Of a stretch of 64,000 nt of DNA, positions 1-64,000 are shown one piece after another. The notes below the pieces were generated by a model that was given only the letters and a program-made list of their open reading frames with translations, searched no databases and was not told the DNA's origin. Every line of letters starts with the position of its first letter. Positions within the stretch are counted from its first letter, which is position 1. The DNA is from Candidatus Bathyarchaeia archaeon (lineage in GTDB: Archaea > Thermoproteota > Bathyarchaeia > Bathyarchaeales > Bathycorpusculaceae), in NCBI GenBank assembly GCA_041447175.1, contig CP166960.1, positions 1,077,507 through 1,141,506 on the forward strand, given 5' to 3'. Both the position numbers and the translations under genes were made by a program.

Positions 1-1523
1 AAGCAGGAGCAGAAAGATTTTTGGGTTGGGTTGACCAAAGGCGTCATGCACCCAAACCAGAACAGAAAGCGTTTATCGACCGCATTTTTAGTCCTGAACA
101 AATCGTTATGCTTCAGGGACCGCCTGGAACGGGCAAAACGGAGTCGTTGCAGCTGGCGGTTTTGGCACACATCGCGGCGCATGGGGCAAGCGCCCGTTGC
201 CGTGTGTTGATGGTTGCGCCCACCCACAAAGCTATCCACGAATTCGTCGCAAAACTTGCAAACGCTTGGCATGAGTACCTTGCTGATGGCGGAGTGGATT
301 TGCGGGATCTGAAGATTTACCGTGTGTTAAGCAGTGATGTTTCAGCAGCAACAGCCTTTGATGGCGTTACATACCTTAACTATAACGAGGACAAAGAAGC
401 CGTGGACCAGCTTCGAGCAAGTCTCATAAATCAGGGCAAATTGGTACCCGACAACGAAGACTGCTCCCCCCTGATTGTTTGTGTAACCCCGCCGGGTATG
501 TATGGATTAATGAATAAAATCGGTGAAGGCGAACCCCCATGGGGCGAAGGTTTCTTTGACTTACTTGCAGTTGACGAAGCCAGCATGATGCGGCTGCCTG
601 AACTGATTCTTTCAGGAGCATTCGTCAAAAAGAACGCTCAAATCTTGGTTGCGGGGGACCATCGGCAACTGCCGCCTATTGTCTCACATAACTGGGAAAA
701 AGAAGACCGCCGCACAATCGAAGAAATGGCCTCATTCTTATCCGCGCAAGACTTCCTTCGCCTGCTGCGTCAAGAAGACCTTGGCCTTGAGCATATCCAA
801 TGCAAACATAAGGCGAATATTCCTGCGGAGCGGCTCAGCGAAAGCCACCGATGCCACGAAGTAGTCGCAGCGTTTCTTAAAGAATGGGTGTACGAGAAAG
901 ACGGCATCGACTTCCGCTCAGACCAAAAACAGACCCTACAGCTTGCAAACCCAAAAACCGCGGGGCTTTTGGCTGCATTGAAGCCTGAAAACGTGTTTGT
1001 CCTCATAGTGCATGATGAGGCTGAAAGTTTTCAGTCCAACTTGGTTGAAGCCAAAATTATTGAGGCACTGGTAAGAAATGCACCTTCAAACAATGTTGGG
1101 ATTGTTACGCCGCACAACGCGCAGCGGGGGTTAATAAAAAACCTGCTCTCTGACCGCGGGGAAATCCGTGTGGACACAGTAGAGAGGTATCAAGGCGGAG
1201 AAGGCGACTTCATCATTATTTCATCTACAGTCAGCGACCCTGATTATGTCCGCGCCGAAAGCGACTTTCTGCTTAACTTGAACCGCATTAACGTAGCTGT
1301 GTCTCGCATGAAAAAGAAACTTGTAATTGTCGCCAGCAAATCTATTTTCCAATTCATGCCCCAAGACGCTCGGGACTACGACAAGGCGTTGCTTTGGCGA
1401 GGCATCGCCCAGACGGTTGGGTTCACCGCAGACGCAAACCCTCTGTGGAGGGGAACCTTGCAGGAATTCACTGGACAGACGGCAGCCGAAGTTAAGGTGG
1501 AAGTTTACGCTAAATCACCCTAA
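1..1523 (+). CDS. Superfamily 1 DNA/RNA helicase (UPF1/DNA2-like), 5' end cut by window edge
   Basis: The frame is open from the first bases of the window, so the gene starts outside it; about 500 residues are visible. Motifs appear in the order expected for a UPF1/DNA2-type helicase. There is a Walker A GPPGTGKT near the visible start, a Walker B VDEASM about 190 residues in, AGDHRQLPP (motif III), SESHRCH, a TPHNAQR stretch, VERYQGGEGD (motif V) and NVAVSRMKK (motif VI). The family uses ATP to unwind or strip nucleic acid in the cytoplasm. Whether this one acts on DNA or RNA cannot be told, because the N-terminal accessory domains lie outside the window. It ends 63 bases before a convergent regulator gene. 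Confidence 0.9.
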   Translation, partial: AGAERFLGWVDQRRHAPKPEQKAFIDRIFSPEQIVMLQGPPGTGKTESLQLAVLAHIAAHGASARCRVLMVAPTHKAIHEFVAKLANAWHEYLADGGVDLRDLKIYRVLSSDVSAATAFDGVTYLNYNEDKEAVDQLRASLINQGKLVPDNEDCSPLIVCVTPPGMYGLMNKIGEGEPPWGEGFFDLLAVDEASMMRLPELILSGAFVKKNAQILVAGDHRQLPPIVSHNWEKEDRRTIEEMASFLSAQDFLRLLRQEDLGLEHIQCKHKANIPAERLSESHRCHEVVAAFLKEWVYEKDGIDFRSDQKQTLQLANPKTAGLLAALKPENVFVLIVHDEAESFQSNLVEAKIIEALVRNAPSNNVGIVTPHNAQRGLIKNLLSDRGEIRVDTVERYQGGEGDFIIISSTVSDPDYVRAESDFLLNLNRINVAVSRMKKKLVIVASKSIFQFMPQDARDYDKALLWRGIAQTVGFTADANPLWRGTLQEFTGQTAAEVKVEVYAKSP

Positions 1524-1586
1524 CCAGATGGCTGTGGACCTTGCCTGGATCCGTTATGCTCCACGAAAACAGGAATAGCCACAGTG

Positions 1587-1925
1587 TCATCTGAGAAGGG
1601 AAGGAGAAACCACACGGAAAAATGTCGTCTTTGAAATTCTGCGTTTATTGAGCCAGCCCATCCGCGCTAGCTGGTTCAGGTAATTGCTTTCGATGGCGCG
1701 GCACCGTCCAGTAAGATTTGAAACGTGAACAGCGGCGCATTCTCCTTTAGAAACAACCACCAAATAAGTCCGCCGTAGATGGTCAGGCAGGGCAATTAGT
1801 TTTGATTCCGCAATTTCCATTGGATGTGGCTTCCAGTTCGACATGCTGTTTTCAAGGTCGTCGAGTCGGAAACGGATACTCTGCATTTCTTTAAATATCT
1901 GGTCAAATATGGATCGTCTAACCAT
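1587..1925 (-). CDS. Small winged-helix-like DNA-binding protein
   Basis: A 112-residue protein with an ATG start. The first 30 residues are helical and heptad-like (IFKEMQSIRFRLDDLENSM), which suggests a short dimerising coiled coil. The rest resembles a helix-turn-helix module: residues near 60-100 contain VSNLTGRCRAIESNYLNQL followed by GWLNKRR, like a recognition helix and wing. It is probably a transcription regulator of the MarR/ArsR-like winged-helix type. No ligand-binding or metal site is visible, so its target is unknown. It is convergent with the helicase gene. Confidence 0.55.
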   Translation of the reverse strand: MVRRSIFDQIFKEMQSIRFRLDDLENSMSNWKPHPMEIAESKLIALPDHLRRTYLVVVSKGECAAVHVSNLTGRCRAIESNYLNQLARMGWLNKRRISKTTFFRVVSPSLLR

Positions 1926-2229
1926 TTCATGTCCCCCGATTTTCTTTCACTTAAATGAAAGGGGCGAATTTAATGCTTCTTGCAAAATCAATTCACGCAG
2001 ATTACCAACTCTGCTTCGCATAAATTAGAATAGGCAATTCTTATAGTTAACATAACAGTGTTTTTTAAAAATATTTCTCAAGGAAAAAATCAAAATAAAC
2101 AAAGCTACAACAGAGTGTAGGAGTCATTTTTCCACGGAGATACTAACGTTCAATTGCACCCTTAGGAATTTGGGTGTAAAAGAACTATAAACAAAAAATG
2201 AAATAGTGAGGTTAGATTCTAATGTAAGC
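1926..2229. other. Intergenic region, no gene seen
   Basis: AT-rich stretch between two minus-strand genes. A minus-strand reading frame through 2124-2315 overlaps the zinc-ribbon gene in another frame and looks like a shadow. No RNA or repeat was recognised. Confidence 0.4.
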
Positions 2230-2367
2230 TTAGTATCTTCGCGGAGGTCTTCGTTTTGCGTAACACTCGCGGCAGTACACTGGCCTTGTACCATCGGGTT
2301 TAAAAGGAACTTCACATTCCTTCCCGCATTCAGCGCAGGTTGCCTTGTGTGATTCTTTATTATACAT
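2230..2367 (-). CDS. 45-residue CxxC zinc-ribbon protein
   Basis: A short gene read on the minus strand from an ATG at 2367 to a TAA at 2230. The protein has CAECGKEC at residues 11-18 and YCRECYAKRR at residues 31-40, giving two CxxC pairs about 18 residues apart, separated by VPFKPDGTRPV. This is the pattern of the small CxxC-x17-CxxC zinc-ribbon domain common in archaea and environmental bacteria, usually at the end of larger proteins or alone. A GGAG lies about 12 bases upstream of the ATG. The tail is arginine-rich (KRRPPRRY), so nucleic-acid binding is plausible but unproven. Confidence 0.8.
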   Translation of the reverse strand: MYNKESHKATCAECGKECEVPFKPDGTRPVYCRECYAKRRPPRRY

Positions 2368-2765
2368 CTAGTTTTTCAACTCCTTCTACAGCGGGTACAA
2401 TTTAGTTGTACAGAGTTAGTTATAATGTACACCTATCTAAGCGTATCTGTCCCTACAAATATTTGCATCATCAAAACTCAGAATTTTCAAAAATTTAATG
2501 TCGCCTCAAGATTTCTTTGACTATAGAAGTATTCTAATCTGTCAAGGGTCTTCTTTTACGGGAAAACAGAAATCACTCCTATAATATCGGGAGAATTTAA
2601 GCGCCTGTGATGATAAACACGTCAGTATGAAAAGGGAGGTAAATAAAGTCGGTTCTCCCCCAAAAGATGATTAGCTTTAACCAATTCTGAGGCGTCTACC
2701 CAAAAGGAATCGTAAGAAAGAAAACAACTATTAAGCCACAATACTACTTATTTAAGCGAGAAGAA
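2368..2765. other. Intergenic region, no gene seen
   Basis: About 400 bases of AT-rich sequence between the divergent zinc-ribbon and NUDIX genes. It presumably holds both promoters; a TTATTTAAG element lies near 2748, before the NUDIX start. No RNA gene, repeat or convincing reading frame was seen. Confidence 0.4.
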
Positions 2766-3173
2766 GTGATAGGCAAAAGGAGAAGAGGTACAGCCATAGT
2801 TGACACGCCAGAGGGTATTCTGGTTGTCAGCCGCAACAACAGAACCTTTTTCCTTCCAGGCGGCGGCGCCAAAAGTGGAGAGAGTAGAAGAGACGCCGCG
2901 ATAAGAGAACTAGAAGAAGAAACAGGACTACAAACCGTGAAGTGCCAGTTCCTTTTCGAATACCCGTCATTCACAAACGATCATAAAGTTTTCTTAATGG
3001 AAACGGTCGGTGTTGCTGAACCCGAAAACGAAATCAGGTTCATAGATTTTTTTGATGGCTCAAACTTAAAAGTATCCAGCACCACATGGGAAATAATCGA
3101 ATTATATCACCTGAAGAGACGACTTAATGAATCACAAGCCACCTCAAGTTCTGGAGACACAAAGAAAACGTAG
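2766..3173 (+). CDS. NUDIX hydrolase
   Basis: A 135-residue cytoplasmic protein with a GTG start. The NUDIX box lies at residues 32-55: GGGAKSGE, then RELEEETGL, which matches the GX5EX7REUXEEXGU signature with the metal-binding glutamates at 48, 51 and 52. The family hydrolyses nucleoside diphosphates linked to another group, so it could clean up damaged nucleotides or recycle nucleotide sugars. The exact substrate cannot be read from the sequence. It is convergent with the glycan operon that starts on the minus strand at 3232. Confidence 0.9.
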   Translation: MIGKRRRGTAIVDTPEGILVVSRNNRTFFLPGGGAKSGESRRDAAIRELEEETGLQTVKCQFLFEYPSFTNDHKVFLMETVGVAEPENEIRFIDFFDGSNLKVSSTTWEIIELYHLKRRLNESQATSSSGDTKKT

Positions 3174-3231
3174 TTACCTTAAAAGCCAGCTGACCACGCA
3201 GCCTGAATTTAGCAGGTCATCAACCAGCTAC

Positions 3232-5445
3232 TTATGGAATAAGCCAATAACCTTGCGCATCCCCATCATCATATATCTGGATTGACTGGGTTAAAGCAGA
3301 AGTAGCGAAAACAGAGTTTTCGAAAGGCTCACTGTCGGGATACTCCACATACGCCGTCATTATTGTTCCGTTAAGGTTTTCTTTCCGAAGAAAAACAAAA
3401 GAGTGCGGAGGCAACCGTTCGGTGTCCCCCCAAAACGTATCTAAATTCCAAAAAGTAAATTCAGAAAGAATTGTTCGACCATAAAAATCTGCATAAACAG
3501 TAACATTAAATGGGTATTGACTTGACTGAAAAGCCATCCATCTTGCAGCTTCAACTTCCGCGTCGCTAAAGCGGGGATAATCAAGGGAGTTATTAAGCGA
3601 CATCGAAGTCGGATTATCCTGAGTCACTTCATAAACAAAGCCTGAATTAAACAATAGGAACAGGGCCAAAAGTGCCGACAGAAACATTAACCCAATTTTC
3701 GAGGTAACCTTGAGTTTCATTAGATTAGACACTTTTTCCAAAAGGACTAAGAATCCAAGAATAGCGAAGGGCGCTAAAAAAAACAAGGTGATAAGGTAAA
3801 GGCGGGAGGCGTTAAGCGCGTCGGAAAAATAGGGAACTGCAACACAAGCAAGAGCAACAACTAAGCAAACAAAAGAGAAAGTTAAGTATTCCCTGCTGAA
3901 CTTAGTGAATCGTTCATGAAGAACTGCCCAGAAAAATCCGGCAACTATGAAGAATTGAAAAAGCAAAAAGAGCCCTTTGTTCAGCAAGTGAAAAAATAAT
4001 CCTTGTTGAGTGACTAAAATCGCCAAACCCTGAGAGGCATCAGGGTTGATGAACTGAACGAGGAAAGAAGAAAAAATGTGATTGACTATGTCAATAAACT
4101 CAAAAAGAGGCGTGGAACTCGAAACGAGATAATACCATGTGAAGGTAACGACTGCAAAAAATAGTATTGACCAAACCGCAACAAGTGAATTGCCATCAGA
4201 CTTGGCTACAGTTAAATTGTTCGCCCTTTTAGAAAGAGCGGGTCTTCTAACTAATCGGCTAATCAGCGTTTGAAGCTTCTTACTTTCAGTTAACTTTAGA
4301 ATAACCCACGTAAGACTCAGGGCAAACAGGAAAAAATAAGAAAGCCCATAATGAGAAATAACCAAAGAAGCACAAAAAACAAAAAACAGAACGTTCCTGA
4401 TTTTTGTTGGCCAATTTTTTTCCACAATCAACAGAAGAAGTAACACTAGAAAAATGCTCGCAATTTCTTGACGCGCTATTTGAGTCATTTCTTGATAGTA
4501 AACATAAGATGCCATGAAGAAAAAACTTGAAAGAAACGCGATGGAAGCGTTAGTTTTCTTTTTGAACAATTCGTAGAGGCCAACGGGAACTAAAGAGAAC
4601 AAGATTGGATAGATTATTTTAAAAACCCAAACTAAATTGAGGTTGCAGACTTCAGAGATAATAGGGGCAAGCATAACAACGCTGAGCATAGAATTATAAG
4701 TGAAAGGCAGGGCAGGATTCCAGTACGATTCGGATTGAACCAAGCTAGCAAAGTAGTATTCGTTGTGTATGTCCCAACCAGTCAAGTTGTTGCTAATCAA
4801 AGACGAATAAAAAAGAAGGGATAAACTAATAGAGAAAACCAAAACAGGGTATAGTCTGGAGGGGATTTTTTTGATAAAGATTACTGCTGGTGTAACAGAC
4901 AAAACCAGAAGAGTTAGCAGAAGAATGAGGTTTTGCCCGTAGACGTTCATTGTATAGACGCCAAGGATGCTCAAAAGCGGAAGCAAACAAATTATAAGCG
5001 TGCGTACAGGGAAAGGGTCATTTTGCAGGGTAACTGGAAGCAGAGGCTTGTTTTTTTCCCGCATATAAAGTATGCCGCAGAGAATTAAGACGACTACGCT
5101 CACGGCGATTGAAAAAGGAATCAAAGAAACTATGCCGATTGCGAAAAGGGCACTTAGTGAGTTTAGCAGAAGTCCAAGTGCCATAAGCAAGGTAAGACTC
5201 AAACCGACTGTGAATAATAATGCTTCTGTTGTGGTTTGCTTGGCTATCCGCAAGAAACGTAAGAGCACCATCCCTGGAACAAACACTAGATAACAGAAGC
5301 CAACCAGTTGCGTCAAAATCGGAGTTTGAAAACCCAGCCAATTCAAACTTATCAGGACAGAAAATAACGCTTGAATTGACAATACACAAAAAAGGAATTC
5401 TTTGAGTCCCCATGAGTTAACGTTTAAAGCATGTTGTACTTGCAA
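3232..5445 (-). CDS. Polytopic membrane protein, DUF2206 / GT-C glycosyltransferase-like
   Basis: A membrane protein of about 737 residues with more than ten hydrophobic helices. The opening region (a QLVGFCYLVFVPGMVLLRFL stretch, then an ALLFTVGLSLTLLM stretch) is typical of archaeal DUF2206 proteins. An acidic loop, GWDIHNEYYFA near residue 230, sits where GT-C glycosyltransferases keep their catalytic acid, followed by about 500 residues that include a C-terminal soluble part. It is probably the last step or flippase-like part of a surface glycan pathway, since it closes an operon of glycosyltransferases. The reading frame is open to a GTG at 5469, but a GAGGTGA four bases before a TTG at 5445 favours the shorter start. 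Confidence 0.7.
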   Translation of the reverse strand: MQVQHALNVNSWGLKEFLFCVLSIQALFSVLISLNWLGFQTPILTQLVGFCYLVFVPGMVLLRFLRIAKQTTTEALLFTVGLSLTLLMALGLLLNSLSALFAIGIVSLIPFSIAVSVVVLILCGILYMREKNKPLLPVTLQNDPFPVRTLIICLLPLLSILGVYTMNVYGQNLILLLTLLVLSVTPAVIFIKKIPSRLYPVLVFSISLSLLFYSSLISNNLTGWDIHNEYYFASLVQSESYWNPALPFTYNSMLSVVMLAPIISEVCNLNLVWVFKIIYPILFSLVPVGLYELFKKKTNASIAFLSSFFFMASYVYYQEMTQIARQEIASIFLVLLLLLIVEKNWPTKIRNVLFFVFCASLVISHYGLSYFFLFALSLTWVILKLTESKKLQTLISRLVRRPALSKRANNLTVAKSDGNSLVAVWSILFFAVVTFTWYYLVSSSTPLFEFIDIVNHIFSSFLVQFINPDASQGLAILVTQQGLFFHLLNKGLFLLFQFFIVAGFFWAVLHERFTKFSREYLTFSFVCLVVALACVAVPYFSDALNASRLYLITLFFLAPFAILGFLVLLEKVSNLMKLKVTSKIGLMFLSALLALFLLFNSGFVYEVTQDNPTSMSLNNSLDYPRFSDAEVEAARWMAFQSSQYPFNVTVYADFYGRTILSEFTFWNLDTFWGDTERLPPHSFVFLRKENLNGTIMTAYVEYPDSEPFENSVFATSALTQSIQIYDDGDAQGYWLIP

Positions 5446-5545
5446 GCGTTCACCTCTTGGGCATATCACAAGGCGTCAGTGTAGCCAAATAGAAACAAAA
5501 AAGCGAGCAGGGAAGGGGTTCCCTGAAAAGAAGCATATAGCAAGT

Positions 5546-6682
5546 TTAAAGTGCAATTGCTCGGCTTAAATTCCATTTAATTTTGTTCCAATCAAACTCC
5601 GTTTCCGCCAGTTCCCTTGAGTTATGCCCCATTTCCCTAAGCAGGTCTACTGGCTTTTGCGTAAACGACCCAAAACCTTCCAATAAGCCAACTGCCGCGC
5701 TTTTTTTTGTCACGAGACCACAGTTGTATCGGGTCACCAATTCGGCGGCGTCACCAACGTTGGTGGTCAATATGGGTTTACCCATGGCTGCGTATTCAGC
5801 AAATTTTGTTGGAGCGGCTATTTCGGTTGCGGGATGAGTGGGTCTTGGAAGGACAAGAACATTGCAGACCCCCGCGTATAGGGGAACCTGTATGTGGCTA
5901 ACCCGTGGAACAAACAGAAGGTTACCAGCTTTTTGCGTCTTGTTTTGGTTTGTACCGACAACTAAAAACTGAACGTTAGGGTTACGGAGCAGCTTAGCCG
6001 CGTAAATGAAGTTCGCCAAGCCTTGCCACTTCTGGGTGTCCCCTATGTAGCCAAAAACAAACTTGCCGTCTAAACCCAGTTTCCTTTTGAGTGAATAAGC
6101 ATCAACGTCGCTTACCGGTTTGAATAAGTTCAAGTCAACGCCGTTTGTGACGTAATAGGTCTTTTTAGAAGACCCGCCGTTATATTTTTTTAAGTAAAGC
6201 ATCATTTTGTTTGAAACGCAAACTATTCTATCTGAGAAGGAAATTGCGGCCGTTTCAACGGCAGTTTTTGATAAGAGACGTATCGCCCCTGTTAAGCTTT
6301 GGGTGTTTCCTGTATTTAGACGATGTTCTTCTATGGCACTTCCGTGCATGTCGTAGATAAGAGGTACATGCTTTAGTTTCCCCAGAATTGACCAAAAGGC
6401 GCCTCCGTAGGTGTTTCCGTACATCAAGTCATAGTTTTCTTTGCCAAGGCCGCGCAGGTGAGTTAGATTTGTGAGGGCTTTTGGAGAAAAAACGATTGAA
6501 TGGTCAAAAACGCTCAGGTCAACGGCGTTTCCCCCAGTTTTTAGCCACGCCTTTTTTTCTGCGTACTGTACGAGGTGAACTTGGTGACCTAACTCTATCA
6601 GAAGCCGATTGATGTTCAGTATGCGCTTAGACATTGCATCGTCAAGTAGGATACCTGCTATGACACTGAGTATTTTCAACAA
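5546..6682 (-). CDS. Glycosyltransferase family 4 (GT-B fold)
   Basis: A 378-residue protein with the two-Rossmann GT-B layout. The acceptor half starts at the N-terminus (MLKILSVIAG, then the ILNINRLLIELGHQVHLVQY stretch). The donor half contains FVFGYIGDTQKWQG (around residue 210) and the sugar-nucleotide binding segment EIAAPTKFAEYAAMGKPIL, which carries the E-x7-E of family 4. It would transfer a sugar from a nucleotide donor to a lipid-linked or protein-linked glycan at the inner membrane face. The sugar is not predictable. It lies about 40 bases after the next GT4 gene in the same operon. Confidence 0.85.
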   Translation of the reverse strand: MLKILSVIAGILLDDAMSKRILNINRLLIELGHQVHLVQYAEKKAWLKTGGNAVDLSVFDHSIVFSPKALTNLTHLRGLGKENYDLMYGNTYGGAFWSILGKLKHVPLIYDMHGSAIEEHRLNTGNTQSLTGAIRLLSKTAVETAAISFSDRIVCVSNKMMLYLKKYNGGSSKKTYYVTNGVDLNLFKPVSDVDAYSLKRKLGLDGKFVFGYIGDTQKWQGLANFIYAAKLLRNPNVQFLVVGTNQNKTQKAGNLLFVPRVSHIQVPLYAGVCNVLVLPRPTHPATEIAAPTKFAEYAAMGKPILTTNVGDAAELVTRYNCGLVTKKSAAVGLLEGFGSFTQKPVDLLREMGHNSRELAETEFDWNKIKWNLSRAIAL

Positions 6683-6721
6683 ATCACCCGAAGCTGAAGC
6701 TGTGAAGCCGGGGCATTTGAA

Positions 6722-7903
6722 TCAGGAATGCATAGCCTCAGTGTAGATTCTTAGCAGGTCATCAACGACAACTTGAAGAGAAAAATGCTCTTTGACGTAA
6801 TGTTTCCCCATCAAACCCAAGGTGTTTGCTTTTTCTTCATCAAGCAACAACCCTAAAAGAAGTTCAGCCAGCTCCCTAACGTTTTCAGATTCATAAAGGC
6901 AGCCTCCTGCTGCTTGTACAAGTTCTTGAAGTCCAAGTATTTTGCTTGCTATGACGGGCTTGCCGCAGGCGTAAGCTTCAAGGGCGCTCATTGGAAAAGC
7001 TTCATATCGTGAAGGCAAAACACATACATCTGCATCGTTAAGTGCCGCTAACTTGTCCTCACCGTAAAGAGGCCCAGCAAAGTGAATGCTGTCTTGTAGA
7101 TTTAAGAATTTGACTTGTGTTTGGAGCGTTTTTAAGAAACCATCGTCGGGTCCAACTATGCAAAGTGTCGATTCGTGGAAATGTAAATTTTTCGTTAAAT
7201 ACGCATATGCATTAACTAACTGGTCAACACCTTTTTTCCAATGAAGCCGCCCTAAAAACAGTATGACCCTCTTGTCGGCGGGAATTCCATACCGAACTCG
7301 GAAGGCACCTTTTGGAGGCAGAACCTCGTAACAGGAAAGGTCAACCCCATTTGGAAGAACCTCAACACTTATGTGAGGAGCCATCTGGTGGTACTCCCAC
7401 TGTTCCGTTTTGCTTAACGCCAGCAGTGTCGACGCATCCCGTAGTAACCGATAACCAAAAAACCCATCAAAAACCCGTTTCATGTTCCGCTTGGTTTGGT
7501 CAAGCATTAGTGAACCATGTGCCTGCAGCAAGTAAGGAACACCATATTTTTTTGCGTAATGATGAACTACAATGTTTTGAAAGGAGCGGTATTCATGAAG
7601 ATGAATCACGTCAAAACTCTGCACACACCGTTGAACCGTTTCGATAAGGTTTGGCGTTATGAACTGTTTAGCTGCGCGAACTGAAGCCAAGGTTAGGTTC
7701 CTGAAATAATGAACTTCAACTCCGTCAATGAACCGAAGTGGCGCGTCCGATAAGCGGGAGTACGCATCTTTCGCGTCACTCGTATAGACAACTACATCAT
7801 GGTTCCTTTTCGCCAGCTCTTTAGCAAGGTCATACGCTACTTTTGGTGCACCTCCAAACGCGAAAGAGGGCGCAAAAGCGACCGCAACCACAAGTATACG
7901 CAT
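6722..7903 (-). CDS. Glycosyltransferase family 4 (GT-B fold)
   Basis: A GT4 enzyme of about 393 residues. The N-terminal half starts MRILVVAVAFAPSFAFGGAP, with the glycine-rich loop typical of the family. The C-terminal half carries VILFLGRLHWKKGVDQLV and YEAFPMSALEAYACGKPVIA, the donor-binding E-x7-E region. The frame opens six codons earlier, but the ATG at 7903 starts the canonical first beta strand. It shares an operon with six other glycan genes; assembly of a surface polysaccharide or N-glycan is inferred from that context. Confidence 0.87.
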   Translation of the reverse strand: MRILVVAVAFAPSFAFGGAPKVAYDLAKELAKRNHDVVVYTSDAKDAYSRLSDAPLRFIDGVEVHYFRNLTLASVRAAKQFITPNLIETVQRCVQSFDVIHLHEYRSFQNIVVHHYAKKYGVPYLLQAHGSLMLDQTKRNMKRVFDGFFGYRLLRDASTLLALSKTEQWEYHQMAPHISVEVLPNGVDLSCYEVLPPKGAFRVRYGIPADKRVILFLGRLHWKKGVDQLVNAYAYLTKNLHFHESTLCIVGPDDGFLKTLQTQVKFLNLQDSIHFAGPLYGEDKLAALNDADVCVLPSRYEAFPMSALEAYACGKPVIASKILGLQELVQAAGGCLYESENVRELAELLLGLLLDEEKANTLGLMGKHYVKEHFSLQVVVDDLLRIYTEAMHS

Positions 7904-7948
7904 TATGTCACCAAGTTTCACTGCCTAGACAGGCGTTTCGGAGGTAGG

Positions 7949-9121
7949 TTAAACGCCTTTACTGTGCATGTCAAATTCTCGTCTTGTCGTCTTTACCTGT
8001 TTAAGAAATCTTGAATGCCCAAAAACAGTAGCTTTCATCAAACCAATCAAAAGATAAAGCTGCAATTGAATAAAAGCGATGAGAATATTGCGGGTTTTAG
8101 AGGGCAAAAAAACCGCAACAATAAACACACAAATTAGGGCTACAAGTTGCCAAGGCAATTCGAGCAAAACAAGCGGAATCAACAAAACGGCACATAGAAA
8201 AAGCAAAGGTGAAACCAAGTGGATTGCAAAAGTGTTGGGGAAGATAACTCGACCAAATGGGGTGGGTGTGAACAGGAGGTCGCGGTTTTGGAGCATGCTT
8301 TCCTGATTAAGGGTGGCTCGTTGAATTTTCTGTCGGTTTCGGTCATCTGAACGGTTTGTTGCCAAGCAATAGAATTTGATTCGGGGGTCACATTTAGCTT
8401 TATATCCAGCGCGTATTGCGGATAGGGAGATGCAAACGTCTAAAATACCTTTTCGGCTGTCAACGTTCATAGGAAAAAGCTCTCGTCTAATCGCGGCGAA
8501 TTCACCTCGGAAATAGTAGGTTGAGTAAACTTTGCTTTCAGAAATGCTGAAGGTGTTGTAAAGTGAACGATGAGTGTGCTCCATTTGCGTAACAAGGTTT
8601 TCTTTGGGGTTTACTATCTGTTCGACGCCTGTAATGGCTCCCACTTTTGGGTCCATTAAGTCTTCAGCTAAAAGCAGTAAAACATCCTCATCAAACAACG
8701 CCTCAGTATCAGTCAAAACAGCTACATCCCCCGTGCTAATGCGTACACCATCTTTAGTAGCTTGGGTTACACCCTCCCGCGCTTGGTTTTTAACCAAAAC
8801 TAAACGGTCATCCTCAACGCCTTCCAGCAGCTTAACAGTTTTGTCAGTGGAGCCCCCGTCAACTACGATAACCTCCACCTTATCTTTTGGGTAGCTCAAA
8901 CTCAAAAGATTATTCATCTTACGGCTGATGAGCTTTTCTTCGTTGTAAACTGGTAAAATGATGGATACCTTTGGAAAGAAAGGGGGGTTCGTAACTTTTT
9001 TTGTTGAGGTTGCATCGCTTGTTATTGAAAAAGAGTAAACAAAAAGGGCGATGCGAATAAGATAGGGAATAAGGGCTATGAAGAGTAGTATGATGAAAAC
9101 CGTTAAAAACAAACTAACCAC
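7949..9121 (-). CDS. Membrane-anchored family 2 glycosyltransferase
   Basis: A 390-residue protein with one N-terminal membrane helix (residues 1-30), a GT-A catalytic domain and two to three C-terminal membrane helices (residues 290-365). The catalytic domain shows VSIILPVYNEE, VIVVDGGSTDKT and a DTEALFDED segment in place of the usual DxD. This resembles the cellulose-synthase-like or hyaluronan-synthase-like branch of GT2. Its stop codon region is followed closely by the next gene, and its start abuts the stop of the upstream epimerase gene, so translation is probably coupled. Confidence 0.85.
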   Translation of the reverse strand: MVSLFLTVFIILLFIALIPYLIRIALFVYSFSITSDATSTKKVTNPPFFPKVSIILPVYNEEKLISRKMNNLLSLSYPKDKVEVIVVDGGSTDKTVKLLEGVEDDRLVLVKNQAREGVTQATKDGVRISTGDVAVLTDTEALFDEDVLLLLAEDLMDPKVGAITGVEQIVNPKENLVTQMEHTHRSLYNTFSISESKVYSTYYFRGEFAAIRRELFPMNVDSRKGILDVCISLSAIRAGYKAKCDPRIKFYCLATNRSDDRNRQKIQRATLNQESMLQNRDLLFTPTPFGRVIFPNTFAIHLVSPLLFLCAVLLIPLVLLELPWQLVALICVFIVAVFLPSKTRNILIAFIQLQLYLLIGLMKATVFGHSRFLKQVKTTRREFDMHSKGV

Positions 9122-10177
9122 CTAACCGTAGATTAAGCTGGACAGTTTCTGATTCTTGAGATACCACTCAACAGTGTTTCTCAAACCTTTTTCGAGAGAA
9201 ACTTTGGGGTGCCAGTCTAAAAGATTCATAGCCTTGGACATATCCGATTTTCTTGAACGCACCCCACTAAGCTTAGATACATCATGCACTATCGGCGTGT
9301 CAAAACCAGTAAGCTTCAAAATCAATTCAGCTAAATCATTAATGCTTATGTCCGTAGACTCTCCCAGATTCACGGGTTCCGCATTTGGCAGCTTTTGACA
9401 TGCTAAAATCATGCCCTCTACAAGGTCAGTCACATACGTAAAAGCCCGCCTTTGCCTGCCGTCACCCCACACTACGAAAGGCTTCTCTCGATTCAAAGCC
9501 CGCCTAATTAAAGCAGGAATTACATGACTATCCTCAGGACAAAAAGACTCCCTTGGTCCATAGGGGTTAAACGGCCTAACCACAACCACTGAAGTCCCAT
9601 AGGTTTTGTTGTATGCTTTACATTGAATTTCGCCCAGAAGCTTAGTCCAGCCGTAGTCACCGTCAGGCATAGCACCAAATGTTAGCATGTCTTCTTCGCG
9701 TAAGGGAGGCAACTCTGGATTAGATTGAAGCCCAACCGGGTAAGTACAGGCAGAGGAGACAAAAAGCAGTTTAGCGGTGTCCAATTTTCGGCAGGCATCA
9801 ATCACATGATAATTTATTAGCAGAGACCTAAAGATTTCTGACGGGTGAGTATTCATCCATTGCACATCACCTACTACAGCTGCTAAATGGTAACAGACAT
9901 CGCAATCTTTCAAAACATGCGGGGCGCTTTCTGGACAGGCTAAGTCACAGTTAACAAACTCGATTTCGTCAAGGCAGTGCATGAGGTTTCGGATGGAGCC
10001 TCGGCTTAAGTCATCAGCTACCTTCACATGTGCCCCTTGGCAAAGCAAAACATCAACTAAATGACTGCCAATAAAGCCAGCCCCGCCAGTAACTAGAACG
10101 TTAGTTCCTTGTAACGAAGAGAAAGCTAAGCCTCCAATGCGGGCATAATTTTCTGATGCAACTGCATCGCAATCCAC
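9122..10177 (-). CDS. NAD-dependent nucleotide-sugar epimerase/dehydratase
   Basis: A 351-residue extended short-chain dehydrogenase. Near residue 30 it has VTGGAGFIGSHL (NAD binding); SSACTYP and YGWTKLLGE provide the catalytic Ser/Thr and the Tyr-x3-Lys pair, followed by VRPFNPYGPRE and GDGRQRRAFTYVTDLV. The family interconverts sugars of nucleotide-diphosphate donors, such as UDP-glucose or GDP-mannose derivatives. Its first 52 bases overlap the end of the upstream epimerase gene in another frame. No good start lies nearer the Rossmann motif, so the overlap is probably real or the start is slightly further in. Confidence 0.85.
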   Translation of the reverse strand: MDCDAVASENYARIGGLAFSSLQGTNVLVTGGAGFIGSHLVDVLLCQGAHVKVADDLSRGSIRNLMHCLDEIEFVNCDLACPESAPHVLKDCDVCYHLAAVVGDVQWMNTHPSEIFRSLLINYHVIDACRKLDTAKLLFVSSACTYPVGLQSNPELPPLREEDMLTFGAMPDGDYGWTKLLGEIQCKAYNKTYGTSVVVVRPFNPYGPRESFCPEDSHVIPALIRRALNREKPFVVWGDGRQRRAFTYVTDLVEGMILACQKLPNAEPVNLGESTDISINDLAELILKLTGFDTPIVHDVSKLSGVRSRKSDMSKAMNLLDWHPKVSLEKGLRNTVEWYLKNQKLSSLIYG

Positions 10178-11100
10178 GTGTAAGTTTTAGCAAGCCCCTC
10201 CTCTAAGCTAACTTTTGGGGCCCACCCGAGAACTTCGCGTGTTAATGTCAAGTCAGCATTTCTTCCGCGGACTCCCTGTGGAGCAGTAAGGTCATACCGT
10301 TTTTTGAGGTGTTTACCGGCAATGTTCATTATTATGTCAGCCAATTCGTTTATGGAAACCCGCCTTTCCGAACCGATGTTGAGGGGTTTGTTGTAGGTGG
10401 AGTCCATAAGCAGAATAGTGCCTTCAACGCAGTCGTCAATGTAGCAGTAGGACCTTGTTTGGTTTCCATCACCCCAAATGGTCAACTCATCAGAATAATC
10501 CGTGGCTTGTGCTACTTTGCGGCATAACGCAGCAGGCGATTTTTCCCTGCCACCTGCATAGGTTCCTTCGGGTCCGTAAATGTTGTGATAACGCAGAATA
10601 CGGATATCCATGCCGTAATCACGTTGGTATGCTTCGCACATTTTTTCAGTGTAAAGTTTTTCCCAACCATAAAAATTGTCAGGGTCAGCGGGATAAGCAT
10701 CTTGCTCTTTTAACCCCTTCAGGTTTGGACGGGTTTGCCTGTAGGTTGGATATACGCAGGCTGATGAAGAGAACAAGTACCGTTTGACCACGTTGAATCT
10801 TGAGGCTTCAATCATGTTTGCATTGATTAAAGTGTTGTCGTGCATAACTTCAGCGCCAACATCAGTTATGAACCCTATACCGCCCATGTTCGCAGCAAGA
10901 TTATAGACGCAGTCGATGCCTGCGGTTACCTTAAGACAGTTTTTCCAGCGCCTCAAATCCAATCTCAGTTTTTCATCCCAGTATTTTTCTTTGATATAAT
11001 TGTTAAATTTTACATCTGCAACGCGCACAAAGTTACCTTGCTGTTTTAAGGCTCTAGCCAGATGGCTACCAATAAAACCGCCACCCCCAGCCACTAACAC
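10126..11100 (-). CDS. GDP-mannose 3,5-epimerase-like sugar epimerase
   Basis: A 324-residue extended short-chain dehydrogenase. The N-terminal GGGGFIGSHLARAL binds NAD. LAANMGGIGFI, SSSACVYP, NFYGWEKLYTE and RYHNIYGPEGTYAGGREKSP match landmark segments I recall from plant GDP-mannose 3,5-epimerase, including the cysteine next to the serine motif and the GGREK acceptor loop. It is therefore likely to make an epimerised GDP-hexose for the surface glycan. Related archaeal epimerases with other substrates cannot be excluded by eye. It follows the DPM-like transferase gene after about 200 bases. Confidence 0.82.
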   Translation of the reverse strand: MLVAGGGGFIGSHLARALKQQGNFVRVADVKFNNYIKEKYWDEKLRLDLRRWKNCLKVTAGIDCVYNLAANMGGIGFITDVGAEVMHDNTLINANMIEASRFNVVKRYLFSSSACVYPTYRQTRPNLKGLKEQDAYPADPDNFYGWEKLYTEKMCEAYQRDYGMDIRILRYHNIYGPEGTYAGGREKSPAALCRKVAQATDYSDELTIWGDGNQTRSYCYIDDCVEGTILLMDSTYNKPLNIGSERRVSINELADIIMNIAGKHLKKRYDLTAPQGVRGRNADLTLTREVLGWAPKVSLEEGLAKTYTWIAMQLHQKIMPALEA

Positions 11101-11298
11101 CTTCGTTAAATATCACCTCTTCTTTTAACAATACTTCACTTTCGGACCACGCTTCAAAATCAAACACAAAAAATACCCAAAAGTACAACTTACGTTTCGC
11201 CGTATCCATGACACGACTGCATAACAGCAACTTCATTTATCTGCAGAGAGCCGACATTGGGGCAAAACTCTGGCTAGGCAGCATGGCGCCAAGGCAAG

Positions 11299-11997
11299 TT
11301 AGATGGATTCGGTTAGAATTCGTTTTAAAATGCTTACCCCATGCCTTAAAGCGAGTTTTTTGTTGCCTACGCGTTTTCTGTATTCGATGGGTACCTCTAC
11401 TATGTGGTAGCCGCTTCGTTTTACTTGACAGTTTAATTCAACTTCTATGTCAAAGCCTTTAGACTTAATTACCCAATCCGAAAGAATACTTGTACGCACC
11501 ACGCGCAAACCCGTCAGAGGGTCCCGTAAAGATATCCCGTTAAACGTGTTATGCACAAAAGCAAGCAGTCGATTGCCGATAAAAAACCTCGTCTGTAGAA
11601 CCTCTGAGTCAGGTCGTTTGGTTAAACGGTTGCCACACACCATACCCACCAGAGGGTTATCATCCAATATACGTACCATGTGGGGTATGTATTCTGCTGG
11701 GTATGTATAGTCTGCGTCAATTAACACAACATATTCTATGCCAAACCCAATTTGTTTAAAGCCCTGAGCTAAGGCATCGCCTTTTCCTTTTCCTTCTTGA
11801 AAAGTAACATCGGCACCAAAATCTTTTGCAGTCTCGGCGGTTCTATCAGTGCTGTTCCCGTCCACGACAAGAATATAAAATTCGTTTAGGTTTCTTTTGA
11901 GGTCCATAATCGTTTGTCTTATTCCAAGTTCCTCATTCAAAGTTGGAATAATAACGATTTTTGTAGAGGAATAACTGTTGTAGCCTGCTCGGGTCAT
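11299..11997 (-). CDS. Dolichyl-phosphate mannose synthase-like GT2
   Basis: A 232-residue soluble GT-A transferase without membrane helices. It has IVIIPTLNEELGI, ILVVDGNSTDRT and VVLIDADYTYP (the DxD metal and donor site), then DPLTGLRVV and FDIEVELNCQ, all characteristic of polyprenyl-phosphate mannosyl/glucosyl transferases. It would charge dolichyl phosphate with a hexose at the cytoplasmic membrane face and so feed the glycan operon it heads. The length matches archaeal DPM1-type enzymes. Confidence 0.87.
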   Translation of the reverse strand: MTRAGYNSYSSTKIVIIPTLNEELGIRQTIMDLKRNLNEFYILVVDGNSTDRTAETAKDFGADVTFQEGKGKGDALAQGFKQIGFGIEYVVLIDADYTYPAEYIPHMVRILDDNPLVGMVCGNRLTKRPDSEVLQTRFFIGNRLLAFVHNTFNGISLRDPLTGLRVVRTSILSDWVIKSKGFDIEVELNCQVKRSGYHIVEVPIEYRKRVGNKKLALRHGVSILKRILTESI

Positions 11998-12628
11998 GTT
12001 CGAAAAACCTCACACAGAACACGAAGTGGGGACATCAAAAGTCAAATGAATATCACTCATTGGGATCTCAAACAGGGATAAGCCCAAACACAAAATGTTA
12101 GATAATCTACGGAATCCCTCCGTGACGGAGCGGACTCGAAGCAAGCACGTAAAAAACATTTCCCGTGCTTTTATAATCAATTCTTGTTTGATTCGAATCG
12201 TTGGACGCTTTTTAATCAAAAGGGGCAGTTTCGGGAAGAAACAAAACACCAAACACTTTTGTTGAAACTTTAAAGATAATCAAAGAAAACAATTATGCCG
12301 ATGTCACGAAATGGAGTGTTTTTTGTGAGAGCCACAAACAAATACACTAAAGTCGAAGCGCATTACAGTTAGTTTAAGGCCAACAGAATGCATAGCACCA
12401 AGTACACGATTATCAAGAACAAGAATTTACGGTAAAAGTTGGCAACAAATTTTTTGGGAATCACCCCACTAAATCATTCGCAAATCAGCACTTATAAAGT
12501 TTTTTAATAACAAAAAATTCAACAAAACACGGAATGTTACATACAATAAGCCATAGTGATTTGAATGATATACAAAAGTCATCAAGAAAAATGATTGAAC
12601 GCACTCAGACAGCTCCAATTAAAAGTGG
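11998..12628. other. Long intergenic region upstream of the glycan operon
   Basis: About 630 AT-rich bases. A minus-strand frame at 12010-12252 gives a basic, low-complexity peptide with no recognisable domain and is not called. The region presumably holds the promoter of the minus-strand operon and of the tRNA-Gln neighbourhood. Nothing else was recognised. Confidence 0.4.
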
Positions 12629-12701
12629 TAGCCCGGAAGAGACTCGAACTCTTGTCAAGGGCTCCAGAGGCCCCTATGCTTGGCCACTACACCACCGGGC
12701 T
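12629..12701 (-). tRNA. tRNA-Gln (anticodon CTG)
   Basis: Folds as a full cloverleaf on the minus strand. The acceptor AGCCCGG pairs with CCGGGCT, the anticodon stem GGGGC pairs with GCCCT (one G-U pair) around the loop CTCTGGA, and the T arm has TTCGAGT. The anticodon CTG reads CAG. The first base A and the discriminator A match archaeal tRNA-Gln. A CCA follows directly at 12626-12628, so the 3' end appears to be encoded. No intron is seen. Confidence 0.93.
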
Positions 12702-12735
12702 CCAAAAACCGATGCGCCACCTAAAAAGGAAGGTT

Positions 12736-12975
12736 CTAAGTAATAACTTTAACGTTGCCATTAGCTGCTTCTTGAGCTTTTATGGCTTCCCGCACACAGT
12801 AGCATTCTTGACTTACAGGGCTCCAGTCACTGCAGCAACCTAACGTGTCCACGATGGGATCCTTATTTTGAGTATAACGGGTGCTACAAAACACCTTACT
12901 TGGGTACTCATAGCAATTATGCCCATCACAGTTGCCACAAAACCTACCGTTTGCTGCTTCGTCAGAAGTTTTCAT
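12736..12975 (-). CDS. 79-residue cysteine-rich protein downstream of deoxyhypusine synthase
   Basis: From the ATG at 12975 the protein has eight cysteines at residues 13, 16, 21, 30, 47, 48, 58 and 60 (FCGNCDGHNC, FCSTRY, GCCSDW, ECYC). The ATG overlaps the stop codon of the deoxyhypusine synthase gene in an ATGA, so the two are translationally coupled. The pattern suggests a metal site or iron-sulphur cluster. I do not recognise the family. A start five codons earlier is possible but would lengthen the overlap. Confidence 0.65.
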   Translation of the reverse strand: MKTSDEAANGRFCGNCDGHNCYEYPSKVFCSTRYTQNKDPIVDTLGCCSDWSPVSQECYCVREAIKAQEAANGNVKVIT

Positions 12976-13985
12976 GACTCCAACCTCCAAGGTTTGTTTG
13001 TTAACGTACGCTGAAACGTGGAGCCTAACCGTTCCAGCACAGATGCTGCCATAATGGGAAAAACCATAGTAGCTTCACCGATAACCATCACTTTGTCAGC
13101 ACCATCCTTCACTTTCCCCCAGCTAATGGTCTCCTTCAAAGTAGACCCTGACAAACCACCCGTTTCCGGTCGGTCCAAAGTTATAATCACAGCGTAGTCC
13201 ATCCCCTTTTTGGAAGCCAACACAGCAGACTGCACCGTGTTACGCGGCACCCCTCCACCAATGACCACCATGCCGTTTTTGGTTGACTGCCCGCAGATGC
13301 CACAGATTTCAGGAACTTCCTTAAAGGCGTCCACGCACAGCACGTTTTCTCGGTTTTGCTGCGAAGAATGCAACCAATGAATAAAGCCAAATTCTGAGTC
13401 CCGCAGTGCAGGCATAAAAATGGGTACATCCATCTCGTAGGCGGACCTCAGAATAGATTGTGGGTCAGAAAGGTATTTGCCCAGTTCCCTTGCGAACTCG
13501 CGGGACGAAAGGGCGTTTCCTTTTTGTTTCTGTGCAATTTTGCCGTATAATTCCGCTAGTTGATAGTCCAGTTGAAGGTAGTCTTCTTCAGTCACCAAAA
13601 TGTCGTAGATTCGGAAAAGGTGATACTTGTAAAGCTCATAGTCATCCATTATCCAACTGCTTTTGTAGTGTCGTCCACCAACTGCTTCAATAGCGTCGTG
13701 AACCATGCTGGCGCCAGTGCAAACCACCACATCAATTAGTCTTTTGCGTATTAAATCGCTGATAACAACCCGCAACCCCGCTGGAACCACCGCACCAGAA
13801 AGCGCCAAAAACACGGTGCAGTCTTGGTCGCGGAGCATCTTTTCATAAATGTCGCAAGCCGAAGCTAATCTGCCCGCTCCAAACGAGCCAGACCCGCTGA
13901 ACTGTTGCATTAGCTGATTGACGGTGAGCGGCGCCGCTATTTTCATTTGTTCAACGGGGTTTTGGAGGTAGTCCTTTCGTTGCAT
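12972..13985 (-). CDS. dys: Deoxyhypusine synthase
   Basis: A cytoplasmic enzyme of about 337 residues that uses spermidine and NAD to modify a lysine of translation factor aIF5A. Visible landmarks are the SGSGSFGAGRL region near residue 35, VVCTGASMVHD near 90, GGGVPRN near 247 and ETISWGKVK near 290. The lysine in SWGK (about residue 292) corresponds to the catalytic lysine of the family. The start is taken at the ATG at 13985 rather than the TTG one codon earlier. It is followed by a coupled cysteine-rich gene of unknown role. Confidence 0.92.
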   Translation of the reverse strand: MQRKDYLQNPVEQMKIAAPLTVNQLMQQFSGSGSFGAGRLASACDIYEKMLRDQDCTVFLALSGAVVPAGLRVVISDLIRKRLIDVVVCTGASMVHDAIEAVGGRHYKSSWIMDDYELYKYHLFRIYDILVTEEDYLQLDYQLAELYGKIAQKQKGNALSSREFARELGKYLSDPQSILRSAYEMDVPIFMPALRDSEFGFIHWLHSSQQNRENVLCVDAFKEVPEICGICGQSTKNGMVVIGGGVPRNTVQSAVLASKKGMDYAVIITLDRPETGGLSGSTLKETISWGKVKDGADKVMVIGEATMVFPIMAASVLERLGSTFQRTLTNKPWRLES

Positions 13986-14438
13986 CAAAACCCAACTCTC
14001 CGATTGTGACTTCTAAGCATAGGTCAAGAGGTAAATATGTTTCCCATCCAAACATCAACCCTTAGAAATCTGGAAGAAAAGAACCAAAAAAGACGGATAT
14101 TGCAGTACGTCATTCATTGTTTGAAGCTCAATACATGTTTCGTCCAAAAGGTCCCTGCCAGCCGCCGTAAATGTTAGTGTTCTTCTTGAAAGAGAAAAAA
14201 GACAGCATATAACAAGTAGCAATACACAAACTTATATCGGTTTTTCCGACCCATACTTCACCAGAATATTGAATGGGGTTTAGGTGTGGTTTATGGGCAT
14301 CAAGGTTAAAAGAAAAGGCAGATGCCAGCCGAATTCAGGAAATAATCAGTCTTCGCAGCGACAAATACAAGGTGACGGCTTCTTTAGATAAAGAACGCCC
14401 CAGGTCCACTTCGAAACATAAAACTCTTCCAGTTGCTT
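13986..14438. other. Intergenic region with a possible TATA element
   Basis: About 450 bases between the start of the dys gene and the end of the CLC gene. A CTTATATC element near 14231 precedes a plus-strand frame (14273-14512, 79 residues, no recognisable domain) that runs into the end of the CLC gene on the other strand. That frame is not called as a gene. Nothing else was recognised. Confidence 0.35.
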
Positions 14439-16130
14439 CTATGTGGCTAAGAGTTCCAGTATCTTTTTCACAACGTCAATTCCTGAAACTACACCTGTCA
14501 ACCGTTCAGTAGCATCGACAACAAAAACGTGGTCTTGCTGTGTATCCATCATAAGCTGAGCGATTTCCTCCAAACTGGTTTCCTCGCAGATCAGCACAGG
14601 TTTATGCGTGACGGCTTCAGAGAGAGTCATGCTTTGACGACGCATATCCGCAAATCCTAAGTCCTCCAAGTTAACAACCCCAATAACACAGCCGTCATCG
14701 TCGATTACGGGTAGAACACGCAGTTTTGTTCCTTCAAAAGTCTCCAAAGCGCTTTTCACTGTTGTACCATGATGCAAGGTTACCGGTTTGGTGGTCATTA
14801 CTTCCTTGGCTTTAGTCTGGCAAAGTTTTTCAGGAATTAACCGCTGCCCCTTGGCAAAGAACCGCTCAACAGCAAGTTCCTCTGTCTTTAGCCGCGCATG
14901 AGGTTGAACAGAATAAAAGGAATGCTTACCCGAAAGAGCATAACTTACCACACTCGCCAAAAGCGCAGGTATTGCAAACACGCCGCCCAAAGTTTCAACA
15001 ACGAAGGCTACGGGAGTTAAAAGGACTTTATGAGTTCCCGCCAGAAGAGAAGCCATACCTACAGCCATAAACATCACGCCTGTAACTTGAACGTCAAAAA
15101 ATGTGGCGAAAATGTAGCCAATCCCAGCGCCGATTACAATTGTAGGGAAAAAGAGTCCGCCGCTTCCCCCAAAACTAAGGGTTGTAGCTGTTGCGAAGGT
15201 TTTCAGAAGAACAATCAATATTAGTACAGCTAAACTGAAGCTTGTTCCTTGAATAAGAGCGCTAACGAAATGAAAACCGATACCTATGGAGTAAACAGAT
15301 AAAACGCCTGACACACTCAGAATGGTTCCGCCGATTAGGACCAGACCTAGATTGCCAAGTCTTCTGCGGACCTTGTAGCTTAAGTGATGTACCCAAGAAA
15401 ATGACTTTATGAAAAACAAGGTGTATAATCCGCAGATTAATCCAAGCAACATTGAAAGCCCGATTTCATAAAGCGTGATGGGCATACTTGGAATTGGACC
15501 AAAAAACGGTTCACTGCCAAGAATAGTGACAGAAAGCAAATACGCAGGAACAGAAGCAACTACTGCCTCCATGAAAGTTTCCCGGTCTAAGTCATTTTTG
15601 TAGGGAATTTCAAGCGCGAAAAGAATGGCGGTCAAGGGCGTATGAAAAGTCGCTGCCAAGCCAGCTGCGGCACCAGCAATGAAAACTCTACGCCGCACAT
15701 CCGCTTTTATCTTAAAATGCCTTGACAGGGCAGCAGCGATTCCCCCTCCGGCAAGCAAACTTGGGCCTTCAGGTCCTGCGCTGCCCCCAAGCCCGATTGT
15801 TAGCATAGCGGCAGCGGGTTTCACAGCTGTGTCTCTTAACTCGATGTTTCCATTTGTTAGGTGGTATGCTTCGAGGACGGCGTGGGTTCCAGATTCAGTA
15901 GTTTTGGTTTGGGCAAAAAGTTTCACTAATGCGTAGGGTACGCCTATCGACAAGAAGGCTAGGGGAATGAAAAGGAGAATGGAGTAATTGATGACGGATT
16001 CGGTGAAGCCCCAAAAGGTCATGTAGAGTAAATAAAACGCGACGGTGATGGAGGATACTAACAAGCCAAGCCCTGCAACCAACAAGTAGTATCGTAAGCC
16101 GTCTTGAAATTTACTCATTACGGCGTTCAA
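14439..16130 (-). CDS. CLC-family chloride channel/antiporter with CBS pair
   Basis: A 563-residue membrane protein with about ten hydrophobic helices and two C-terminal CBS domains (from about residue 430). The selectivity segments are TESGTHAV (in place of GSGIP), GSAGPEGPS with the gating glutamate at about residue 121, and GGSGGLFFP (GxFxP). The glutamate suggests an H+/Cl- exchanger or a gated channel. The CBS pair would sense adenine nucleotides or ionic state. An internal ATG four codons in is an alternative start. Confidence 0.9.
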   Translation of the reverse strand: MNAVMSKFQDGLRYYLLVAGLGLLVSSITVAFYLLYMTFWGFTESVINYSILLFIPLAFLSIGVPYALVKLFAQTKTTESGTHAVLEAYHLTNGNIELRDTAVKPAAAMLTIGLGGSAGPEGPSLLAGGGIAAALSRHFKIKADVRRRVFIAGAAAGLAATFHTPLTAILFALEIPYKNDLDRETFMEAVVASVPAYLLSVTILGSEPFFGPIPSMPITLYEIGLSMLLGLICGLYTLFFIKSFSWVHHLSYKVRRRLGNLGLVLIGGTILSVSGVLSVYSIGIGFHFVSALIQGTSFSLAVLILIVLLKTFATATTLSFGGSGGLFFPTIVIGAGIGYIFATFFDVQVTGVMFMAVGMASLLAGTHKVLLTPVAFVVETLGGVFAIPALLASVVSYALSGKHSFYSVQPHARLKTEELAVERFFAKGQRLIPEKLCQTKAKEVMTTKPVTLHHGTTVKSALETFEGTKLRVLPVIDDDGCVIGVVNLEDLGFADMRRQSMTLSEAVTHKPVLICEETSLEEIAQLMMDTQQDHVFVVDATERLTGVVSGIDVVKKILELLAT

Positions 16131-16247
16131 ACATGCTTAGATTACATATAAATCCTCTGTTCCGACTCTATTTGTCCAATTGGCATAAAGGGAGCGTTGA
16201 ACAATGATTCTCAAAACTCGAGTTTTTGAAGAGTCCTGCGAGAAAAG

Positions 16248-16685
16248 TTATAGCTTGCTGGTCTTTTCGAAGGTTTCCTTCTGTTTGAGCCATTCTTCGT
16301 ACTTTTCTATAAGCCCCTCAACTTGCTGGTTGATAAAATCTTCTACACAGTGAAAAGGCGTGTCCATTTGGTCAATAGCTTGGGCTAGTTTTTCATATTC
16401 TTCTTTTGGGACTTCCAGATACTCGGTTTCATTTTTAAGGAAGCGTAATCTGTAGCGGATTGCATCGCGGATGAATTCTTCTCTTGTGGTGTAGCCGAGT
16501 TTTCGATTTGTTTCGATGAAGTTTTGGGTTTCGTTGAGTAGTTCGGGTGGGAGGATTACGCTTTGGCTGAGCAGGTTTTCGATGGCGTCGGTGTAGGTTT
16601 GCATTTTCATGGTTTGGGCAGTGATTTCGCCTAGCATTCCGGTTAGTTTTTGGTGGGCATCGTCGCTTATTCTTAGGGTTTTCAT
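16248..16685 (-). CDS. Ribbon-helix-helix-like regulator, two domains
   Basis: A 145-residue protein. The first 40 residues (MKTLRISDDAHQKL) look like a ribbon-helix-helix start. A second such segment begins near residue 48 (LNETQNFIETNRKLGYTTRE, then EFIRDAIRYRLRFL). The C-terminal 60 residues are charged and helical. CopG-type proteins of this sort bind operator DNA as dimers and often control small operons or toxin pairs. No toxin partner is adjacent. A divergent smaller gene of the same type starts 84 bases away. Confidence 0.7.
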   Translation of the reverse strand: MKTLRISDDAHQKLTGMLGEITAQTMKMQTYTDAIENLLSQSVILPPELLNETQNFIETNRKLGYTTREEFIRDAIRYRLRFLKNETEYLEVPKEEYEKLAQAIDQMDTPFHCVEDFINQQVEGLIEKYEEWLKQKETFEKTSKL

Positions 16686-16768
16686 GTTTGACCCTTGCTC
16701 ATTTTATAGGGCAAAGCTAATAAAGCTTTTCAGTATACCAAATATACCAAATACACGGGGCATAAGGG

Positions 16769-16975
16769 ATGAAGCACAACATAAGCATTACATTAGAACA
16801 AAAAATCTTCCGAGAAATAGAAAACACCCGTGGAAGAGAAAAACGCAGCACCTTCATCGAACACCTAATCATTCAAGGACTAAAAAACTACAATAACAAC
16901 CCCAAACGCCCAAACACACCCACCTTAATGACCATCACCACTGCATCATACATTGAAAAAAGAAAAGGGGAATAA
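16769..16975 (+). CDS. Small CopG/ribbon-helix-helix protein
   Basis: A 68-residue basic protein starting MKHNISITLEQKIFREIE, then RSTFIEHLIIQGLKNY: a beta strand followed by two helices, the ribbon-helix-helix pattern. It is divergent from the larger regulator at 16248-16685, and the two likely share the intervening promoter region. Function beyond DNA binding is unknown. The start has no strong ribosome site. Confidence 0.6.
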   Translation: MKHNISITLEQKIFREIENTRGREKRSTFIEHLIIQGLKNYNNNPKRPNTPTLMTITTASYIEKRKGE

Positions 16976-16983
16976 AGAGCGCC

Positions 16984-17358
16984 TTACTCCATGCCCCAAC
17001 GCTTTGCAACTTTTACCGCCAAAAAGACGATGAAGGCAACAATTATGAAAGTTATCAACGCAACTAAAAAGTCACCAATTGCAAAGGGTCCAACAGTGTA
17101 AGTTGACAAATCTGTCATTCCTGGAATCGCTAAGCCTATCGCGGGCAAAAGCAAGTCTTTGACTAGTGCCTGAACTAAGGTTCCCAGATACAAGCCGATA
17201 ATGAAGGCGACAGCAAGCCCAAACACCTTATACTTGGACAGAAACTCTTTGAATTCGTCCCATAGCCCCTTAGGAGGGGGTGGGGGTGGCGCAGGCGGTT
17301 TCTCTAGCAATACGCGAATTTTTTTGAGTTCGTCTAAAATCTCTTCGTCACTAACCAA
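16984..17358 (-). CDS. mscL: Large-conductance mechanosensitive channel MscL
   Basis: A 124-residue protein. Residues 45-124 carry the MscL core: FLSKYKVFGLAVAFIIGLYL (first helix), VKDLLLPAIG, and a second helix FLVALITFIIVAFIVFLAVK ending KRWGME. The channel opens under membrane tension and releases solutes on hypo-osmotic shock. Unusually, about 40 N-terminal residues precede the core, with a charged helix and a proline run (PPAPPPPPPKG), instead of the usual short N-terminal helix. The start codon is a TTG. Confidence 0.87.
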   Translation of the reverse strand: MVSDEEILDELKKIRVLLEKPPAPPPPPPKGLWDEFKEFLSKYKVFGLAVAFIIGLYLGTLVQALVKDLLLPAIGLAIPGMTDLSTYTVGPFAIGDFLVALITFIIVAFIVFLAVKVAKRWGME

Positions 17359-17412
17359 GTAAAACTCTCCAGAATAGTTTTTGCAACTGTGGATTTATAA
17401 GATTTGTCATGG

Positions 17413-17487
17413 TGGGCCGAGCCGGATTTGAACCGGCGACCTTTCGATTATCAGTCGAACGCTCCAGCCGTGCTGAGCTACCGGCCC
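17413..17487 (-). tRNA. tRNA-Ile (anticodon GAT)
   Basis: Cloverleaf on the minus strand. The acceptor GGGCCGG pairs with TCGGCCC (one G-U pair), the D stem GCTC pairs with GAGC, the anticodon stem TTCGA/TCGAA encloses CTGATAA, and the T stem GCCGG/CCGGC encloses TTCAAAT. The anticodon is GAT. The discriminator A is followed by an encoded CCA at 17410-17412. No intron is seen. Confidence 0.93.
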
Positions 17488-17666
17488 ACATTTAGTGGTG
17501 ACACCAACTTAATGATATGTTGGTTTAAAAGCGTAACGGTACAGTTTAAGCGTAAAACCCCCCACACCCACCAATCAACCCAAAACAGGGGAAGGACCCC
17601 CGAAAAAAGAACAGATAAACAAACAGGGATCAACAAAATAAAATGGGAAAACGACCAACAGATAAA

Positions 17667-17891
17667 TTACTGTGCCCGTTGAAGCGCAAAGAGTTCTCTG
17701 ATGGTTTTTAGGAGTTTTAAGTGATGTTTTTCGTCGCCGATTATGCTAACAAAAATACTCTTGACGTGATTTAAATTCAGGTTGTAGGAGTGCTCAAACT
17801 CTTTGACAACAAACTCTAACGTCTTCATCTGAACAAAAATGTTGTACTCTTCACCCAAGATCGTTTCAAAGACATCCAGCTTATCCATCAC
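17667..17891 (-). CDS. C-terminal half of a split ferritin-like protein
   Basis: 74 residues containing LGEEYNIFVQMKTLEFVVKE and FVSIIGDEKHHLKLLKTIRE, the E...ExxH-like helices of a ferritin-like iron-binding bundle. It overlaps the upstream gene by four bases in another frame. Adding one C to the CCCC run at the junction would join both into one protein reading EEELPPVMDKLDVFETILGE, which looks like the continuous form I recall from related archaea. This may be a genuine split, a frameshift mutation or a sequencing error. Confidence 0.6.
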   Translation of the reverse strand: MMDKLDVFETILGEEYNIFVQMKTLEFVVKEFEHSYNLNLNHVKSIFVSIIGDEKHHLKLLKTIRELFALQRAQ

Positions 17892-18211
17892 AGGGGCAAT
17901 TCTTCCTCGGAAAAGTCGCCCATCGCAGCAACCTCACGACGCATTTTTCTAACCAAAGACCACGCTTCCCCCACCTGCGTCTCGCAATGTTTAGGGTTCG
18001 CCTTTGATTTTGCGATGCTTTCGCTAAGTCCAGCAACGAGGAGAGCATGTTTTTTGCTGTCTAGGGCAATTTCCATTACAAGAGCGTGGATTAGAGGGGG
18101 TTTGACCTTTTTTGCAACTGACCGGTAAAGGAGGTATGTTTCGTTTTCCAACAGGCTTAAGCAGTTGAGAAAGGAAGTTGAGGATTTGATGGTAATTCCG
18201 CCGTTGACCAT
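17888..18211 (-). CDS. N-terminal half of a split ferritin-like protein
   Basis: 107 residues. The first helices (LSLLENETYLLYRSVAKKV, then a LVMEIALDSKKHALLVAGLS stretch) carry the E and D-x-x-x-H positions expected of the first half of a ferritin-like bundle; the remainder is a charged helix. It ends SEEELPL at a stop where the next frame continues with the missing half. Together the two make about 180 residues, a plausible full length. The likely role is iron or peroxide handling, but a metal site would need both halves. Confidence 0.6.
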   Translation of the reverse strand: MVNGGITIKSSTSFLNCLSLLENETYLLYRSVAKKVKPPLIHALVMEIALDSKKHALLVAGLSESIAKSKANPKHCETQVGEAWSLVRKMRREVAAMGDFSEEELPL

Positions 18212-18357
18212 TACGCAGCACTAAATAGGCTTGAGGGTTCACTTTGTAGATATAACTTGTGAATTCACACTCAACAAACATCGGCAATGACGGATAAACC
18301 TTGAATTGGCAGTCGCCAAATAATTTTGTATCTGAATTCTAAATTCTGAACAGCTTT

Positions 18358-18864
18358 ATGGAAGAACAAAACAGTACCAATGAAGGTGAAAACTTGACAA
18401 CGTGGGATTCACTGCACCAAGAACACGGAGAAATCTTTGTCAAAATGAACATCCTTGAAAAAGCATTGGCAGACCTTCTGCAGAAGCATACAGAAGAGCA
18501 AGTGGATAGGACGTTGGAGCAGCAAAAAGAATTCCTTGAAGCCTTCAAGCAGGGGTTAAGTTTACATTTTACTGTTGAGGAGAAAGCGCTTTTTCCTGAA
18601 ATGAAACAGATTGGCAAAATTGCGGAATCTTTGGTGGATGAGCTTTTGGTTCAGCACCGATCCATAGTGGGCAAGTATGAAGGAATTGCGGAGCGGTCGA
18701 ATAGTAATGTGGAAAGAAGAACAAACCTGCGTAGCTTGGTGCAAGAATTAATTACTCACACCAAAAAAGAAGAAGAGTCCGTGTACCCTTTGGTTAAGCA
18801 GATGAGCAGGGAACAACTCGAAGTAGTAGACCGCACCGCGAAACAGCTTGGATACCAAGTATAA
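18358..18864 (+). CDS. Hemerythrin-like HHE domain protein
   Basis: A 168-residue protein with spaced metal ligands of the HHE cation-binding family: LHQEHGEIF near residue 20, LHFTVEEKALFPEM near 65-78, LLVQHRSI near 100, and ITHTKKEEESVYPLV near 140-155. It would hold a di-iron centre that binds oxygen, nitric oxide or iron. It is divergent from the split ferritin-like pair, which suggests a shared iron or oxidative-stress role. The start is the ATG shortly after a TATA-poor spacer. Confidence 0.85.
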   Translation: MEEQNSTNEGENLTTWDSLHQEHGEIFVKMNILEKALADLLQKHTEEQVDRTLEQQKEFLEAFKQGLSLHFTVEEKALFPEMKQIGKIAESLVDELLVQHRSIVGKYEGIAERSNSNVERRTNLRSLVQELITHTKKEEESVYPLVKQMSREQLEVVDRTAKQLGYQV

Positions 18865-18994
18865 ACACATCACCAAGACACAAAGACCGTTATCTAAAGG
18901 GTCAGCCCGAAAAAAGCGAGCTTTTTGTGCCTGAAACGCGGGCAGTTTAGTTACCTTTTTTAATGTCTGAGATGATTCTGGTACGTTAGACTGC

Positions 18995-19070
18995 GGGTTC
19001 GTAGCCTAGCACGGATTAAGGTGTCGGCCTTCGGAGCCGGAGATCGTGGGTTCAAATCCCACCGGACCCG
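18995..19070 (+). tRNA. tRNA-Arg (anticodon TCG)
   Basis: Cloverleaf on the plus strand. The acceptor GGGTTCG pairs with CGGACCC (one T-G pair), the anticodon stem TCGGC/GCCGG encloses CTTCGGA, and the T stem GTGGG/CCCAC encloses TTCAAAT. The discriminator is G and CCA is not encoded, unlike the other two tRNAs here. The anticodon TCG reads CGN arginine codons. Confidence 0.92.
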
Positions 19071-19485
19071 CTTTAATATAACCACATTTACACTGCAAGC
19101 CATTTTTTCTCTTTTTCTTTTTTGTCTTTTAAGGTGAGGGATTTCTATTGCTAAGCTCGATTAAACCTGAGGTGACAGCGCAAAAGGAGGTTAATCGGCA
19201 GAGCAGAATATCAGCACGCATACGCCTGCTCAGTTCATCCAACCAGATGAGCAGGATTTATCAGGCTTACCGTGTGAAAAGACCATATGAGAGGTTTTTT
19301 TCCAAAACGAGTCATCTTCTGAAGTGAAAACTGAAAAAAAGAGGCATAAAAAAGATTGTTGGCTTTCAATTCCCAGTCTTGGGATTAACCATTGAAGCTA
19401 ACATTGCATTTGTTGAAAATCAAAAGGCACGTTTTGTGAATGAACAAAAGTTAAGAAGGTATGAGGAAAAAAGGTAGTTTATTAG
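19071..19485. other. Intergenic region with decayed reading frames
   Basis: A plus-strand frame from about 19149 reads through QSRISARIRLLSSS and IYQAYRVKRPYERFFSK, meets a TGA near 19326, and stays open beyond it (KKRGIKKIVGF and on) to about 19477. The YxxxR-ERFF pattern faintly recalls the C-terminus of a DDE transposase. This is weak and not called as a gene. The lone CRISPR-like repeat at 19363-19398 lies in the second half. Confidence 0.3.
19363..19398. repeat. Lone degenerate copy of the CRISPR repeat
   Basis: 36 bases starting CTTTCAATTCCC, then CTTGGGATTA, and ending TTGAAGC. Aligned to the 37-base array 1 repeat it has 32 matches, four mismatches and one missing base. Its orientation is the same as the array 2 kb to the right. 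It is either a decayed leader-distal repeat cut off from the array or a stray copy. Confidence 0.75.
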
Positions 19486-21081
19486 TTATTTTCTTCGTTT
19501 AAGAACTAATGCGATTGCGGCGGTTATGCCGACGACTGCTATTGCTGCTACGAGATAAATTGGTTCCATGTGAAAGTTTTTTGACTGTAGCTTTGGTGAC
19601 TGCGTTGATTGCTGGGTTGGTGAAGAGGATGAAGGCAAGGGTGTAGGTGAGAGAGTTGGAGAGGGGGAAGGTGAAGGAGTTGTGATGGATGTTGGCGGAG
19701 GAGACGAAGTTTGAAGAATGCCACACCATTCAGGTGTATATTGCTCGTTTGCTGAGCTTGGTGTGGTAAAACCGAGGACATCGTGAAGGAACCCTCCAAT
19801 TACGTATATCGTGTCGTTCACAACGGCGATGCCAAAGTTAAGGCGGCTTGTAGGGACCTGAGCACCAATAGTCCATCTGCCATTTTGGGGGTCATAAATT
19901 TGGTTAAGAGCAGGAGGAGCACCCAATCCATTATACGCTGCTACGCTCATAACATAGATTCGTTTGGCAGCCATTACACCCGTTGTCGCGCCGGCAGCCC
20001 CAAGATACACACTTGATGCCGCAGAGGTGCCCTCACTCCATGTATCAGTTTCCGCATCATATATTTGGTTCAGATTAGACCAAACCGTCGGCAGCTCTGA
20101 ACCCCCACCTACCACATATATCAGGTCATCAACCACGACTGAAGCATAACTGTACGCTTCAGTTGGCATTGCTGCCTTAGTCGTCCAAGAATCCGTTGCG
20201 GGGTCATAAACTTGGTTAAGGTCTCCATAGGGGTATCCTCCTATCAAAAAGATTTTTCCTGCTACAACATTTGCCTGCAGGTCACATCTATCAGCAGGCA
20301 TTGATGCTTTAGTCGTCCACGTGTTTGTTGCGGAGTCATAGACTTCGTTTACGGCTGTGGCGCCATTGATTGTTTTTCCGCCTATACAATAGATCTTGTT
20401 CTGGAAAACTGCTATAGCAAAATCAGCTCTGGGCGTAGGCATTGGCGCTTTGAAAGACCATGTATCAGTAGTTGGATCGTATTGCTCGTTTATGGCTACG
20501 ATTCCCCCTGTGCCAGGCCATTTTCCGCCCTCTGTGTAACCGCCGATGGCGTAGATTTTGCCGTCTACTGTGGCAACGCCTAAGCTACCTCGCGCAGTAT
20601 TCATTTGTGTTTTTGTTTTCCAGGTGCCTACGTTACTTCCGGGTGAAGGCAAAGGTTCCGTTACGGTAAAGATTGTTTGATTTTCGGATTGCAAATAGTA
20701 GATTGTGTCGTTGGCGAAAGCTTGTCCTGGAAAGGTCACTTTCAGTGTGGCGTTGCCGTATGAAGAGAACGTGTAGTAAAAGAAGTTTTCTAATGAGCCT
20801 TCCTGATTAGTGTTGTAAGAATAGGTCGGCAAGATTTGCCCATCTGGGAGTGTTAATGTGATAGTCACGTTTTGGAAGATGTCATTGGGTGTTGGCGGGG
20901 CGGGTTGAATTTGAACGGTGATATCGATGCGTTGGTTAAGCGTGGCGGGGTTAGGTTTCACGTTTATGATTACAGAGGTCTCCGTGTAAGTTTGTGCGTG
21001 AACCCAAACAGGACCAGTAATAAGCATGCCTGAAGAAAGCAAAGAGAATAAAAGGAACAGGGAAACAACAAATTTAGTCAT
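19486..21081 (-). CDS. Secreted kelch beta-propeller surface protein
   Basis: About 531 residues with an N-terminal signal sequence (KFVVSLFLLFSLLSSGMLIT), an immunoglobulin-like beta region (residues 30-140), then about six kelch blades marked by repeats such as DGKIYAIGGYTEGG, NKIYCIGGKT and DLIYVVGGGS. A serine/proline/threonine-rich stalk follows, then a final membrane helix (YLVAAIAVVGITAAIALVL) ending RRK. It is anchored on the outside of the cell, where it may bind glycans or proteins. The ATG at 21081 is preferred over the TTG four codons earlier. It sits between the lone repeat and CRISPR array 1. Confidence 0.85.
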   Translation of the reverse strand: MTKFVVSLFLLFSLLSSGMLITGPVWVHAQTYTETSVIINVKPNPATLNQRIDITVQIQPAPPTPNDIFQNVTITLTLPDGQILPTYSYNTNQEGSLENFFYYTFSSYGNATLKVTFPGQAFANDTIYYLQSENQTIFTVTEPLPSPGSNVGTWKTKTQMNTARGSLGVATVDGKIYAIGGYTEGGKWPGTGGIVAINEQYDPTTDTWSFKAPMPTPRADFAIAVFQNKIYCIGGKTINGATAVNEVYDSATNTWTTKASMPADRCDLQANVVAGKIFLIGGYPYGDLNQVYDPATDSWTTKAAMPTEAYSYASVVVDDLIYVVGGGSELPTVWSNLNQIYDAETDTWSEGTSAASSVYLGAAGATTGVMAAKRIYVMSVAAYNGLGAPPALNQIYDPQNGRWTIGAQVPTSRLNFGIAVVNDTIYVIGGFLHDVLGFTTPSSANEQYTPEWCGILQTSSPPPTSITTPSPSPSPTLSPTPLPSSSSPTQQSTQSPKLQSKNFHMEPIYLVAAIAVVGITAAIALVLKRRK

Positions 21082-21431
21082 TCTTTGCCCCAATAATTTA
21101 TACAGTAGGACTTAAATTAACTTTCATGATTTAACCGCATTATTCTTGAAAATTAAATAAAATAGGAAAAACGAATTTTGTTGTTAGCGGCTTTGCATGT
21201 GAGTTCATTGTTTACTCAAGGGTTTTTGAGGTGCATACTTCCATTTCTATACACAGCCATAGCGGAATCCGCAGTAGCCAAGGATTAGGCCATCAATATA
21301 CTCTAAAGCCATTATGAAGAGGCAACTTACATCTCCGAATGCATAACCATAATATTGCGCCGAAGCTTGTTTAACGCTTGATTTCACGGATACATCTGTA
21401 TTCAAGGCATAGTGAAAGAATATAGTGACCT
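21082..21431. other. Region between the kelch gene and the distal end of CRISPR array 1
   Basis: AT-rich upstream region of the kelch gene. A minus-strand frame (21247-21438) begins inside the first CRISPR repeat and encodes a 63-residue hydrophobic peptide without a recognisable domain; it is not called. No further repeats were seen here. Confidence 0.4.
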
Positions 21432-21620
21432 CTTTCAATTCCCGTTACTTGGGATTATCCTTTGAAGCTGTGACACATAGGTATAGCAAAAGGTGTTTAA
21501 AAATGACTTTCAATTCCCGTTACTTGGGATTATCCTTTGAAGCAGAAAAAGAAGAACAACAGACCCTTTCAGTTTTTGACATCCTTTCAATTCCCGTTAC
21601 TTGGGATTATCCTTTGAAGC
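21432..21620 (-). CRISPR. CRISPR array 1, leader-distal part (3 repeats, 2 intact spacers)
   Basis: Three identical 37-base repeats at 21432, 21507 and 21584 (plus-strand form CTTTCAATTCCC...TTTGAAGC), with spacers of 38 and 40 bases. The leader is at the far right (28078-28213), so these are the oldest units. Directly after the third repeat comes a 42-base sequence that should be spacer three, but instead of a repeat it runs on into foreign sequence. The array resumes at 24928. Confidence 0.97.
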
Positions 21621-22140
21621 TGTTAAACAGCATTGACCCCCCGCCAGTCACAGTGCCCGTTAGATTTTCCATCGCAATATCCGCTGCCTGCTGAGCAGAC
21701 AACGTATACCACTGCCCCGAAACAGGATACACAGGCGTACCGACACTACAATTCTGCACAACATAATACGTCTGAGACGAGCCAAGTAGGGCAGAAACAA
21801 TATAGTTGTAGGGGTTGCTGGTCGTGTAGAAGCTGGGGTTCACGTTGTATTCCAGCCAGTTCTGCAGCGCCGTCTGATTCTCCACCAGCAAATCGATAAA
21901 CTCGCCGTAAACCGTAGAGTTCTGCGTTAACGCCAAAACCGAAGCCGAAAGCAATGTTTGGTTCTGCGCAAGCAAATCTACCTGCGTCTGCAAAACATCC
22001 GCTGCCTGCGCAACACCCTGCTGAGCTTCTTGAGGCGTAATAACGCCTGAAACAGTAGCTAAAGACAACATAACCATAATTGCTATGGAAACTACGTTGG
22101 CTTTGTTACTTTTCAAAGTTGAACTAATCTTGTTCGACAT
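21607..22140 (-). pseudogene. N-terminal half of a split secreted beta-helix protein
   Basis: Starts at the ATG at 22140, with GGAG about ten bases upstream. A membrane anchor or signal (VVSIAIMVMLSLATVSGVIT) is followed by a glutamine-rich helical region with repeated LLAQNQT/LLVENQT, then ENLTGTVTGGGSMLFNS. At that point the frame enters a CRISPR repeat and stops after FKG. The last coded stretch, TGTVTGGGSMLFNS, is encoded by the 42-base duplicated sequence. The rest of the protein is found at the other end of the inserted segment (23185-24927). Confidence 0.85.
21621..21662. repeat. Left copy of the 42-base spacer/protospacer
   Basis: Identical in all 42 positions to 24886-24927 (starts TGTTAAACAG, ends GTGCCCGTTA). 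On its left it abuts the CRISPR repeat ending GAAGC; on its right it continues into the beta-helix gene. Read in crRNA direction, this copy keeps the native upstream flank GGAAAATC. Confidence 0.97.
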
Positions 22141-22300
22141 CTTGTTTACACTCCAAATAATTTTAGGAAACCATGAAAAGGGCGTGACACACCCACCCCG
22201 CAAAACCACAGAATGAAAGCAACACAAAGAGAGAGAATACGTCTCATTCGTCTTAATCCACCAAGACTCAAAGCAGGCTAATACAACACTTTTTCGTGTA

Positions 22301-23188
22301 ATGTCAAATCTTGGTAAAAGCTTAAAAGATAACCTGTCAGATTTTACTTTTATGCTACAATCAATGCCACGCCCAAGTGTTCTTCTAAATTTTTCAAAGC
22401 GAATTATCCACAGACCACTTGAACAGTCTCAACTAAAACCAATCACACAATTTCTTTCAAAATATGTAGTAGGTAAATACGGTATTGAAATAGGCGGCCC
22501 AAGCAGAATCTTCCATCCCAACAACCAACTACCAATTTACCCATTCATAACATACCTTGACAACGTAAACTACTCTAATGTCACTAAATGGTCAATGGAT
22601 GCTAAAGATAACTGCCTCTTAGGTCGAAGAGTAGGATTATTCTATGAATTGGAAGCAACAAACCTGTCAACTCTAAAAGATGGGCAATATGACTATTTGT
22701 TATGTTCTCACATGATTGAACACACCGCTAACCCCATAAAGGCATTAATGGAGTTCAAAAGAGTAGTCAAACCAAACGGTTTACTTCTACTAATTGTGCC
22801 GCATAAAGAAGGCACTTTTGACCACAAACGACCAACCACCACCTTAACACATATGGCGAACGACTATAATCATAATATTGGCGAAGATGACCAAAGCCAT
22901 GTTCCAGAGATTATAGCGTTAAATGATCCTCCAGTAAAGAAATTAAACGACGATATTGTTAATAATTACAGGAGGCGGTGCCTTCATCAACATGTTTTTT
23001 CAACTGAAAGTTTTTTGGAATTAATTGACTATGTGGAATTGGCAATTTTAAGAGTGGCTACATGTTTGCCTGCAAACATAATTGTTGTTGCGCAAAACAA
23101 AAAGGGTAGTGAAAACTTTAGGTTCCTAAATGGAAAGAGTGAATGGAAAAAATATAGTCCATTCAAACTAGATCGGGCTAAAGATTAA
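22301..23188 (+). CDS. Class I SAM-dependent methyltransferase carried by the inserted segment
   Basis: A 295-residue protein. The SAM-binding motif I is KYGIEIGGPSRIF near residue 60; the post-motifs are YDYLLCSHMIEHTANPIKAL near 130 and VVKPNGLLLLIVPHKEG near 150. The layout resembles the Methyltransf_11 enzymes often found in glycan clusters. The substrate is unknown. It is AT-rich compared with the flanking beta-helix gene, lies between the two beta-helix halves and on the opposite strand, and would be the only intact gene of the inserted segment. Confidence 0.8.
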   Translation: MSNLGKSLKDNLSDFTFMLQSMPRPSVLLNFSKRIIHRPLEQSQLKPITQFLSKYVVGKYGIEIGGPSRIFHPNNQLPIYPFITYLDNVNYSNVTKWSMDAKDNCLLGRRVGLFYELEATNLSTLKDGQYDYLLCSHMIEHTANPIKALMEFKRVVKPNGLLLLIVPHKEGTFDHKRPTTTLTHMANDYNHNIGEDDQSHVPEIIALNDPPVKKLNDDIVNNYRRRCLHQHVFSTESFLELIDYVELAILRVATCLPANIIVVAQNKKGSENFRFLNGKSEWKKYSPFKLDRAKD

Positions 23189-24927
23189 TTGGTTGTACCT
23201 ATGTTATCTCCTTTGATGGTGTTAGCACCCGAAGTTGAAATATCGTATAATCCAGTGCTTCTAGTAACAATGTTGTTGTATATCATGTTGTTAGTTGCCT
23301 GATGCTTCAAGAATGCCATTAGCTCCACTGTAATCAATTCGATTAGCAAGTATGATGTTGTAGATTGCTGTGACTGCAGTATCATTTTCAATATTTATGC
23401 CTTGCCAGCCATTACTTATCATAGAGTTTCCAGTTACCGTGTTGTTTTGTCCTCTTAAATCTAAACCCACTCTCCCGTTTGAGTAGAAACTGTTGGAAGT
23501 TACAGTCCATGCACTGCCATATAAGCGGCAGCCACTGTAAAGGCTTTTAGATGTAGAGTAACCAGTTAATGTTCCATTATTGCTATACAGAATCGTAAGC
23601 CCTGCAGCGCAGTTTTCAGAGGAACCACCCGAAATTTCGGTGTTATTACTATGAATCACAAGCAAACCAGCGCTAGGAGTGTTTGTTTGATTGATAATTG
23701 TGTTGCCGCCGATCTTTGTATTATTACAGGTATCTATGGAAATGCCGTTTGATACAGTCATATTTATGGCGGAATTGCGAAAAATAGATAATCCATTGCA
23801 TCGAAGAGCTTCTATGCCTCTGTAGCAGTTTTCCATTGTATTATCAAGAATCTGCAAGTTACCGCCCCATTCAGTTATTGCAAATGCGCTAGTGCAGTTT
23901 CGCAAAGTATTTTCAGAAACAACCACGTTCCAACTGTACAGTTCTGGCCCTGGATTTGATAATTCTAAGCCGAAAGCGTTTCCGCGGTCATAGATGCCTC
24001 CAACTAACGTATTGCCAACTATTCTGCCACCGTTGATGTTTTCCATTTTCATCTGTGACCAACCAGAGTTTTCGCAATAGTTGTTTTCAAATAGAATATT
24101 GCGACTATATCCATCATACCAAGATACGTCGTTCCATTTGTCAGCTTCTATTCCATGCCCAAGGTATGCGTAGATGCAAGTGTTGTCTCTTGCTGTGGAG
24201 TTGTTGCAGCCTCCAAAAAATATGTAGTGAGTCTGTACGTCATGGATGTACATTTTTTCAACTAAGATACGGTTGCCATAGACGGCAAATACGCCGATGC
24301 CGCCAGAGTTTGTAAGTACGTCTATTGAGTGCTGTGTGTTGTTGTTTCCGTCTATTTCGCCGCCAGAAATGGTTATGTCGTTAAGAAAGTGCCCTGCAGC
24401 TAAACCATCTATGGAGATTGCTGCGGCGTTTTGGTTGTTTCCCACTTTTAAAATTGCGCCATCTGCTAATGTTAAGGTGCGGTTTGATGTTGCAATGGTT
24501 AAACTTCCATTTTCCTGATATAATCCAGGTGCAATGTAAACGTTGCCGTTCGCGATGGCGCTGTTAGCTGTGGATGTAAAATTTATTGATGTAAGTTCCA
24601 TGACTGGCTGCCCTGTACTGCCATTAATCGCCACATACGCAACCGTACCATTCTGCAAGGTGCTGGGCATAATCAGGTAACTAAAATCTCTCTGCCCACC
24701 AACGTAAAAGGGCATGCCCAACTGATAGTTTATCACGTAACCATTCTGCTCATCATACACGGTGCAATTTGCCAAAGTGCCAGGAGTGTAGGTTATGCCC
24801 GTTGCGCCTTTGCCGATGGTTACGCCTGTGCCTTCCAGAACCGTTAAATCGACCCCTACACCGTCAGCGCTAAAGTTGCCGCCACTGTTAAACAGCATTG
24901 ACCCCCCGCCAGTCACAGTGCCCGTTA
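23185..24927 (-). pseudogene. C-terminal half of the split beta-helix protein, with a frameshift near its end
   Basis: The frame runs from the 42-base duplicate (TGTVTGGGSMLFNS, joined to GGNFSADGVG) through about 530 residues of right-handed parallel beta-helix. The coils are marked by repeated N-rich turns such as NNTKIGGNTIINQTN and NNTVTGNSMISNG. Near 23291 the frame ends at ASGN, while another frame continues with NNMIYNNIVTRSTGLY to a stop at 23185, so one base appears to be lost. The present frame could start at a TTG inside the adjacent CRISPR repeat. Rejoined with the N-terminal half, the protein would be about 740 residues, secreted and membrane-anchored. Confidence 0.85.
24886..24927. 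repeat. Right copy of the 42-base spacer/protospacer
   Basis: Identical to 21621-21662. On its right it abuts a CRISPR repeat (24928); on its left it continues into the C-terminal half of the beta-helix gene. In crRNA direction it follows a normal repeat, so it could still receive a 5' handle, but no repeat follows it. Confidence 0.97.
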
Positions 24928-27900
24928 CTTTCAATTCCCGTTACTTGGGATTATCCTTTGAAGCATTAAGACCCCAAGCAACGCTCCAAGCAACCACACG
25001 AACTTTCAATTCCCGTTACTTGGGATTATCCTTTGAAGCCATACCATAAAAGTTAGGCAGCCAAGGATGAGCCACCCCACTTTCAATTCCCGTTACTTGG
25101 GATTATCCTTTGAAGCCGGATTATTTTGAGGTTGAGTCTGAACCTGTACAAGTCTTTCAATTCCCGTTACTTGGGATTATCCTTTGAAGCATGGTGGAAT
25201 AATTTAGATTATATTCCTGCTGAGCATCCTTTCAATTCCCGTTACTTGGGATTATCCTTTGAAGCGTCACCCTACGGGTTCGCTAAACAGGTGAATGGCA
25301 ATGCCTTTCAATTCCCGTTACTTGGGATTATCCTTTGAAGCACCGTTTGACGCTCAAATCTGGCGGTAGAGCCAGCACAACTTTCAATTCCCGTTACTTG
25401 GGATTATCCTTTGAAGCTTCGGCGGCTTGGTTGTCCGCGAGTTCTTGGATTTACCCCACTTTCAATTCCCGTTACTTGGGATTATCCTTTGAAGCTTCCT
25501 TTTTGTGTTATGCCTCACGCTCGTTCTCTGACTTCTTTCAATTCCCGTTACTTGGGATTATCCTTTGAAGCTGAGTTTTGCCCGTTGGAAAGACCTTGAT
25601 TCATGTAGTCTCTTTCAATTCCCGTTACTTGGGATTATCCTTTGAAGCTCATGCTAATTAAAAGGCGGGGGGTGCCTTTCTTGTCGGCTTTCAATTCCCG
25701 TTACTTGGGATTATCCTTTGAAGCCTGTTTGCAAACCACTGCCATTATATACCTTATCATAACTTTCAATTCCCGTTACTTGGGATTATCCTTTGAAGCA
25801 AAAATGGCTTCAGCTCCTGTTCAACTTCACTTTTGCCTTTCAATTCCCGTTACTTGGGATTATCCTTTGAAGCTCAACTTAGCCAGCCGCGTTATGCCCA
25901 GTCAGTTTACGGCGCTTTCAATTCCCGTTACTTGGGATTATCCTTTGAAGCGGGTTGGGTGATAACCCGCCAGAAAAGTTGCTGTTCAAACTTTCAATTC
26001 CCGTTACTTGGGATTATCCTTTGAAGCTTCCCGCGCTCAAATACAAGCCGTTGACGGGTACGCCTTCCACTTTCAATTCCCGTTACTTGGGATTATCCTT
26101 TGAAGCTTAGAAGTATACGTCGAAAACAGCGAAGTCGTTTTCAGCTTTCAATTCCCGTTACTTGGGATTATCCTTTGAAGCGTCACCATAGCAAGCAGCG
26201 ACAAACGCAGCCTCATCTACTTTCAATTCCCGTTACTTGGGATTATCCTTTGAAGCAGAGATTTGTTTGGTGGAAGGCGAGGAAGAAACCTATCTTTCAA
26301 TTCCCGTTACTTGGGATTATCCTTTGAAGCTACCCACCGCCAGCGGCACCGTCCCACCCGGACTATACTTGCTACTTTCAATTCCCGTTACTTGGGATTA
26401 TCCTTTGAAGCAGCGGCTGTATGCGATATTTTGACTCAGGCTATTTTGATTCCTTTCAATTCCCGTTACTTGGGATTATCCTTTGAAGCTGTTGATTTCA
26501 TTTTGATGCTTCGAGAAAACGGTATACGCTTTCAATTCCCGTTACTTGGGATTATCCTTTGAAGCTGAAAAAGATGTTTGCCCTAAACCACTGTTCTTCT
26601 ATCCCTTTCAATTCCCGTTACTTGGGATTATCCTTTGAAGCGGTGACGCTTAACATACGACAGCAAAGCCATGATATCCGCTTTCAATTCCCGTTACTTG
26701 GGATTATCCTTTGAAGCCCCAAAGGCTTCAACATCTACTTCAACCGCCCATATGACCTTTCAATTCCCGTTACTTGGGATTATCCTTTGAAGCCCTAAAT
26801 TACGAAGAAACGATTGAACCTCAGGAATAAAATCTTTCAATTCCCGTTACTTGGGATTATCCTTTGAAGCCGGCATTTACGGCAGAAATTTTGAACTGTA
26901 GATATACCATCTTTCAATTCCCGTTACTTGGGATTATCCTTTGAAGCGTGAACGTTTAGGTCAAAATTTTCGTACCCATTCGATCTTTCAATTCCCGTTA
27001 CTTGGGATTATCCTTTGAAGCCTGTCCACGTTAAGGTTTTCCTGCTTCGGAACCAACGTCTTTCAATTCCCGTTACTTGGGATTATCCTTTGAAGCAGAA
27101 GCCTGCTCCCGTGAATTGTCCCATAAACCGGACCTTTCAATTCCCGTTACTTGGGATTATCCTTTGAAGCCCCAGTAAGGTGCATGATACGCTAACATCA
27201 TCTTCTCGTTCTTTCAATTCCCGTTACTTGGGATTATCCTTTGAAGCCCAAAGCCCAATTTGCAAGCTTTGCAACAATGTTAAAGCCTTTCAATTCCCGT
27301 TACTTGGGATTATCCTTTGAAGCGATGTTGCCGAGCAAGGCGCAGACAAAACAGTTCTTACCTTTCAATTCCCGTTACTTGGGATTATCCTTTGAAGCGC
27401 TCAAGATGTCGCACGATTGCAGTATGTAGTTAATGGCTTTCAATTCCCGTTACTTGGGATTATCCTTTGAAGCGGCTTTATCAACTCAGAGTTTGGGGTT
27501 GGTGAATTTGTTCTTTCAATTCCCGTTACTTGGGATTATCCTTTGAAGCGACAGCGACTATGACGTTTCGGCTACTGCGTGGAATGACTTTCAATTCCCG
27601 TTACTTGGGATTATCCTTTGAAGCAAAGAAGCCAAAACTTCAAGCTGCTGCATTTCTTGTAAACTTTCAATTCCCGTTACTTGGGATTATCCTTTGAAGC
27701 AGTCACCATTTAACGTACATCGCCCACGGCTTAAACTTCTTTCAATTCCCGTTACTTGGGATTATCCTTTGAAGCTTTACGTTTCCCCTCTTTAAGTTCA
27801 ACACGGATTTGCTCTTTCAATTCCCGTTACTTGGGATTATCCTTTGAAGCGTCGCTGGATGTGTCAAGCTGCAACCCCTGAATAGTTAACTTTCAATTCC

Positions 27901-28077
27901 CGTTACTTGGGATTATCCTTTGAAGCAGAAGCGGTATAGCCGAAAACTTGTAGATGAAACTCAACCTTTCAATTCCCGTTACTTGGGATTATCCTTTGAA
28001 GCCACCAGAAAAAACTTATAAGTCACCTGTGAGTTACGTACTTTCAATTCCCGTTACTTGGGATTATCCTTTGAAGC
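24928..28077 (-). CRISPR. CRISPR array 1, main part (42 repeats, 41 spacers)
   Basis: 42 copies of the 37-base repeat, the first at 24928 and the last at 28041-28077, with spacers of about 37-44 bases. Read on the minus strand the repeat is GCTTCAAAGG...GGAATTGAAAG, so the crRNA handle would be ATTGAAAG, as in archaeal type I/III systems. The leader with its TATA-like element lies at the right, so the newest spacers are near 28000. With the three distal repeats the array had at least 45 repeats. I found no mismatched repeat in this part by eye. Confidence 0.98.
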
Positions 28078-28213
28078 CGAGCCGATTTTAGCCCTATTCG
28101 CAAATTAGAGGCAGATTTATTCATGATTCTGGGTATGTAGCCTCGATTATTACTGAAATGTCACTCACTTTATAAACATAATCGAATAAACTGCACTGTG
28201 CTGGTCGACCAGA
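28078..28213. promoter_or_regulatory. CRISPR leader 1 and divergent csa1 promoter
   Basis: It starts CGAGCC directly after the last repeat. A CTTTATAAAC element at 28168-28177 contains TTTATAAA, which reads the same on both strands and could serve transcription into the array (leftward) and into csa1 (rightward, start 28214). A stretch shared with leader 2 (TATAAACATAATCGAATAAA) covers this element. Between it and the csa1 ATG lies the palindrome at 28201-28212. Confidence 0.8.
28201..28212. promoter_or_regulatory. 12-bp perfect palindrome before csa1
   Basis: CTGGTCGACCAG, a perfect inverted repeat ending one base before the csa1 ATG and about 24 bases after the TATA-like element. Related sequences occur at the same place in leader 2 and near 48833. 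It is a likely operator for a regulator of the adaptation genes. No such regulator gene is identified in the window. Confidence 0.6.
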
Positions 28214-29101
28214 ATGTATTTTCTTTCTGACATCGAACAGAAGCAACTTCTCTACCAGCTTCTGCCAACCGCAAGAGAAGTAGGCGTAAGCAAAGAGCTA
28301 CGCGGCTGGAACTGGCACCAACCACCTCTAAAACCATACTTCGACAATGTCAGGTTGCCCATGTACCAAGTAAGCTCAAAATATTGCCCCACAAACCGAG
28401 ACGTATACCTGCGCAACGTGGAGAAAAAATATGGCGCCCCAAATGCGCGCATGGCTTTGGGCAAACTGTTCCACGGCATAGTAAGTGACTGCCTTCAGAG
28501 CTTTCGACAACGACAAAACATAACATTTGATGCTTGGTGGCAGAAAATCCGGTGGCAAGAAATCTCTGAAAAACCCGAAAACACTATTGACAAGTGTAGA
28601 CAGGTCTGGGATTTCGTGCAGAAAATGTGCGACGCCCAGCTGGCTGAGCGTTCTTGCAGCCAGCCTTACTCGACGGAAATGGACTTGATTAGCACTGCCG
28701 TTCCGTTTCTGGTTGAGCACAAGCTTTCGGGTGAGCTTCTTGGCTTAAGCGATATCCTAAGTGTGGATTGTTTTGATTATCTAAGAACCATCATGTTTGA
28801 CCTCAAAGTCACCAGCTTCAAGGAGAACTGGCACAGACTCTACTCCCTTGGCTATGCCCTTGTTTTTGAAAGCATCCACGAAGTACCGGTGGATATTTGC
28901 TGCACCGTCTACTTAAACGTTGAAAACGGCAAAATCAGTGTACAAAAAGACTTGTTTTTTGCTAACGATGAACTGCGGCAGTGGTGGCTTGAGGAACGAG
29001 ACAGGAAACTGGAGATTGTGGCGGAGAGAAGAGACCCGGGCAAGCCAGAATGTTCACAGTGTAAAGAGTACTGCCAATACTACAACATCTGCTATGGATA
29101 A
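28214..29101 (+). CDS. csa1: Csa1, Cas4-family CRISPR adaptation protein
   Basis: A 295-residue protein. It opens with the Csa1 signature region (VSKELRGWNWHQPPL near residue 26, SKYCPTNRDVYLRNVEKKYG near 55, cysteine 58). The nuclease core has GLSDILSVD and MFDLKVTS near residues 180-200. It ends with the cysteine set C280, C283, C287 and C293 (CSQCKEYCQYYNIC), which with C58 could hold an iron-sulphur cluster. Csa1 belongs with type I-A adaptation modules and is thought to help process new spacers. Its stop overlaps the cas1 start. Confidence 0.88.
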   Translation: MYFLSDIEQKQLLYQLLPTAREVGVSKELRGWNWHQPPLKPYFDNVRLPMYQVSSKYCPTNRDVYLRNVEKKYGAPNARMALGKLFHGIVSDCLQSFRQRQNITFDAWWQKIRWQEISEKPENTIDKCRQVWDFVQKMCDAQLAERSCSQPYSTEMDLISTAVPFLVEHKLSGELLGLSDILSVDCFDYLRTIMFDLKVTSFKENWHRLYSLGYALVFESIHEVPVDICCTVYLNVENGKISVQKDLFFANDELRQWWLEERDRKLEIVAERRDPGKPECSQCKEYCQYYNICYG

Positions 29102-30152
29102 AGCGGGGGTGGTTGTTTTGAATGTGTTTTTGGATGATTTTGGGATTTTCTTGGGACGCAAACGAAACCGCTTCAGTATTAAGAAAGGCAACGAAGTAAA
29201 AGAAATCGTGGCTGATGATGTTGACTCAATAATCTGCTGCTCCTCTGGCGTAGCTTTTTCTGCAAGCGCATTAGATTTAGCCACTGAAAACAACATCCAG
29301 GTGGTCTTTGCAAAGTATCGTGGGTGGCCTTACGCGGTTTTGATGCCAGCATCGTTAACTGGCTCAGTCAAAGCGAGACGGGAACAGTTTCTGGCTTATA
29401 ATGATGAGCGAAGCGTAGTTCTTGCCAAAAAGTTCATCACTGGGAAACTGGTGAATCAAGCGAATTTTTTGAAGTTGATGGCTAAGAATAGGAGGCAGAC
29501 CAGCCCTAAATTGGCTGAAAAACTGTATGAGTCAGCCAAACACATTGACGACGCCAACGAGCGAATCAACAGAGAGCAGGGGCGTAACATTGACGAAAAG
29601 CGTCAGCAAATCATGAATTTAGAGGCAGAAGCAGCACGATACTACTGGGACTGCGTACGGCAGATTTTGCCTGCTGAACTGGAATTTACAGGCCGAATCA
29701 CCCGAGGCGCCACCGACCCGTTTAACGCGATGCTAAATTTTGGGTATCAGACGGTTCTGTTTCCTGAAGTTTGGAAAGCCGTCAGCTACGCGGGCTTGGA
29801 TTTTTATGCGGGATATTTACATGCTGACCGCTCTGGGAAGCCATCATTGGTTTTGGATATGATGGAGGAGTTTCGCCAGCAACTCGTAGACCGAACACTA
29901 ATTGGGCTAATCACTAAGAATGTCATAAAACCTGACGAGATTATTGCTATAGAATCAGTTGAACAAGGGCGGGTTTTACGGAAAGAAGTCATTAAAGTCA
30001 TTTTAGACGCCCTCCAAGAGCGCTTAGACAGTGAAGTCATGTTTAATGGTCAGAAAGGGTCGATGAAAAGCTTCATTCACCTGCAGCCTCGGTGTATGGT
30101 TCGTTTCTTGCTCAAGGAAGCCGAGTATGTGCCTTTCTGTTTGGGGTGGTGA
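29094..30152 (+). CDS. cas1: Cas1 CRISPR integrase
   Basis: 352 residues from the ATG at 29094, which overlaps the end of csa1 by eight bases; a TTG after GGGGGTGG (near 29112) is an alternative start. The beta-rich N-terminal domain is followed by the helical catalytic domain with the metal ligands E177 (NLEAEAARYYW), H243 (YLHADRSGKP) and D255 (VLDMMEEFR). With Cas2 it inserts new spacers at the leader end. The reading frame stays open upstream inside csa1, but that extension is not coding. Confidence 0.95.
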   Translation: MDKAGVVVLNVFLDDFGIFLGRKRNRFSIKKGNEVKEIVADDVDSIICCSSGVAFSASALDLATENNIQVVFAKYRGWPYAVLMPASLTGSVKARREQFLAYNDERSVVLAKKFITGKLVNQANFLKLMAKNRRQTSPKLAEKLYESAKHIDDANERINREQGRNIDEKRQQIMNLEAEAARYYWDCVRQILPAELEFTGRITRGATDPFNAMLNFGYQTVLFPEVWKAVSYAGLDFYAGYLHADRSGKPSLVLDMMEEFRQQLVDRTLIGLITKNVIKPDEIIAIESVEQGRVLRKEVIKVILDALQERLDSEVMFNGQKGSMKSFIHLQPRCMVRFLLKEAEYVPFCLGW

Positions 30153-30158
30153 GCCCCA

Positions 30159-30449
30159 TTGCGTTATGTGGTGATTTATGATGTTTCCGACGACAACTTG
30201 CGAACGCTTGTGGCTGAGACGCTTAAGGACTATGGGATGCAGCGGATTCAGTACAGCGGCTTTATGGGCGACCTCCGACGTGACCAACTCAACAGCCTTT
30301 TGGTGGATTTGAAGAATCTGATTAAGGATTTGGTGGAGAACGTACAGCTGTTTCCCATGTGTGACAGCTGCCTAAAGGGTAAGAAGATGGTGGGTAAACC
30401 CAAAAAGTACGAGTTCAAAGAAGGCAAAGACAAAATTGCGTACTTTTAA
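30159..30449 (+). CDS. cas2: Cas2
   Basis: 96 residues starting MRYVVIYDVSDDNLRTLVAE, the ferredoxin-like fold start of Cas2 with the conserved aspartate, followed by DYGMQRIQYSGFMGDL. The length is typical. It has a TTG start with GGGGTGGTGAG upstream inside the end of cas1. It forms the structural core of the Cas1-Cas2 integration complex. Confidence 0.94.
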   Translation: MRYVVIYDVSDDNLRTLVAETLKDYGMQRIQYSGFMGDLRRDQLNSLLVDLKNLIKDLVENVQLFPMCDSCLKGKKMVGKPKKYEFKEGKDKIAYF

Positions 30450-30496
30450 GCACAACATTTTTGTATGCAAACGATATCTATTGTACACGGTGATGT

Positions 30497-30820
30497 GTGT
30501 TGACGCTTAAACCATTAGCCGTACGCGTCCCCGCCGAATTAGAAGAGGAAATTTCGGAAATCATAAAAAAAGAAAAATTAGACAAAGCAACAGTCGTCCG
30601 AAATCTCCTTGAAGCAGGCATCACTGAGTGGAGAAAACAAACCGCCTTGGAACTCTTAGGTACAGGGAAAGCCACGTTTGCCCAAGCCGCTGATATCGCG
30701 AAGCTTTCTCTTTGGGAATTTGCCGATTTAGTGAAGCAGTGCAATGTTGAATGGGTCAGGTTCGAACCAGAAGAAGTTGAGAAAGACTTTAAGGTAGCCT
30801 CGGCGGCGAAACGTAATTGA
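30497..30820 (+). CDS. Antitoxin: ribbon-helix-helix plus UPF0175-like domain
   Basis: 107 residues. The N-terminus (LAVRVPAELEEEISEIIKKE, then ATVVRNLLEAG) is a ribbon-helix-helix DNA-binding segment. The second half (LLGTGKATFAQAADIAKLSL, then WEFADLVKQ) matches UPF0175-type antitoxins. It ends in a four-base overlap (TTGA) with the PIN toxin gene, the usual antitoxin-toxin coupling. It probably represses its own operon and neutralises the toxin. It sits between cas2 and cas4. Confidence 0.8.
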   Translation: MLTLKPLAVRVPAELEEEISEIIKKEKLDKATVVRNLLEAGITEWRKQTALELLGTGKATFAQAADIAKLSLWEFADLVKQCNVEWVRFEPEEVEKDFKVASAAKRN

Positions 30821-31329
30821 AACCGTTAGTTTTCAATTCCACCCCCTTGATATACCTGTCTAAAGCTGGATTAAGCGGGATTATTGAAAGTCTGCAGGAG
30901 GAAAAGTTGACTTCTCCGCTGGTTAAAGTTGAAGTTGTGGATAAAGGCAAACAAAAAGGTGCTCCAGACGCTATTGCTTTGGAGAAACTGTTTGAAAACG
31001 GCGTTTTTAAACTTTGCAATCCCAAAGACAAGCTGTTCCTTTCACGGTTGTCCAGGACGCGGGGGCTTCATGCTGCGGACGCGGAGGTTTTAGCTCTTGC
31101 CAAGGAACACGCGGGGCTGGCGGTTATTGATGATGAGGTGGCAAGAAAAACCGCTAAAGTTTACAAAATCAGTTACGTGGGCACGCCGTATGTTTTGGCA
31201 AGGGCAGTTTCAGAAAAGGCCCTGTCAAAAGAGCAGGCTAAGGAGGCGGTTAAGGACATGGTTTCTTCGGGTTGGCGCTGTAACGTAGAAACCTACGCCA
31301 AGATAATGGAGTTAATAGACAAAATATAA
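30817..31329 (+). CDS. PIN-domain toxin (VapC/DUF3368-like)
   Basis: 170 residues. The PIN-type start FNSTPLIYLSKAGL is followed by an acidic centre: LHAADAEVLALAKE near residue 95 and AVIDDEVARKTAK near 110, which supply the metal-binding acids of this RNase family. The DUF3368 branch commonly has NTSPLI in place of the first aspartate, as here. It would cleave RNA (often tRNA or rRNA) when free of the antitoxin. It has a TTG start overlapping the antitoxin stop. Confidence 0.8.
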   Translation: MKPLVFNSTPLIYLSKAGLSGIIESLQEEKLTSPLVKVEVVDKGKQKGAPDAIALEKLFENGVFKLCNPKDKLFLSRLSRTRGLHAADAEVLALAKEHAGLAVIDDEVARKTAKVYKISYVGTPYVLARAVSEKALSKEQAKEAVKDMVSSGWRCNVETYAKIMELIDKI

Positions 31330-31340
31330 GGGCTGCAGTC

Positions 31341-32000
31341 TTGGGCAAGAAAAATGATTATTGGCTGAAACGTCAACAGAAACTACGTGTTTCCGATGTG
31401 GCAGAGTCTTTTATCTCCGTTACCGATGTCAAGCACTATATTTACTGTCCAAGGCTAATCTACTTTGACCACGTACTGCACGCGAAGCCTGTTTTTGGTT
31501 CACAGCAGGAAGAGGGCAAAGAGTCTCATGAGGAGCAGGTGACTAAGGAGCTGAGGCGCAAAGACGCCGTTTACTATTCGTCGGAGTTTGTGGGTGCCCA
31601 GAAACTACTCTTTGCATCCTTAAGCTCGGATGCGCTTGGCTTGCAGGGCAACGTTGACCTCATAATCCACACAACCCGCGACGAATTCATACCCGTCGAG
31701 TACAAGAACATGAACAGCGATGGCGGCAGAGTCTGCATGGACCACAAATACCAACTTGTCGCCTACGCCCTACTCATAGGAGAAACCTACAGCACAACCG
31801 TCAAAAGCGGCATCGTAAACTACCTCCCCGAAACCCAGATCCTGCAGTTCGAAATAACGCCCACCATGAAAACCCACGTCAAACGCGTCCTAGGACACAT
31901 AAAAAGAATAATCCAAACCGAAGAACTGCCACCAATACGAGTAGCGAGTTATAAATGCCAAGGCGGATGCGGACACAAACAAACATGCCAAACAAAATAG
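31341..32000 (+). CDS. cas4: Cas4 exonuclease (RecB-like)
   Basis: 219 residues. An early cysteine in YIYCPRLIYFDHVLHAKP is followed by QGNVDLIIH (metal aspartate), FIPVEYKNMNSDGG with the E-x-K pair, and HKYQLVAYALLIGE (the Q motif). The C-terminal cysteines CQGGCGHKQTC complete the iron-sulphur site. Cas4 trims prespacers and helps choose those with a correct PAM. It has a TTG start 11 bases after the toxin gene. Confidence 0.93.
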   Translation: MGKKNDYWLKRQQKLRVSDVAESFISVTDVKHYIYCPRLIYFDHVLHAKPVFGSQQEEGKESHEEQVTKELRRKDAVYYSSEFVGAQKLLFASLSSDALGLQGNVDLIIHTTRDEFIPVEYKNMNSDGGRVCMDHKYQLVAYALLIGETYSTTVKSGIVNYLPETQILQFEITPTMKTHVKRVLGHIKRIIQTEELPPIRVASYKCQGGCGHKQTCQTK

Positions 32001-32039
32001 AAAGCAAAATAATTAAAGACCTAAAGATAATGCAATATT

Positions 32040-33743
32040 ATGATGGCTATCACTCCTGAAATGGGAAAATCTCACATAGTAAAAACTATTGTTCAATATG
32101 CCAGATATTTAAAGGATGAGCGATTTCTCGAATTCATTCCTGAGACTGATAGGCAAGAGGCTAGGTCATACTTACAGAAGTTGGATGAACCGTTGTTAAT
32201 TAGAAACATGCACCAACCAAAGAATTGTCCAAGAACGGAATTCAGCCCTCAAATATACATGCATGTTTTCGCGAAGCCAGAACCAAGCGACAGATTGATT
32301 TCTATAGCAGTTGAAAGTTTGGTTAAAGAATTTTTTGATTATTTGGAGCGTGCCTTCTTTGTGATAATACGGCAAGAAGAAGGGCATGAGATAATTCTTG
32401 AAAGCTTTGAGAAATTAAATTATGATATGTTATTTTGGAACTTCTTGATAAGCCAATACTCTGATGACAACCTAACTTACCGGTGGTCGTTAGTTAAAGC
32501 GCTCTACAATCTGAAGCCTTATTTTGACCCGTTTAAAATAAAGAACAGCATATTGAAAAATAAAATTCCATTGGAAACTCCGGAAAGTCCCTCTTTATTT
32601 AATGATAATTCTATAAGAAACTGTCTTTTTTGTGGACGAGAAATAGTTGATGATAAAAGCGTTCATAAAGTGATGGGCGGATTTGCAAGTTTTGCCTCAC
32701 AAAAGCCTCAATCTGATATTAAAACCCAGAACGCGATAGTTTGCTCAATTTGCCTATTCGCTTCGTGCGTCTCACTTATCAGGACCTCAAATCCACAAGG
32801 CTTAGGTTATGCCAAAAACATCGTCTTAGTAGCTGAAAGCGGTAAAGAACAGTACGAGTCTGTTTTCAATAGGCTAATCGGAATATCTGTGGGCTCTTTC
32901 TTCACTATGAAAAACGCTGAAACAAGCATCGACAAATATGGTGAGACAACTGTAACTCATTTAGTGGCATCTACCGCACCCATTGAACTTTTGCAGGATC
33001 AGCACGTCAATTTAATTTCAGGTGCCTCTGAAAATCCATTAGACAAACGAAAGATTATCGCCATTAAATCTTTCGAAGAGTTAATAGGCTTTAGAAAAAT
33101 GTACAAACCATCTGATGAAAGCTGCTTCAGAAAAATTCATTATGATATCTTACGAGGAAACTTTTTTAGCATTTTTGGGCATCTTGCAGGTCTTTCAAAT
33201 AGAAAAGAACTAATAGATAATGGGATATATCGCTTGGTTAGGTATGGAGTGATTGAATTGGACGATGCAAGGATTGTGTTTGGCTCAGCTTTACTTATAG
33301 ATGCTTTTTTACCAAAGTCATGGAAAAACGCAGCCGACGATGCAAAAACAGATACACGTAAAGTAGCATACTACTTGGATCAGCCTGAGGAAGTTTTATA
33401 CAGACTAAGAAAGATCAGCGATGAGACAACAAGCATAAACAAAACTTTCTCTAACGAGGCATCTTACAAGCTTTTGAAAGAATTATTGCAGGCTATATAC
33501 GAAGAAGAACATTATGGTGCATTTCAAGAAAAAATAAAACAAAACGACTTAGGCCAAGAATATATGCGTCTTTCATTAGATGATGTTCTTAAGGTGTATC
33601 TGTACATCAGAGAATACTTGCTTAAGAGATACAAGGATCAAGATGAAAACAAAATGAATAAGACGTATTCAGATTTTATGGCAAAAATCAAATATGCACT
33701 AGTCGCTCGAAGACCTGAATTAGTGGAAACAGGTGGCAAATAA
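32040..33743 (+). CDS. Putative CRISPR effector large subunit (Cas8/Cas10d-like)
   Basis: A 567-residue AT-rich gene that heads the effector operon. A central zinc-finger-like pair, CLFCGRE near residue 198 and CSICLFASC near 240, recalls the zinc ribbon seen in several Cas8 and Cas10d large subunits. The last 120 residues are charged and helical, which could act as a fused small-subunit domain. No HD motif and no GGDD are visible. The assignment rests mainly on position: it precedes Cas7, Cas5, Cas3'' and Cas3'. The family is not recognised with certainty. Its end contains the AGGTGG ribosome site of the next gene. Confidence 0.6.
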   Translation: MMAITPEMGKSHIVKTIVQYARYLKDERFLEFIPETDRQEARSYLQKLDEPLLIRNMHQPKNCPRTEFSPQIYMHVFAKPEPSDRLISIAVESLVKEFFDYLERAFFVIIRQEEGHEIILESFEKLNYDMLFWNFLISQYSDDNLTYRWSLVKALYNLKPYFDPFKIKNSILKNKIPLETPESPSLFNDNSIRNCLFCGREIVDDKSVHKVMGGFASFASQKPQSDIKTQNAIVCSICLFASCVSLIRTSNPQGLGYAKNIVLVAESGKEQYESVFNRLIGISVGSFFTMKNAETSIDKYGETTVTHLVASTAPIELLQDQHVNLISGASENPLDKRKIIAIKSFEELIGFRKMYKPSDESCFRKIHYDILRGNFFSIFGHLAGLSNRKELIDNGIYRLVRYGVIELDDARIVFGSALLIDAFLPKSWKNAADDAKTDTRKVAYYLDQPEEVLYRLRKISDETTSINKTFSNEASYKLLKELLQAIYEEEHYGAFQEKIKQNDLGQEYMRLSLDDVLKVYLYIREYLLKRYKDQDENKMNKTYSDFMAKIKYALVARRPELVETGGK

Positions 33744-33744
33744 G

Positions 33745-34809
33745 ATGTCTGACGTTTTTAGAAATGCAAACAAAAACCTTGTCCACATGGACATCTACGC
33801 CGTTGTGGAAGCAACTCAAGAGTTATATTTTGGCAATGTTAAGGATCTGAATATAAACCGAGTTGAACTGATCTCAGTTCCAAAGGATGATGGAACAGTA
33901 GTTCAAAAACCATATATGAGCCCTACAAAAATGAGAGGCGTAGCTAGAAGAGCCCTTCTCTGGGAACTAGTTCGATTGGGCGACCAAAAGGTTTTGAGTT
34001 GTGGGATACCCGCAACATGTGGGAACTGTGATGTATGTCGGCTGTATGGTGCCTTGGTTACAACACAAAAGGGAACCAAATCTAAGGCAACAGAATCAAA
34101 TTCTCAAGGAACTGAGGAAGAAAGCCTCGCTGGAAGCATTGCGAGCAGAGTCATCCAAGCAGGTGGTGTTGCCATACAAGAGCTTACGCCCGCAATTAAA
34201 CAAAGACTCAGTTCTCCCTGTTATGTTGTTAATGGGAAAATAGGTCAATACAATGTGGAAGAGATCAAGAAAATGCTTCAAGACAGAGGTGTCACTGGAG
34301 ACGCACTGAATAGGCTTTCGCAACCCATGCCTTATGAAAAAGAGTATGTTACAGGGCTCTTCCCGATATACTGGCACGCCTATTATCTTGAGACTTCCAA
34401 GAATGACGAATCCAAGATGTCAGAACCACAGATGGTGGCTTTCAGTTTCATAGAGACGTGGAAAAGAATAGGTGCAGGGCACCCAAAGGGTGCAGAAATC
34501 AAAGAAGCAGAAATCCAGGGCAAACCGCAGCCGTTGATTGTTGTAGACATCTATCACAAACCGCTTGGCAAAAGGCCAATCATTAGTGTTAGTGAATCAA
34601 ATGAAAAAACCGCCATAGAAACGTTCGTACGGAAAGCAATGATAGTCAATGGTAAAACAAATCCAGAAGAGCATATAACCATTTCCGAGAACGAAACCAC
34701 GGTTACACTGTTTGAACGTTTCATCGGCGATGCAGCAGAAGATTTCCTCAGAAAGCTTGCAAGCGGATTGGGCACACCCTCAAAATTAATATCGCCTCCA
34801 AAAAAGTGA
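33745..34809 (+). CDS. Cas7-family backbone protein, Csc2-like
   Basis: About 354 residues from the ATG at 33745. A RAMP-like first strand is followed by PYMSPTKMRGVARRALLWEL, then TCGNCDVCRLYGAL, a CxxCxxC cluster typical of Csc2 (type I-D) and some type III Cas7 proteins. A hydrophilic insert (residues about 115-135) and SRVIQAGGVAIQELTPAIK follow. It would polymerise along the crRNA. The match to Csc2 is by eye and incomplete, so type I-D membership is only suggested. Confidence 0.65.
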   Translation: MSDVFRNANKNLVHMDIYAVVEATQELYFGNVKDLNINRVELISVPKDDGTVVQKPYMSPTKMRGVARRALLWELVRLGDQKVLSCGIPATCGNCDVCRLYGALVTTQKGTKSKATESNSQGTEEESLAGSIASRVIQAGGVAIQELTPAIKQRLSSPCYVVNGKIGQYNVEEIKKMLQDRGVTGDALNRLSQPMPYEKEYVTGLFPIYWHAYYLETSKNDESKMSEPQMVAFSFIETWKRIGAGHPKGAEIKEAEIQGKPQPLIVVDIYHKPLGKRPIISVSESNEKTAIETFVRKAMIVNGKTNPEEHITISENETTVTLFERFIGDAAEDFLRKLASGLGTPSKLISPPKK

Positions 34810-35819
34810 TGCAGTTGTTTTTGAAACGACTGGAAATCACTCCAACATCCGCTCTTTCGTTCAGGAAATTGCCCATGTCTCACAAGGCGATTTCTAGTTA
34901 CAGTTTTATACCGCCCACTGTCCTGTCGGGATTTCTCTACAGGTTGATTAGGCTGTCTCGAGGCGAGATGATACCGATTCCTAAAATGTTCAAAAATGAT
35001 AAACCAATTGCCGCTGAATATTTTATTATAGAAAACTACCTGACGAGTCCTGAGACAAAAGGGGTATTTTCTCTTGGCGCGTATCCTGATATCTATGCAA
35101 ACTTTACAAGTTTCAGAATGGGTTATCAGGATATCTCCTTAGGCATAACGTTTGCAAGCGATCTAATGCCCTTTAGAAAGAAAAGAGAAGATATTATATC
35201 ACTCTTAGAACAGAATTCCAGCAAATTTAAAGATTACAAGCAGGTTAAAGAGAAAATCGAAAGAGCTCATAATGACTATCGTTATTTCAAGACTGTAGAG
35301 AACATAATCTCATATTACGCGAGCGAATTAAACTTAAACGAACGGCTGATTCCTGACCATGCCCGAGTGAGTAAGAGTGGGAAAGTCAAATCAGGGACCA
35401 CTTATGATACGAAGATAAGGCGTGCTCCTCTTGACTGGGAATTTACAGTAACAGACAAATATTCGGCTTATTTGGTGTCTGAGAACAAAGAGCGTCTAGC
35501 CATCTTTGATTGCCTTCAAAACTACGGGTACAAAATTGGAAAAGAAGGATTTGCATTCGTTTCACAAGTTTTTGAGACACAAGACCTAACTGAGAAGAAT
35601 GGAAAAGTTAAGTCAAGCGTAATAGTACCATTGGATTCGGAAATGTATTATCCTAACAAAATTAAGTTTGACCTGCTTTATTTTTTTGATGGACAATCAT
35701 TTTCCAAAGGTATGTTTGCCCGCGAAGGTTGCGAAGTAGAGGGAGATTTTTTTGCAACTACGGATAATCGAGTAATTCTTCCAAGGGGAACTCTGACAAA
35801 GCTAAGGTGTATATCTTGA
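34809..35819 (+). CDS. Cas5-like protein
   Basis: About 336 residues; the ATG overlaps the stop of the Cas7 gene. The N-terminal segment SSYSFIPPTVLSGFLYRLIR matches the Cas5 first-strand and loop pattern (S-x-PP-x-x-x-G). The middle is long and charged, and the tail has TTDNRVILPRGTLTKLRC. Cas5 caps the 5' handle of the crRNA. It is longer than most Cas5 proteins, which fits an unusual subtype. The GTG one codon earlier is an alternative start. Confidence 0.65.
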   Translation: MQLFLKRLEITPTSALSFRKLPMSHKAISSYSFIPPTVLSGFLYRLIRLSRGEMIPIPKMFKNDKPIAAEYFIIENYLTSPETKGVFSLGAYPDIYANFTSFRMGYQDISLGITFASDLMPFRKKREDIISLLEQNSSKFKDYKQVKEKIERAHNDYRYFKTVENIISYYASELNLNERLIPDHARVSKSGKVKSGTTYDTKIRRAPLDWEFTVTDKYSAYLVSENKERLAIFDCLQNYGYKIGKEGFAFVSQVFETQDLTEKNGKVKSSVIVPLDSEMYYPNKIKFDLLYFFDGQSFSKGMFAREGCEVEGDFFATTDNRVILPRGTLTKLRCIS

Positions 35820-36583
35820 GCACGATGAACGGCATTGCAAAGGTCTTTAAAGAAAAAAGCGTAATGAAGTTTGTTGATATTGTAAGCCATAATGAAAATC
35901 TCAGAAAAATCTCCGAGTCCATATGTGAAGAGTTTGTAGGTAATAGGCAGCTATTGATTAAGGCTGCTGCAATTCATGATTTGTGGAAAAGTGCGACGAT
36001 TAACCCGGATGCCTTGTTTGTGAAGAGACCGTTATTCAAAGGGCATAGTTCCAAGTTTCCAGCAAGTTTGGTCAGTAAAGAATTTGACGATATTGAGTTC
36101 AATAAATCTGTTAGAGAAAAACACTTCGACGACTATTATATTCTAAATCTTGTGCGTCTTCATCATTCTGGTTTCAACACATACTCACTTTATAGAAATG
36201 TCGATTTTATTTTTGAAAACTTTGAAAAAGACCATTGGAAAATAATTGAGTCAATAAATGCCTTTATCAAAGATTGGTATGCACTAATGACTGCTGATTG
36301 GATAGACAGCGCAATTGTAGGTGCAGTCCTTAATGCAGAGGACTTAGAGTTTTATGTGCCCTCGGAAATTTCTTTGGGGCGAAAAGATGTGACCGAATTC
36401 AATGTCCTCCCAGAAAATTTCCTCAAAACAGATGTAACTCTTTCTTATACATATGTGGAGATACCGACCACTGAAGTAACAGAAATTATTAAAAATTCAA
36501 GAAAACGTAACGGTCTGAACAAGGAATTTCTTTCAAGATTAGAAAATGGTTCAAGGGAAAAGGTGCGTTTACATGCAACTTGA
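35816..36583 (+). CDS. cas3'': Cas3'' HD nuclease
   Basis: About 255 residues. HD-domain ligands are visible: AAAIHDLW (H57, D58 counted from the earliest start), FKGH (H80), VRLHHSG (H119, H120) and MTADWIDS (D164, D167). It would cut the displaced DNA strand with metal ions. AAGGTG lies about six bases before a TTG at 35816 that overlaps the Cas5 stop; the ATG at 35825 is an alternative. A stand-alone HD protein next to a separate helicase is the type I-A arrangement. Confidence 0.85.
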   Translation: MSTMNGIAKVFKEKSVMKFVDIVSHNENLRKISESICEEFVGNRQLLIKAAAIHDLWKSATINPDALFVKRPLFKGHSSKFPASLVSKEFDDIEFNKSVREKHFDDYYILNLVRLHHSGFNTYSLYRNVDFIFENFEKDHWKIIESINAFIKDWYALMTADWIDSAIVGAVLNAEDLEFYVPSEISLGRKDVTEFNVLPENFLKTDVTLSYTYVEIPTTEVTEIIKNSRKRNGLNKEFLSRLENGSREKVRLHAT

Positions 36584-38693
36584 TTGCGATTCTGTATATA
36601 AAGAAATATGTGGACAGGAATTCATTCCATATAAGCATCAACGAGAAGTTTGGACACAGATATCAGAAAATAGACCTGGCTTTTGTTTGCAATCTGGAAC
36701 TGGGTCTGGAAAAACCGAAGCAGTTATGCTTCCGGCGTTAGCTTTTGATAAACGACTTATCATGGTATACCCTACCAGAAGTCTCGTTGACGACCAAATT
36801 GAAAGAGCAAAAAGATATATTAGAAAAATGCTAACAGCAAAGATGGCTATTAGAAGAACGCTAATTGTAGATGTTGGCGGGGTTCAAGATGCTTACAAAT
36901 ATAGCGTTTTTGACGAAAAATCTGTGAGGATTATCCTCGATCAGATTAGGTTTTGGGTGTCAACCAAAAACTTTAAGGAAATTCTTGTTAGTGAAAATAA
37001 CACTGGAGAAAGCAGCGAACATTTTGGTAAGAATGCAGATATGCAAACAGTAGAGAGAAGACTTAAAGAATTAACATCCAATCGAAAAGGCTTTGAACTG
37101 GTTTTTTCCGTAGGCCCAAAAACAACGATAGATATAACAGATATTGAAGATGGACAATTCTTAGTCCTAAAAACGCGCAAACATTACTACGGTGGGGATG
37201 TAATTCTGACAACTCTAGATAAATTTATTTATAGATTTTTTGGATACGGAGAAAGAAAATGGAACCTTCTATATCCGTATAGGTTCTTGCTAAACCCTAA
37301 GAAGTCAATTATAGCCTTCGATGAGGCTCATGTTTACGATGAAGTTGCGTATACAAACTTTGTTCGCCTTATATCTTCACTGATAGCAAATCCAAAAATA
37401 ACTGTTGCCTTAATGTCTGCTACTTTACCGAATGAGTTTACTGACTTTTTTAAATCAAAATTCGGATTTGAGTTAGTTAAAGGAGAGGACTACAAGGGTG
37501 AAAAGACCTATGAAATACACAATATTGAGCCTACCGTTAGAAACGAGAAGATTCTGGAAATAATCACTCAAAATTTTAATAAAAAAACGATAGTTGTCCG
37601 AAACACAGTTGCGAATGCATTCAGAATCTATTCCTCACTCGCACAACCTTCGGATGACAAAGAAGAATACCATAATTTTAAGGGTGTTCCTGTTTTCTTT
37701 TATCATGGCAGGTTATTTGATTTTGTGAAGTCAAGTCGGTACAAGAAACTGAAGAAAATTGATAGCGCAGGCGAACCGTACATTCTGATCACAACACACG
37801 CTATAGAGGTTGGTTGCGACTTGAGTTCCGACATCATGGTGACAGATTTCTGCAATCCGCAACAGTTAATTCAAAGATCAGGTAGATGTGCTAGAAAAAA
37901 AGGCACCTGTGGAGTTTTACACGTAATAGGGAGTGAGTTGTTAAAGGAAGAGGCATATCTGAAAGAGGATCTTATAGATTATCAACATTTCATTGAAATA
38001 TTAAATGACAATAACGGCAAGTCTTTGCCAGAAGAGAAGATAAGAAATGAAATTATAAAACATCGACTTGCTAAGGATGAAATTACGGACGCCCTTTTTA
38101 GCTTGATGTATTCCTATGTATACAATTTTGATAGAACCAAAAAAACTTTACATGAAAGTGGAATTTTAGTGACTCGTTCATGGGAACCTTCTGTTAGTAT
38201 GGTCTTACTGAAAAAGGATGCTGATTTGAAAAGAATCCACGAGATTGTAAGCGAAAGAAGAAAGAATGTCGAGGAATTACTCGATTTCTTGTTAGAACAA
38301 AATTGGAGTTATTCTGTAAATCCAATAAAAATTTCGTTGGAATCATTATGCAAGAATGAAGGAGGCGGTGAAGCATATGACTTAAAGAATTTACAACAAG
38401 ACACCATAGTAATAGGAGTGGATGATTCCAGAACAATTAACGAGGAAAAGGGTTATGTTAAAGGCAACCTGAATCCATATTTGAACGAAATTTACGTCTT
38501 TTACAAACCACATGAACCGCTAAACAGAAACCCATATGGATTTGGATTAGTAACTTTACCCAAAATTTTTAATCTGAAAATTGCAGGTGTCAAAAAACGT
38601 GTTCTAATAAAGAAGCAACTTATGCCCGATGATTACAAAAATTGGACAGGAGACGTAAAAGTGGATTATATTGATATATCTGCCGTCCCTTAG
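36573..38693 (+). CDS. cas3': Cas3' DEAD/DEAH helicase
   Basis: About 706 residues. Walker A QSGTGSGKTEA near residue 42, YPTRSLVDDQ (Ia), IIAFDEAHVYDE (DEAH), ALMSATLP (III) and TTHAIEVGCDLSSD, then QLIQRSGRCARKKG (V-VI). It unwinds target DNA for the HD nuclease encoded just upstream, with which it overlaps by 11 bases. The ATG at 36573 has AGGTG seven bases upstream, so the nine codons before it are excluded. It is the last gene of the AT-rich effector operon. Confidence 0.92.
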   Translation: MQLDCDSVYKEICGQEFIPYKHQREVWTQISENRPGFCLQSGTGSGKTEAVMLPALAFDKRLIMVYPTRSLVDDQIERAKRYIRKMLTAKMAIRRTLIVDVGGVQDAYKYSVFDEKSVRIILDQIRFWVSTKNFKEILVSENNTGESSEHFGKNADMQTVERRLKELTSNRKGFELVFSVGPKTTIDITDIEDGQFLVLKTRKHYYGGDVILTTLDKFIYRFFGYGERKWNLLYPYRFLLNPKKSIIAFDEAHVYDEVAYTNFVRLISSLIANPKITVALMSATLPNEFTDFFKSKFGFELVKGEDYKGEKTYEIHNIEPTVRNEKILEIITQNFNKKTIVVRNTVANAFRIYSSLAQPSDDKEEYHNFKGVPVFFYHGRLFDFVKSSRYKKLKKIDSAGEPYILITTHAIEVGCDLSSDIMVTDFCNPQQLIQRSGRCARKKGTCGVLHVIGSELLKEEAYLKEDLIDYQHFIEILNDNNGKSLPEEKIRNEIIKHRLAKDEITDALFSLMYSYVYNFDRTKKTLHESGILVTRSWEPSVSMVLLKKDADLKRIHEIVSERRKNVEELLDFLLEQNWSYSVNPIKISLESLCKNEGGGEAYDLKNLQQDTIVIGVDDSRTINEEKGYVKGNLNPYLNEIYVFYKPHEPLNRNPYGFGLVTLPKIFNLKIAGVKKRVLIKKQLMPDDYKNWTGDVKVDYIDISAVP

Positions 38694-38762
38694 AGAGATG
38701 TTTTTGCAAATTCTCACCTTTCTGATGTTATTGAGTGCAATTGATTAAAGAATTCAAAGGCT

Positions 38763-38880
38763 TCAGGGTTTTAACATAAGTTTTGTTTGTCCGTATGGTG
38801 CTGTTTTGTTTCCGCCTATGTTGGCGTATTGTGCATAGTGTGTGTATATGCGTTGTTTTGTTTGGGTTGTTTAGTTGTTT
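38763..38880 (-). pseudogene. cas6 3'-end remnant A
   Basis: Minus-strand frame reading YAQYANIGGNKTAPYGQTKL and then a stop at 38763. This matches the C-terminal glycine-rich loop of the intact Cas6 at 43421-44275 (YAEYANVGGNKTAAYGQTKL). Upstream homology fades after about 30-40 codons. It lies directly after the Cas3' gene, where a cas6 would be expected. Confidence 0.82.
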
Positions 38881-38974
38881 GGTCTTGTATGCTCTGTTAG
38901 TTAAAGGTTGAAGGTAAGCAGAGTAGTGAGCATCAAATCACAAACTTTTTTAAAATCTGGGTGAATTCATTTTT

Positions 38975-40270
38975 ATGGAAGTTGAGGAATTAAAGGCCAT
39001 AGTTACCTCACAGCGTCAGGCTTTGGAGGAACTGTTCAAAAAAGAACAAATCGTAAACAGAGGCATAGACAGTTCCCATGTTAAATCTTTCCTAGCAACA
39101 CCCAACGTGTTAGCCATACTTGGGATAAGACGATGCGGCAAATCCATATTCTCATGGCTGCTGCTTGAGGGAGAAAAATTTGGCTACGTAAACTTCTTCG
39201 ACGAAAGACTAGTAGGACTAAAAGCTGAAGAACTTAACAAGGTTCTGCAGGCATTCTATGAGCTCTATAGCAGCCAAGTTGAATATTTGGTCTTTGACGA
39301 AATACAAAAAGTCCAAGGATGGGAAAGATTCGTCAGCAGACTTCGGACATCCAACAAAATCATAATAACAGGTAGCAACTCTGATCTGCTACGCGGTGAC
39401 CTTGCCACCTATCTAACAGGAAGACACATAGACATCGAACTTTTACCGTTCAGCTTCAAAGAATACCTGCGGGCAAAAGGCACAACATTAGATGAAAACT
39501 GGGAATACTCAACAACCAGCATCGCCACCGTAAAAAGAAACCTCACAGAATACATGGAGAAAGGCGGCTTCCCAGAAGTCAACAAATTCGGCAGCGCAAT
39601 TTTAAGCAGTATCTACAGGGACATCATAGAAAACGACATAATTGGGCACCACAAAATAAGAAAACCTCAAAACCTAAGAGAGCTCGCAAAATTCCTAATT
39701 TCAAACACTGCAAAAGAAGTAACTTTCAACAGGCTAAAGTCAATAGGGATAAAAGATGCCCACACGATATCAAAATACGGCGCCTACATCTCGGACTCAT
39801 ACCTCATATGTTTTCTTGAAAGGTTTTCGTACAAATTAAAAGAACAATTCAAAGCCCCCAAAAAAGTCTATTGCATCGACAATGGCCTAGCAGGTAACAT
39901 CGCCTTTAAACTAAGCAAAGACCAAGGCAGACTAATAGAAAACATAGTGTTCATAGAGTTACTGAGAAGAAAACTCTATCATAACGTAAACTGGGAACTC
40001 TACTACTGGAAAAATCACCAAGGTAAAGAAGTAGATTTTGTTGTAAAAACCGATGCATTCGTAGAGCAACTCATTCAAGTAACATACGCCTCAGCCAAAA
40101 ACGAGATAGAAGAGCGAGAACTTGAGGCTTTAGAAATCGCCGCATCTGAATTAAAATGCGAAAAGCTGCTGGTCATCACATGGGACTATGAAGGAACAAC
40201 ATCAATTGGCAACAAAACGGCCAAGTTAGTTCCCTTGTGGAAGTGGCTAATCAAAACGCAGGTGACATAA
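38975..40270 (+). CDS. AAA ATPase with DUF4143 domain
   Basis: 431 residues. Walker A is LGIRRCGKSIF near residue 49, Walker B is YLVFDEIQKV near 108, and the sensor-like KIIITGSNS lies near 130, all AAA_14. The C-terminal half is DUF4143, with VEQLIQVTYA and YYWKNHQGKEVDFVV, whose E-x-D form resembles a nuclease-like fold. Such ATPases are common, often mobile, archaeal and bacterial genes of unknown role. A CTTTTTTAAAA element about 30 bases before the ATG suggests a nearly leaderless transcript. It is flanked by two cas6 fragments. Confidence 0.82.
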   Translation: MEVEELKAIVTSQRQALEELFKKEQIVNRGIDSSHVKSFLATPNVLAILGIRRCGKSIFSWLLLEGEKFGYVNFFDERLVGLKAEELNKVLQAFYELYSSQVEYLVFDEIQKVQGWERFVSRLRTSNKIIITGSNSDLLRGDLATYLTGRHIDIELLPFSFKEYLRAKGTTLDENWEYSTTSIATVKRNLTEYMEKGGFPEVNKFGSAILSSIYRDIIENDIIGHHKIRKPQNLRELAKFLISNTAKEVTFNRLKSIGIKDAHTISKYGAYISDSYLICFLERFSYKLKEQFKAPKKVYCIDNGLAGNIAFKLSKDQGRLIENIVFIELLRRKLYHNVNWELYYWKNHQGKEVDFVVKTDAFVEQLIQVTYASAKNEIEERELEALEIAASELKCEKLLVITWDYEGTTSIGNKTAKLVPLWKWLIKTQVT

Positions 40271-40308
40271 CCAGCGATTAGACTCTGAAAGGGTTCGCCT
40301 CAGAGACA

Positions 40309-40440
40309 GACTCTTGTTTGTCTGTATGCTGCTGTTTTGTTTCCGCCTATGTTGGCGTGTTGGGCAGAGTGTGGGATCAGGTGGGTGGTTTTGTTGCAGG
40401 GTTTTCTTTGTCTTTTTTGGCTGGGAGTTATGGCGGAGGC
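40309..40440 (-). pseudogene. cas6 3'-end remnant B
   Basis: Minus-strand sequence reading HANIGGNKTAAYRQT and, in a neighbouring frame, KDKEN, both matching parts of the intact Cas6 tail (DKENAWNKITN, then YANVGGNKTAAYGQT). Frames are broken. About 55 of 60 bases match remnant A over its best stretch, so A and B are closer to each other than either is to the intact gene. Confidence 0.78.
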
Positions 40441-40497
40441 ATACTTTCAGGGTTTTGCGTGAAGTTTAATTGATTGCTTAGGAATTTATTGGTTGTT

Positions 40498-41850
40498 ATG
40501 TTTCGTTTGTGGTTTGATAAGGGTACGCTTCTGTTGAAGGGGGAGGTTGGAACTCCGTATGGTAAATGGGATCAGAGGAGTGGCTGTTACCGGATTAAAG
40601 CATGCCATTACAAGGATGTTTTGGATTATTTTAGGGAAAGTAACATTCACGTTGAAGATGCCGTATCTAATCTGCCGCCTCTTGAACAAATTAAGGGGAA
40701 CGTGGAACTGCGGGCATACCAGAATGAGGCGTTAGATAAATGGCAGACGGCAGGCAAGAGGGGAGTGCTAGTTTTGCCTACAGCCGCGGGGAAAACCTTT
40801 ATTGCCCTAAAGGCGGTGGACCTTCTTAAGGTGCAGACGTTAATTGTTGTTCCCACCTTAGACCTTCTTGATCAGTGGAAAAAGCGGGTTAGAGACTGTC
40901 TTGGTGTTGAGGTGGGGGTGGTGGGAGGCGGCGAAAATGTGGTGCGGATGGTTACGGTTGCCACTTATGATTCAGCTTATGCGCAGGCGGCGCAGTTGGG
41001 TAACAATTTTTTGTTTTTAATTTTTGATGAAGTGCATCATTTGGCTTCGCCGGGTTACATGCAGATTGCTGAAATGTACATTGCGCCTTACCGTATGGGG
41101 TTAACGGCTACCTACGATAGAAGCGACCAAAGACATACGCTTCTGCCCCTGTTGGTAGGCGACCCTGTTTACTCTGTTTCTGTTGAAGAGCTTACCGCAG
41201 GAAAACATCTGTCAAACTACACGTATGAAAAAGTCGCTGTAGAGTTGACTGCGGAGGAACAGCAGACCTACGATGCACAGATGGCGATTTTTAAGAAGTA
41301 TCTTGCGGAGCGGCATATTGTTCTGAAAACTGCGTTTGATTTTCAACGCTTCATAATGACAACTGGTCGAGACCCTCATGCGCGGGAGGCGCTTCTGGCA
41401 AGAAACAAGGCGTTAAAGATTGCCGTTAATTCCGAAGCAAAACTTGACTTATTATCAGAGAAGCTTGAAGCATACAAGAATGAGAAAACGTTAATTTTCA
41501 CGCTCTATAATGACTTGGTCTACACGGTTAGTAGGCGTTTTCTCATACCAGCCGTTACGCATCAGACACCCCGTGAGGAGCGGCGGGAAATATTGGCGAA
41601 TTTTGAAAGCGGCAAATACAAGGTTATTGTTACGTCGCAGGTTCTAGATGAGGGGGTGGATGTTCCAGATGCAGCAGTCGGTATAGTGCTTGGTGGAACA
41701 GGAAGCAGACGAGAGTATGTGCAACGGTTGGGACGGCTTCTGAGAAAAAAGGAGGGCAAAACCGCCAAGCTATTGGAGATAATTTCTAAGGAGACCGTAG
41801 AAGTTGGCATCAGCCGCAGGCGGCACTTAAAAACAGGAGAGACCCGATAG
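40498..41850 (+). CDS. xpb: Archaeal XPB DNA helicase
   Basis: About 450 residues from an internal ATG at 40498; the eight codons before it are excluded because the conserved N-terminal strand begins MFRLWFDKG. Motifs: LPTAAGKTFIAL (Walker A), IFDEVHHLAS (DEVH), MGLTATYDR, VTSQVLDEGVDVPDA and QRLGRLLRKK (VI). Archaeal XPB opens damaged DNA in nucleotide excision repair together with the nuclease Bax1, encoded immediately downstream. It has the length of the archaeal two-domain XPB. Confidence 0.9.
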   Translation: MFRLWFDKGTLLLKGEVGTPYGKWDQRSGCYRIKACHYKDVLDYFRESNIHVEDAVSNLPPLEQIKGNVELRAYQNEALDKWQTAGKRGVLVLPTAAGKTFIALKAVDLLKVQTLIVVPTLDLLDQWKKRVRDCLGVEVGVVGGGENVVRMVTVATYDSAYAQAAQLGNNFLFLIFDEVHHLASPGYMQIAEMYIAPYRMGLTATYDRSDQRHTLLPLLVGDPVYSVSVEELTAGKHLSNYTYEKVAVELTAEEQQTYDAQMAIFKKYLAERHIVLKTAFDFQRFIMTTGRDPHAREALLARNKALKIAVNSEAKLDLLSEKLEAYKNEKTLIFTLYNDLVYTVSRRFLIPAVTHQTPREERREILANFESGKYKVIVTSQVLDEGVDVPDAAVGIVLGGTGSRREYVQRLGRLLRKKEGKTAKLLEIISKETVEVGISRRRHLKTGETR

Positions 41851-43416
41851 TTGCTTCCCAGCGGCTTACTTGTGGTGTATAAGCGGAAAGGAGAAATTCA
41901 GCCCCGTTACGCAAAACTGTCTTCAGAAAACCTCGACATTGCAAACCGACTCATAGAAGCCTACGGGGATCATATTGGAGAAAAGAAAAAGGTTCTCGCA
42001 TCCTTTGTTGCGGACTTAGAAAATGAAGGGTACGAGTACCGTTTCGTGAGGGCATTAGCTTTGCTGCTTGACCGAAGAGGCACCTTCATCTGTAGCAGCA
42101 AAATTAACCCTGCTGATTTGAGAAAGAAAATCTTTCAAGCAACAGAAAAATACGGTTTAGCGACAACTCTGGAAAAGAGGCAGAGGATTCTTGAGGTCGT
42201 TGCTTCCGAAACCGCTTTATCAACCGAAATCATTGAGGAGCAGCTATACGCTGATTTAGACTCTGAGTTAATTCTTGAAAAATTTGAGAAACCGTCAGCG
42301 TTGGAACTGCTTCAGCAGTACAATCTTAGCTTAGCGCAGACACTTCTGTTTGACTGCACAGAATTGAGTTTTAAAGCGTCAGGCAATTGGCAGAGGTTGT
42401 TTTATTTTGTTAAGAAGCTGGGTCTTATCTATGAGGTCTCGCGTGATGGCGATTTTTGGGTAAAGATAGATGGACCTGCCAGTCTCTTTAAACTTACAAA
42501 ACGGTATGGCAGTAACATAGCCAAGCTTCTTCCCGTAGTTATCGCAAATCAGGAATGGGCTATAAGCGCTAAGATATTGTGGGAGTACACAAATGAGATA
42601 TGCAGCTTCAAAATGGAAAGCACAAAGCATAGTTCACTGTTACGCAAACCCAATTTGCAGCAGGTAACTTATGATAGCACTGGTGAAGAGAGTTTTGCTA
42701 ATCAGTTCGAAGCCGTTAAAACTGGCTGGACACTGAAAAGAGAGCCTGAACCTGTTTTGGCGGGCAACCAAGTTATTGTGCCAGATTTCTCGCTTGAGAA
42801 AGCGGGGCTTAAGGTTTACTTGGAGATTGTTGGGTTCTGGACCGAGGAATATCTACGCCGTAAAGCGGATAAACTCAAGCAAGTAGACGTTAAAATGATT
42901 CTGTTAGTCAATGAGGCGCTATCATGCGAGAAGCTCACTGCGTTGGAGAAGCGTCCACAACTGCACTTCATTTATTATCGAGGTAAAATCTCTTTGGCTC
43001 CGATTCTGCGTTATTTGCATGCTGCCTTTGAAGAGGTCAAAACAAAAGAAATCAAAATGTTAGAGAACCTGCCCGTGAAGTTCACAGAGCCAATTGTCGT
43101 ATATGCTGAATTTGCGGGTAGAGTGGGGGTTTCTGTTGAAGCAGTACAAGCAGTGCTCACCGCTAATCCGCCGTCAGGTTATCTGCCTACGACTAACAGT
43201 TTGGTGAGTGAAGAAAAGCTTCATCAAATACACTTGTCGCTGGATGAAGCATTGAGTCAGCCGGGAAAACTAACTCTTAACCAAGCAACACAACTAATTG
43301 AAGCCGCAGGAATAAATGATGCATCCTGCGTATTAACCCATCTTGGCTACAAAATAGCGTGGCATGGAATAAGCAGTGAACAAGCGGAAATCCTGCCTTC
43401 AAAAGTAAACAACTAA
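41851..43416 (+). CDS. bax1: Bax1 nuclease (DUF790), XPB partner
   Basis: 521 residues starting at a TTG directly after the XPB stop. The N-terminal region LPSGLLVVYKRKGEIQPRYA and the central nuclease-like part NQVIVPDFSLEKAGLKVYLE with FANQFEA match the DUF790/Bax1 family, whose members form a tight complex with archaeal XPB and cut DNA at damage bubbles. The PDF...E-x-x-GFW pattern is the PD-(D/E)XK-type catalytic core. Gene adjacency supports the assignment. Confidence 0.87.
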   Translation: MLPSGLLVVYKRKGEIQPRYAKLSSENLDIANRLIEAYGDHIGEKKKVLASFVADLENEGYEYRFVRALALLLDRRGTFICSSKINPADLRKKIFQATEKYGLATTLEKRQRILEVVASETALSTEIIEEQLYADLDSELILEKFEKPSALELLQQYNLSLAQTLLFDCTELSFKASGNWQRLFYFVKKLGLIYEVSRDGDFWVKIDGPASLFKLTKRYGSNIAKLLPVVIANQEWAISAKILWEYTNEICSFKMESTKHSSLLRKPNLQQVTYDSTGEESFANQFEAVKTGWTLKREPEPVLAGNQVIVPDFSLEKAGLKVYLEIVGFWTEEYLRRKADKLKQVDVKMILLVNEALSCEKLTALEKRPQLHFIYYRGKISLAPILRYLHAAFEEVKTKEIKMLENLPVKFTEPIVVYAEFAGRVGVSVEAVQAVLTANPPSGYLPTTNSLVSEEKLHQIHLSLDEALSQPGKLTLNQATQLIEAAGINDASCVLTHLGYKIAWHGISSEQAEILPSKVNN

Positions 43417-43420
43417 GCAG

Positions 43421-44275
43421 TTAGCAAAAACTGTTTTCGTTCATTGAATACAGTTTTGTTTGTCCGTATGCAGCGGTTTTGTTTCCACCAACGTTAGCGT
43501 ACTCTGCATATCGTGCAAGCATATTGGTGATTTTGTTCCAAGCGTTTTCTTTGTCTTCTAACTCGTAGCTAACGGTGCCAATGAAGCCTGTAGCTTTCTT
43601 GCTACGCATAACTGCCAGCCGCGTCCGCAATTCATAGCGACTCACACCTACGTTCTTGCCCAGCCAGTTCTTGTAGGCGATGTATTCGTCTTTGCTGAAG
43701 CGGCGTTGGTCGCTGAATTGGTTCCAGCATCGCATCAAACTGCAAAAGATTTTTGTGGAGTCGGGAAACATCCAGTGGTAATCGCTGTTAAGATTCGCCA
43801 GATACGTTGGCGTCCTAAAATTCAGCGTGAACCCGTCAACCGCTTGGGCTTCTTTCTCTAAAGCCGCGTAACTTTTGCAGTTTATGCTCATTGAAGCAAT
43901 TTGGAACGGGGTGTCAAAAATCAACGCGGTATTTTGTTTCTTGAAGAAATTAAGCAGATAAGTTGAGTACTCGTCTTTCAAAAATCTAAATCCAACCTTG
44001 CAGGGAAACAGCGGGTCCAAGATGTATCCGTCCGCGGTGCGGCTTTTGCTTTTAAACCGCAAAGGCGTCACACTGTAAGGTTTAGAAACGTTCAATTCAT
44101 GCAGTAGCCCTGAAGCGGCAGGGTCAACCAGCCGAATAAAATGCAACAACAAACCCCGTGATACGTGACCGGTAAAAAACGGCAGAGTTAGAGACTTCTC
44201 TGCGTACATTTCTAAAGTGATTTCAACAGGCAAACCCTTCAACTCCCCATAATGGGATTTAACCTCAAACTGCAA
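43421..44275 (-). CDS. cas6: Cas6 CRISPR RNA endoribonuclease
   Basis: 284 residues. The last third carries GFIGTVSYELEDKENAWNKI and the glycine-rich loop YANVGGNKTAAYG of the Cas6 family. HFIRLVD near residue 46 could supply a catalytic histidine, although this is uncertain. It cuts the repeat transcript to make crRNAs with the ATTGAAAG handle. It is the only intact cas6 in the window and lies apart from the other cas genes, tail to tail with bax1 (4-base gap). Confidence 0.85.
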   Translation of the reverse strand: MQFEVKSHYGELKGLPVEITLEMYAEKSLTLPFFTGHVSRGLLLHFIRLVDPAASGLLHELNVSKPYSVTPLRFKSKSRTADGYILDPLFPCKVGFRFLKDEYSTYLLNFFKKQNTALIFDTPFQIASMSINCKSYAALEKEAQAVDGFTLNFRTPTYLANLNSDYHWMFPDSTKIFCSLMRCWNQFSDQRRFSKDEYIAYKNWLGKNVGVSRYELRTRLAVMRSKKATGFIGTVSYELEDKENAWNKITNMLARYAEYANVGGNKTAAYGQTKLYSMNENSFC

Positions 44276-44545
44276 CGCCTATGCATATAGCTGAGAGGGA
44301 AGTTAAAACTTTCCAAATTTGCTCAGATGAACAGATAAACGACCTTTTGATAGACGGACTCAAGAAGTAGTAGTCACACCTTTGCTATCGCCGACTACTA
44401 CCAAAGCATTCTAAAGAAGCAAAAGAACAACAACAAACGCATTTTCTACGTACAACTGTTGTTCTTCTCAAAAGTAATGGCTTATTTTTCGAGTTTTAAC
44501 TTTGGGAAGAAGAAGAACTTGCTGGAAAAGCTTGTTCTACTTCTT
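44276..44545. other. Decayed region upstream of cas6
   Basis: A 29-codon plus-strand frame starts at an ATG at 44281 (MHIAEREVKTFQICSDEQ) and ends in two stops. Another frame then stays open (FAIADYYQSILKKQKNNN and on) without a start. It may be a broken small gene. No domain was recognised. Confidence 0.3.
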
Positions 44546-44687
44546 CTAGTATATGAAGAAGACTAGTTTTAGTTGTCCCTTCTTTATGACTATGTTACCT
44601 TTTTCGTCTTCAACAAATACTATTACGTCGCCGACTTTCACGTTTAACCTTTTTTGGGTCGTCCCCTGGCGAATGATGCTATTCTGG
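44546..44687 (-). pseudogene. Truncated AbrB/SpoVT-like DNA-binding domain
   Basis: Minus-strand frame reading KRLNVKVGDVIVFVEDEKGN, then IVIKKGQLKL, the second half of an AbrB-type swapped-hairpin domain. No start codon precedes it: an in-frame TAA lies upstream, and the usual N-terminal strand is missing. It is probably a remnant of an antitoxin or regulator. Confidence 0.6.
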
Positions 44688-44760
44688 GGTTAGGTGTGAC
44701 TTGCGTTTCCCACGACCTTTTTCAAATGGTTTCAGAAGATGTGTGGTTTATATGAATGTA

Positions 44761-44916
44761 TTAGGGCAGTAGCTTGTGTTTTCTTAGAAGTTCTCTAACT
44801 GCATCTTTCACAGCGTCAGATACGCTAACGTAGCCAGCTTCCTTAGATTCGACGAGCGTCTCAAGCTTGTTGTATAACTCTTGAGGCAAGCTTACATTTT
44901 TGTATTTTTTGGGCAT
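44761..44916 (-). CDS. 51-residue ribbon-helix-helix protein
   Basis: Read on the minus strand from an ATG at 44916 to a TAA at 44761: MPKKYKNVSLPQELYNKLET, then YVSVSDAVKDAVRELLRKHK. The strand-helix-helix pattern with SVSDAV before the second helix is typical of CopG/ribbon-helix-helix DNA-binding proteins. It is divergent from the TrmB-like gene and may regulate it or itself. Confidence 0.75.
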   Translation of the reverse strand: MPKKYKNVSLPQELYNKLETLVESKEAGYVSVSDAVKDAVRELLRKHKLLP

Positions 44917-45004
44917 AACTACACGAGGAACAAATCCGAAAAGGCAAATAAGAGTCTAATCAAGCATATATACAGTATACATACCAATAAAAGCGTGGGC
45001 ACAC

Positions 45005-45901
45005 ATGAAAACTATTAACACCACCCAGTCGCGTCGCGATAAACACAATTTAGCGAAGTTGCATGGAAATTCTCAAGCGCTTTGTCATTGTGGGTTAGGT
45101 GTGTCGGGGGTTGGGGTTGAAGATGTAGAGACCTTGATTACTCTTGGTCTTACAGGCAGACAGGCGCGTGTCTACCTTGCATTGCTCAAAACAGGCGACG
45201 CCAAAGCCAAAGCAATCGCCGACCTCTCTTTGGTAAACAGACAAGACATTTACCTCATCCTTGACACCCTTCAACAAATCGGCTTAATACAAAGAAAAAT
45301 AACAAGCCCCACCACCTTCAAGGCAACCCCGCTAGATGAAGCCCTCAAAACTTTGCTCCAACAAAAAACAAACGAACTTACACTTATTAGGAAAAAGACA
45401 AGTTGTCTAACACAAAAATTCAACCAGCTCACAACATCAGTAGTCGACCCCCAAGAAACTCCTTGCTTGGGCATCGTCTCTGAAGGCGATAAAGGCAAAA
45501 AACTCGGTCAATCCATAGAAAACACCTTCAAAAGTATAGAAACCGTCACCACGTGGAAGCGGTTCAAGCAGGTTTCTGTACTTTTTGAGACCCAACTGGA
45601 AAGCGCCCTCAAACGCGGCGTAATCATCCGTGTAATAACTGAAAAACCAGAAAACAAGGCGCTCCCAAACTGGACAAACAACGCTTTAAACAAGAAGCCC
45701 GACTACTTCAAACTAAAAGCCCTCCAGACCCCGCCCACCGCAGTCGCCACCATATTCGACAACACCCAAACCGTTCTCGCATTCAATAACTCCACCGACA
45801 TCAAATATGGACCACACATTTGGTCAAACAACCCAACCACCTTAGCTCTTATCAAAGCCTACTTCACTATCTTATGGATGGAATTGGAAGAGAAAACATA
45901 A
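45005..45901 (+). CDS. TrmB-family transcription regulator
   Basis: 298 residues. From about residue 36 the TrmB helix-turn-helix reads DVETLITLGLTGRQARVYLA, then TGDAKAKAIADLSLVNRQDI, ending in a winged segment and a coiled coil (LKTLLQQKTNELTLIRKKTS). The C-terminal part resembles the TrmB effector-binding (PLD-like) region. The N-terminal 35 residues are not conserved. TrmB proteins respond to sugars or redox cues; the target is unknown, but the secreted propeller gene follows directly. Confidence 0.82.
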   Translation: MKTINTTQSRRDKHNLAKLHGNSQALCHCGLGVSGVGVEDVETLITLGLTGRQARVYLALLKTGDAKAKAIADLSLVNRQDIYLILDTLQQIGLIQRKITSPTTFKATPLDEALKTLLQQKTNELTLIRKKTSCLTQKFNQLTTSVVDPQETPCLGIVSEGDKGKKLGQSIENTFKSIETVTTWKRFKQVSVLFETQLESALKRGVIIRVITEKPENKALPNWTNNALNKKPDYFKLKALQTPPTAVATIFDNTQTVLAFNNSTDIKYGPHIWSNNPTTLALIKAYFTILWMELEEKT

Positions 45902-46081
45902 CCAACCGCACTTCCAGCCGATATTCATTCAATAACATGTAGGCATGTTGCCATTTGGGCTACCTTCCTACTTTTCCATCGTAGTTTACGGCATGTTGGC
46001 TAGTCTCCAGGCGTCCGAGCAGCAACGCGATATGTAGCGCAGGCGGCAACGTTGCTCCATAAAATTTGGAGAAAAAGAGAA

Positions 46082-48640
46082 ATGACCACAAAAATTAGAA
46101 CCCATGAACAAAACGCGCAAAGAAAACAAGCGATATTCGCTATTGCTTTGACCCTGCTACTGACTGTTTCTTCATTCATGACAGCTACGCCTATGGCTAA
46201 CGCTAAAAATATAGAAACCTTCGCATTTCTAACAGTCGCGCCCTCACCAGTTGGCTTAAACCAGCAGGTAACCATCGTTATGTGGCTTAGCATGCCGCCC
46301 CCTACAGCTTCAGGATACGTCGGTGATCATTGGATATTCAACGTGGATGTAACAAAACCAGACGGGTCAACACAAAAACTAGGACCGTTCGAATCAGAGG
46401 CTGTGGGCTCATCATGGACGATATACACCCCCGACCAAACAGGCACATACTACTTCCAAATGACATTTGCTGGCCAAAGAGTTAACGGCACAAACGCATA
46501 TGGGTTTGCACAGGTAGATAACTACTATGAACCCAGCAAAAGCTCTACAACATCACTCACCGTACAAACCGAACAAATAAGAATGAAAACCGAAACACCT
46601 ACTCCAACGGGCTATTGGTCTCGACCCATAAACGCCGAAAATCGCGAATGGTACACAATCGCTGGAAATTGGCTACAGACAAGCTATAATGCCTCATTCG
46701 CGCCTCTCTATGGCACAGGCGGTGGCTTTAACCCCTATACTACTGCACCCGACACCGCACACATTGCCTGGACAACCGAGTTTGACTTGGGAGGCATAGT
46801 CGGCGGAGATTACGGTGCCGCAAGCTACTACACTGGGCAATCTTACGAGAACAAATTCAGCACACGAGTAATAATGAACGGGCGCCTCTACTACAACACA
46901 CGTCTAGGCTCATCTGATTGGTCAGGCGTAACTTGTGTAGACCTTCGGACAGGAGAAGAACTCTGGTGGAAGAGCGGCACAATCATAAGCATGGGTCAAA
47001 TACTCAACTATGACTCAATGAATCAGCATGGAGCCATACCATACTTATGGTCCACGAGTGGAAGCACGTGGAAAATGTACGATGCCGCAACCGGAACTTG
47101 GATTCTTGACATTGAAGGCGTACCTACCGAGAGAGCTATTAGTAAATCTATTCTACTCGGCGAAGATGGCTCAATAATTATTTATTTGCTTTCGGGCGCC
47201 AACAACTGGATGGCTAAATGGAACTCAACAACCGCAATTTCACCGACAACAACCCTAGCATGGACAGTTGGCGAATGGCGCCCCACCACTGGAGGAAAAT
47301 ACAACTGGACAACAGGAATTGAGTGGAACGTTACGGTGCCTGATGTTCCAGGGTCACAAAGCATCGCAAAAGTCGGCTCTGGAATAGCCCTCGCATACTC
47401 AGTGCTAGACACGACACCAGTAACCGTTGTACATGTTGGCTATAACTTAACAAACGGAGCTCAAATATGGGTCCAAAACCGAACAAACCAGTATGACTAT
47501 TCGATCGTCAGCACAGGCGTTACGATTTGGGGAATGTTGCTGAACGGTGTCTACACTGAATGGGTAAAAGAAAAAATGCAGTGGTACGGCTACAGCGCCT
47601 ATACTGGAGAACAGCTGTGGGTGTCTGAGCCTTACAACACTAGCGATTGGGGCATGTATCAAACAACCATAGGAGCAGCAACTTCAATGGCTTACGGCAA
47701 ATTCTATGCAACTGGATACGATGGATGCATACACTGCTACAACACAACCACTGGAAAAGAACTATGGACTTTCTATGCAGGAAGCAGCGGATTTGAAACC
47801 GTCTACGGCACATGGCCCTTCTGGGGCTCTATTGTTATTGCAGACGGCAAGGTTTACGCATCCACAGGTGAGCACTCCCCTAGTTCGCCTTTGCCTACAG
47901 GAGAGGCACTTTACTGTGTCAATGCTGAAACTGGAGAAGGCATCTGGAACATAACGGGATTGTACGAGAACATGGCTGTTGCAGACGGCTATATGGTAAC
48001 ATTCAACGGCTACGATAACCGCATCTATTGCTTCGGCAAGGGCCAAACAGCCACCACAGTAACAGCATCACCAAAAGTCACCACACAAGGCTCCACTGTA
48101 CTCATTGAAGGCACAGTTACAGACCAATCACAGGGCGCGCAGAGCACACCAGCCATCTCAGACAGCGACATGACCGCCTGGATGGAATACCTGTACATGC
48201 AGCAGACGAAACCCGCCGATGCAACAGGCGTCATAGTACACTTAACGGCAACTGACCCCAACGACAACACACAAGACATCGGCACAGCCACAAGCAACGC
48301 ACTAGGCAACTACGCTTTCGAATGGACGCCCCCAGTTCCAGGACTCTACACCGTGACAGCTACATTCGAAGGCTCTGATTCTTACTACCGCAGCGAAGCA
48401 GGCACCGCATTCATAGTGTCGGAAGCAACCGCAACCACACCAGCAACGTCAGCTTCAGCAGGCACAACCACCCCAGCAGCATCTACGCCAACACCTGTGC
48501 AGTCGTTTTCGCCTTTGCCCAGTGACGCTCCACAGCCACCCACAAGCGGCACTCTAACAACCACCTACATCACCATAGGAGCAGTCATAGCGGTCATTGT
48601 TGTAACTGCTGCAGCGCTTGCGCTAAGACGGCGGAAATAA
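46082..48640 (+). CDS. Secreted PQQ-like beta-propeller surface protein
   Basis: About 852 residues from the ATG at 46082, with GGAG upstream; the ten codons before it are excluded. A signal helix (AIFAIALTLLLTVSSFM) is followed by an N-terminal Ig-like region ending near residue 160, then propeller blades marked CVDLRTGEELWWKSG, CYNTTTGKELWTFYA and CVNAETGEGIWNITG. After these come an Ig-like domain, a proline/threonine stalk and a final membrane helix ending ALRRRK. It is anchored outside the cell. It shares architecture with the protein at 60671. Confidence 0.87.
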   Translation: MTTKIRTHEQNAQRKQAIFAIALTLLLTVSSFMTATPMANAKNIETFAFLTVAPSPVGLNQQVTIVMWLSMPPPTASGYVGDHWIFNVDVTKPDGSTQKLGPFESEAVGSSWTIYTPDQTGTYYFQMTFAGQRVNGTNAYGFAQVDNYYEPSKSSTTSLTVQTEQIRMKTETPTPTGYWSRPINAENREWYTIAGNWLQTSYNASFAPLYGTGGGFNPYTTAPDTAHIAWTTEFDLGGIVGGDYGAASYYTGQSYENKFSTRVIMNGRLYYNTRLGSSDWSGVTCVDLRTGEELWWKSGTIISMGQILNYDSMNQHGAIPYLWSTSGSTWKMYDAATGTWILDIEGVPTERAISKSILLGEDGSIIIYLLSGANNWMAKWNSTTAISPTTTLAWTVGEWRPTTGGKYNWTTGIEWNVTVPDVPGSQSIAKVGSGIALAYSVLDTTPVTVVHVGYNLTNGAQIWVQNRTNQYDYSIVSTGVTIWGMLLNGVYTEWVKEKMQWYGYSAYTGEQLWVSEPYNTSDWGMYQTTIGAATSMAYGKFYATGYDGCIHCYNTTTGKELWTFYAGSSGFETVYGTWPFWGSIVIADGKVYASTGEHSPSSPLPTGEALYCVNAETGEGIWNITGLYENMAVADGYMVTFNGYDNRIYCFGKGQTATTVTASPKVTTQGSTVLIEGTVTDQSQGAQSTPAISDSDMTAWMEYLYMQQTKPADATGVIVHLTATDPNDNTQDIGTATSNALGNYAFEWTPPVPGLYTVTATFEGSDSYYRSEAGTAFIVSEATATTPATSASAGTTTPAASTPTPVQSFSPLPSDAPQPPTSGTLTTTYITIGAVIAVIVVTAAALALRRRK

Positions 48641-48915
48641 ACAATGACAAAAAACCAACAACCTTCCCCATTTTTTGTTTCAAAGAAGTGGAGAATCACA
48701 AAGGGACTGAGTGGGCTTTGGAGATGATATCCAACTTTGCTCGTTGGGTTTTCATTTCTTCTCTCCTAAATTTCCCGTTCCAGAGCCCCAGCAAACCCTT
48801 TCCTCTGAAACTTCTGTTTCTTCACTTGGTGGCTGGTTGACCAGATGAAAGAGCCAAAAACGTCTGCAAAACAAAGACAGCCCCAACCAACAGTAACCAA
48901 ACTCAAACAGCCAAA
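48641..48915. other. Region between the propeller gene and CRISPR array 2, with a leader-like palindrome
   Basis: No gene is recognised. At 48833-48844 lies CTGGTTGACCAG, which matches the palindrome before csa1 (28201) at 11 of 12 positions and is likewise followed closely by an ATG. The short frame from that ATG runs into the first repeat and is not called. Confidence 0.5.
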
Positions 48916-50463
48916 CTTTCAATTCCCGTTAGTTGGGATTACCCTTTGAAGCATTCGTAAGCCACAAAACGAGAGTGCCTCGTATGGTCACTTTCAATTC
49001 CCGTTAGTTGGGATTACCCTTTGAAGCGCGATTAGCGTTTTCCGCAGCCACAGAGATTATGTTTTCTTTCAATTCCCGTTAGTTGGGATTACCCTTTGAA
49101 GCAGCGAGGAGTGCAGCGTGGAGTGCAGAGAGTGCAGCGACTTTCAATTCCCGTTAGTTGGGATTACCCTTTGAAGCGTTGCCTTCTTTATGCTGATGCC
49201 TAACGCGCGTATAGGCTTTCAATTCCCGTTAGTTGGGATTACCCTTTGAAGCCTGCGCAGACGCCCTTTTGGAGCGGCTGAAAACAGATGCTTTCAATTC
49301 CCGTTAGTTGGGATTACCCTTTGAAGCTTTCAGGCTTGCGTATGATCATTTCGGAGTAGAGCATGTCTTTCAATTCCCGTTAGTTGGGATTACCCTTTGA
49401 AGCGCTTCTCAAGGGGGAGAAAAACGGCGCATCTGCCTCGGTCTTCAATTCCCGTTAGTTGGGATTACCCTTTGAAGCCGCTGGGCTGGGCTATCTGCCC
49501 GCCATCAATTGCACTCTAATCTTTCAATTCCCGTTAGTTGGGATTACCCTTTGAAGCGCCGATACTACACTGAATACAACGATGTTGCCTATGTCTTTCA
49601 ATTCCCGTTAGTTGGGATTACCCTTTGAAGCCACCACGCATAGCATCGGAACCTGCCAATACGAACCAACCTTTCAATTCCCGTTAGTTGGGATTACCCT
49701 TTGAAGCTTCCGGTATGACAAAAATCCTCAAGTGACACGCACTCTAATCTTTCAATTCCCGTTAGTTGGGATTACCCTTTGAAGCTTGCAAATAGGTCGT
49801 AGAGGCTTTGCATGTATGCGGCTACTTTCAATTCCCGTTAGTTGGGATTACCCTTTGAAGCCAAAACCCAAATCGACAAACTCTTCCGCTTCCTTAATGA
49901 CTTTCAATTCCCGTTAGTTGGGATTACCCTTTGAAGCTTACTCCGCTGCTTCCATGGGCAACGTCTACAACTTTCAATTCCCGTTAGTTGGGATTACCCT
50001 TTGAAGCAAACGCAAAAAGGTTCACTGGGTACTCTTTGACATCTACTTTCAATTCCCGTTAGTTGGGATTACCCTTTGAAGCGGAGCAACGCTTCGCTAG
50101 GGTTGTGCGTCATCCGGGTTTCTTTCAATTCCCGTTAGTTGGGATTACCCTTTGAAGCGGGGCATACAGTTCTGTTCCCTCCACGTTTTGACGACATCTT
50201 TCAATTCCCGTTAGTTGGGATTACCCTTTGAAGCGCCTGCAGCGATGGTTTGATTTGAATAGTTCCAGGTTACCTTTCAATTCCCGTTAGTTGGGATTAC
50301 CCTTTGAAGCCAATCCTGCGGCTCATCGACAACCGCATCGTAGTAGTCAACTTTCAATTCCCGTTAGTTGGGATTACCCTTTGAAGCGCAGAACCAAGTG
50401 AGTTTTGATTTATACCCTGAAGACAACTTTCAATTCCCGTTAGTTGGGATTACCCTTTGAAGC
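48916..50463 (-). CRISPR. CRISPR array 2 (21 repeats, 20 spacers)
   Basis: 37-base repeats of the form CTTTCAATTCCCGTTAGTTG...CCCTTTGAAGC, differing from array 1 at two positions (AGTT for ACTT, TACCC for TATCC). The first is at 48916 and the last at 50427. The repeat at 49443-49478 lacks one T near its left end. Spacers are about 37-42 bases. The leader is at the right, so the array is read on the minus strand like array 1, and the same Cas6 handle (ATTGAAAG) is expected. Confidence 0.98.
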
Positions 50464-50601
50464 CGAGCCAAAATATGCTCCATTCTCGAATTCGAGGCAA
50501 ATTTAATCATCATTCAGATAGGTAGCTTCGATTATCACTAAAACGTCAAACACCTTATAAACATAATCGAATAAACAGCGCGCCGCCGCGGGTTAACCAG
50601 A
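50464..50601. promoter_or_regulatory. CRISPR leader 2
   Basis: Clearly related to leader 1. It begins CGAGCC, shares TATAAACATAATCGAATAAA at 50556, and has CGGGTTAACCAG (50589-50600) where leader 1 has CTGGTCGACCAG. The inner palindrome is kept by paired changes (TCGA to TTAA). Transcription runs leftward into array 2. Confidence 0.85.
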
Positions 50602-50690
50602 ATACACTCCCTTTCTGGCATCAAACAAAACGACGCCTCTCAAGCTTTGACCGATGTCAGAGAAGCAACCGTAAAAAATCAACTGCCTAC
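50602..50690 (+). pseudogene. Decayed 5' end of csa1
   Basis: The alignment with the csa1 locus continues past the start codon. ATGTATTTTCTTTCTGACAT at 28214 corresponds to ATACACTCCCTTTCTGGCAT here, and the similarity goes on through about 25 codons (AGAGAAG/AGAGAAGCA). The start codon is lost (ATA). It shows that array 2 arose by copying a leader-csa1 unit. Confidence 0.72.
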
Positions 50691-50707
50691 CCGACTATGT
50701 TCGAGTT

Positions 50708-51544
50708 TCAGAATTCGGTTGTTGTTTCAAAAGCTCTTATCGCAGCAACAAACATAACCAAGTTAAACCCAACCAGAAAGCCAAGGGAAATAAGTAACTC
50801 ATTTAGCGGGATAGTGTAGTGGATTCCAAAAGCGTAGAAGTCTGAGCCGATTCCAAAGCTTCGCATGCCGTTGATGAAATGGGTCAGCGGGTTAAGGTAG
50901 GCCGCGGCTTTTAGCACGGCGGGCAGGGAATCCAGCGGATAGAGGGCGTTGCTGGCAAAAAACAGTGGTAGGGTGAGCAGGGTGATTATAGCTTGGCTAA
51001 CGTTATGGTCACGGACTTTCATAGCGATGGTGCTGGACAGGAACATAAGTCCCGTGGCGAAAATCACGGCAAACAACGAGACCCCTCCTACGGCGACCAA
51101 GGTTTCTGCAGCGGTTAAGCCGAAAAAGAACTGGATGCCTAAAACGTAGCCGAAAGCAATCACGATAACGGTTTGGATGAGAGCTTTGGTTATGCCGCCC
51201 AATGTGACTCCGATGAGTATCTGGGAGCGGGGCATTGGGGAAACCACAATTTCTTTCATCAACCCGTACTGTTTGTCAAATTGCACGTTCTGACCCGCAT
51301 AAAGGCAGGTGAAAAGGATAGTCATACCTACAACGCCTGCCGCCATGAAAGTCATGTAGCTAACGGTGACCACGCCTTGAGGGTTAGGGGCAGGAGAAAA
51401 GAAGATGTTGATATTGTTAGACATAGAAATGCCATACAGAACAAGCCACAGCACGGGCTGAATCAACGCCGAGAAAAGAAGCGCTTTGGAACGAAAGAAC
51501 TTAACCATGTCGCGCCAGTAAATTGCAACAAACCCTTTCTCCAT
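50708..51544 (-). CDS. ABC-2 type exporter permease
   Basis: 278 residues with six hydrophobic helices, including ALIQPVLWLVLYGI, FMAAGVVGMTILFTCLYAG and the typical AIITLLTLPLFFASNALYPL. PLDSLP then NPLTHFINGMRSF is the conserved ABC-2 permease segment. It pairs with the ATPase gene immediately upstream (17-base gap) to form a drug, lipid or polysaccharide exporter. The substrate is unknown. Confidence 0.9.
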   Translation of the reverse strand: MEKGFVAIYWRDMVKFFRSKALLFSALIQPVLWLVLYGISMSNNINIFFSPAPNPQGVVTVSYMTFMAAGVVGMTILFTCLYAGQNVQFDKQYGLMKEIVVSPMPRSQILIGVTLGGITKALIQTVIVIAFGYVLGIQFFFGLTAAETLVAVGGVSLFAVIFATGLMFLSSTIAMKVRDHNVSQAIITLLTLPLFFASNALYPLDSLPAVLKAAAYLNPLTHFINGMRSFGIGSDFYAFGIHYTIPLNELLISLGFLVGFNLVMFVAAIRAFETTTEF

Positions 51545-51561
51545 ACCTTTCGCCTTCGTTT

Positions 51562-52536
51562 TCAGTGGGTGTGCCCCATATGCCCCGTGTTTTCAGGGTT
51601 TACTTCGCCAAGTCCTCGACCAGTATAGTGAATGAAAACATCATCCAAAGTGGGCTCCACCATTTTGACACTCAATATTTCGATGTTTTCTGCGCGGAGG
51701 GCATCAATTATGTTTGTGAGTAGATGGCTGTTTTCTTTGAGGTGAACAATCAGGCCGTCAGGTGAGTTTTGAATGTGAACGATGCCAGCTATTTCTTGGA
51801 GGAGACTACTGGTTTGTTTGTCGTCGCTGGTTTGAAGATGTAAATAGCCTTGACCGATTGATTTTTTCAGATTCTCGGGAGTTCCGTTAGCGATGATTTT
51901 TCCTTTATCCATGATGCAGATGATGTCGCTGTTTTGGTCAGCTTCATCCATGTAATGTGTCGTCAAAAACACGGTTACGCCTTCACGGTTTACTTTTTTG
52001 ATGTAGGACCAGATGCGTTTTCGAGTCTGCGTATCCAAACCGATGGTGGGTTCATCAAGGAAAAGCACTTTAGGCTTAACCAAAAGCCCTCGAGCAATTT
52101 CCAAGCGGCGCTTCATGCCACCGCTCAAGTTTTTTGTAAACTCATTTCGTTTTTCGTTCAGTTCCACCAGCTCTAAAAGCTCGTCGATTCGGGGTCGGCG
52201 AACCTCTTTGGGAATTTCATAGATTCTGCCGTGAAAATCAAGGGTTTCCCAGACGGTGAGGTCGCGGTCTAATCGTTGGTCTTGAAAGACTACGCCTATG
52301 GATTTGCGGACGTTTTCTTTTTCGTTTTGGACATCAAACCCCGCAATGGTTACTTTGCCTTCTTGGAGGGGCAACAGGGTTATTAGCAAGTTGATGGTGG
52401 TGGTTTTGCCTGCGCCGTTAGGTCCCAAAAACGAAAAAATCTGCCCTTCTTCGACGTTAAAGCAGATGTTGTCGACTGCACGCAGTTTCCCGTAACTGTA
52501 GGTTAATCCTTCAACGGTTACAGCATGTTTGGTCAT
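51562..52536 (-). CDS. ABC transporter ATPase, DrrA-like
   Basis: 324 residues. Walker A GPNGAGKTTTINLL near residue 39, Q-loop VVFQDQRLD, signature NLSGGMKRRLEIARGL near 140, Walker B VLFLDEPTIGLD and switch histidine TTHYMDEAD. The C-terminal 100 residues form the DrrA-type extension. It energises the adjacent permease. The ATG follows a promoter region of about 160 bases after the TetR operon end, so it may be a separate transcript. Confidence 0.93.
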   Translation of the reverse strand: MTKHAVTVEGLTYSYGKLRAVDNICFNVEEGQIFSFLGPNGAGKTTTINLLITLLPLQEGKVTIAGFDVQNEKENVRKSIGVVFQDQRLDRDLTVWETLDFHGRIYEIPKEVRRPRIDELLELVELNEKRNEFTKNLSGGMKRRLEIARGLLVKPKVLFLDEPTIGLDTQTRKRIWSYIKKVNREGVTVFLTTHYMDEADQNSDIICIMDKGKIIANGTPENLKKSIGQGYLHLQTSDDKQTSSLLQEIAGIVHIQNSPDGLIVHLKENSHLLTNIIDALRAENIEILSVKMVEPTLDDVFIHYTGRGLGEVNPENTGHMGHTH

Positions 52537-52699
52537 TTAATACTCGAGTCCTGTCAAACGTTCGTAGCGCCGTTCGGTTAGCCCATTTATGGGTGGATTA
52601 TCCAGCCGAATATATGTGCTGTGGCTTACGCACGCATTTAAACATTTCTCAGGCCTCATGCAGCCTAACAGTTACGCCCTCAAGTTGGGAGCAGTATGT

Positions 52700-53161
52700 T
52701 TACCTTCCAAGCAGCGTTTTCCGCCTGACAGCCCCCGTGTACACACTAAAAGCAAGAACCGCCGCCAACAGAGCAACTTTGTAAAGGGACATTCCTTGAA
52801 AAAGGGAAACGATCAGCAGAGCTGCTGGCAAAGCGCTCAACAGGAGATAAACAAACGGGAACAGTTTCAAAGCCCGTCGGTTAACGTTTGCCGTCCCGCC
52901 TTTTCGGAAGAAAAGCTCAGGCAACTTGCCCATGCCAACTGTGCAGGACTTGCAGTAGTAGCAGGTTACGCAGCCATGCTTACCCAACTCAAAGAAAATC
53001 AAAAAAACCACTAAAGCAAAGAAGCCAAGCGCAGCCAACGGATAGAAAAGGGCACAGGAGAGGGCGCCTAAAGCAATCCACAAGATAATAGTCAAGTTGC
53101 CCAAGTACAATTCGCTCTTTGAATATTCCTTTCTGAAATGACCCGAAGTTTCCTGCGTCAT
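52700..53161 (-). CDS. Small membrane protein with CxxCYYCxxC
   Basis: 153 residues, four hydrophobic helices (around residues 20-40, 45-60, 105-120 and 125-142). Between the second and third lies CVTCYYCKSCTVGMGKLPEL, a cysteine cluster on the cytoplasmic or periplasmic loop that could bind a metal or heme-like group. Its ATG overlaps the stop of the oxidoreductase gene (ATGA), so it is probably the membrane partner of that enzyme. The family is not recognised. Confidence 0.75.
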   Translation of the reverse strand: MTQETSGHFRKEYSKSELYLGNLTIILWIALGALSCALFYPLAALGFFALVVFLIFFELGKHGCVTCYYCKSCTVGMGKLPELFFRKGGTANVNRRALKLFPFVYLLLSALPAALLIVSLFQGMSLYKVALLAAVLAFSVYTGAVRRKTLLGR

Positions 53162-54462
53162 GGTTTTATCAGCTTGCCTTGCGCGACAATTTTTCTGGCT
53201 ACACGTAAAGACAGCGCTGAGGTAGTTAACATTGCTGGTAAACCTTGGGAACGCGGCATAAGCGAAAGGTCAGCAACCCAAAGACCATGAGGCAACCAAC
53301 TATGATGCATTGTTTCCACGTCCGCCTTGGTCAACAGAACAGTGCCCCCCAAGTGTCCACCGTGAATCATACCATCAACAAAGGGTCCCGTCACGCCTGC
53401 TGCTTGCATTATTTGTTTTGCCTCCGCTTTGGCTTTCTCAAGACCCCCATAATCCTCCTGGGTCAGCGGTTTTGTCACTGTTCCGTCGGCGGCCACAGAA
53501 CCCTGTTCAGTATCTGCCAGCTTAATCATCATGCCCACCCTGTCCTCGGCAGCTACGTCTTTCCAAGGCTTGTGGAACCAGAAAGATAACAAGTCAAAAT
53601 AGGGGGAAAGAATATAGTTTTCCCGTTTGATGAACCAAGCCATAGGCGGCTCTTTAAGCATCCGTGAACCCTTAGACACCCCACCCACGGTAAGCAAAAC
53701 ATCAACCCACAATTTGTCGCTGGCAGGTAAGTGGGAAGCCCGCAAAATTTGCGCTGTCCCAATGCCACCAGCAGATAAGATAACAACGTCGGCTTTGATT
53801 ACTTCTGTTGATTTGCCCTGAGAAACCGTAACGCCGCGGGCTTGGTTGCCTTCTAAGAGCACCTTTTGAACGCGGGTGTTTGTCAGCAGAGTAATGCCTT
53901 TGCCTAAGTAGTCGTTGTAGACGCGTCGGCTGTCCCATTTAGCTCCCGTCATGCAGCCTAATTCGCAGTAGCCACACCCAACACATTTGTTGTGGTCAAC
54001 TACCTTCGGTGTCGGTTGGGGGGAGTAGCCAAGTTGTTTTGCCTTATCAAACATTTGCTGTGTGAGAGGACGCCAACGTTCTCTCGGAGTAGGGGTAATT
54101 GTTAAGGTCTGCTCAATTTCCTCAAACTCCGCTGAGAGGTCCAACCCAATTTCTTTAAGTCCAGTCTCTGCTCGGATGAAGGCTCCGCAGGCAATTGAGG
54201 TGCAGCCGCCTTCAGTGACGCCCCTAAAAATCGCGAGGTCATCGCTTCCACGGGTAACGGCGTAATGAGGAAAGACGCGTCGGATGGAGTTTTCACCTTT
54301 AAGAAGCCATGAGCCCCGCAGGGAACTAAACCAAGAAATCTTGTGCGTCAAAGGACTAAACGGCTTTCCCGCTTCCAGAATTGTCACTTCAAAGCCGTTC
54401 TGAGCCAATTCTCTTGCGGCAACTGACCCGCCAGCGCCAGACCCCACCACAATCGCCTTCAT
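53158..54462 (-). CDS. FAD-dependent GMC-like oxidoreductase
   Basis: About 434 residues from an ATG preceded by GGAGGGA. The N-terminus MKAIVVGSGAGGSVAARELA binds FAD. FRGVTEGGCTSIACGAFIRA, KCVGCGYCELGCMTGAK (a CxxCxxC-type cysteine group) and the C-terminal LWVADLSLMPRSQGLPAMLT match GMC and related flavoenzymes. It oxidises or reduces an alcohol or unsaturated lipid. It sits downstream of the reductase-ligase fusion in one operon. Confidence 0.85.
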   Translation of the reverse strand: MKAIVVGSGAGGSVAARELAQNGFEVTILEAGKPFSPLTHKISWFSSLRGSWLLKGENSIRRVFPHYAVTRGSDDLAIFRGVTEGGCTSIACGAFIRAETGLKEIGLDLSAEFEEIEQTLTITPTPRERWRPLTQQMFDKAKQLGYSPQPTPKVVDHNKCVGCGYCELGCMTGAKWDSRRVYNDYLGKGITLLTNTRVQKVLLEGNQARGVTVSQGKSTEVIKADVVILSAGGIGTAQILRASHLPASDKLWVDVLLTVGGVSKGSRMLKEPPMAWFIKRENYILSPYFDLLSFWFHKPWKDVAAEDRVGMMIKLADTEQGSVAADGTVTKPLTQEDYGGLEKAKAEAKQIMQAAGVTGPFVDGMIHGGHLGGTVLLTKADVETMHHSWLPHGLWVADLSLMPRSQGLPAMLTTSALSLRVARKIVAQGKLIKP

Positions 54463-55070
54463 TTTAGTCCCTCCGCGTTGCCAAAGTTGAGGTCTGCCGT
54501 GCATTGGGCGCAGCCGTTGGTCATGTACTCCTTAAACTTCATGCACACATTTGGCTGCAATCCCTTTATGACGCCCTCATCCGCGGCGCTAAGAACTTCG
54601 CAGGTCAGCTTGGAGTATTTCTCAGCTAATGCGCATCGGTCAATGATGGCTTTTGCTTGCGAATTGTCAAGCCATTCCAAACGGAACTCGATGCCTAAAA
54701 CACGGTACAAAACCTTCGCCGCCTTAGCAAGGTCTTTGGGGTTGTTACTGACACCGAGCCTGACCCGAGTTTGCCTGCCCAATTCTTCGCCTACCGCAAA
54801 CAAGGCTTCCCGTCCCAACGCTACAGCTTTTTCGTGTCCGACAAGAGCTGCTAATTCTTCGACGAGGATTGCGTGGGTTTGAGCCATGTTTGCTCTTTGC
54901 TGCTTAATGCTTTTGGAGACCTCGGTTTCTGTGTGTACTGGGGGTGTTGTTGAGTTTTTTTCAATAAGCGATTGCAGAGCTAGCGTTGTCTGACGGGAAA
55001 CCTTGGCGAGCTCTTTTCGGATAACAAATTTTGGAGTCCAACAACTAAGAATTAGAAGCCTAACACCCAT
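54459..55070 (-). CDS. L-2-amino-thiazoline-4-carboxylate hydrolase-like protein
   Basis: About 203 residues from the ATG at 55070; the first 20 codons of the longer frame overlap the upstream gene and are excluded. The C-terminal half has RCALAEKYSKLTCEVLSAAD and KFKEYMTNGCAQCTADL, landmarks of the ATC hydrolase-like family. The name reflects one member; in archaeal operons the substrate is unknown. It is translationally coupled to the flavoenzyme gene after it. Confidence 0.7.
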   Translation of the reverse strand: MGVRLLILSCWTPKFVIRKELAKVSRQTTLALQSLIEKNSTTPPVHTETEVSKSIKQQRANMAQTHAILVEELAALVGHEKAVALGREALFAVGEELGRQTRVRLGVSNNPKDLAKAAKVLYRVLGIEFRLEWLDNSQAKAIIDRCALAEKYSKLTCEVLSAADEGVIKGLQPNVCMKFKEYMTNGCAQCTADLNFGNAEGLK

Positions 55071-55071
55071 G

Positions 55072-57867
55072 CTATCCACCGGGTTTTTCGACCCCGCCGA
55101 GGTGCACTTCACCTTCAGGGGACACACCACTGTAAAAGGAGTTTATGATTTTTTCGAGTTTCTGAGAAACCACCCGACGCTTCAGCTTCAGGTTTGGCGT
55201 CAACTCACCACCGTCAACGCTTAAATCATTTACAAGAATTGCCCATTTCTTTATCTTTTCTGGGTTTGAGAGGCGACGATTCATTTCTTCAATAGCTTCA
55301 TCAATGGCAGAAAGCGTTGTATGGTCGTAGTGCGCCTTGTCTACCCAAGCTATTGCGGAGCAGTATGGTTTGGATTCGCCCACCAGCAACGCTTCCGATA
55401 CGAAGGGCAATTCCCGTAGCATGCCTTCGATTTTTTCGGAGTAGATGCATTTGCCATAGGAGGTTTTGAGGATTTCTTTTTTACGTCCATAAATGATGAG
55501 GCTGCCTTCAGCCGTTAATTTGCCAGTGTCACCCGTCAGTAACCAGCTGTCTTTCAGGGGAGACGCCATTGACTCATCAAAATAGCCCACAGTAACTTGA
55601 GGACCCCTAACCAGTATTTCTTCATCGTCAGCTATCTTAACCTCGGTAAAAGGCATAGGCTCTCCCACAGTGCCCAACCTGTTTCGTCCCAGCCGATTCA
55701 AAGTCACCAACGGCGCTTCAGTTAATCCATAAGCATCGTGAATTTCAACGCCCAAGCTACGGTAGTTTTCCAGAAGTTCACGGCTGGAACTTGCGGACCC
55801 CGTGATAAGTTGGGCACATTTATTTAGACCAGCTCGCTTAAGCAACATGCTCCTCAGCAGCCTTCTGGTCACCCGTTTAAGCAGAGCGCTCTTGGTTTTT
55901 AGGTAAAATCTGCCCAACGGATTGGTTTTTAAGGCTTCCCAGATTTTCTCGTAGATACGAGGAACCGCGAAAAAGATGTTGGGTCTAACGGTTGGGAGTG
56001 TTTCTTGGAGTTTTCTAAAGTCTTCCAAGAAATAAATCTCCAAAGGTGCAGGGGCAAAGTATGGAGAATAAGCAGCCAAGATGCCTTCAACAACGTGCCC
56101 CATAGGCAGAAAGGACAAGTAACTGCATTTTCGAGTTCGTGTTTTCCACGGGGTGATGGACACTAAAGATTCTGCCATGTACCGAAGGCTATGATGGGTA
56201 AAGATGGCGCCTTTAGGCATACCAGTGGTTCCTGAAGAGTACCGAAGAGTTGCTATGTCCCCAAACCCAACAGGCGCCTTAAACACGACGGGGTCTTTGC
56301 CTTGAGAAAGAAAGTCGCCCCACGAAACAACAGCTCGTTTAACATCTGGAGATGTTGGAACATGACAAATGGAAACTATTGACACATCTGGCGTTAGTTC
56401 ATCGGCTCGAGCAAGCAACCGCGGCATGCCAATAAAGAAAAGTTTTGCGCCACTTGCTTTTAAAACATCATTAACGTCAACGGGCGGCGCCGTATAGTAG
56501 AGCGGAACGCTCACCGCACCAACGAGTCCTATGGCAATGTCCACAGCTAAATATCGGGAACTGTTCAGCCCAGTCAACGCCACACGGTCCCCCGCATTAA
56601 CCCCAAAAGTTTTCATGGCACTGGTCAGAGCCAAAATGTCTCGGTGCATCTCTAAAGCAGATTTCTTTACCGCTTTTCCCTCAATTAGGTCGAAGTAGGT
56701 GACGGGGTAGCTTTTGCTTTCTAACCGAAAAAGAACTTGCTCAAACACGGTGTGACTGAAGCGATGCATGAAACTGTTGTAAACTGCGTAGTCAAGCAGG
56801 TTGGGCAGTATTTCCTGCCACTTAAAATCGTAAGGTCCCAAAAGGCAGTCGAGGTTTTCTCGGCTGAAACGGCGGTTTTCACTAAAGTAGGGTGAAAGGG
56901 CGATAAGGGCGTCGGAGACTTTGTGGTTGCCTGTGAAGGCTCGTTGGAGCTTAAGCAGGGTCTTCATGGAGGACGCCGACATAGGCAAGCAGATGGGGGT
57001 TGGCAGGGTACAGGCTAATTCTGTTTTTGCCCAGTTCTGCACAAAATCCAGAAGGTCACCAAGCCGTGGCAGCGACTCATACGGCGAGACCACATGAAAA
57101 GTCTGCCCAGCCGCTTTAGGCTCAAAAGTTAGCTGCACAACAGCTTTTGCAACATAGTCGACCGGAACAATGTTAATTCTCAAGGAGCGGCTGACAGGCA
57201 TAAACCGAAGGTTACCCATCAAGAAAAGCCGCAAAGGGAAGTAAAAAGTGTTGAAGGTTTTGATAGCGCCTGTTTTTGAATCACCCACAACCATTGACGG
57301 ACGAAAGATGGACACGGGCAGGTCCTTCTGGGCAGAGTGCACCAGCAGTTCGCCTTGGTATTTGCTCTGCTCATAAGCAGTAAAAAAACCAAACTTGTCA
57401 GTCAACTGGTTCTCCAATATGGTGCCTGTTGCGGCTCCTGCCACATAAGCCGTAGAGAGGTGAGACAAACGTTCTAAGCGGTGGTGTTTGTTTGCTTCTT
57501 TGGCAAAGGCGATTACGTTAGCGGTTCCTTGAACGTTGGTTTTTCGGAGTTCCTCAAGCGGAAGCAAACGCCAGTCAGCGGCAGTGTGTATTATGTAGGT
57601 TGTTTTCGCAGCGAGGCTCAGGTACTCTGTTTGGTCGATTCCGAAATTTGGTTGGCTGATGTCCCCGGGAATTGCGTGGATTCGTGTTCCTAAAGCACGG
57701 GTTAGTTCGGGGTAATCCCACCATTCGCGAGCTAACTTTGCTTGAGCACTGGGCACATCGTTGGCTCGCACTAACGCAAAAATAACCACAGCCTCGTCGG
57801 CAACAAGAGCCCTAGCAATATGGGTAGCTATAAACCCGTTGGCTCCAGTAAGCAGGATGGTTTTCAA
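55072..57867 (-). CDS. Fused thioester-reductase SDR and AMP-dependent acyl ligase
   Basis: About 931 residues. Residues 1-370 form an extended SDR of the thioester-reductase type: LLTGANGFIATHIA, LSTAYVAG and a YEQSKYQGE catalytic Tyr-x3-Lys. Residues 390-934 form an acyl-activating enzyme: YSSGTTGMPKGAIFTHHSL (AMP binding), YGLTEAP, LLTGDTG, GRKKEILKTSYGK and a C-terminal GELTPNLKLKRR lysine. No carrier domain with a DSL serine is seen. It would activate a carboxylic (fatty) acid and reduce it. GGAG eight bases before a TTG (57867) favours that start; the GTG at 57876 also works. Confidence 0.87.
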   Translation of the reverse strand: MKTILLTGANGFIATHIARALVADEAVVIFALVRANDVPSAQAKLAREWWDYPELTRALGTRIHAIPGDISQPNFGIDQTEYLSLAAKTTYIIHTAADWRLLPLEELRKTNVQGTANVIAFAKEANKHHRLERLSHLSTAYVAGAATGTILENQLTDKFGFFTAYEQSKYQGELLVHSAQKDLPVSIFRPSMVVGDSKTGAIKTFNTFYFPLRLFLMGNLRFMPVSRSLRINIVPVDYVAKAVVQLTFEPKAAGQTFHVVSPYESLPRLGDLLDFVQNWAKTELACTLPTPICLPMSASSMKTLLKLQRAFTGNHKVSDALIALSPYFSENRRFSRENLDCLLGPYDFKWQEILPNLLDYAVYNSFMHRFSHTVFEQVLFRLESKSYPVTYFDLIEGKAVKKSALEMHRDILALTSAMKTFGVNAGDRVALTGLNSSRYLAVDIAIGLVGAVSVPLYYTAPPVDVNDVLKASGAKLFFIGMPRLLARADELTPDVSIVSICHVPTSPDVKRAVVSWGDFLSQGKDPVVFKAPVGFGDIATLRYSSGTTGMPKGAIFTHHSLRYMAESLVSITPWKTRTRKCSYLSFLPMGHVVEGILAAYSPYFAPAPLEIYFLEDFRKLQETLPTVRPNIFFAVPRIYEKIWEALKTNPLGRFYLKTKSALLKRVTRRLLRSMLLKRAGLNKCAQLITGSASSSRELLENYRSLGVEIHDAYGLTEAPLVTLNRLGRNRLGTVGEPMPFTEVKIADDEEILVRGPQVTVGYFDESMASPLKDSWLLTGDTGKLTAEGSLIIYGRKKEILKTSYGKCIYSEKIEGMLRELPFVSEALLVGESKPYCSAIAWVDKAHYDHTTLSAIDEAIEEMNRRLSNPEKIKKWAILVNDLSVDGGELTPNLKLKRRVVSQKLEKIINSFYSGVSPEGEVHLGGVEKPGG

Positions 57868-59090
57868 TCTAACCACTCCGAAAAGTTTGCTTCTAAAAAG
57901 GCTCGAAGCAGAGGGACATTTCGTTTCTCAAGCTCTAGATACCAGGCGTAGCCTTTTTGGAGCTTAGTTTTTATCGTGTTGTAATGGTTGAAGAGGGCTT
58001 CCACGTTGTCATGTAAGACTTTGTATCGGTCGGGGTCTTCGTGGTCAACATACAATTCGGGTATGTCTAAATCAGAGTAAAAGTCTTTAATTCGCAGGTC
58101 ATGTCCGATAGCCGTCTGCGGAACATGACTATGTAAAGAAAGAACCCCCGCATGATACCGGGAAGTGACCAGTAAATCTAAACTTCGCAGTATGCTAGTC
58201 ATTTGCGAAGCATTATATTGAGTGGAGCTGAACACTTTGGTTCGGTCGGCATGCTTCATTTGCTGTTGAAGTTTATTTATGAAAACAGTATCCAACCCCT
58301 CCATGCTAAGAAGAGCTATGTCTTTATCGTATCGTTCAACCATTTCGTCAGCTTGAACAGCAAGAACATCAACAAGCAAATCACTTTTCATGCGGCACTC
58401 CTTTGAATTTTGGAAATAGTAGGGCCATCGGTAGCAATACGCTTTTTTGCCCCAAGGTCTGATTCGCACGGGCCACAAGTAAATGTCCTCTGCTGCCACC
58501 CCCACCACATGTGATGCCTCAGGCCAAACGCGTTTGAGCAGGTTTTGGTCTTGGGGTTTGGGCTGAAAAGCAAAGGCGTTGTCAGCTGTGACTTGAATTG
58601 GGGCTTGCACGTTCCAGTTTCGGAGCCGTTGAGCGGCGTTTTTGGTTCGGGCGAGTATGAGGCAGGTTTTACGTGCCTCGCGTCGAATTAACCAGCGGTT
58701 AAATCGGGATGCTTGGCCAGCGTCAACAGCGTAAGAAATGCAGGGTTTTTTCATTGCATGAGCGTATCTTGTAGCAAGCAAGTATGACCAGAGGAGAACT
58801 GAGCTCCAAGTGTCCATGTAGCAGCTGCCTTCGACCAAAACGACGAAATCATGTTCTTTAACCAACTTCTTAAGGTCTACGAAGAAAAGCGAAGGGCGGA
58901 TAGGTCTGATTTTTAGATTTGGTCCCTCTTGCAGGTATCGCCGCAGATTTGCTTCGTTAAGAGTTGGGACAGTGACGCAGACGTCTGGACCCAGAACTGA
59001 ACGTATCTCATCAATGCTAACAAGCAGTTTGGCTTCAGCCCCTGTGTTGTTTGCCCCATTATAACCAACGAGCAAAATCTTCGGCTTCAA
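57864..59090 (-). CDS. Polysaccharide pyruvyl transferase family protein
   Basis: 408 residues. The N-terminus KPKILLVGYNGANNTGAEAK and the C-terminal SRYHAGVLSLHSHVPQTAIG mark the pyruvyl transferase family (two GT-B-like domains). Members add pyruvate ketals to sugars, using phosphoenolpyruvate. It has a TTG start after GGGGGTC. Its last codons overlap the reductase-ligase gene. Placed between a flavodoxin and a lipid-type ligase, it suggests a modified glycolipid product. Confidence 0.82.
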   Translation of the reverse strand: MKPKILLVGYNGANNTGAEAKLLVSIDEIRSVLGPDVCVTVPTLNEANLRRYLQEGPNLKIRPIRPSLFFVDLKKLVKEHDFVVLVEGSCYMDTWSSVLLWSYLLATRYAHAMKKPCISYAVDAGQASRFNRWLIRREARKTCLILARTKNAAQRLRNWNVQAPIQVTADNAFAFQPKPQDQNLLKRVWPEASHVVGVAAEDIYLWPVRIRPWGKKAYCYRWPYYFQNSKECRMKSDLLVDVLAVQADEMVERYDKDIALLSMEGLDTVFINKLQQQMKHADRTKVFSSTQYNASQMTSILRSLDLLVTSRYHAGVLSLHSHVPQTAIGHDLRIKDFYSDLDIPELYVDHEDPDRYKVLHDNVEALFNHYNTIKTKLQKGYAWYLELEKRNVPLLRAFLEANFSEWLD

Positions 59091-59111
59091 ATTGACCCCC
59101 TCGAATGTTTG

Positions 59112-59687
59112 TCAGTTCTGGGCTTTTTTTGCGAGCTCTGTTGCCCAACTTCTAATTTCGTCCCAATCACGCAAATCGTAGACGCCAGACTCAACCTCTT
59201 TGAAGCCGTGTTTTTGAAGTTGCGCCTTGTAGCCTGTTTTCATAGCTTTTCGTGTTAGGAATCCCATCTTGTTGTAGTCCAAAATCCCACCAAAGAAACC
59301 CACCGATATAGGCTTGAGTTGGTACTTTAAGATTTTGTCGTCTAACCCAACTTTTCTTATTTTCGCAACTATAGCTGTTTTTCCCTCTTTCTCCTCAACA
59401 GGCTTCAATGAACTGATAAATAGCGCCAACTTTTTGGCTTCAAAGCCGCTGTGGAATTCTTTCAGAAAAGCCTCGGCTTCGCCAACCCAGTTGCCCATCG
59501 CCATGCCACTCCCAACAACCACCAAATCGTATTCGGAAAGGTCCTTTACTTTTTCTTCCTTCGCATTTACGATTCGTGTTTCAAAACTGTGTTCTCGAAG
59601 AACTTTGGCGATTTCCTCTGAGGTGCTCTTTGTCGCGCCATACCGTGTGGCGTAAACAAGTATTGCTTTCTTGGATTCGGTGTTCAT
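59112..59687 (-). CDS. Flavodoxin-domain protein (HemG-like)
   Basis: 191 residues. KAILVYATRYGATKSTSEEI binds the FMN phosphate, LVVVGSGMAMGNWVGEAEAF forms the isoalloxazine loop, and the C-terminal part FGGILDYNKMGFL matches the menaquinone-dependent protoporphyrinogen oxidase-like (Flavodoxin_5) group. It probably carries electrons for the oxidoreductase of this operon. Its ATG overlaps the TetR stop. Confidence 0.85.
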   Translation of the reverse strand: MNTESKKAILVYATRYGATKSTSEEIAKVLREHSFETRIVNAKEEKVKDLSEYDLVVVGSGMAMGNWVGEAEAFLKEFHSGFEAKKLALFISSLKPVEEKEGKTAIVAKIRKVGLDDKILKYQLKPISVGFFGGILDYNKMGFLTRKAMKTGYKAQLQKHGFKEVESGVYDLRDWDEIRSWATELAKKAQN

Positions 59688-60343
59688 TTTGATTCACCTA
59701 CTGTCTTCAGGAAATACTCGGTATGACGAGCTAAAGAAGCCGAGTGCAGGTCCATAAAAGAACCGGATGTTCGACCATACTGCACGAGGAAGTAGTCAGT
59801 GAATGCGGTCCAAAAGACCGCCAAAAATTCTGAGGCAAGCATTTGAGGGTCAGCAGGTTTGATGAGACCCTGCTTCATCATTTTATTGAAGACTGAAGCC
59901 CAAAACATTTCGCCTTGATTAACCAAATTAACGTATGACTGCATGATTTGGTCATTGTGGTATAGCTCGATGTAGAAAATTCTCAGAACTTTGACTGTGG
60001 TGGGGTCGGTTATCCAGTTTGTGAACACCGTTCCTGATTCGGATAAGAAGCCGTCGACGCCCATTTTGGTGATGAGTTGTTCTGTTGTGTCGTCTCGTTC
60101 AGCTATTGTGTATATTCTTGTCAGGGGATACTGGAGGATTTTTTGGAGGATTTGGTTTTTGCTTGCGTAGTGTTTGTATATGGAGCTTTCTTTGATGCCT
60201 ACGGCGGCTGCGATGTTTCTTATGGATATGTTGTTGTAGCCTTTTTGTGCAAAGAGGTCTATGGCGGCATCGATTATTTTTTCTGGGGTTGTTTTTTGTC
60301 CGGGGGTTTTTGTGGGTCTGCCTGTTTTTCGTTTTTGGGTCAA
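59684..60343 (-). CDS. TetR-family repressor
   Basis: 219 residues. The N-terminal DNA-binding domain reads TPEKIIDAAIDLFAQKGYNN, then ISIRNIAAAVGIKESSIYKH, then YASKNQILQKIL. The ligand-binding half has a TetR_C-like helix set. It has a TTG start with GGTGA six bases upstream. It is the first gene of the operon it probably controls; operator-like palindromes flank its TATA element. Confidence 0.92.
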   Translation of the reverse strand: MTQKRKTGRPTKTPGQKTTPEKIIDAAIDLFAQKGYNNISIRNIAAAVGIKESSIYKHYASKNQILQKILQYPLTRIYTIAERDDTTEQLITKMGVDGFLSESGTVFTNWITDPTTVKVLRIFYIELYHNDQIMQSYVNLVNQGEMFWASVFNKMMKQGLIKPADPQMLASEFLAVFWTAFTDYFLVQYGRTSGSFMDLHSASLARHTEYFLKTVGESK

Positions 60344-60354
60344 ACCAATTCACC

Positions 60355-60424
60355 AAAGCTAACGATTGTTAGCTTTAATGCTGTGTACAGAAGACCCATA
60401 TAAAGCCAACCACCGTTAGCTAAC
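60355..60424 (-). promoter_or_regulatory. Promoter with two operator-like palindromes for the TetR operon
   Basis: A perfect 9-base inverted repeat AAAGCTAAC-GATT-GTTAGCTTT lies at 60355-60376. A second palindrome GTTAGCTAAC lies at 60415-60424. The minus-strand TATA element TTTATATGG (60396-60404) sits between them. This is the classic arrangement for an autoregulated TetR operon. Confidence 0.72.
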
Positions 60425-60670
60425 CGCAAAAACGAACCACACCCTAGAACAAAAAAAGACCACTACACAAAGCCACAGGTGCCGTCCGAGTAACTCTGAG
60501 TTGTCATCCCACAAGGGTCAAATAAATGCCTTCTCATCATCCGGCAAGAAAACATAGTCACCGTCAACAATAAAGGTTTAACACAATTCTGTCTGCAGAC
60601 GGGCGGCTTGAGAAAGGTTTATCTGTTCACGTGTTCAAAATTTATTCACCGGATTTTAGGAGAAAATTAA

Positions 60671-63364
60671 ATGAACAATCAGAAAGCTAGGTTTTATGCG
60701 GTTTTTGCAATATTTCTATTGGCGTTTTCAGTTGTTAGCATAAGCATCGGTGCAGTCAATACACAGGAAAATGTACAGGCAACATACGCGTTCATTGCAG
60801 CAAGCCCCAACCCCGCGGGTCTAGGTCAAGAAGTCGCAGTAAGCTTCTTCCTCTCAAATGTTCAGCCAACAGCAGGCGGTGCAGGAGGAGAAAGATTCCA
60901 CAACTTCACCGTTGACGTAACCAAACCTGATGGAAGCGTAGAAACGTTTGGGCCATTCACTGCAGACCCTGTCAGCGCAGCCTTTTTTGTGTTTACCCCT
61001 GAGGAGCTTGGCGAGTACACCTTAGTCTTCAAGTATCCTGGAGAATTCACACCCGCAGGCACTGGCCCCTTTGGTCCAGTTCCAGACACAACCTATCTGC
61101 CCAGCGAGAGTGACCCATTGATTCTCACAGTCCAAGAGGACGCTTTACCCATTTTAATTGGTAATCCTGCCCCCAGCAGCTATTGGACCCGACCAATAAA
61201 CAACCAAAACTACGCGTGGGAAAGCATCTCCAACAACTGGCTCATGGCAGCATGGGATAGCACCTCTCGCCAGTTTGACCAAGGCGCATGCTACGTTCCC
61301 TACGGCACTGCACCTGACTCGGCACATGTCCTGTGGACTAAAGAGTTGACTTTTGGAGGCTCAGTTGGCGGCGCACTTGACAGCGCGCAGTTCCATGACG
61401 GCAGGTCATATGAGCAGTTTTTCAAGCCGCCAGTGGTCATCAGCGGACGATTGTACTACAACGAAATTGTCGCTGAAGAACCCATGACTTCAACTGATGT
61501 AAACACGATTGTATGCGTTGATATGGTTGATGGCAGCACCATTTTCACCATTCCAAATGCAACTCTGTCTTTTGGTCAAATCTACAACTACATCTCCCCC
61601 AACCAAGCCGGCGCATTAGCCTACCTGTGGGAAACTAAAGGTACAACATGGCGGATGTTCGATGCGTACACAGGCCAATACATATTCACCATTGAGGGCG
61701 TGCCCAGTGGAACAATTCTGCTCAATAGCAACTTTTATGGAGAATCACCCAAAGGCAATGGAGACGTCCTGGTTTACAGTGTCAACTCCACTGCAACTCC
61801 ACCGACACTGACGATATGGAACTCGAGCAAGTGTATTCCAACGGCTCCAGATGGACCAACGGGCACCAGCACGGGTTCAAATGCTTGGCAGTGGCGCCCA
61901 GTAGCGTATACGGGTTCGGTTTTGAATGCAACAGGAAACTCCTCGCTTTACCTGCAGGCATATAGCACGTTTGCAGAAGTTAACACTGATGGACGACAAC
62001 TAGTCACCGAGCTGGAAGACTTTCCAGTTGGCGGCTCTATCGGGCAAGTAGGCTACGATAACACCATGTACATCTACAACGGGACAGCAGCAATTTTGAC
62101 GTTCCCGCAGGTCAGCACTTGGGTTGCTTACGACATGACGACCGGCGAAAAAATGTTTGGACCAACAACAATAGATGTTACGACACAATTCCCAGAGAAC
62201 GGCACAGCGATTTTTGCAAACGTTATCAGTTCGGCGCGTCAAATCTATGAGGGTGGCATATTGCCTCTTTGGTGTAAGGAATCGCTGCAGTTCTTCACTT
62301 GGAACCTTCAAAATGGAGAATTCATGTATTCTACTGAACCATTAAACACCAACGGTTTTGCTTTGTACAACTGGGAGAGCAAAATTGTGACTCCAGACGG
62401 CTACATGTTTAACTGGGGCTACGACGGTTTTGTCCACGCATACAATGTCACGACTGGCGAGTATTTGTGGAATTTCAGCACAGGCGATGCAGGGCTCAAC
62501 ACACCTTATGGTGTGTGGCCAACCTACAACGGCATCACCATTATGGATGGTAAACTGTTTACGCAGACCAGTGACCACGGCAACGGAGTTGAACCGCTCT
62601 ACCAAGGCGAAGGCTTGTATGCTCTTGACTACAAAACAGGCGAGCAATTGTGGAACGTTACAGGCTGGTGGGAACAACCAGTTATCGCTGACGGCATATA
62701 CGTAGCTCACAACTGCTATGACAACCAAATCTACGCCATGGGTAAAGGACCCAGCGAAGTAACGTTGTCACAGATATCAACAGTTCAAGCACCAGGGACA
62801 GAAATACTGATACAAGGAACAGTAGGCGACATATCTGCTGGAGCTAGACAGAAAATGGCAACGGGCGAATTTAACTTCATTCCGTTAGTTGCCGATAAAT
62901 ACCAAGGCGTCTACATGAACTACATCTACCAGCAACAGGAATGCCCCGCAGACGTTGAAGGAGTTCCAGTGCTTTTAGCAGCCTTTGACCCTGACGGTAA
63001 CCCACTGGAAATTGGCACAGTTATGAGCGATGCTTTTGGCACGTTTAACATGCTGTGGACTCCACCATCGACAGGCATATACAAGATTGTTGCGACCTTT
63101 GAAGGAAGCGATTCCTACTGGCCATCATATAATCAAATCTCTGTTGGCGTTTCACCGTCAGCTGCGGGAGGCGGTCAAACCCCCACACCATCAGCGCCAC
63201 CCACTGGAACAGGTAGCCCAGCAGTTTCGCCCAGTTTGACATCCACCCCAACAAGTGCGCCTTCGCCGACTGGAGGCACCCCCGTCACAGTCTACATAGC
63301 CATAATTGCAATTGTAATCATAATTGCGGTAATTGCAGCGGCAGTCATCCTTCGAAGACGTTAA
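60671..63364 (+). CDS. Secreted PQQ-like beta-propeller surface protein (second copy type)
   Basis: 897 residues, the same plan as 46082-48640: a signal helix, an Ig-like domain with SPNPAGLGQEVAVSFF, then NPAPSSYWTRPINNQNYAWE (compare GYWSRPINAENREW in the other). Propeller blades (YNVTTGEYLWNFSTG, ALDYKTGEQLWNVTG), an Ig-like domain, a long serine/proline/threonine stalk and a C-terminal helix ending ILRRR follow. It is a paralogue that probably forms part of the cell surface layer. The ATG has GGAG upstream. Confidence 0.87.
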   Translation: MNNQKARFYAVFAIFLLAFSVVSISIGAVNTQENVQATYAFIAASPNPAGLGQEVAVSFFLSNVQPTAGGAGGERFHNFTVDVTKPDGSVETFGPFTADPVSAAFFVFTPEELGEYTLVFKYPGEFTPAGTGPFGPVPDTTYLPSESDPLILTVQEDALPILIGNPAPSSYWTRPINNQNYAWESISNNWLMAAWDSTSRQFDQGACYVPYGTAPDSAHVLWTKELTFGGSVGGALDSAQFHDGRSYEQFFKPPVVISGRLYYNEIVAEEPMTSTDVNTIVCVDMVDGSTIFTIPNATLSFGQIYNYISPNQAGALAYLWETKGTTWRMFDAYTGQYIFTIEGVPSGTILLNSNFYGESPKGNGDVLVYSVNSTATPPTLTIWNSSKCIPTAPDGPTGTSTGSNAWQWRPVAYTGSVLNATGNSSLYLQAYSTFAEVNTDGRQLVTELEDFPVGGSIGQVGYDNTMYIYNGTAAILTFPQVSTWVAYDMTTGEKMFGPTTIDVTTQFPENGTAIFANVISSARQIYEGGILPLWCKESLQFFTWNLQNGEFMYSTEPLNTNGFALYNWESKIVTPDGYMFNWGYDGFVHAYNVTTGEYLWNFSTGDAGLNTPYGVWPTYNGITIMDGKLFTQTSDHGNGVEPLYQGEGLYALDYKTGEQLWNVTGWWEQPVIADGIYVAHNCYDNQIYAMGKGPSEVTLSQISTVQAPGTEILIQGTVGDISAGARQKMATGEFNFIPLVADKYQGVYMNYIYQQQECPADVEGVPVLLAAFDPDGNPLEIGTVMSDAFGTFNMLWTPPSTGIYKIVATFEGSDSYWPSYNQISVGVSPSAAGGGQTPTPSAPPTGTGSPAVSPSLTSTPTSAPSPTGGTPVTVYIAIIAIVIIIAVIAAAVILRRR

Positions 63365-63503
63365 TAAAACCCTTCTTTCCTTCTTCTTTTTTTGTTCCCA
63401 GAATTGTTGAAGCGTAGCCGTTTTTCAGGTTTTTTTGTAGGTGGGCAAAAAGGTTTAATACACATTTGCAGGCTTGTTTTTGTTCAGCACGGATGGGAAA
63501 TGA

Positions 63504-64000
63504 GTGAGAGTTGTTGTCCACTGGAGTGGCGGCAAGGACTGCTGCACCGCGTACCACAAAATCATTGAACAAGGTCACGAAGTCGCGTGCCTAGTCACCT
63601 ACGTTTACATGGAGCCCTACATTTTTCACAGCTTCAAGGTCATTGAGCAGCAGGTTAAGGCGCTTGGTGTGCCGCATGTTTTTGTGAAAATCACTGACAA
63701 CCGTTACGACGACATCATGGGAACTCTGGAACGGCTGCACAAAGAGCAAAAGGTTGAAGCTATCGTCACTGGCGACATTGATAACGTGCATCACAGGAGG
63801 GTTTGGAGGGAAGCCTGCAAAAAATTGGACATGAAACTAATCATGCCCTTGTGGGACAGACCGTTAAACTTGATTCCAGGCAGCCGCTACCGTAAACGCA
63901 TCATGAACATGGAGCTATCAACGGGTGTTAAGGCGATCATGAGCTGTGTTGACCAGCGGTATTTTACGCCTGAATGGTTGGGACGCAAGATTGACAAGCA
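63504..64000 (+). CDS. Diphthine-ammonia ligase-like ATP-binding protein (Dph6 family), cut by window edge
   Basis: About 165 residues are visible from a GTG just after an in-frame stop. VVVHWSGGKDCCTAYHKI is the PP-loop-like ATP site with the SGGKDS pattern (here CC). AIVTGDIDNVHHRRVWREAC and IMPLWDRPLNLI match the second conserved part of the DUF71/Dph6 family, which makes diphthamide on elongation factor 2. Other members of this fold have different substrates, so the name is tentative. The C-terminus lies outside the window. Confidence 0.75.
   Translation, partial: MRVVVHWSGGKDCCTAYHKIIEQGHEVACLVTYVYMEPYIFHSFKVIEQQVKALGVPHVFVKITDNRYDDIMGTLERLHKEQKVEAIVTGDIDNVHHRRVWREACKKLDMKLIMPLWDRPLNLIPGSRYRKRIMNMELSTGVKAIMSCVDQRYFTPEWLGRKIDK

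Follow-up and report, generated by a model that had tools for sequence, protein, structure and literature searches.

CRISPR array 1 of the Candidatus Bathyarchaeia genome studied here is interrupted at a single spacer by a 3.3-kb insert, and the 42 bases of that spacer stand at both edges of the insert. The arrangement is best explained by integration of a mobile element through homology between the spacer and its protospacer, the element being either a minicircle or a larger element that has since been reduced. Judged from the sequence, this reading has a probability of roughly two in three; integration is likely, though unproven. The genome is one contig of 2,733,033 bp. The window, which is the whole 64,000-nucleotide stretch that was analyzed, covers positions 1,077,507-1,141,506 of this contig and places the insertion site at 1.099-1.102 Mb. 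All coordinates below are window positions unless given in Mb (Table 1).

The interrupted array

The repeat of array 1 is CTTTCAATTCCCGTTACTTGGGATTATCCTTTGAAGC, which reads ...GGGAATTGAAAG on the minus strand, and each of its 45 copies is exact. The gaps between repeats measure 37-44 nt with one exception at 21621-24927, which is 3,307 nt long and opens and closes with the same 42 bases. The left copy abuts a repeat on its left and the right copy abuts a repeat on its right; the insert is bounded by two full copies of the spacer, with a repeat on the outer side only. A length of 42 nt falls inside the range of array 1 spacers, among which another of 42 and one of 44 are also present. The edge identity becomes 43 bases if the C at 21620/24885 is included, an extension expected by chance in one case out of four. 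Because the exact 42-mer sits precisely at both edges, a chance match is excluded. A sequence-only reading of this DNA had claimed that the array is broken exactly at one spacer and that the same 42 bases, each abutting a repeat, close the insert on both sides. The map of 45 repeats with its single long gap bears out the former, and the comparison of the edges bears out the latter.

None of the other spacers of arrays 1 and 2 matches the element. Protospacers for those spacers were sought to learn the PAM, and none was found. The left copy is flanked by 5'-GAAAATC beside the protospacer, in the crRNA sense.

Table 1. Features of array 1, the inserted element, and the adjoining cas locus (window positions).
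Feature	Position	Strand	Remarks
CRISPR array 1	21432..28077	(-)	45 copies of the same 37-nt repeat, with 44 spacer positions between them; read leftward, as judged from the common leader
Repeat adjoining the insertion on the left	21584..21620	(-)	
Left copy of the 42-bp spacer/protospacer	21621..21662		followed on the right by the element's own gene context
Beta-helix gene, N-terminal part	21621..22140	(-)	~173 codons, hydrophobic N-terminal segment
Intergenic region between the divergent genes	22141..22300		160 bp
Class I SAM-dependent methyltransferase	22301..23188	(+)	295 aa, Methyltransf_11/23
Beta-helix gene, C-terminal part	23185..24885	(-)	first frame ends at 23291; reading continues in the next frame until the stop (23185-23187)
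Right copy of the 42-bp spacer	24886..24927		a repeat follows on the right
Repeat adjoining the insertion on the right	24928..24964	(-)	presumed source of the 5' handle in the crRNA of the interrupted spacer
Array 1 leader	28078..28200	(-)	homologous to the array 2 leader (50464-50590) and to the leader beside the G061 array
cas locus, first part	28214..44275 (whole locus)		Cas4, Cas1, Cas2, (UPF0175/DUF3368 pair), Cas4, Cas8b-like
cas locus, rest			Cas7b, Cas5b, 258-aa ORF, Cas3 helicase, further genes, Cas6 (minus strand)

Array direction, neighboring repeats, and the cas locus

The common leader lies on the right of array 1, as do its counterparts at array 2 and at the orthologous G061 array, so array 1 is read leftward. 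Of its 44 spacers, only two at the leader-distal end are older than the interrupted one, which ranks third in age. Array 2 has 21 repeats (48916-50463), and its repeat differs from that of array 1 by two bases. One of the array 2 repeats, at 49442-49478, starts TCTTCAATT, not CTTTCAATT, and the rest are identical. A lone degenerate CRISPR repeat, CTTTCAATTCCCAGTCTTGGGATTAACCATTGAAGC, is found at 19363-19398, ~2 kb past the leader-distal end of array 1, where it sits between tRNA-Arg and a kelch-repeat gene. Comparable solitary repeats are present in the family genome G016 (L034).

In the sister genome G061, the orthologous array beside the cas genes is uninterrupted and shares only repeat-level similarity with array 1. 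The same type of interruption was found in none of nine other arrays of the family. The distance from tRNA-Arg to the array is 2.4 kb here (18995-21431) versus ~30 kb in G061 (G061:C3:29502-59856), which suggests a variable island next to tRNA-Arg.

By its gene content, the host CRISPR-Cas system is type I-B-like, with Cas8b, Cas7b, Cas5b, Cas3, and Cas6 all found. The Cas8b match is weak (6e-13, C-terminal part), and the Cas3 helicase is nearest to Cas3d. The 258-aa ORF preceding this helicase has no match. The UPF0175/DUF3368 (PIN-like) pair is antitoxin-toxin-like and occupies 30497-31329, inside the cas operon, with cas2 on one side and the second cas4 on the other.

Anatomy of the inserted element

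As a circle, the insert is 3,265 bp long and carries two genes. The minus-strand half ORFs 22140->21621 and 24885->23291 join on this circle in one frame of 704 codons, in agreement with the earlier observation that the halves of a beta-helix gene, at opposite ends of the insert, rejoin in frame upon circularization. The start codon and hydrophobic N-terminus are found in the left half only, and the beta-helix domain is found in the right half only. The 42 bases are coding sequence inside the rejoined gene, whose continuous frame indicates that the spacer sequence is native to the circularized insert.

The right half matches the Pfam families Beta_helix and NosD and, weakly, a phage tail-spike family. 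PHROG matches of the element are to a tail spike and a phage methyltransferase. A sequence comparison of the beta-helix half with solved structures gave no match. Near 23293 the reading frame of the beta-helix gene is broken, and the next frame continues beta-helix-like sequence up to a stop whose bases partly coincide with those of the methyltransferase stop, the two together reading TTAA. The break is one frameshift, which may be either decay or a base-calling error. Tetranucleotide composition and codon usage of the element resemble those of host genes in the window. The intergenic 160 bp are without strong inverted repeats or iterons, and an Rfam search of the element returned nothing.

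An integrase, a transposase, and a replication gene were sought among the ORFs of the element (two genes), and none was found; the element also lacks terminal inverted repeats. It was not classed as an integrase-borne prophage or ICE, as it encodes no site-specific recombinase, nor as a transposon, IS, or casposon, as it has no transposase or solo Cas1 with terminal inverted repeats. Nor was it classed as an autonomous plasmid or virus, with no replication initiator and only two genes.

Relatives of the element

The sequence-only reading had called for a search of other genomes and viromes for the rejoined beta-helix gene together with the methyltransferase. Neither a free copy nor a relative of the element was found in IMG/VR, phages, plasmids, or 91 family genomes, and genome contigs likewise held no copy. 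Searches of viral contigs, phages, plasmids, genome contigs, and the 91 family genomes gave no copy of the beta-helix protein, and no homologue spanning the joint, which would confirm the rejoined gene as native, was found. The methyltransferase alone was also searched in 398 genomes of the phylum. It has distant relatives only, in three family genomes and a huge phage, with closest figures of 38% in G031 and 35% in the 735-kb phage. The G031 gene is isolated between host genes, so the methyltransferase does not reveal the source of the element. That the element stems from a Bathyarchaeia virus or plasmid is a fair guess and nothing firmer.

Assembly background and alternative explanations

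The genome under study appears to be MAG Bathy6-F28_MillB, a single contig from a pulp-mill anaerobic digester (PMC11697101, Table 1). The organism makes up 0.5-0.9% of the community (PMC11697101). The mill metagenomes were assembled with metaSPAdes, MEGAHIT, and IDBA-UD and, with PacBio subreads, by hybrid metaSPAdes (PMC11556013). In the Mill B hybrid assembly as submitted, the largest contig measures 1,990,587 bp, and the MAGs were curated further (PMC11556013). As the MAG (2.73 Mb) is longer than the largest Mill B contig (1.99 Mb), at least one later join or curation step would have taken place.

The sequence-only reading had named a chimeric assembly as the main alternative. An ordinary 42-nt spacer would then lie in the array, and a co-occurring 3,265-bp circle would have been threaded in at the common 42 bases during assembly or curation, yielding the identical sequence. 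The parts have 42-43 bp in common, sufficient to merge at k = 21 or 33, and both the low abundance of the organism and the curation and joining of the MAG favor such an error. The k-mers of a plain array (42-nt spacer between repeats) were compared with those of a free circle, and 11 were common at k = 33, one at k = 43, and none at k of 44 or more. The default final k of metaSPAdes is 55. The array and the circle would therefore not touch in the final graph, making a mis-join unlikely; it would require small-k assembly or a manual join at the 42 bases, which lowers the probability of an artifact without removing it. Moreover, the assembly was hybrid with long reads, the insertion site is not near 0.742 or 1.991 Mb, where a single join of the 1,990,587-bp contig to the remainder would be expected, and a chimera still requires a circle of exactly that size. 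The chimera is thus weakened by the k-mers and the hybrid PacBio data, not eliminated, and is rather unlikely.

Among readings that accept the junctions, a larger virus or plasmid may have entered by the same crossover and later undergone an internal deletion near the methyltransferase 3' end. This variant, which overlaps the best explanation, is quite possible, at somewhat less than even odds. It would account for the absence of replication and structural genes apart from the spike-like protein, for the frameshifted beta-helix C-terminus that ends within the methyltransferase stop, and for the PHROG matches to phage proteins. The methyltransferase appears complete, however, the overlapping stops may equally be a natural tail-to-tail junction, and no relative with another gene order was found. 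Direct repeats around the insert would also be left by site-specific insertion at a 42-bp core or by a transposon that duplicates a 42-bp target, but the 42-bp repeat corresponds exactly to one spacer while also belonging to the coding sequence of the element, in frame, and is therefore not a target duplication. With neither a recombinase nor terminal inverted repeats in the element, such an insertion is highly improbable. Still harder to credit is the uptake by Cas1-Cas2 of a 3.3-kb fragment as an oversized spacer. The insert does lie between two complete repeats, but this route requires linear DNA with terminal redundancy of exact spacer length, and the site is leader-distal, whereas new spacers normally enter beside the leader.

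Proposed mechanism and its consequences

The arrangement has the form that one crossover of a spacer with its protospacer on a circle would produce. In the preferred reading, integration through spacer-protospacer homology, the spacer would have been captured long ago from a mobile element, probably virus-like and carrying a beta-helix spike gene. It would then have been the sole homology by which a circular form of the same element later entered the chromosome. One crossover inside the 42 bp would place the whole circle between two repeats, duplicate the 42 bp, and split the beta-helix gene. The DNA was presumably circular at entry, and host homologous recombination is the probable agent, perhaps aided by Cas3 breaks at the target. 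The sequence-only reading had likewise made the spacer the crossover site for integrating the same element. That part is the best fit to the geometry, while the circular replicon of 3,265 bp that went with it is unsupported; a stand-alone replicon of this size is doubtful because it has no replication gene, and a larger element that shrank by deletion once integrated would fit equally well.

After integration, the pre-crRNA would extend into the element and have the same sense as the beta-helix gene. Of the two 42-bp copies, the right one should keep its upstream repeat and 5' handle, with the next processing site 3.3 kb away, and its crRNA would probably be harmed. The left copy would have lost its upstream repeat. 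The two oldest spacers would be severed from the leader by the insert. With the guide from the hit spacer harmed and these two cut off, an element entering in this way would disarm the memory of itself.

A bolder version is that Cas3 breaks the circle at the protospacer, that the array spacer is the only template, and that repair inserts the target into its own memory. This is improbable, and if true, the element would gain a chromosomal home while the guide against it is damaged, and CRISPR arrays would offer programmable attachment sites, set by the sequences stored in them.

Should the junctions prove real, the array would be a natural case, in an archaeon, of an element that entered the chromosome through a spacer derived from it. 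Immune memory would then be shown to provide landing sites in nature and not only in laboratory experiments. This would account for one way in which arrays become broken or disarmed. It would also provide a search signature for long-read genomes, namely one spacer duplicated around an insert.

Comparison with known systems

Recombination between a spacer and its phage target is known in staphylococci (Varble et al. 2019, cited in PMC8616872 and PMC10434264). As the citing papers present it, the spacer likewise provides the homology for recombination with the protospacer of the invader. The staphylococcal case, in the same accounts, concerns bacteria, experimental phages, and transduction, whereas here the array is a natural archaeal one of type I-B-like character and the element would be fixed in the chromosome. 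The earlier proposal that immune memory acts as homology fits the present array, but the principle is not new, having been published for staphylococci according to PMC8616872.

Integration of prophages into CRISPR loci is described for Streptococcus pyogenes (Varble et al. 2021, a title listed in PMC10434264). To judge from that title, a mobile element there likewise interrupts a CRISPR locus and can disturb immunity. Those insertions are reportedly integrase-driven and site-specific. The present element, by contrast, encodes no integrase and sits in a spacer.

Mobile elements within archaeal arrays are said to be very rare, the exception being an IS in a matching spacer under selection (PMC4390879). 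In that case, Sulfolobus solfataricus under selection with a plasmid acquired ISC1359 in the spacer that matched (PMC4390879). The cases are alike in that an archaeal array is hit in a spacer matching the element and the crRNA is expected to be spoiled. ISC1359 is a transposon unrelated to the spacer, whereas the DNA inserted in the present array is what the spacer targets.

Single-crossover (Campbell, pop-in) integration of plasmids is used in archaea, for example in the Haloferax method (PMC12814878). It likewise involves a circle, one crossover, and homology duplicated at both edges, but here no more than 42 bp of homology are involved, and these derive from immune memory. In Haloferax, type I-B targeting stimulates recombination in a Cas3-dependent manner (PMC12814878). 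The principle is already known from bacteria, and what the present array would add, provided that the assembly is correct, is an archaeal example from nature.
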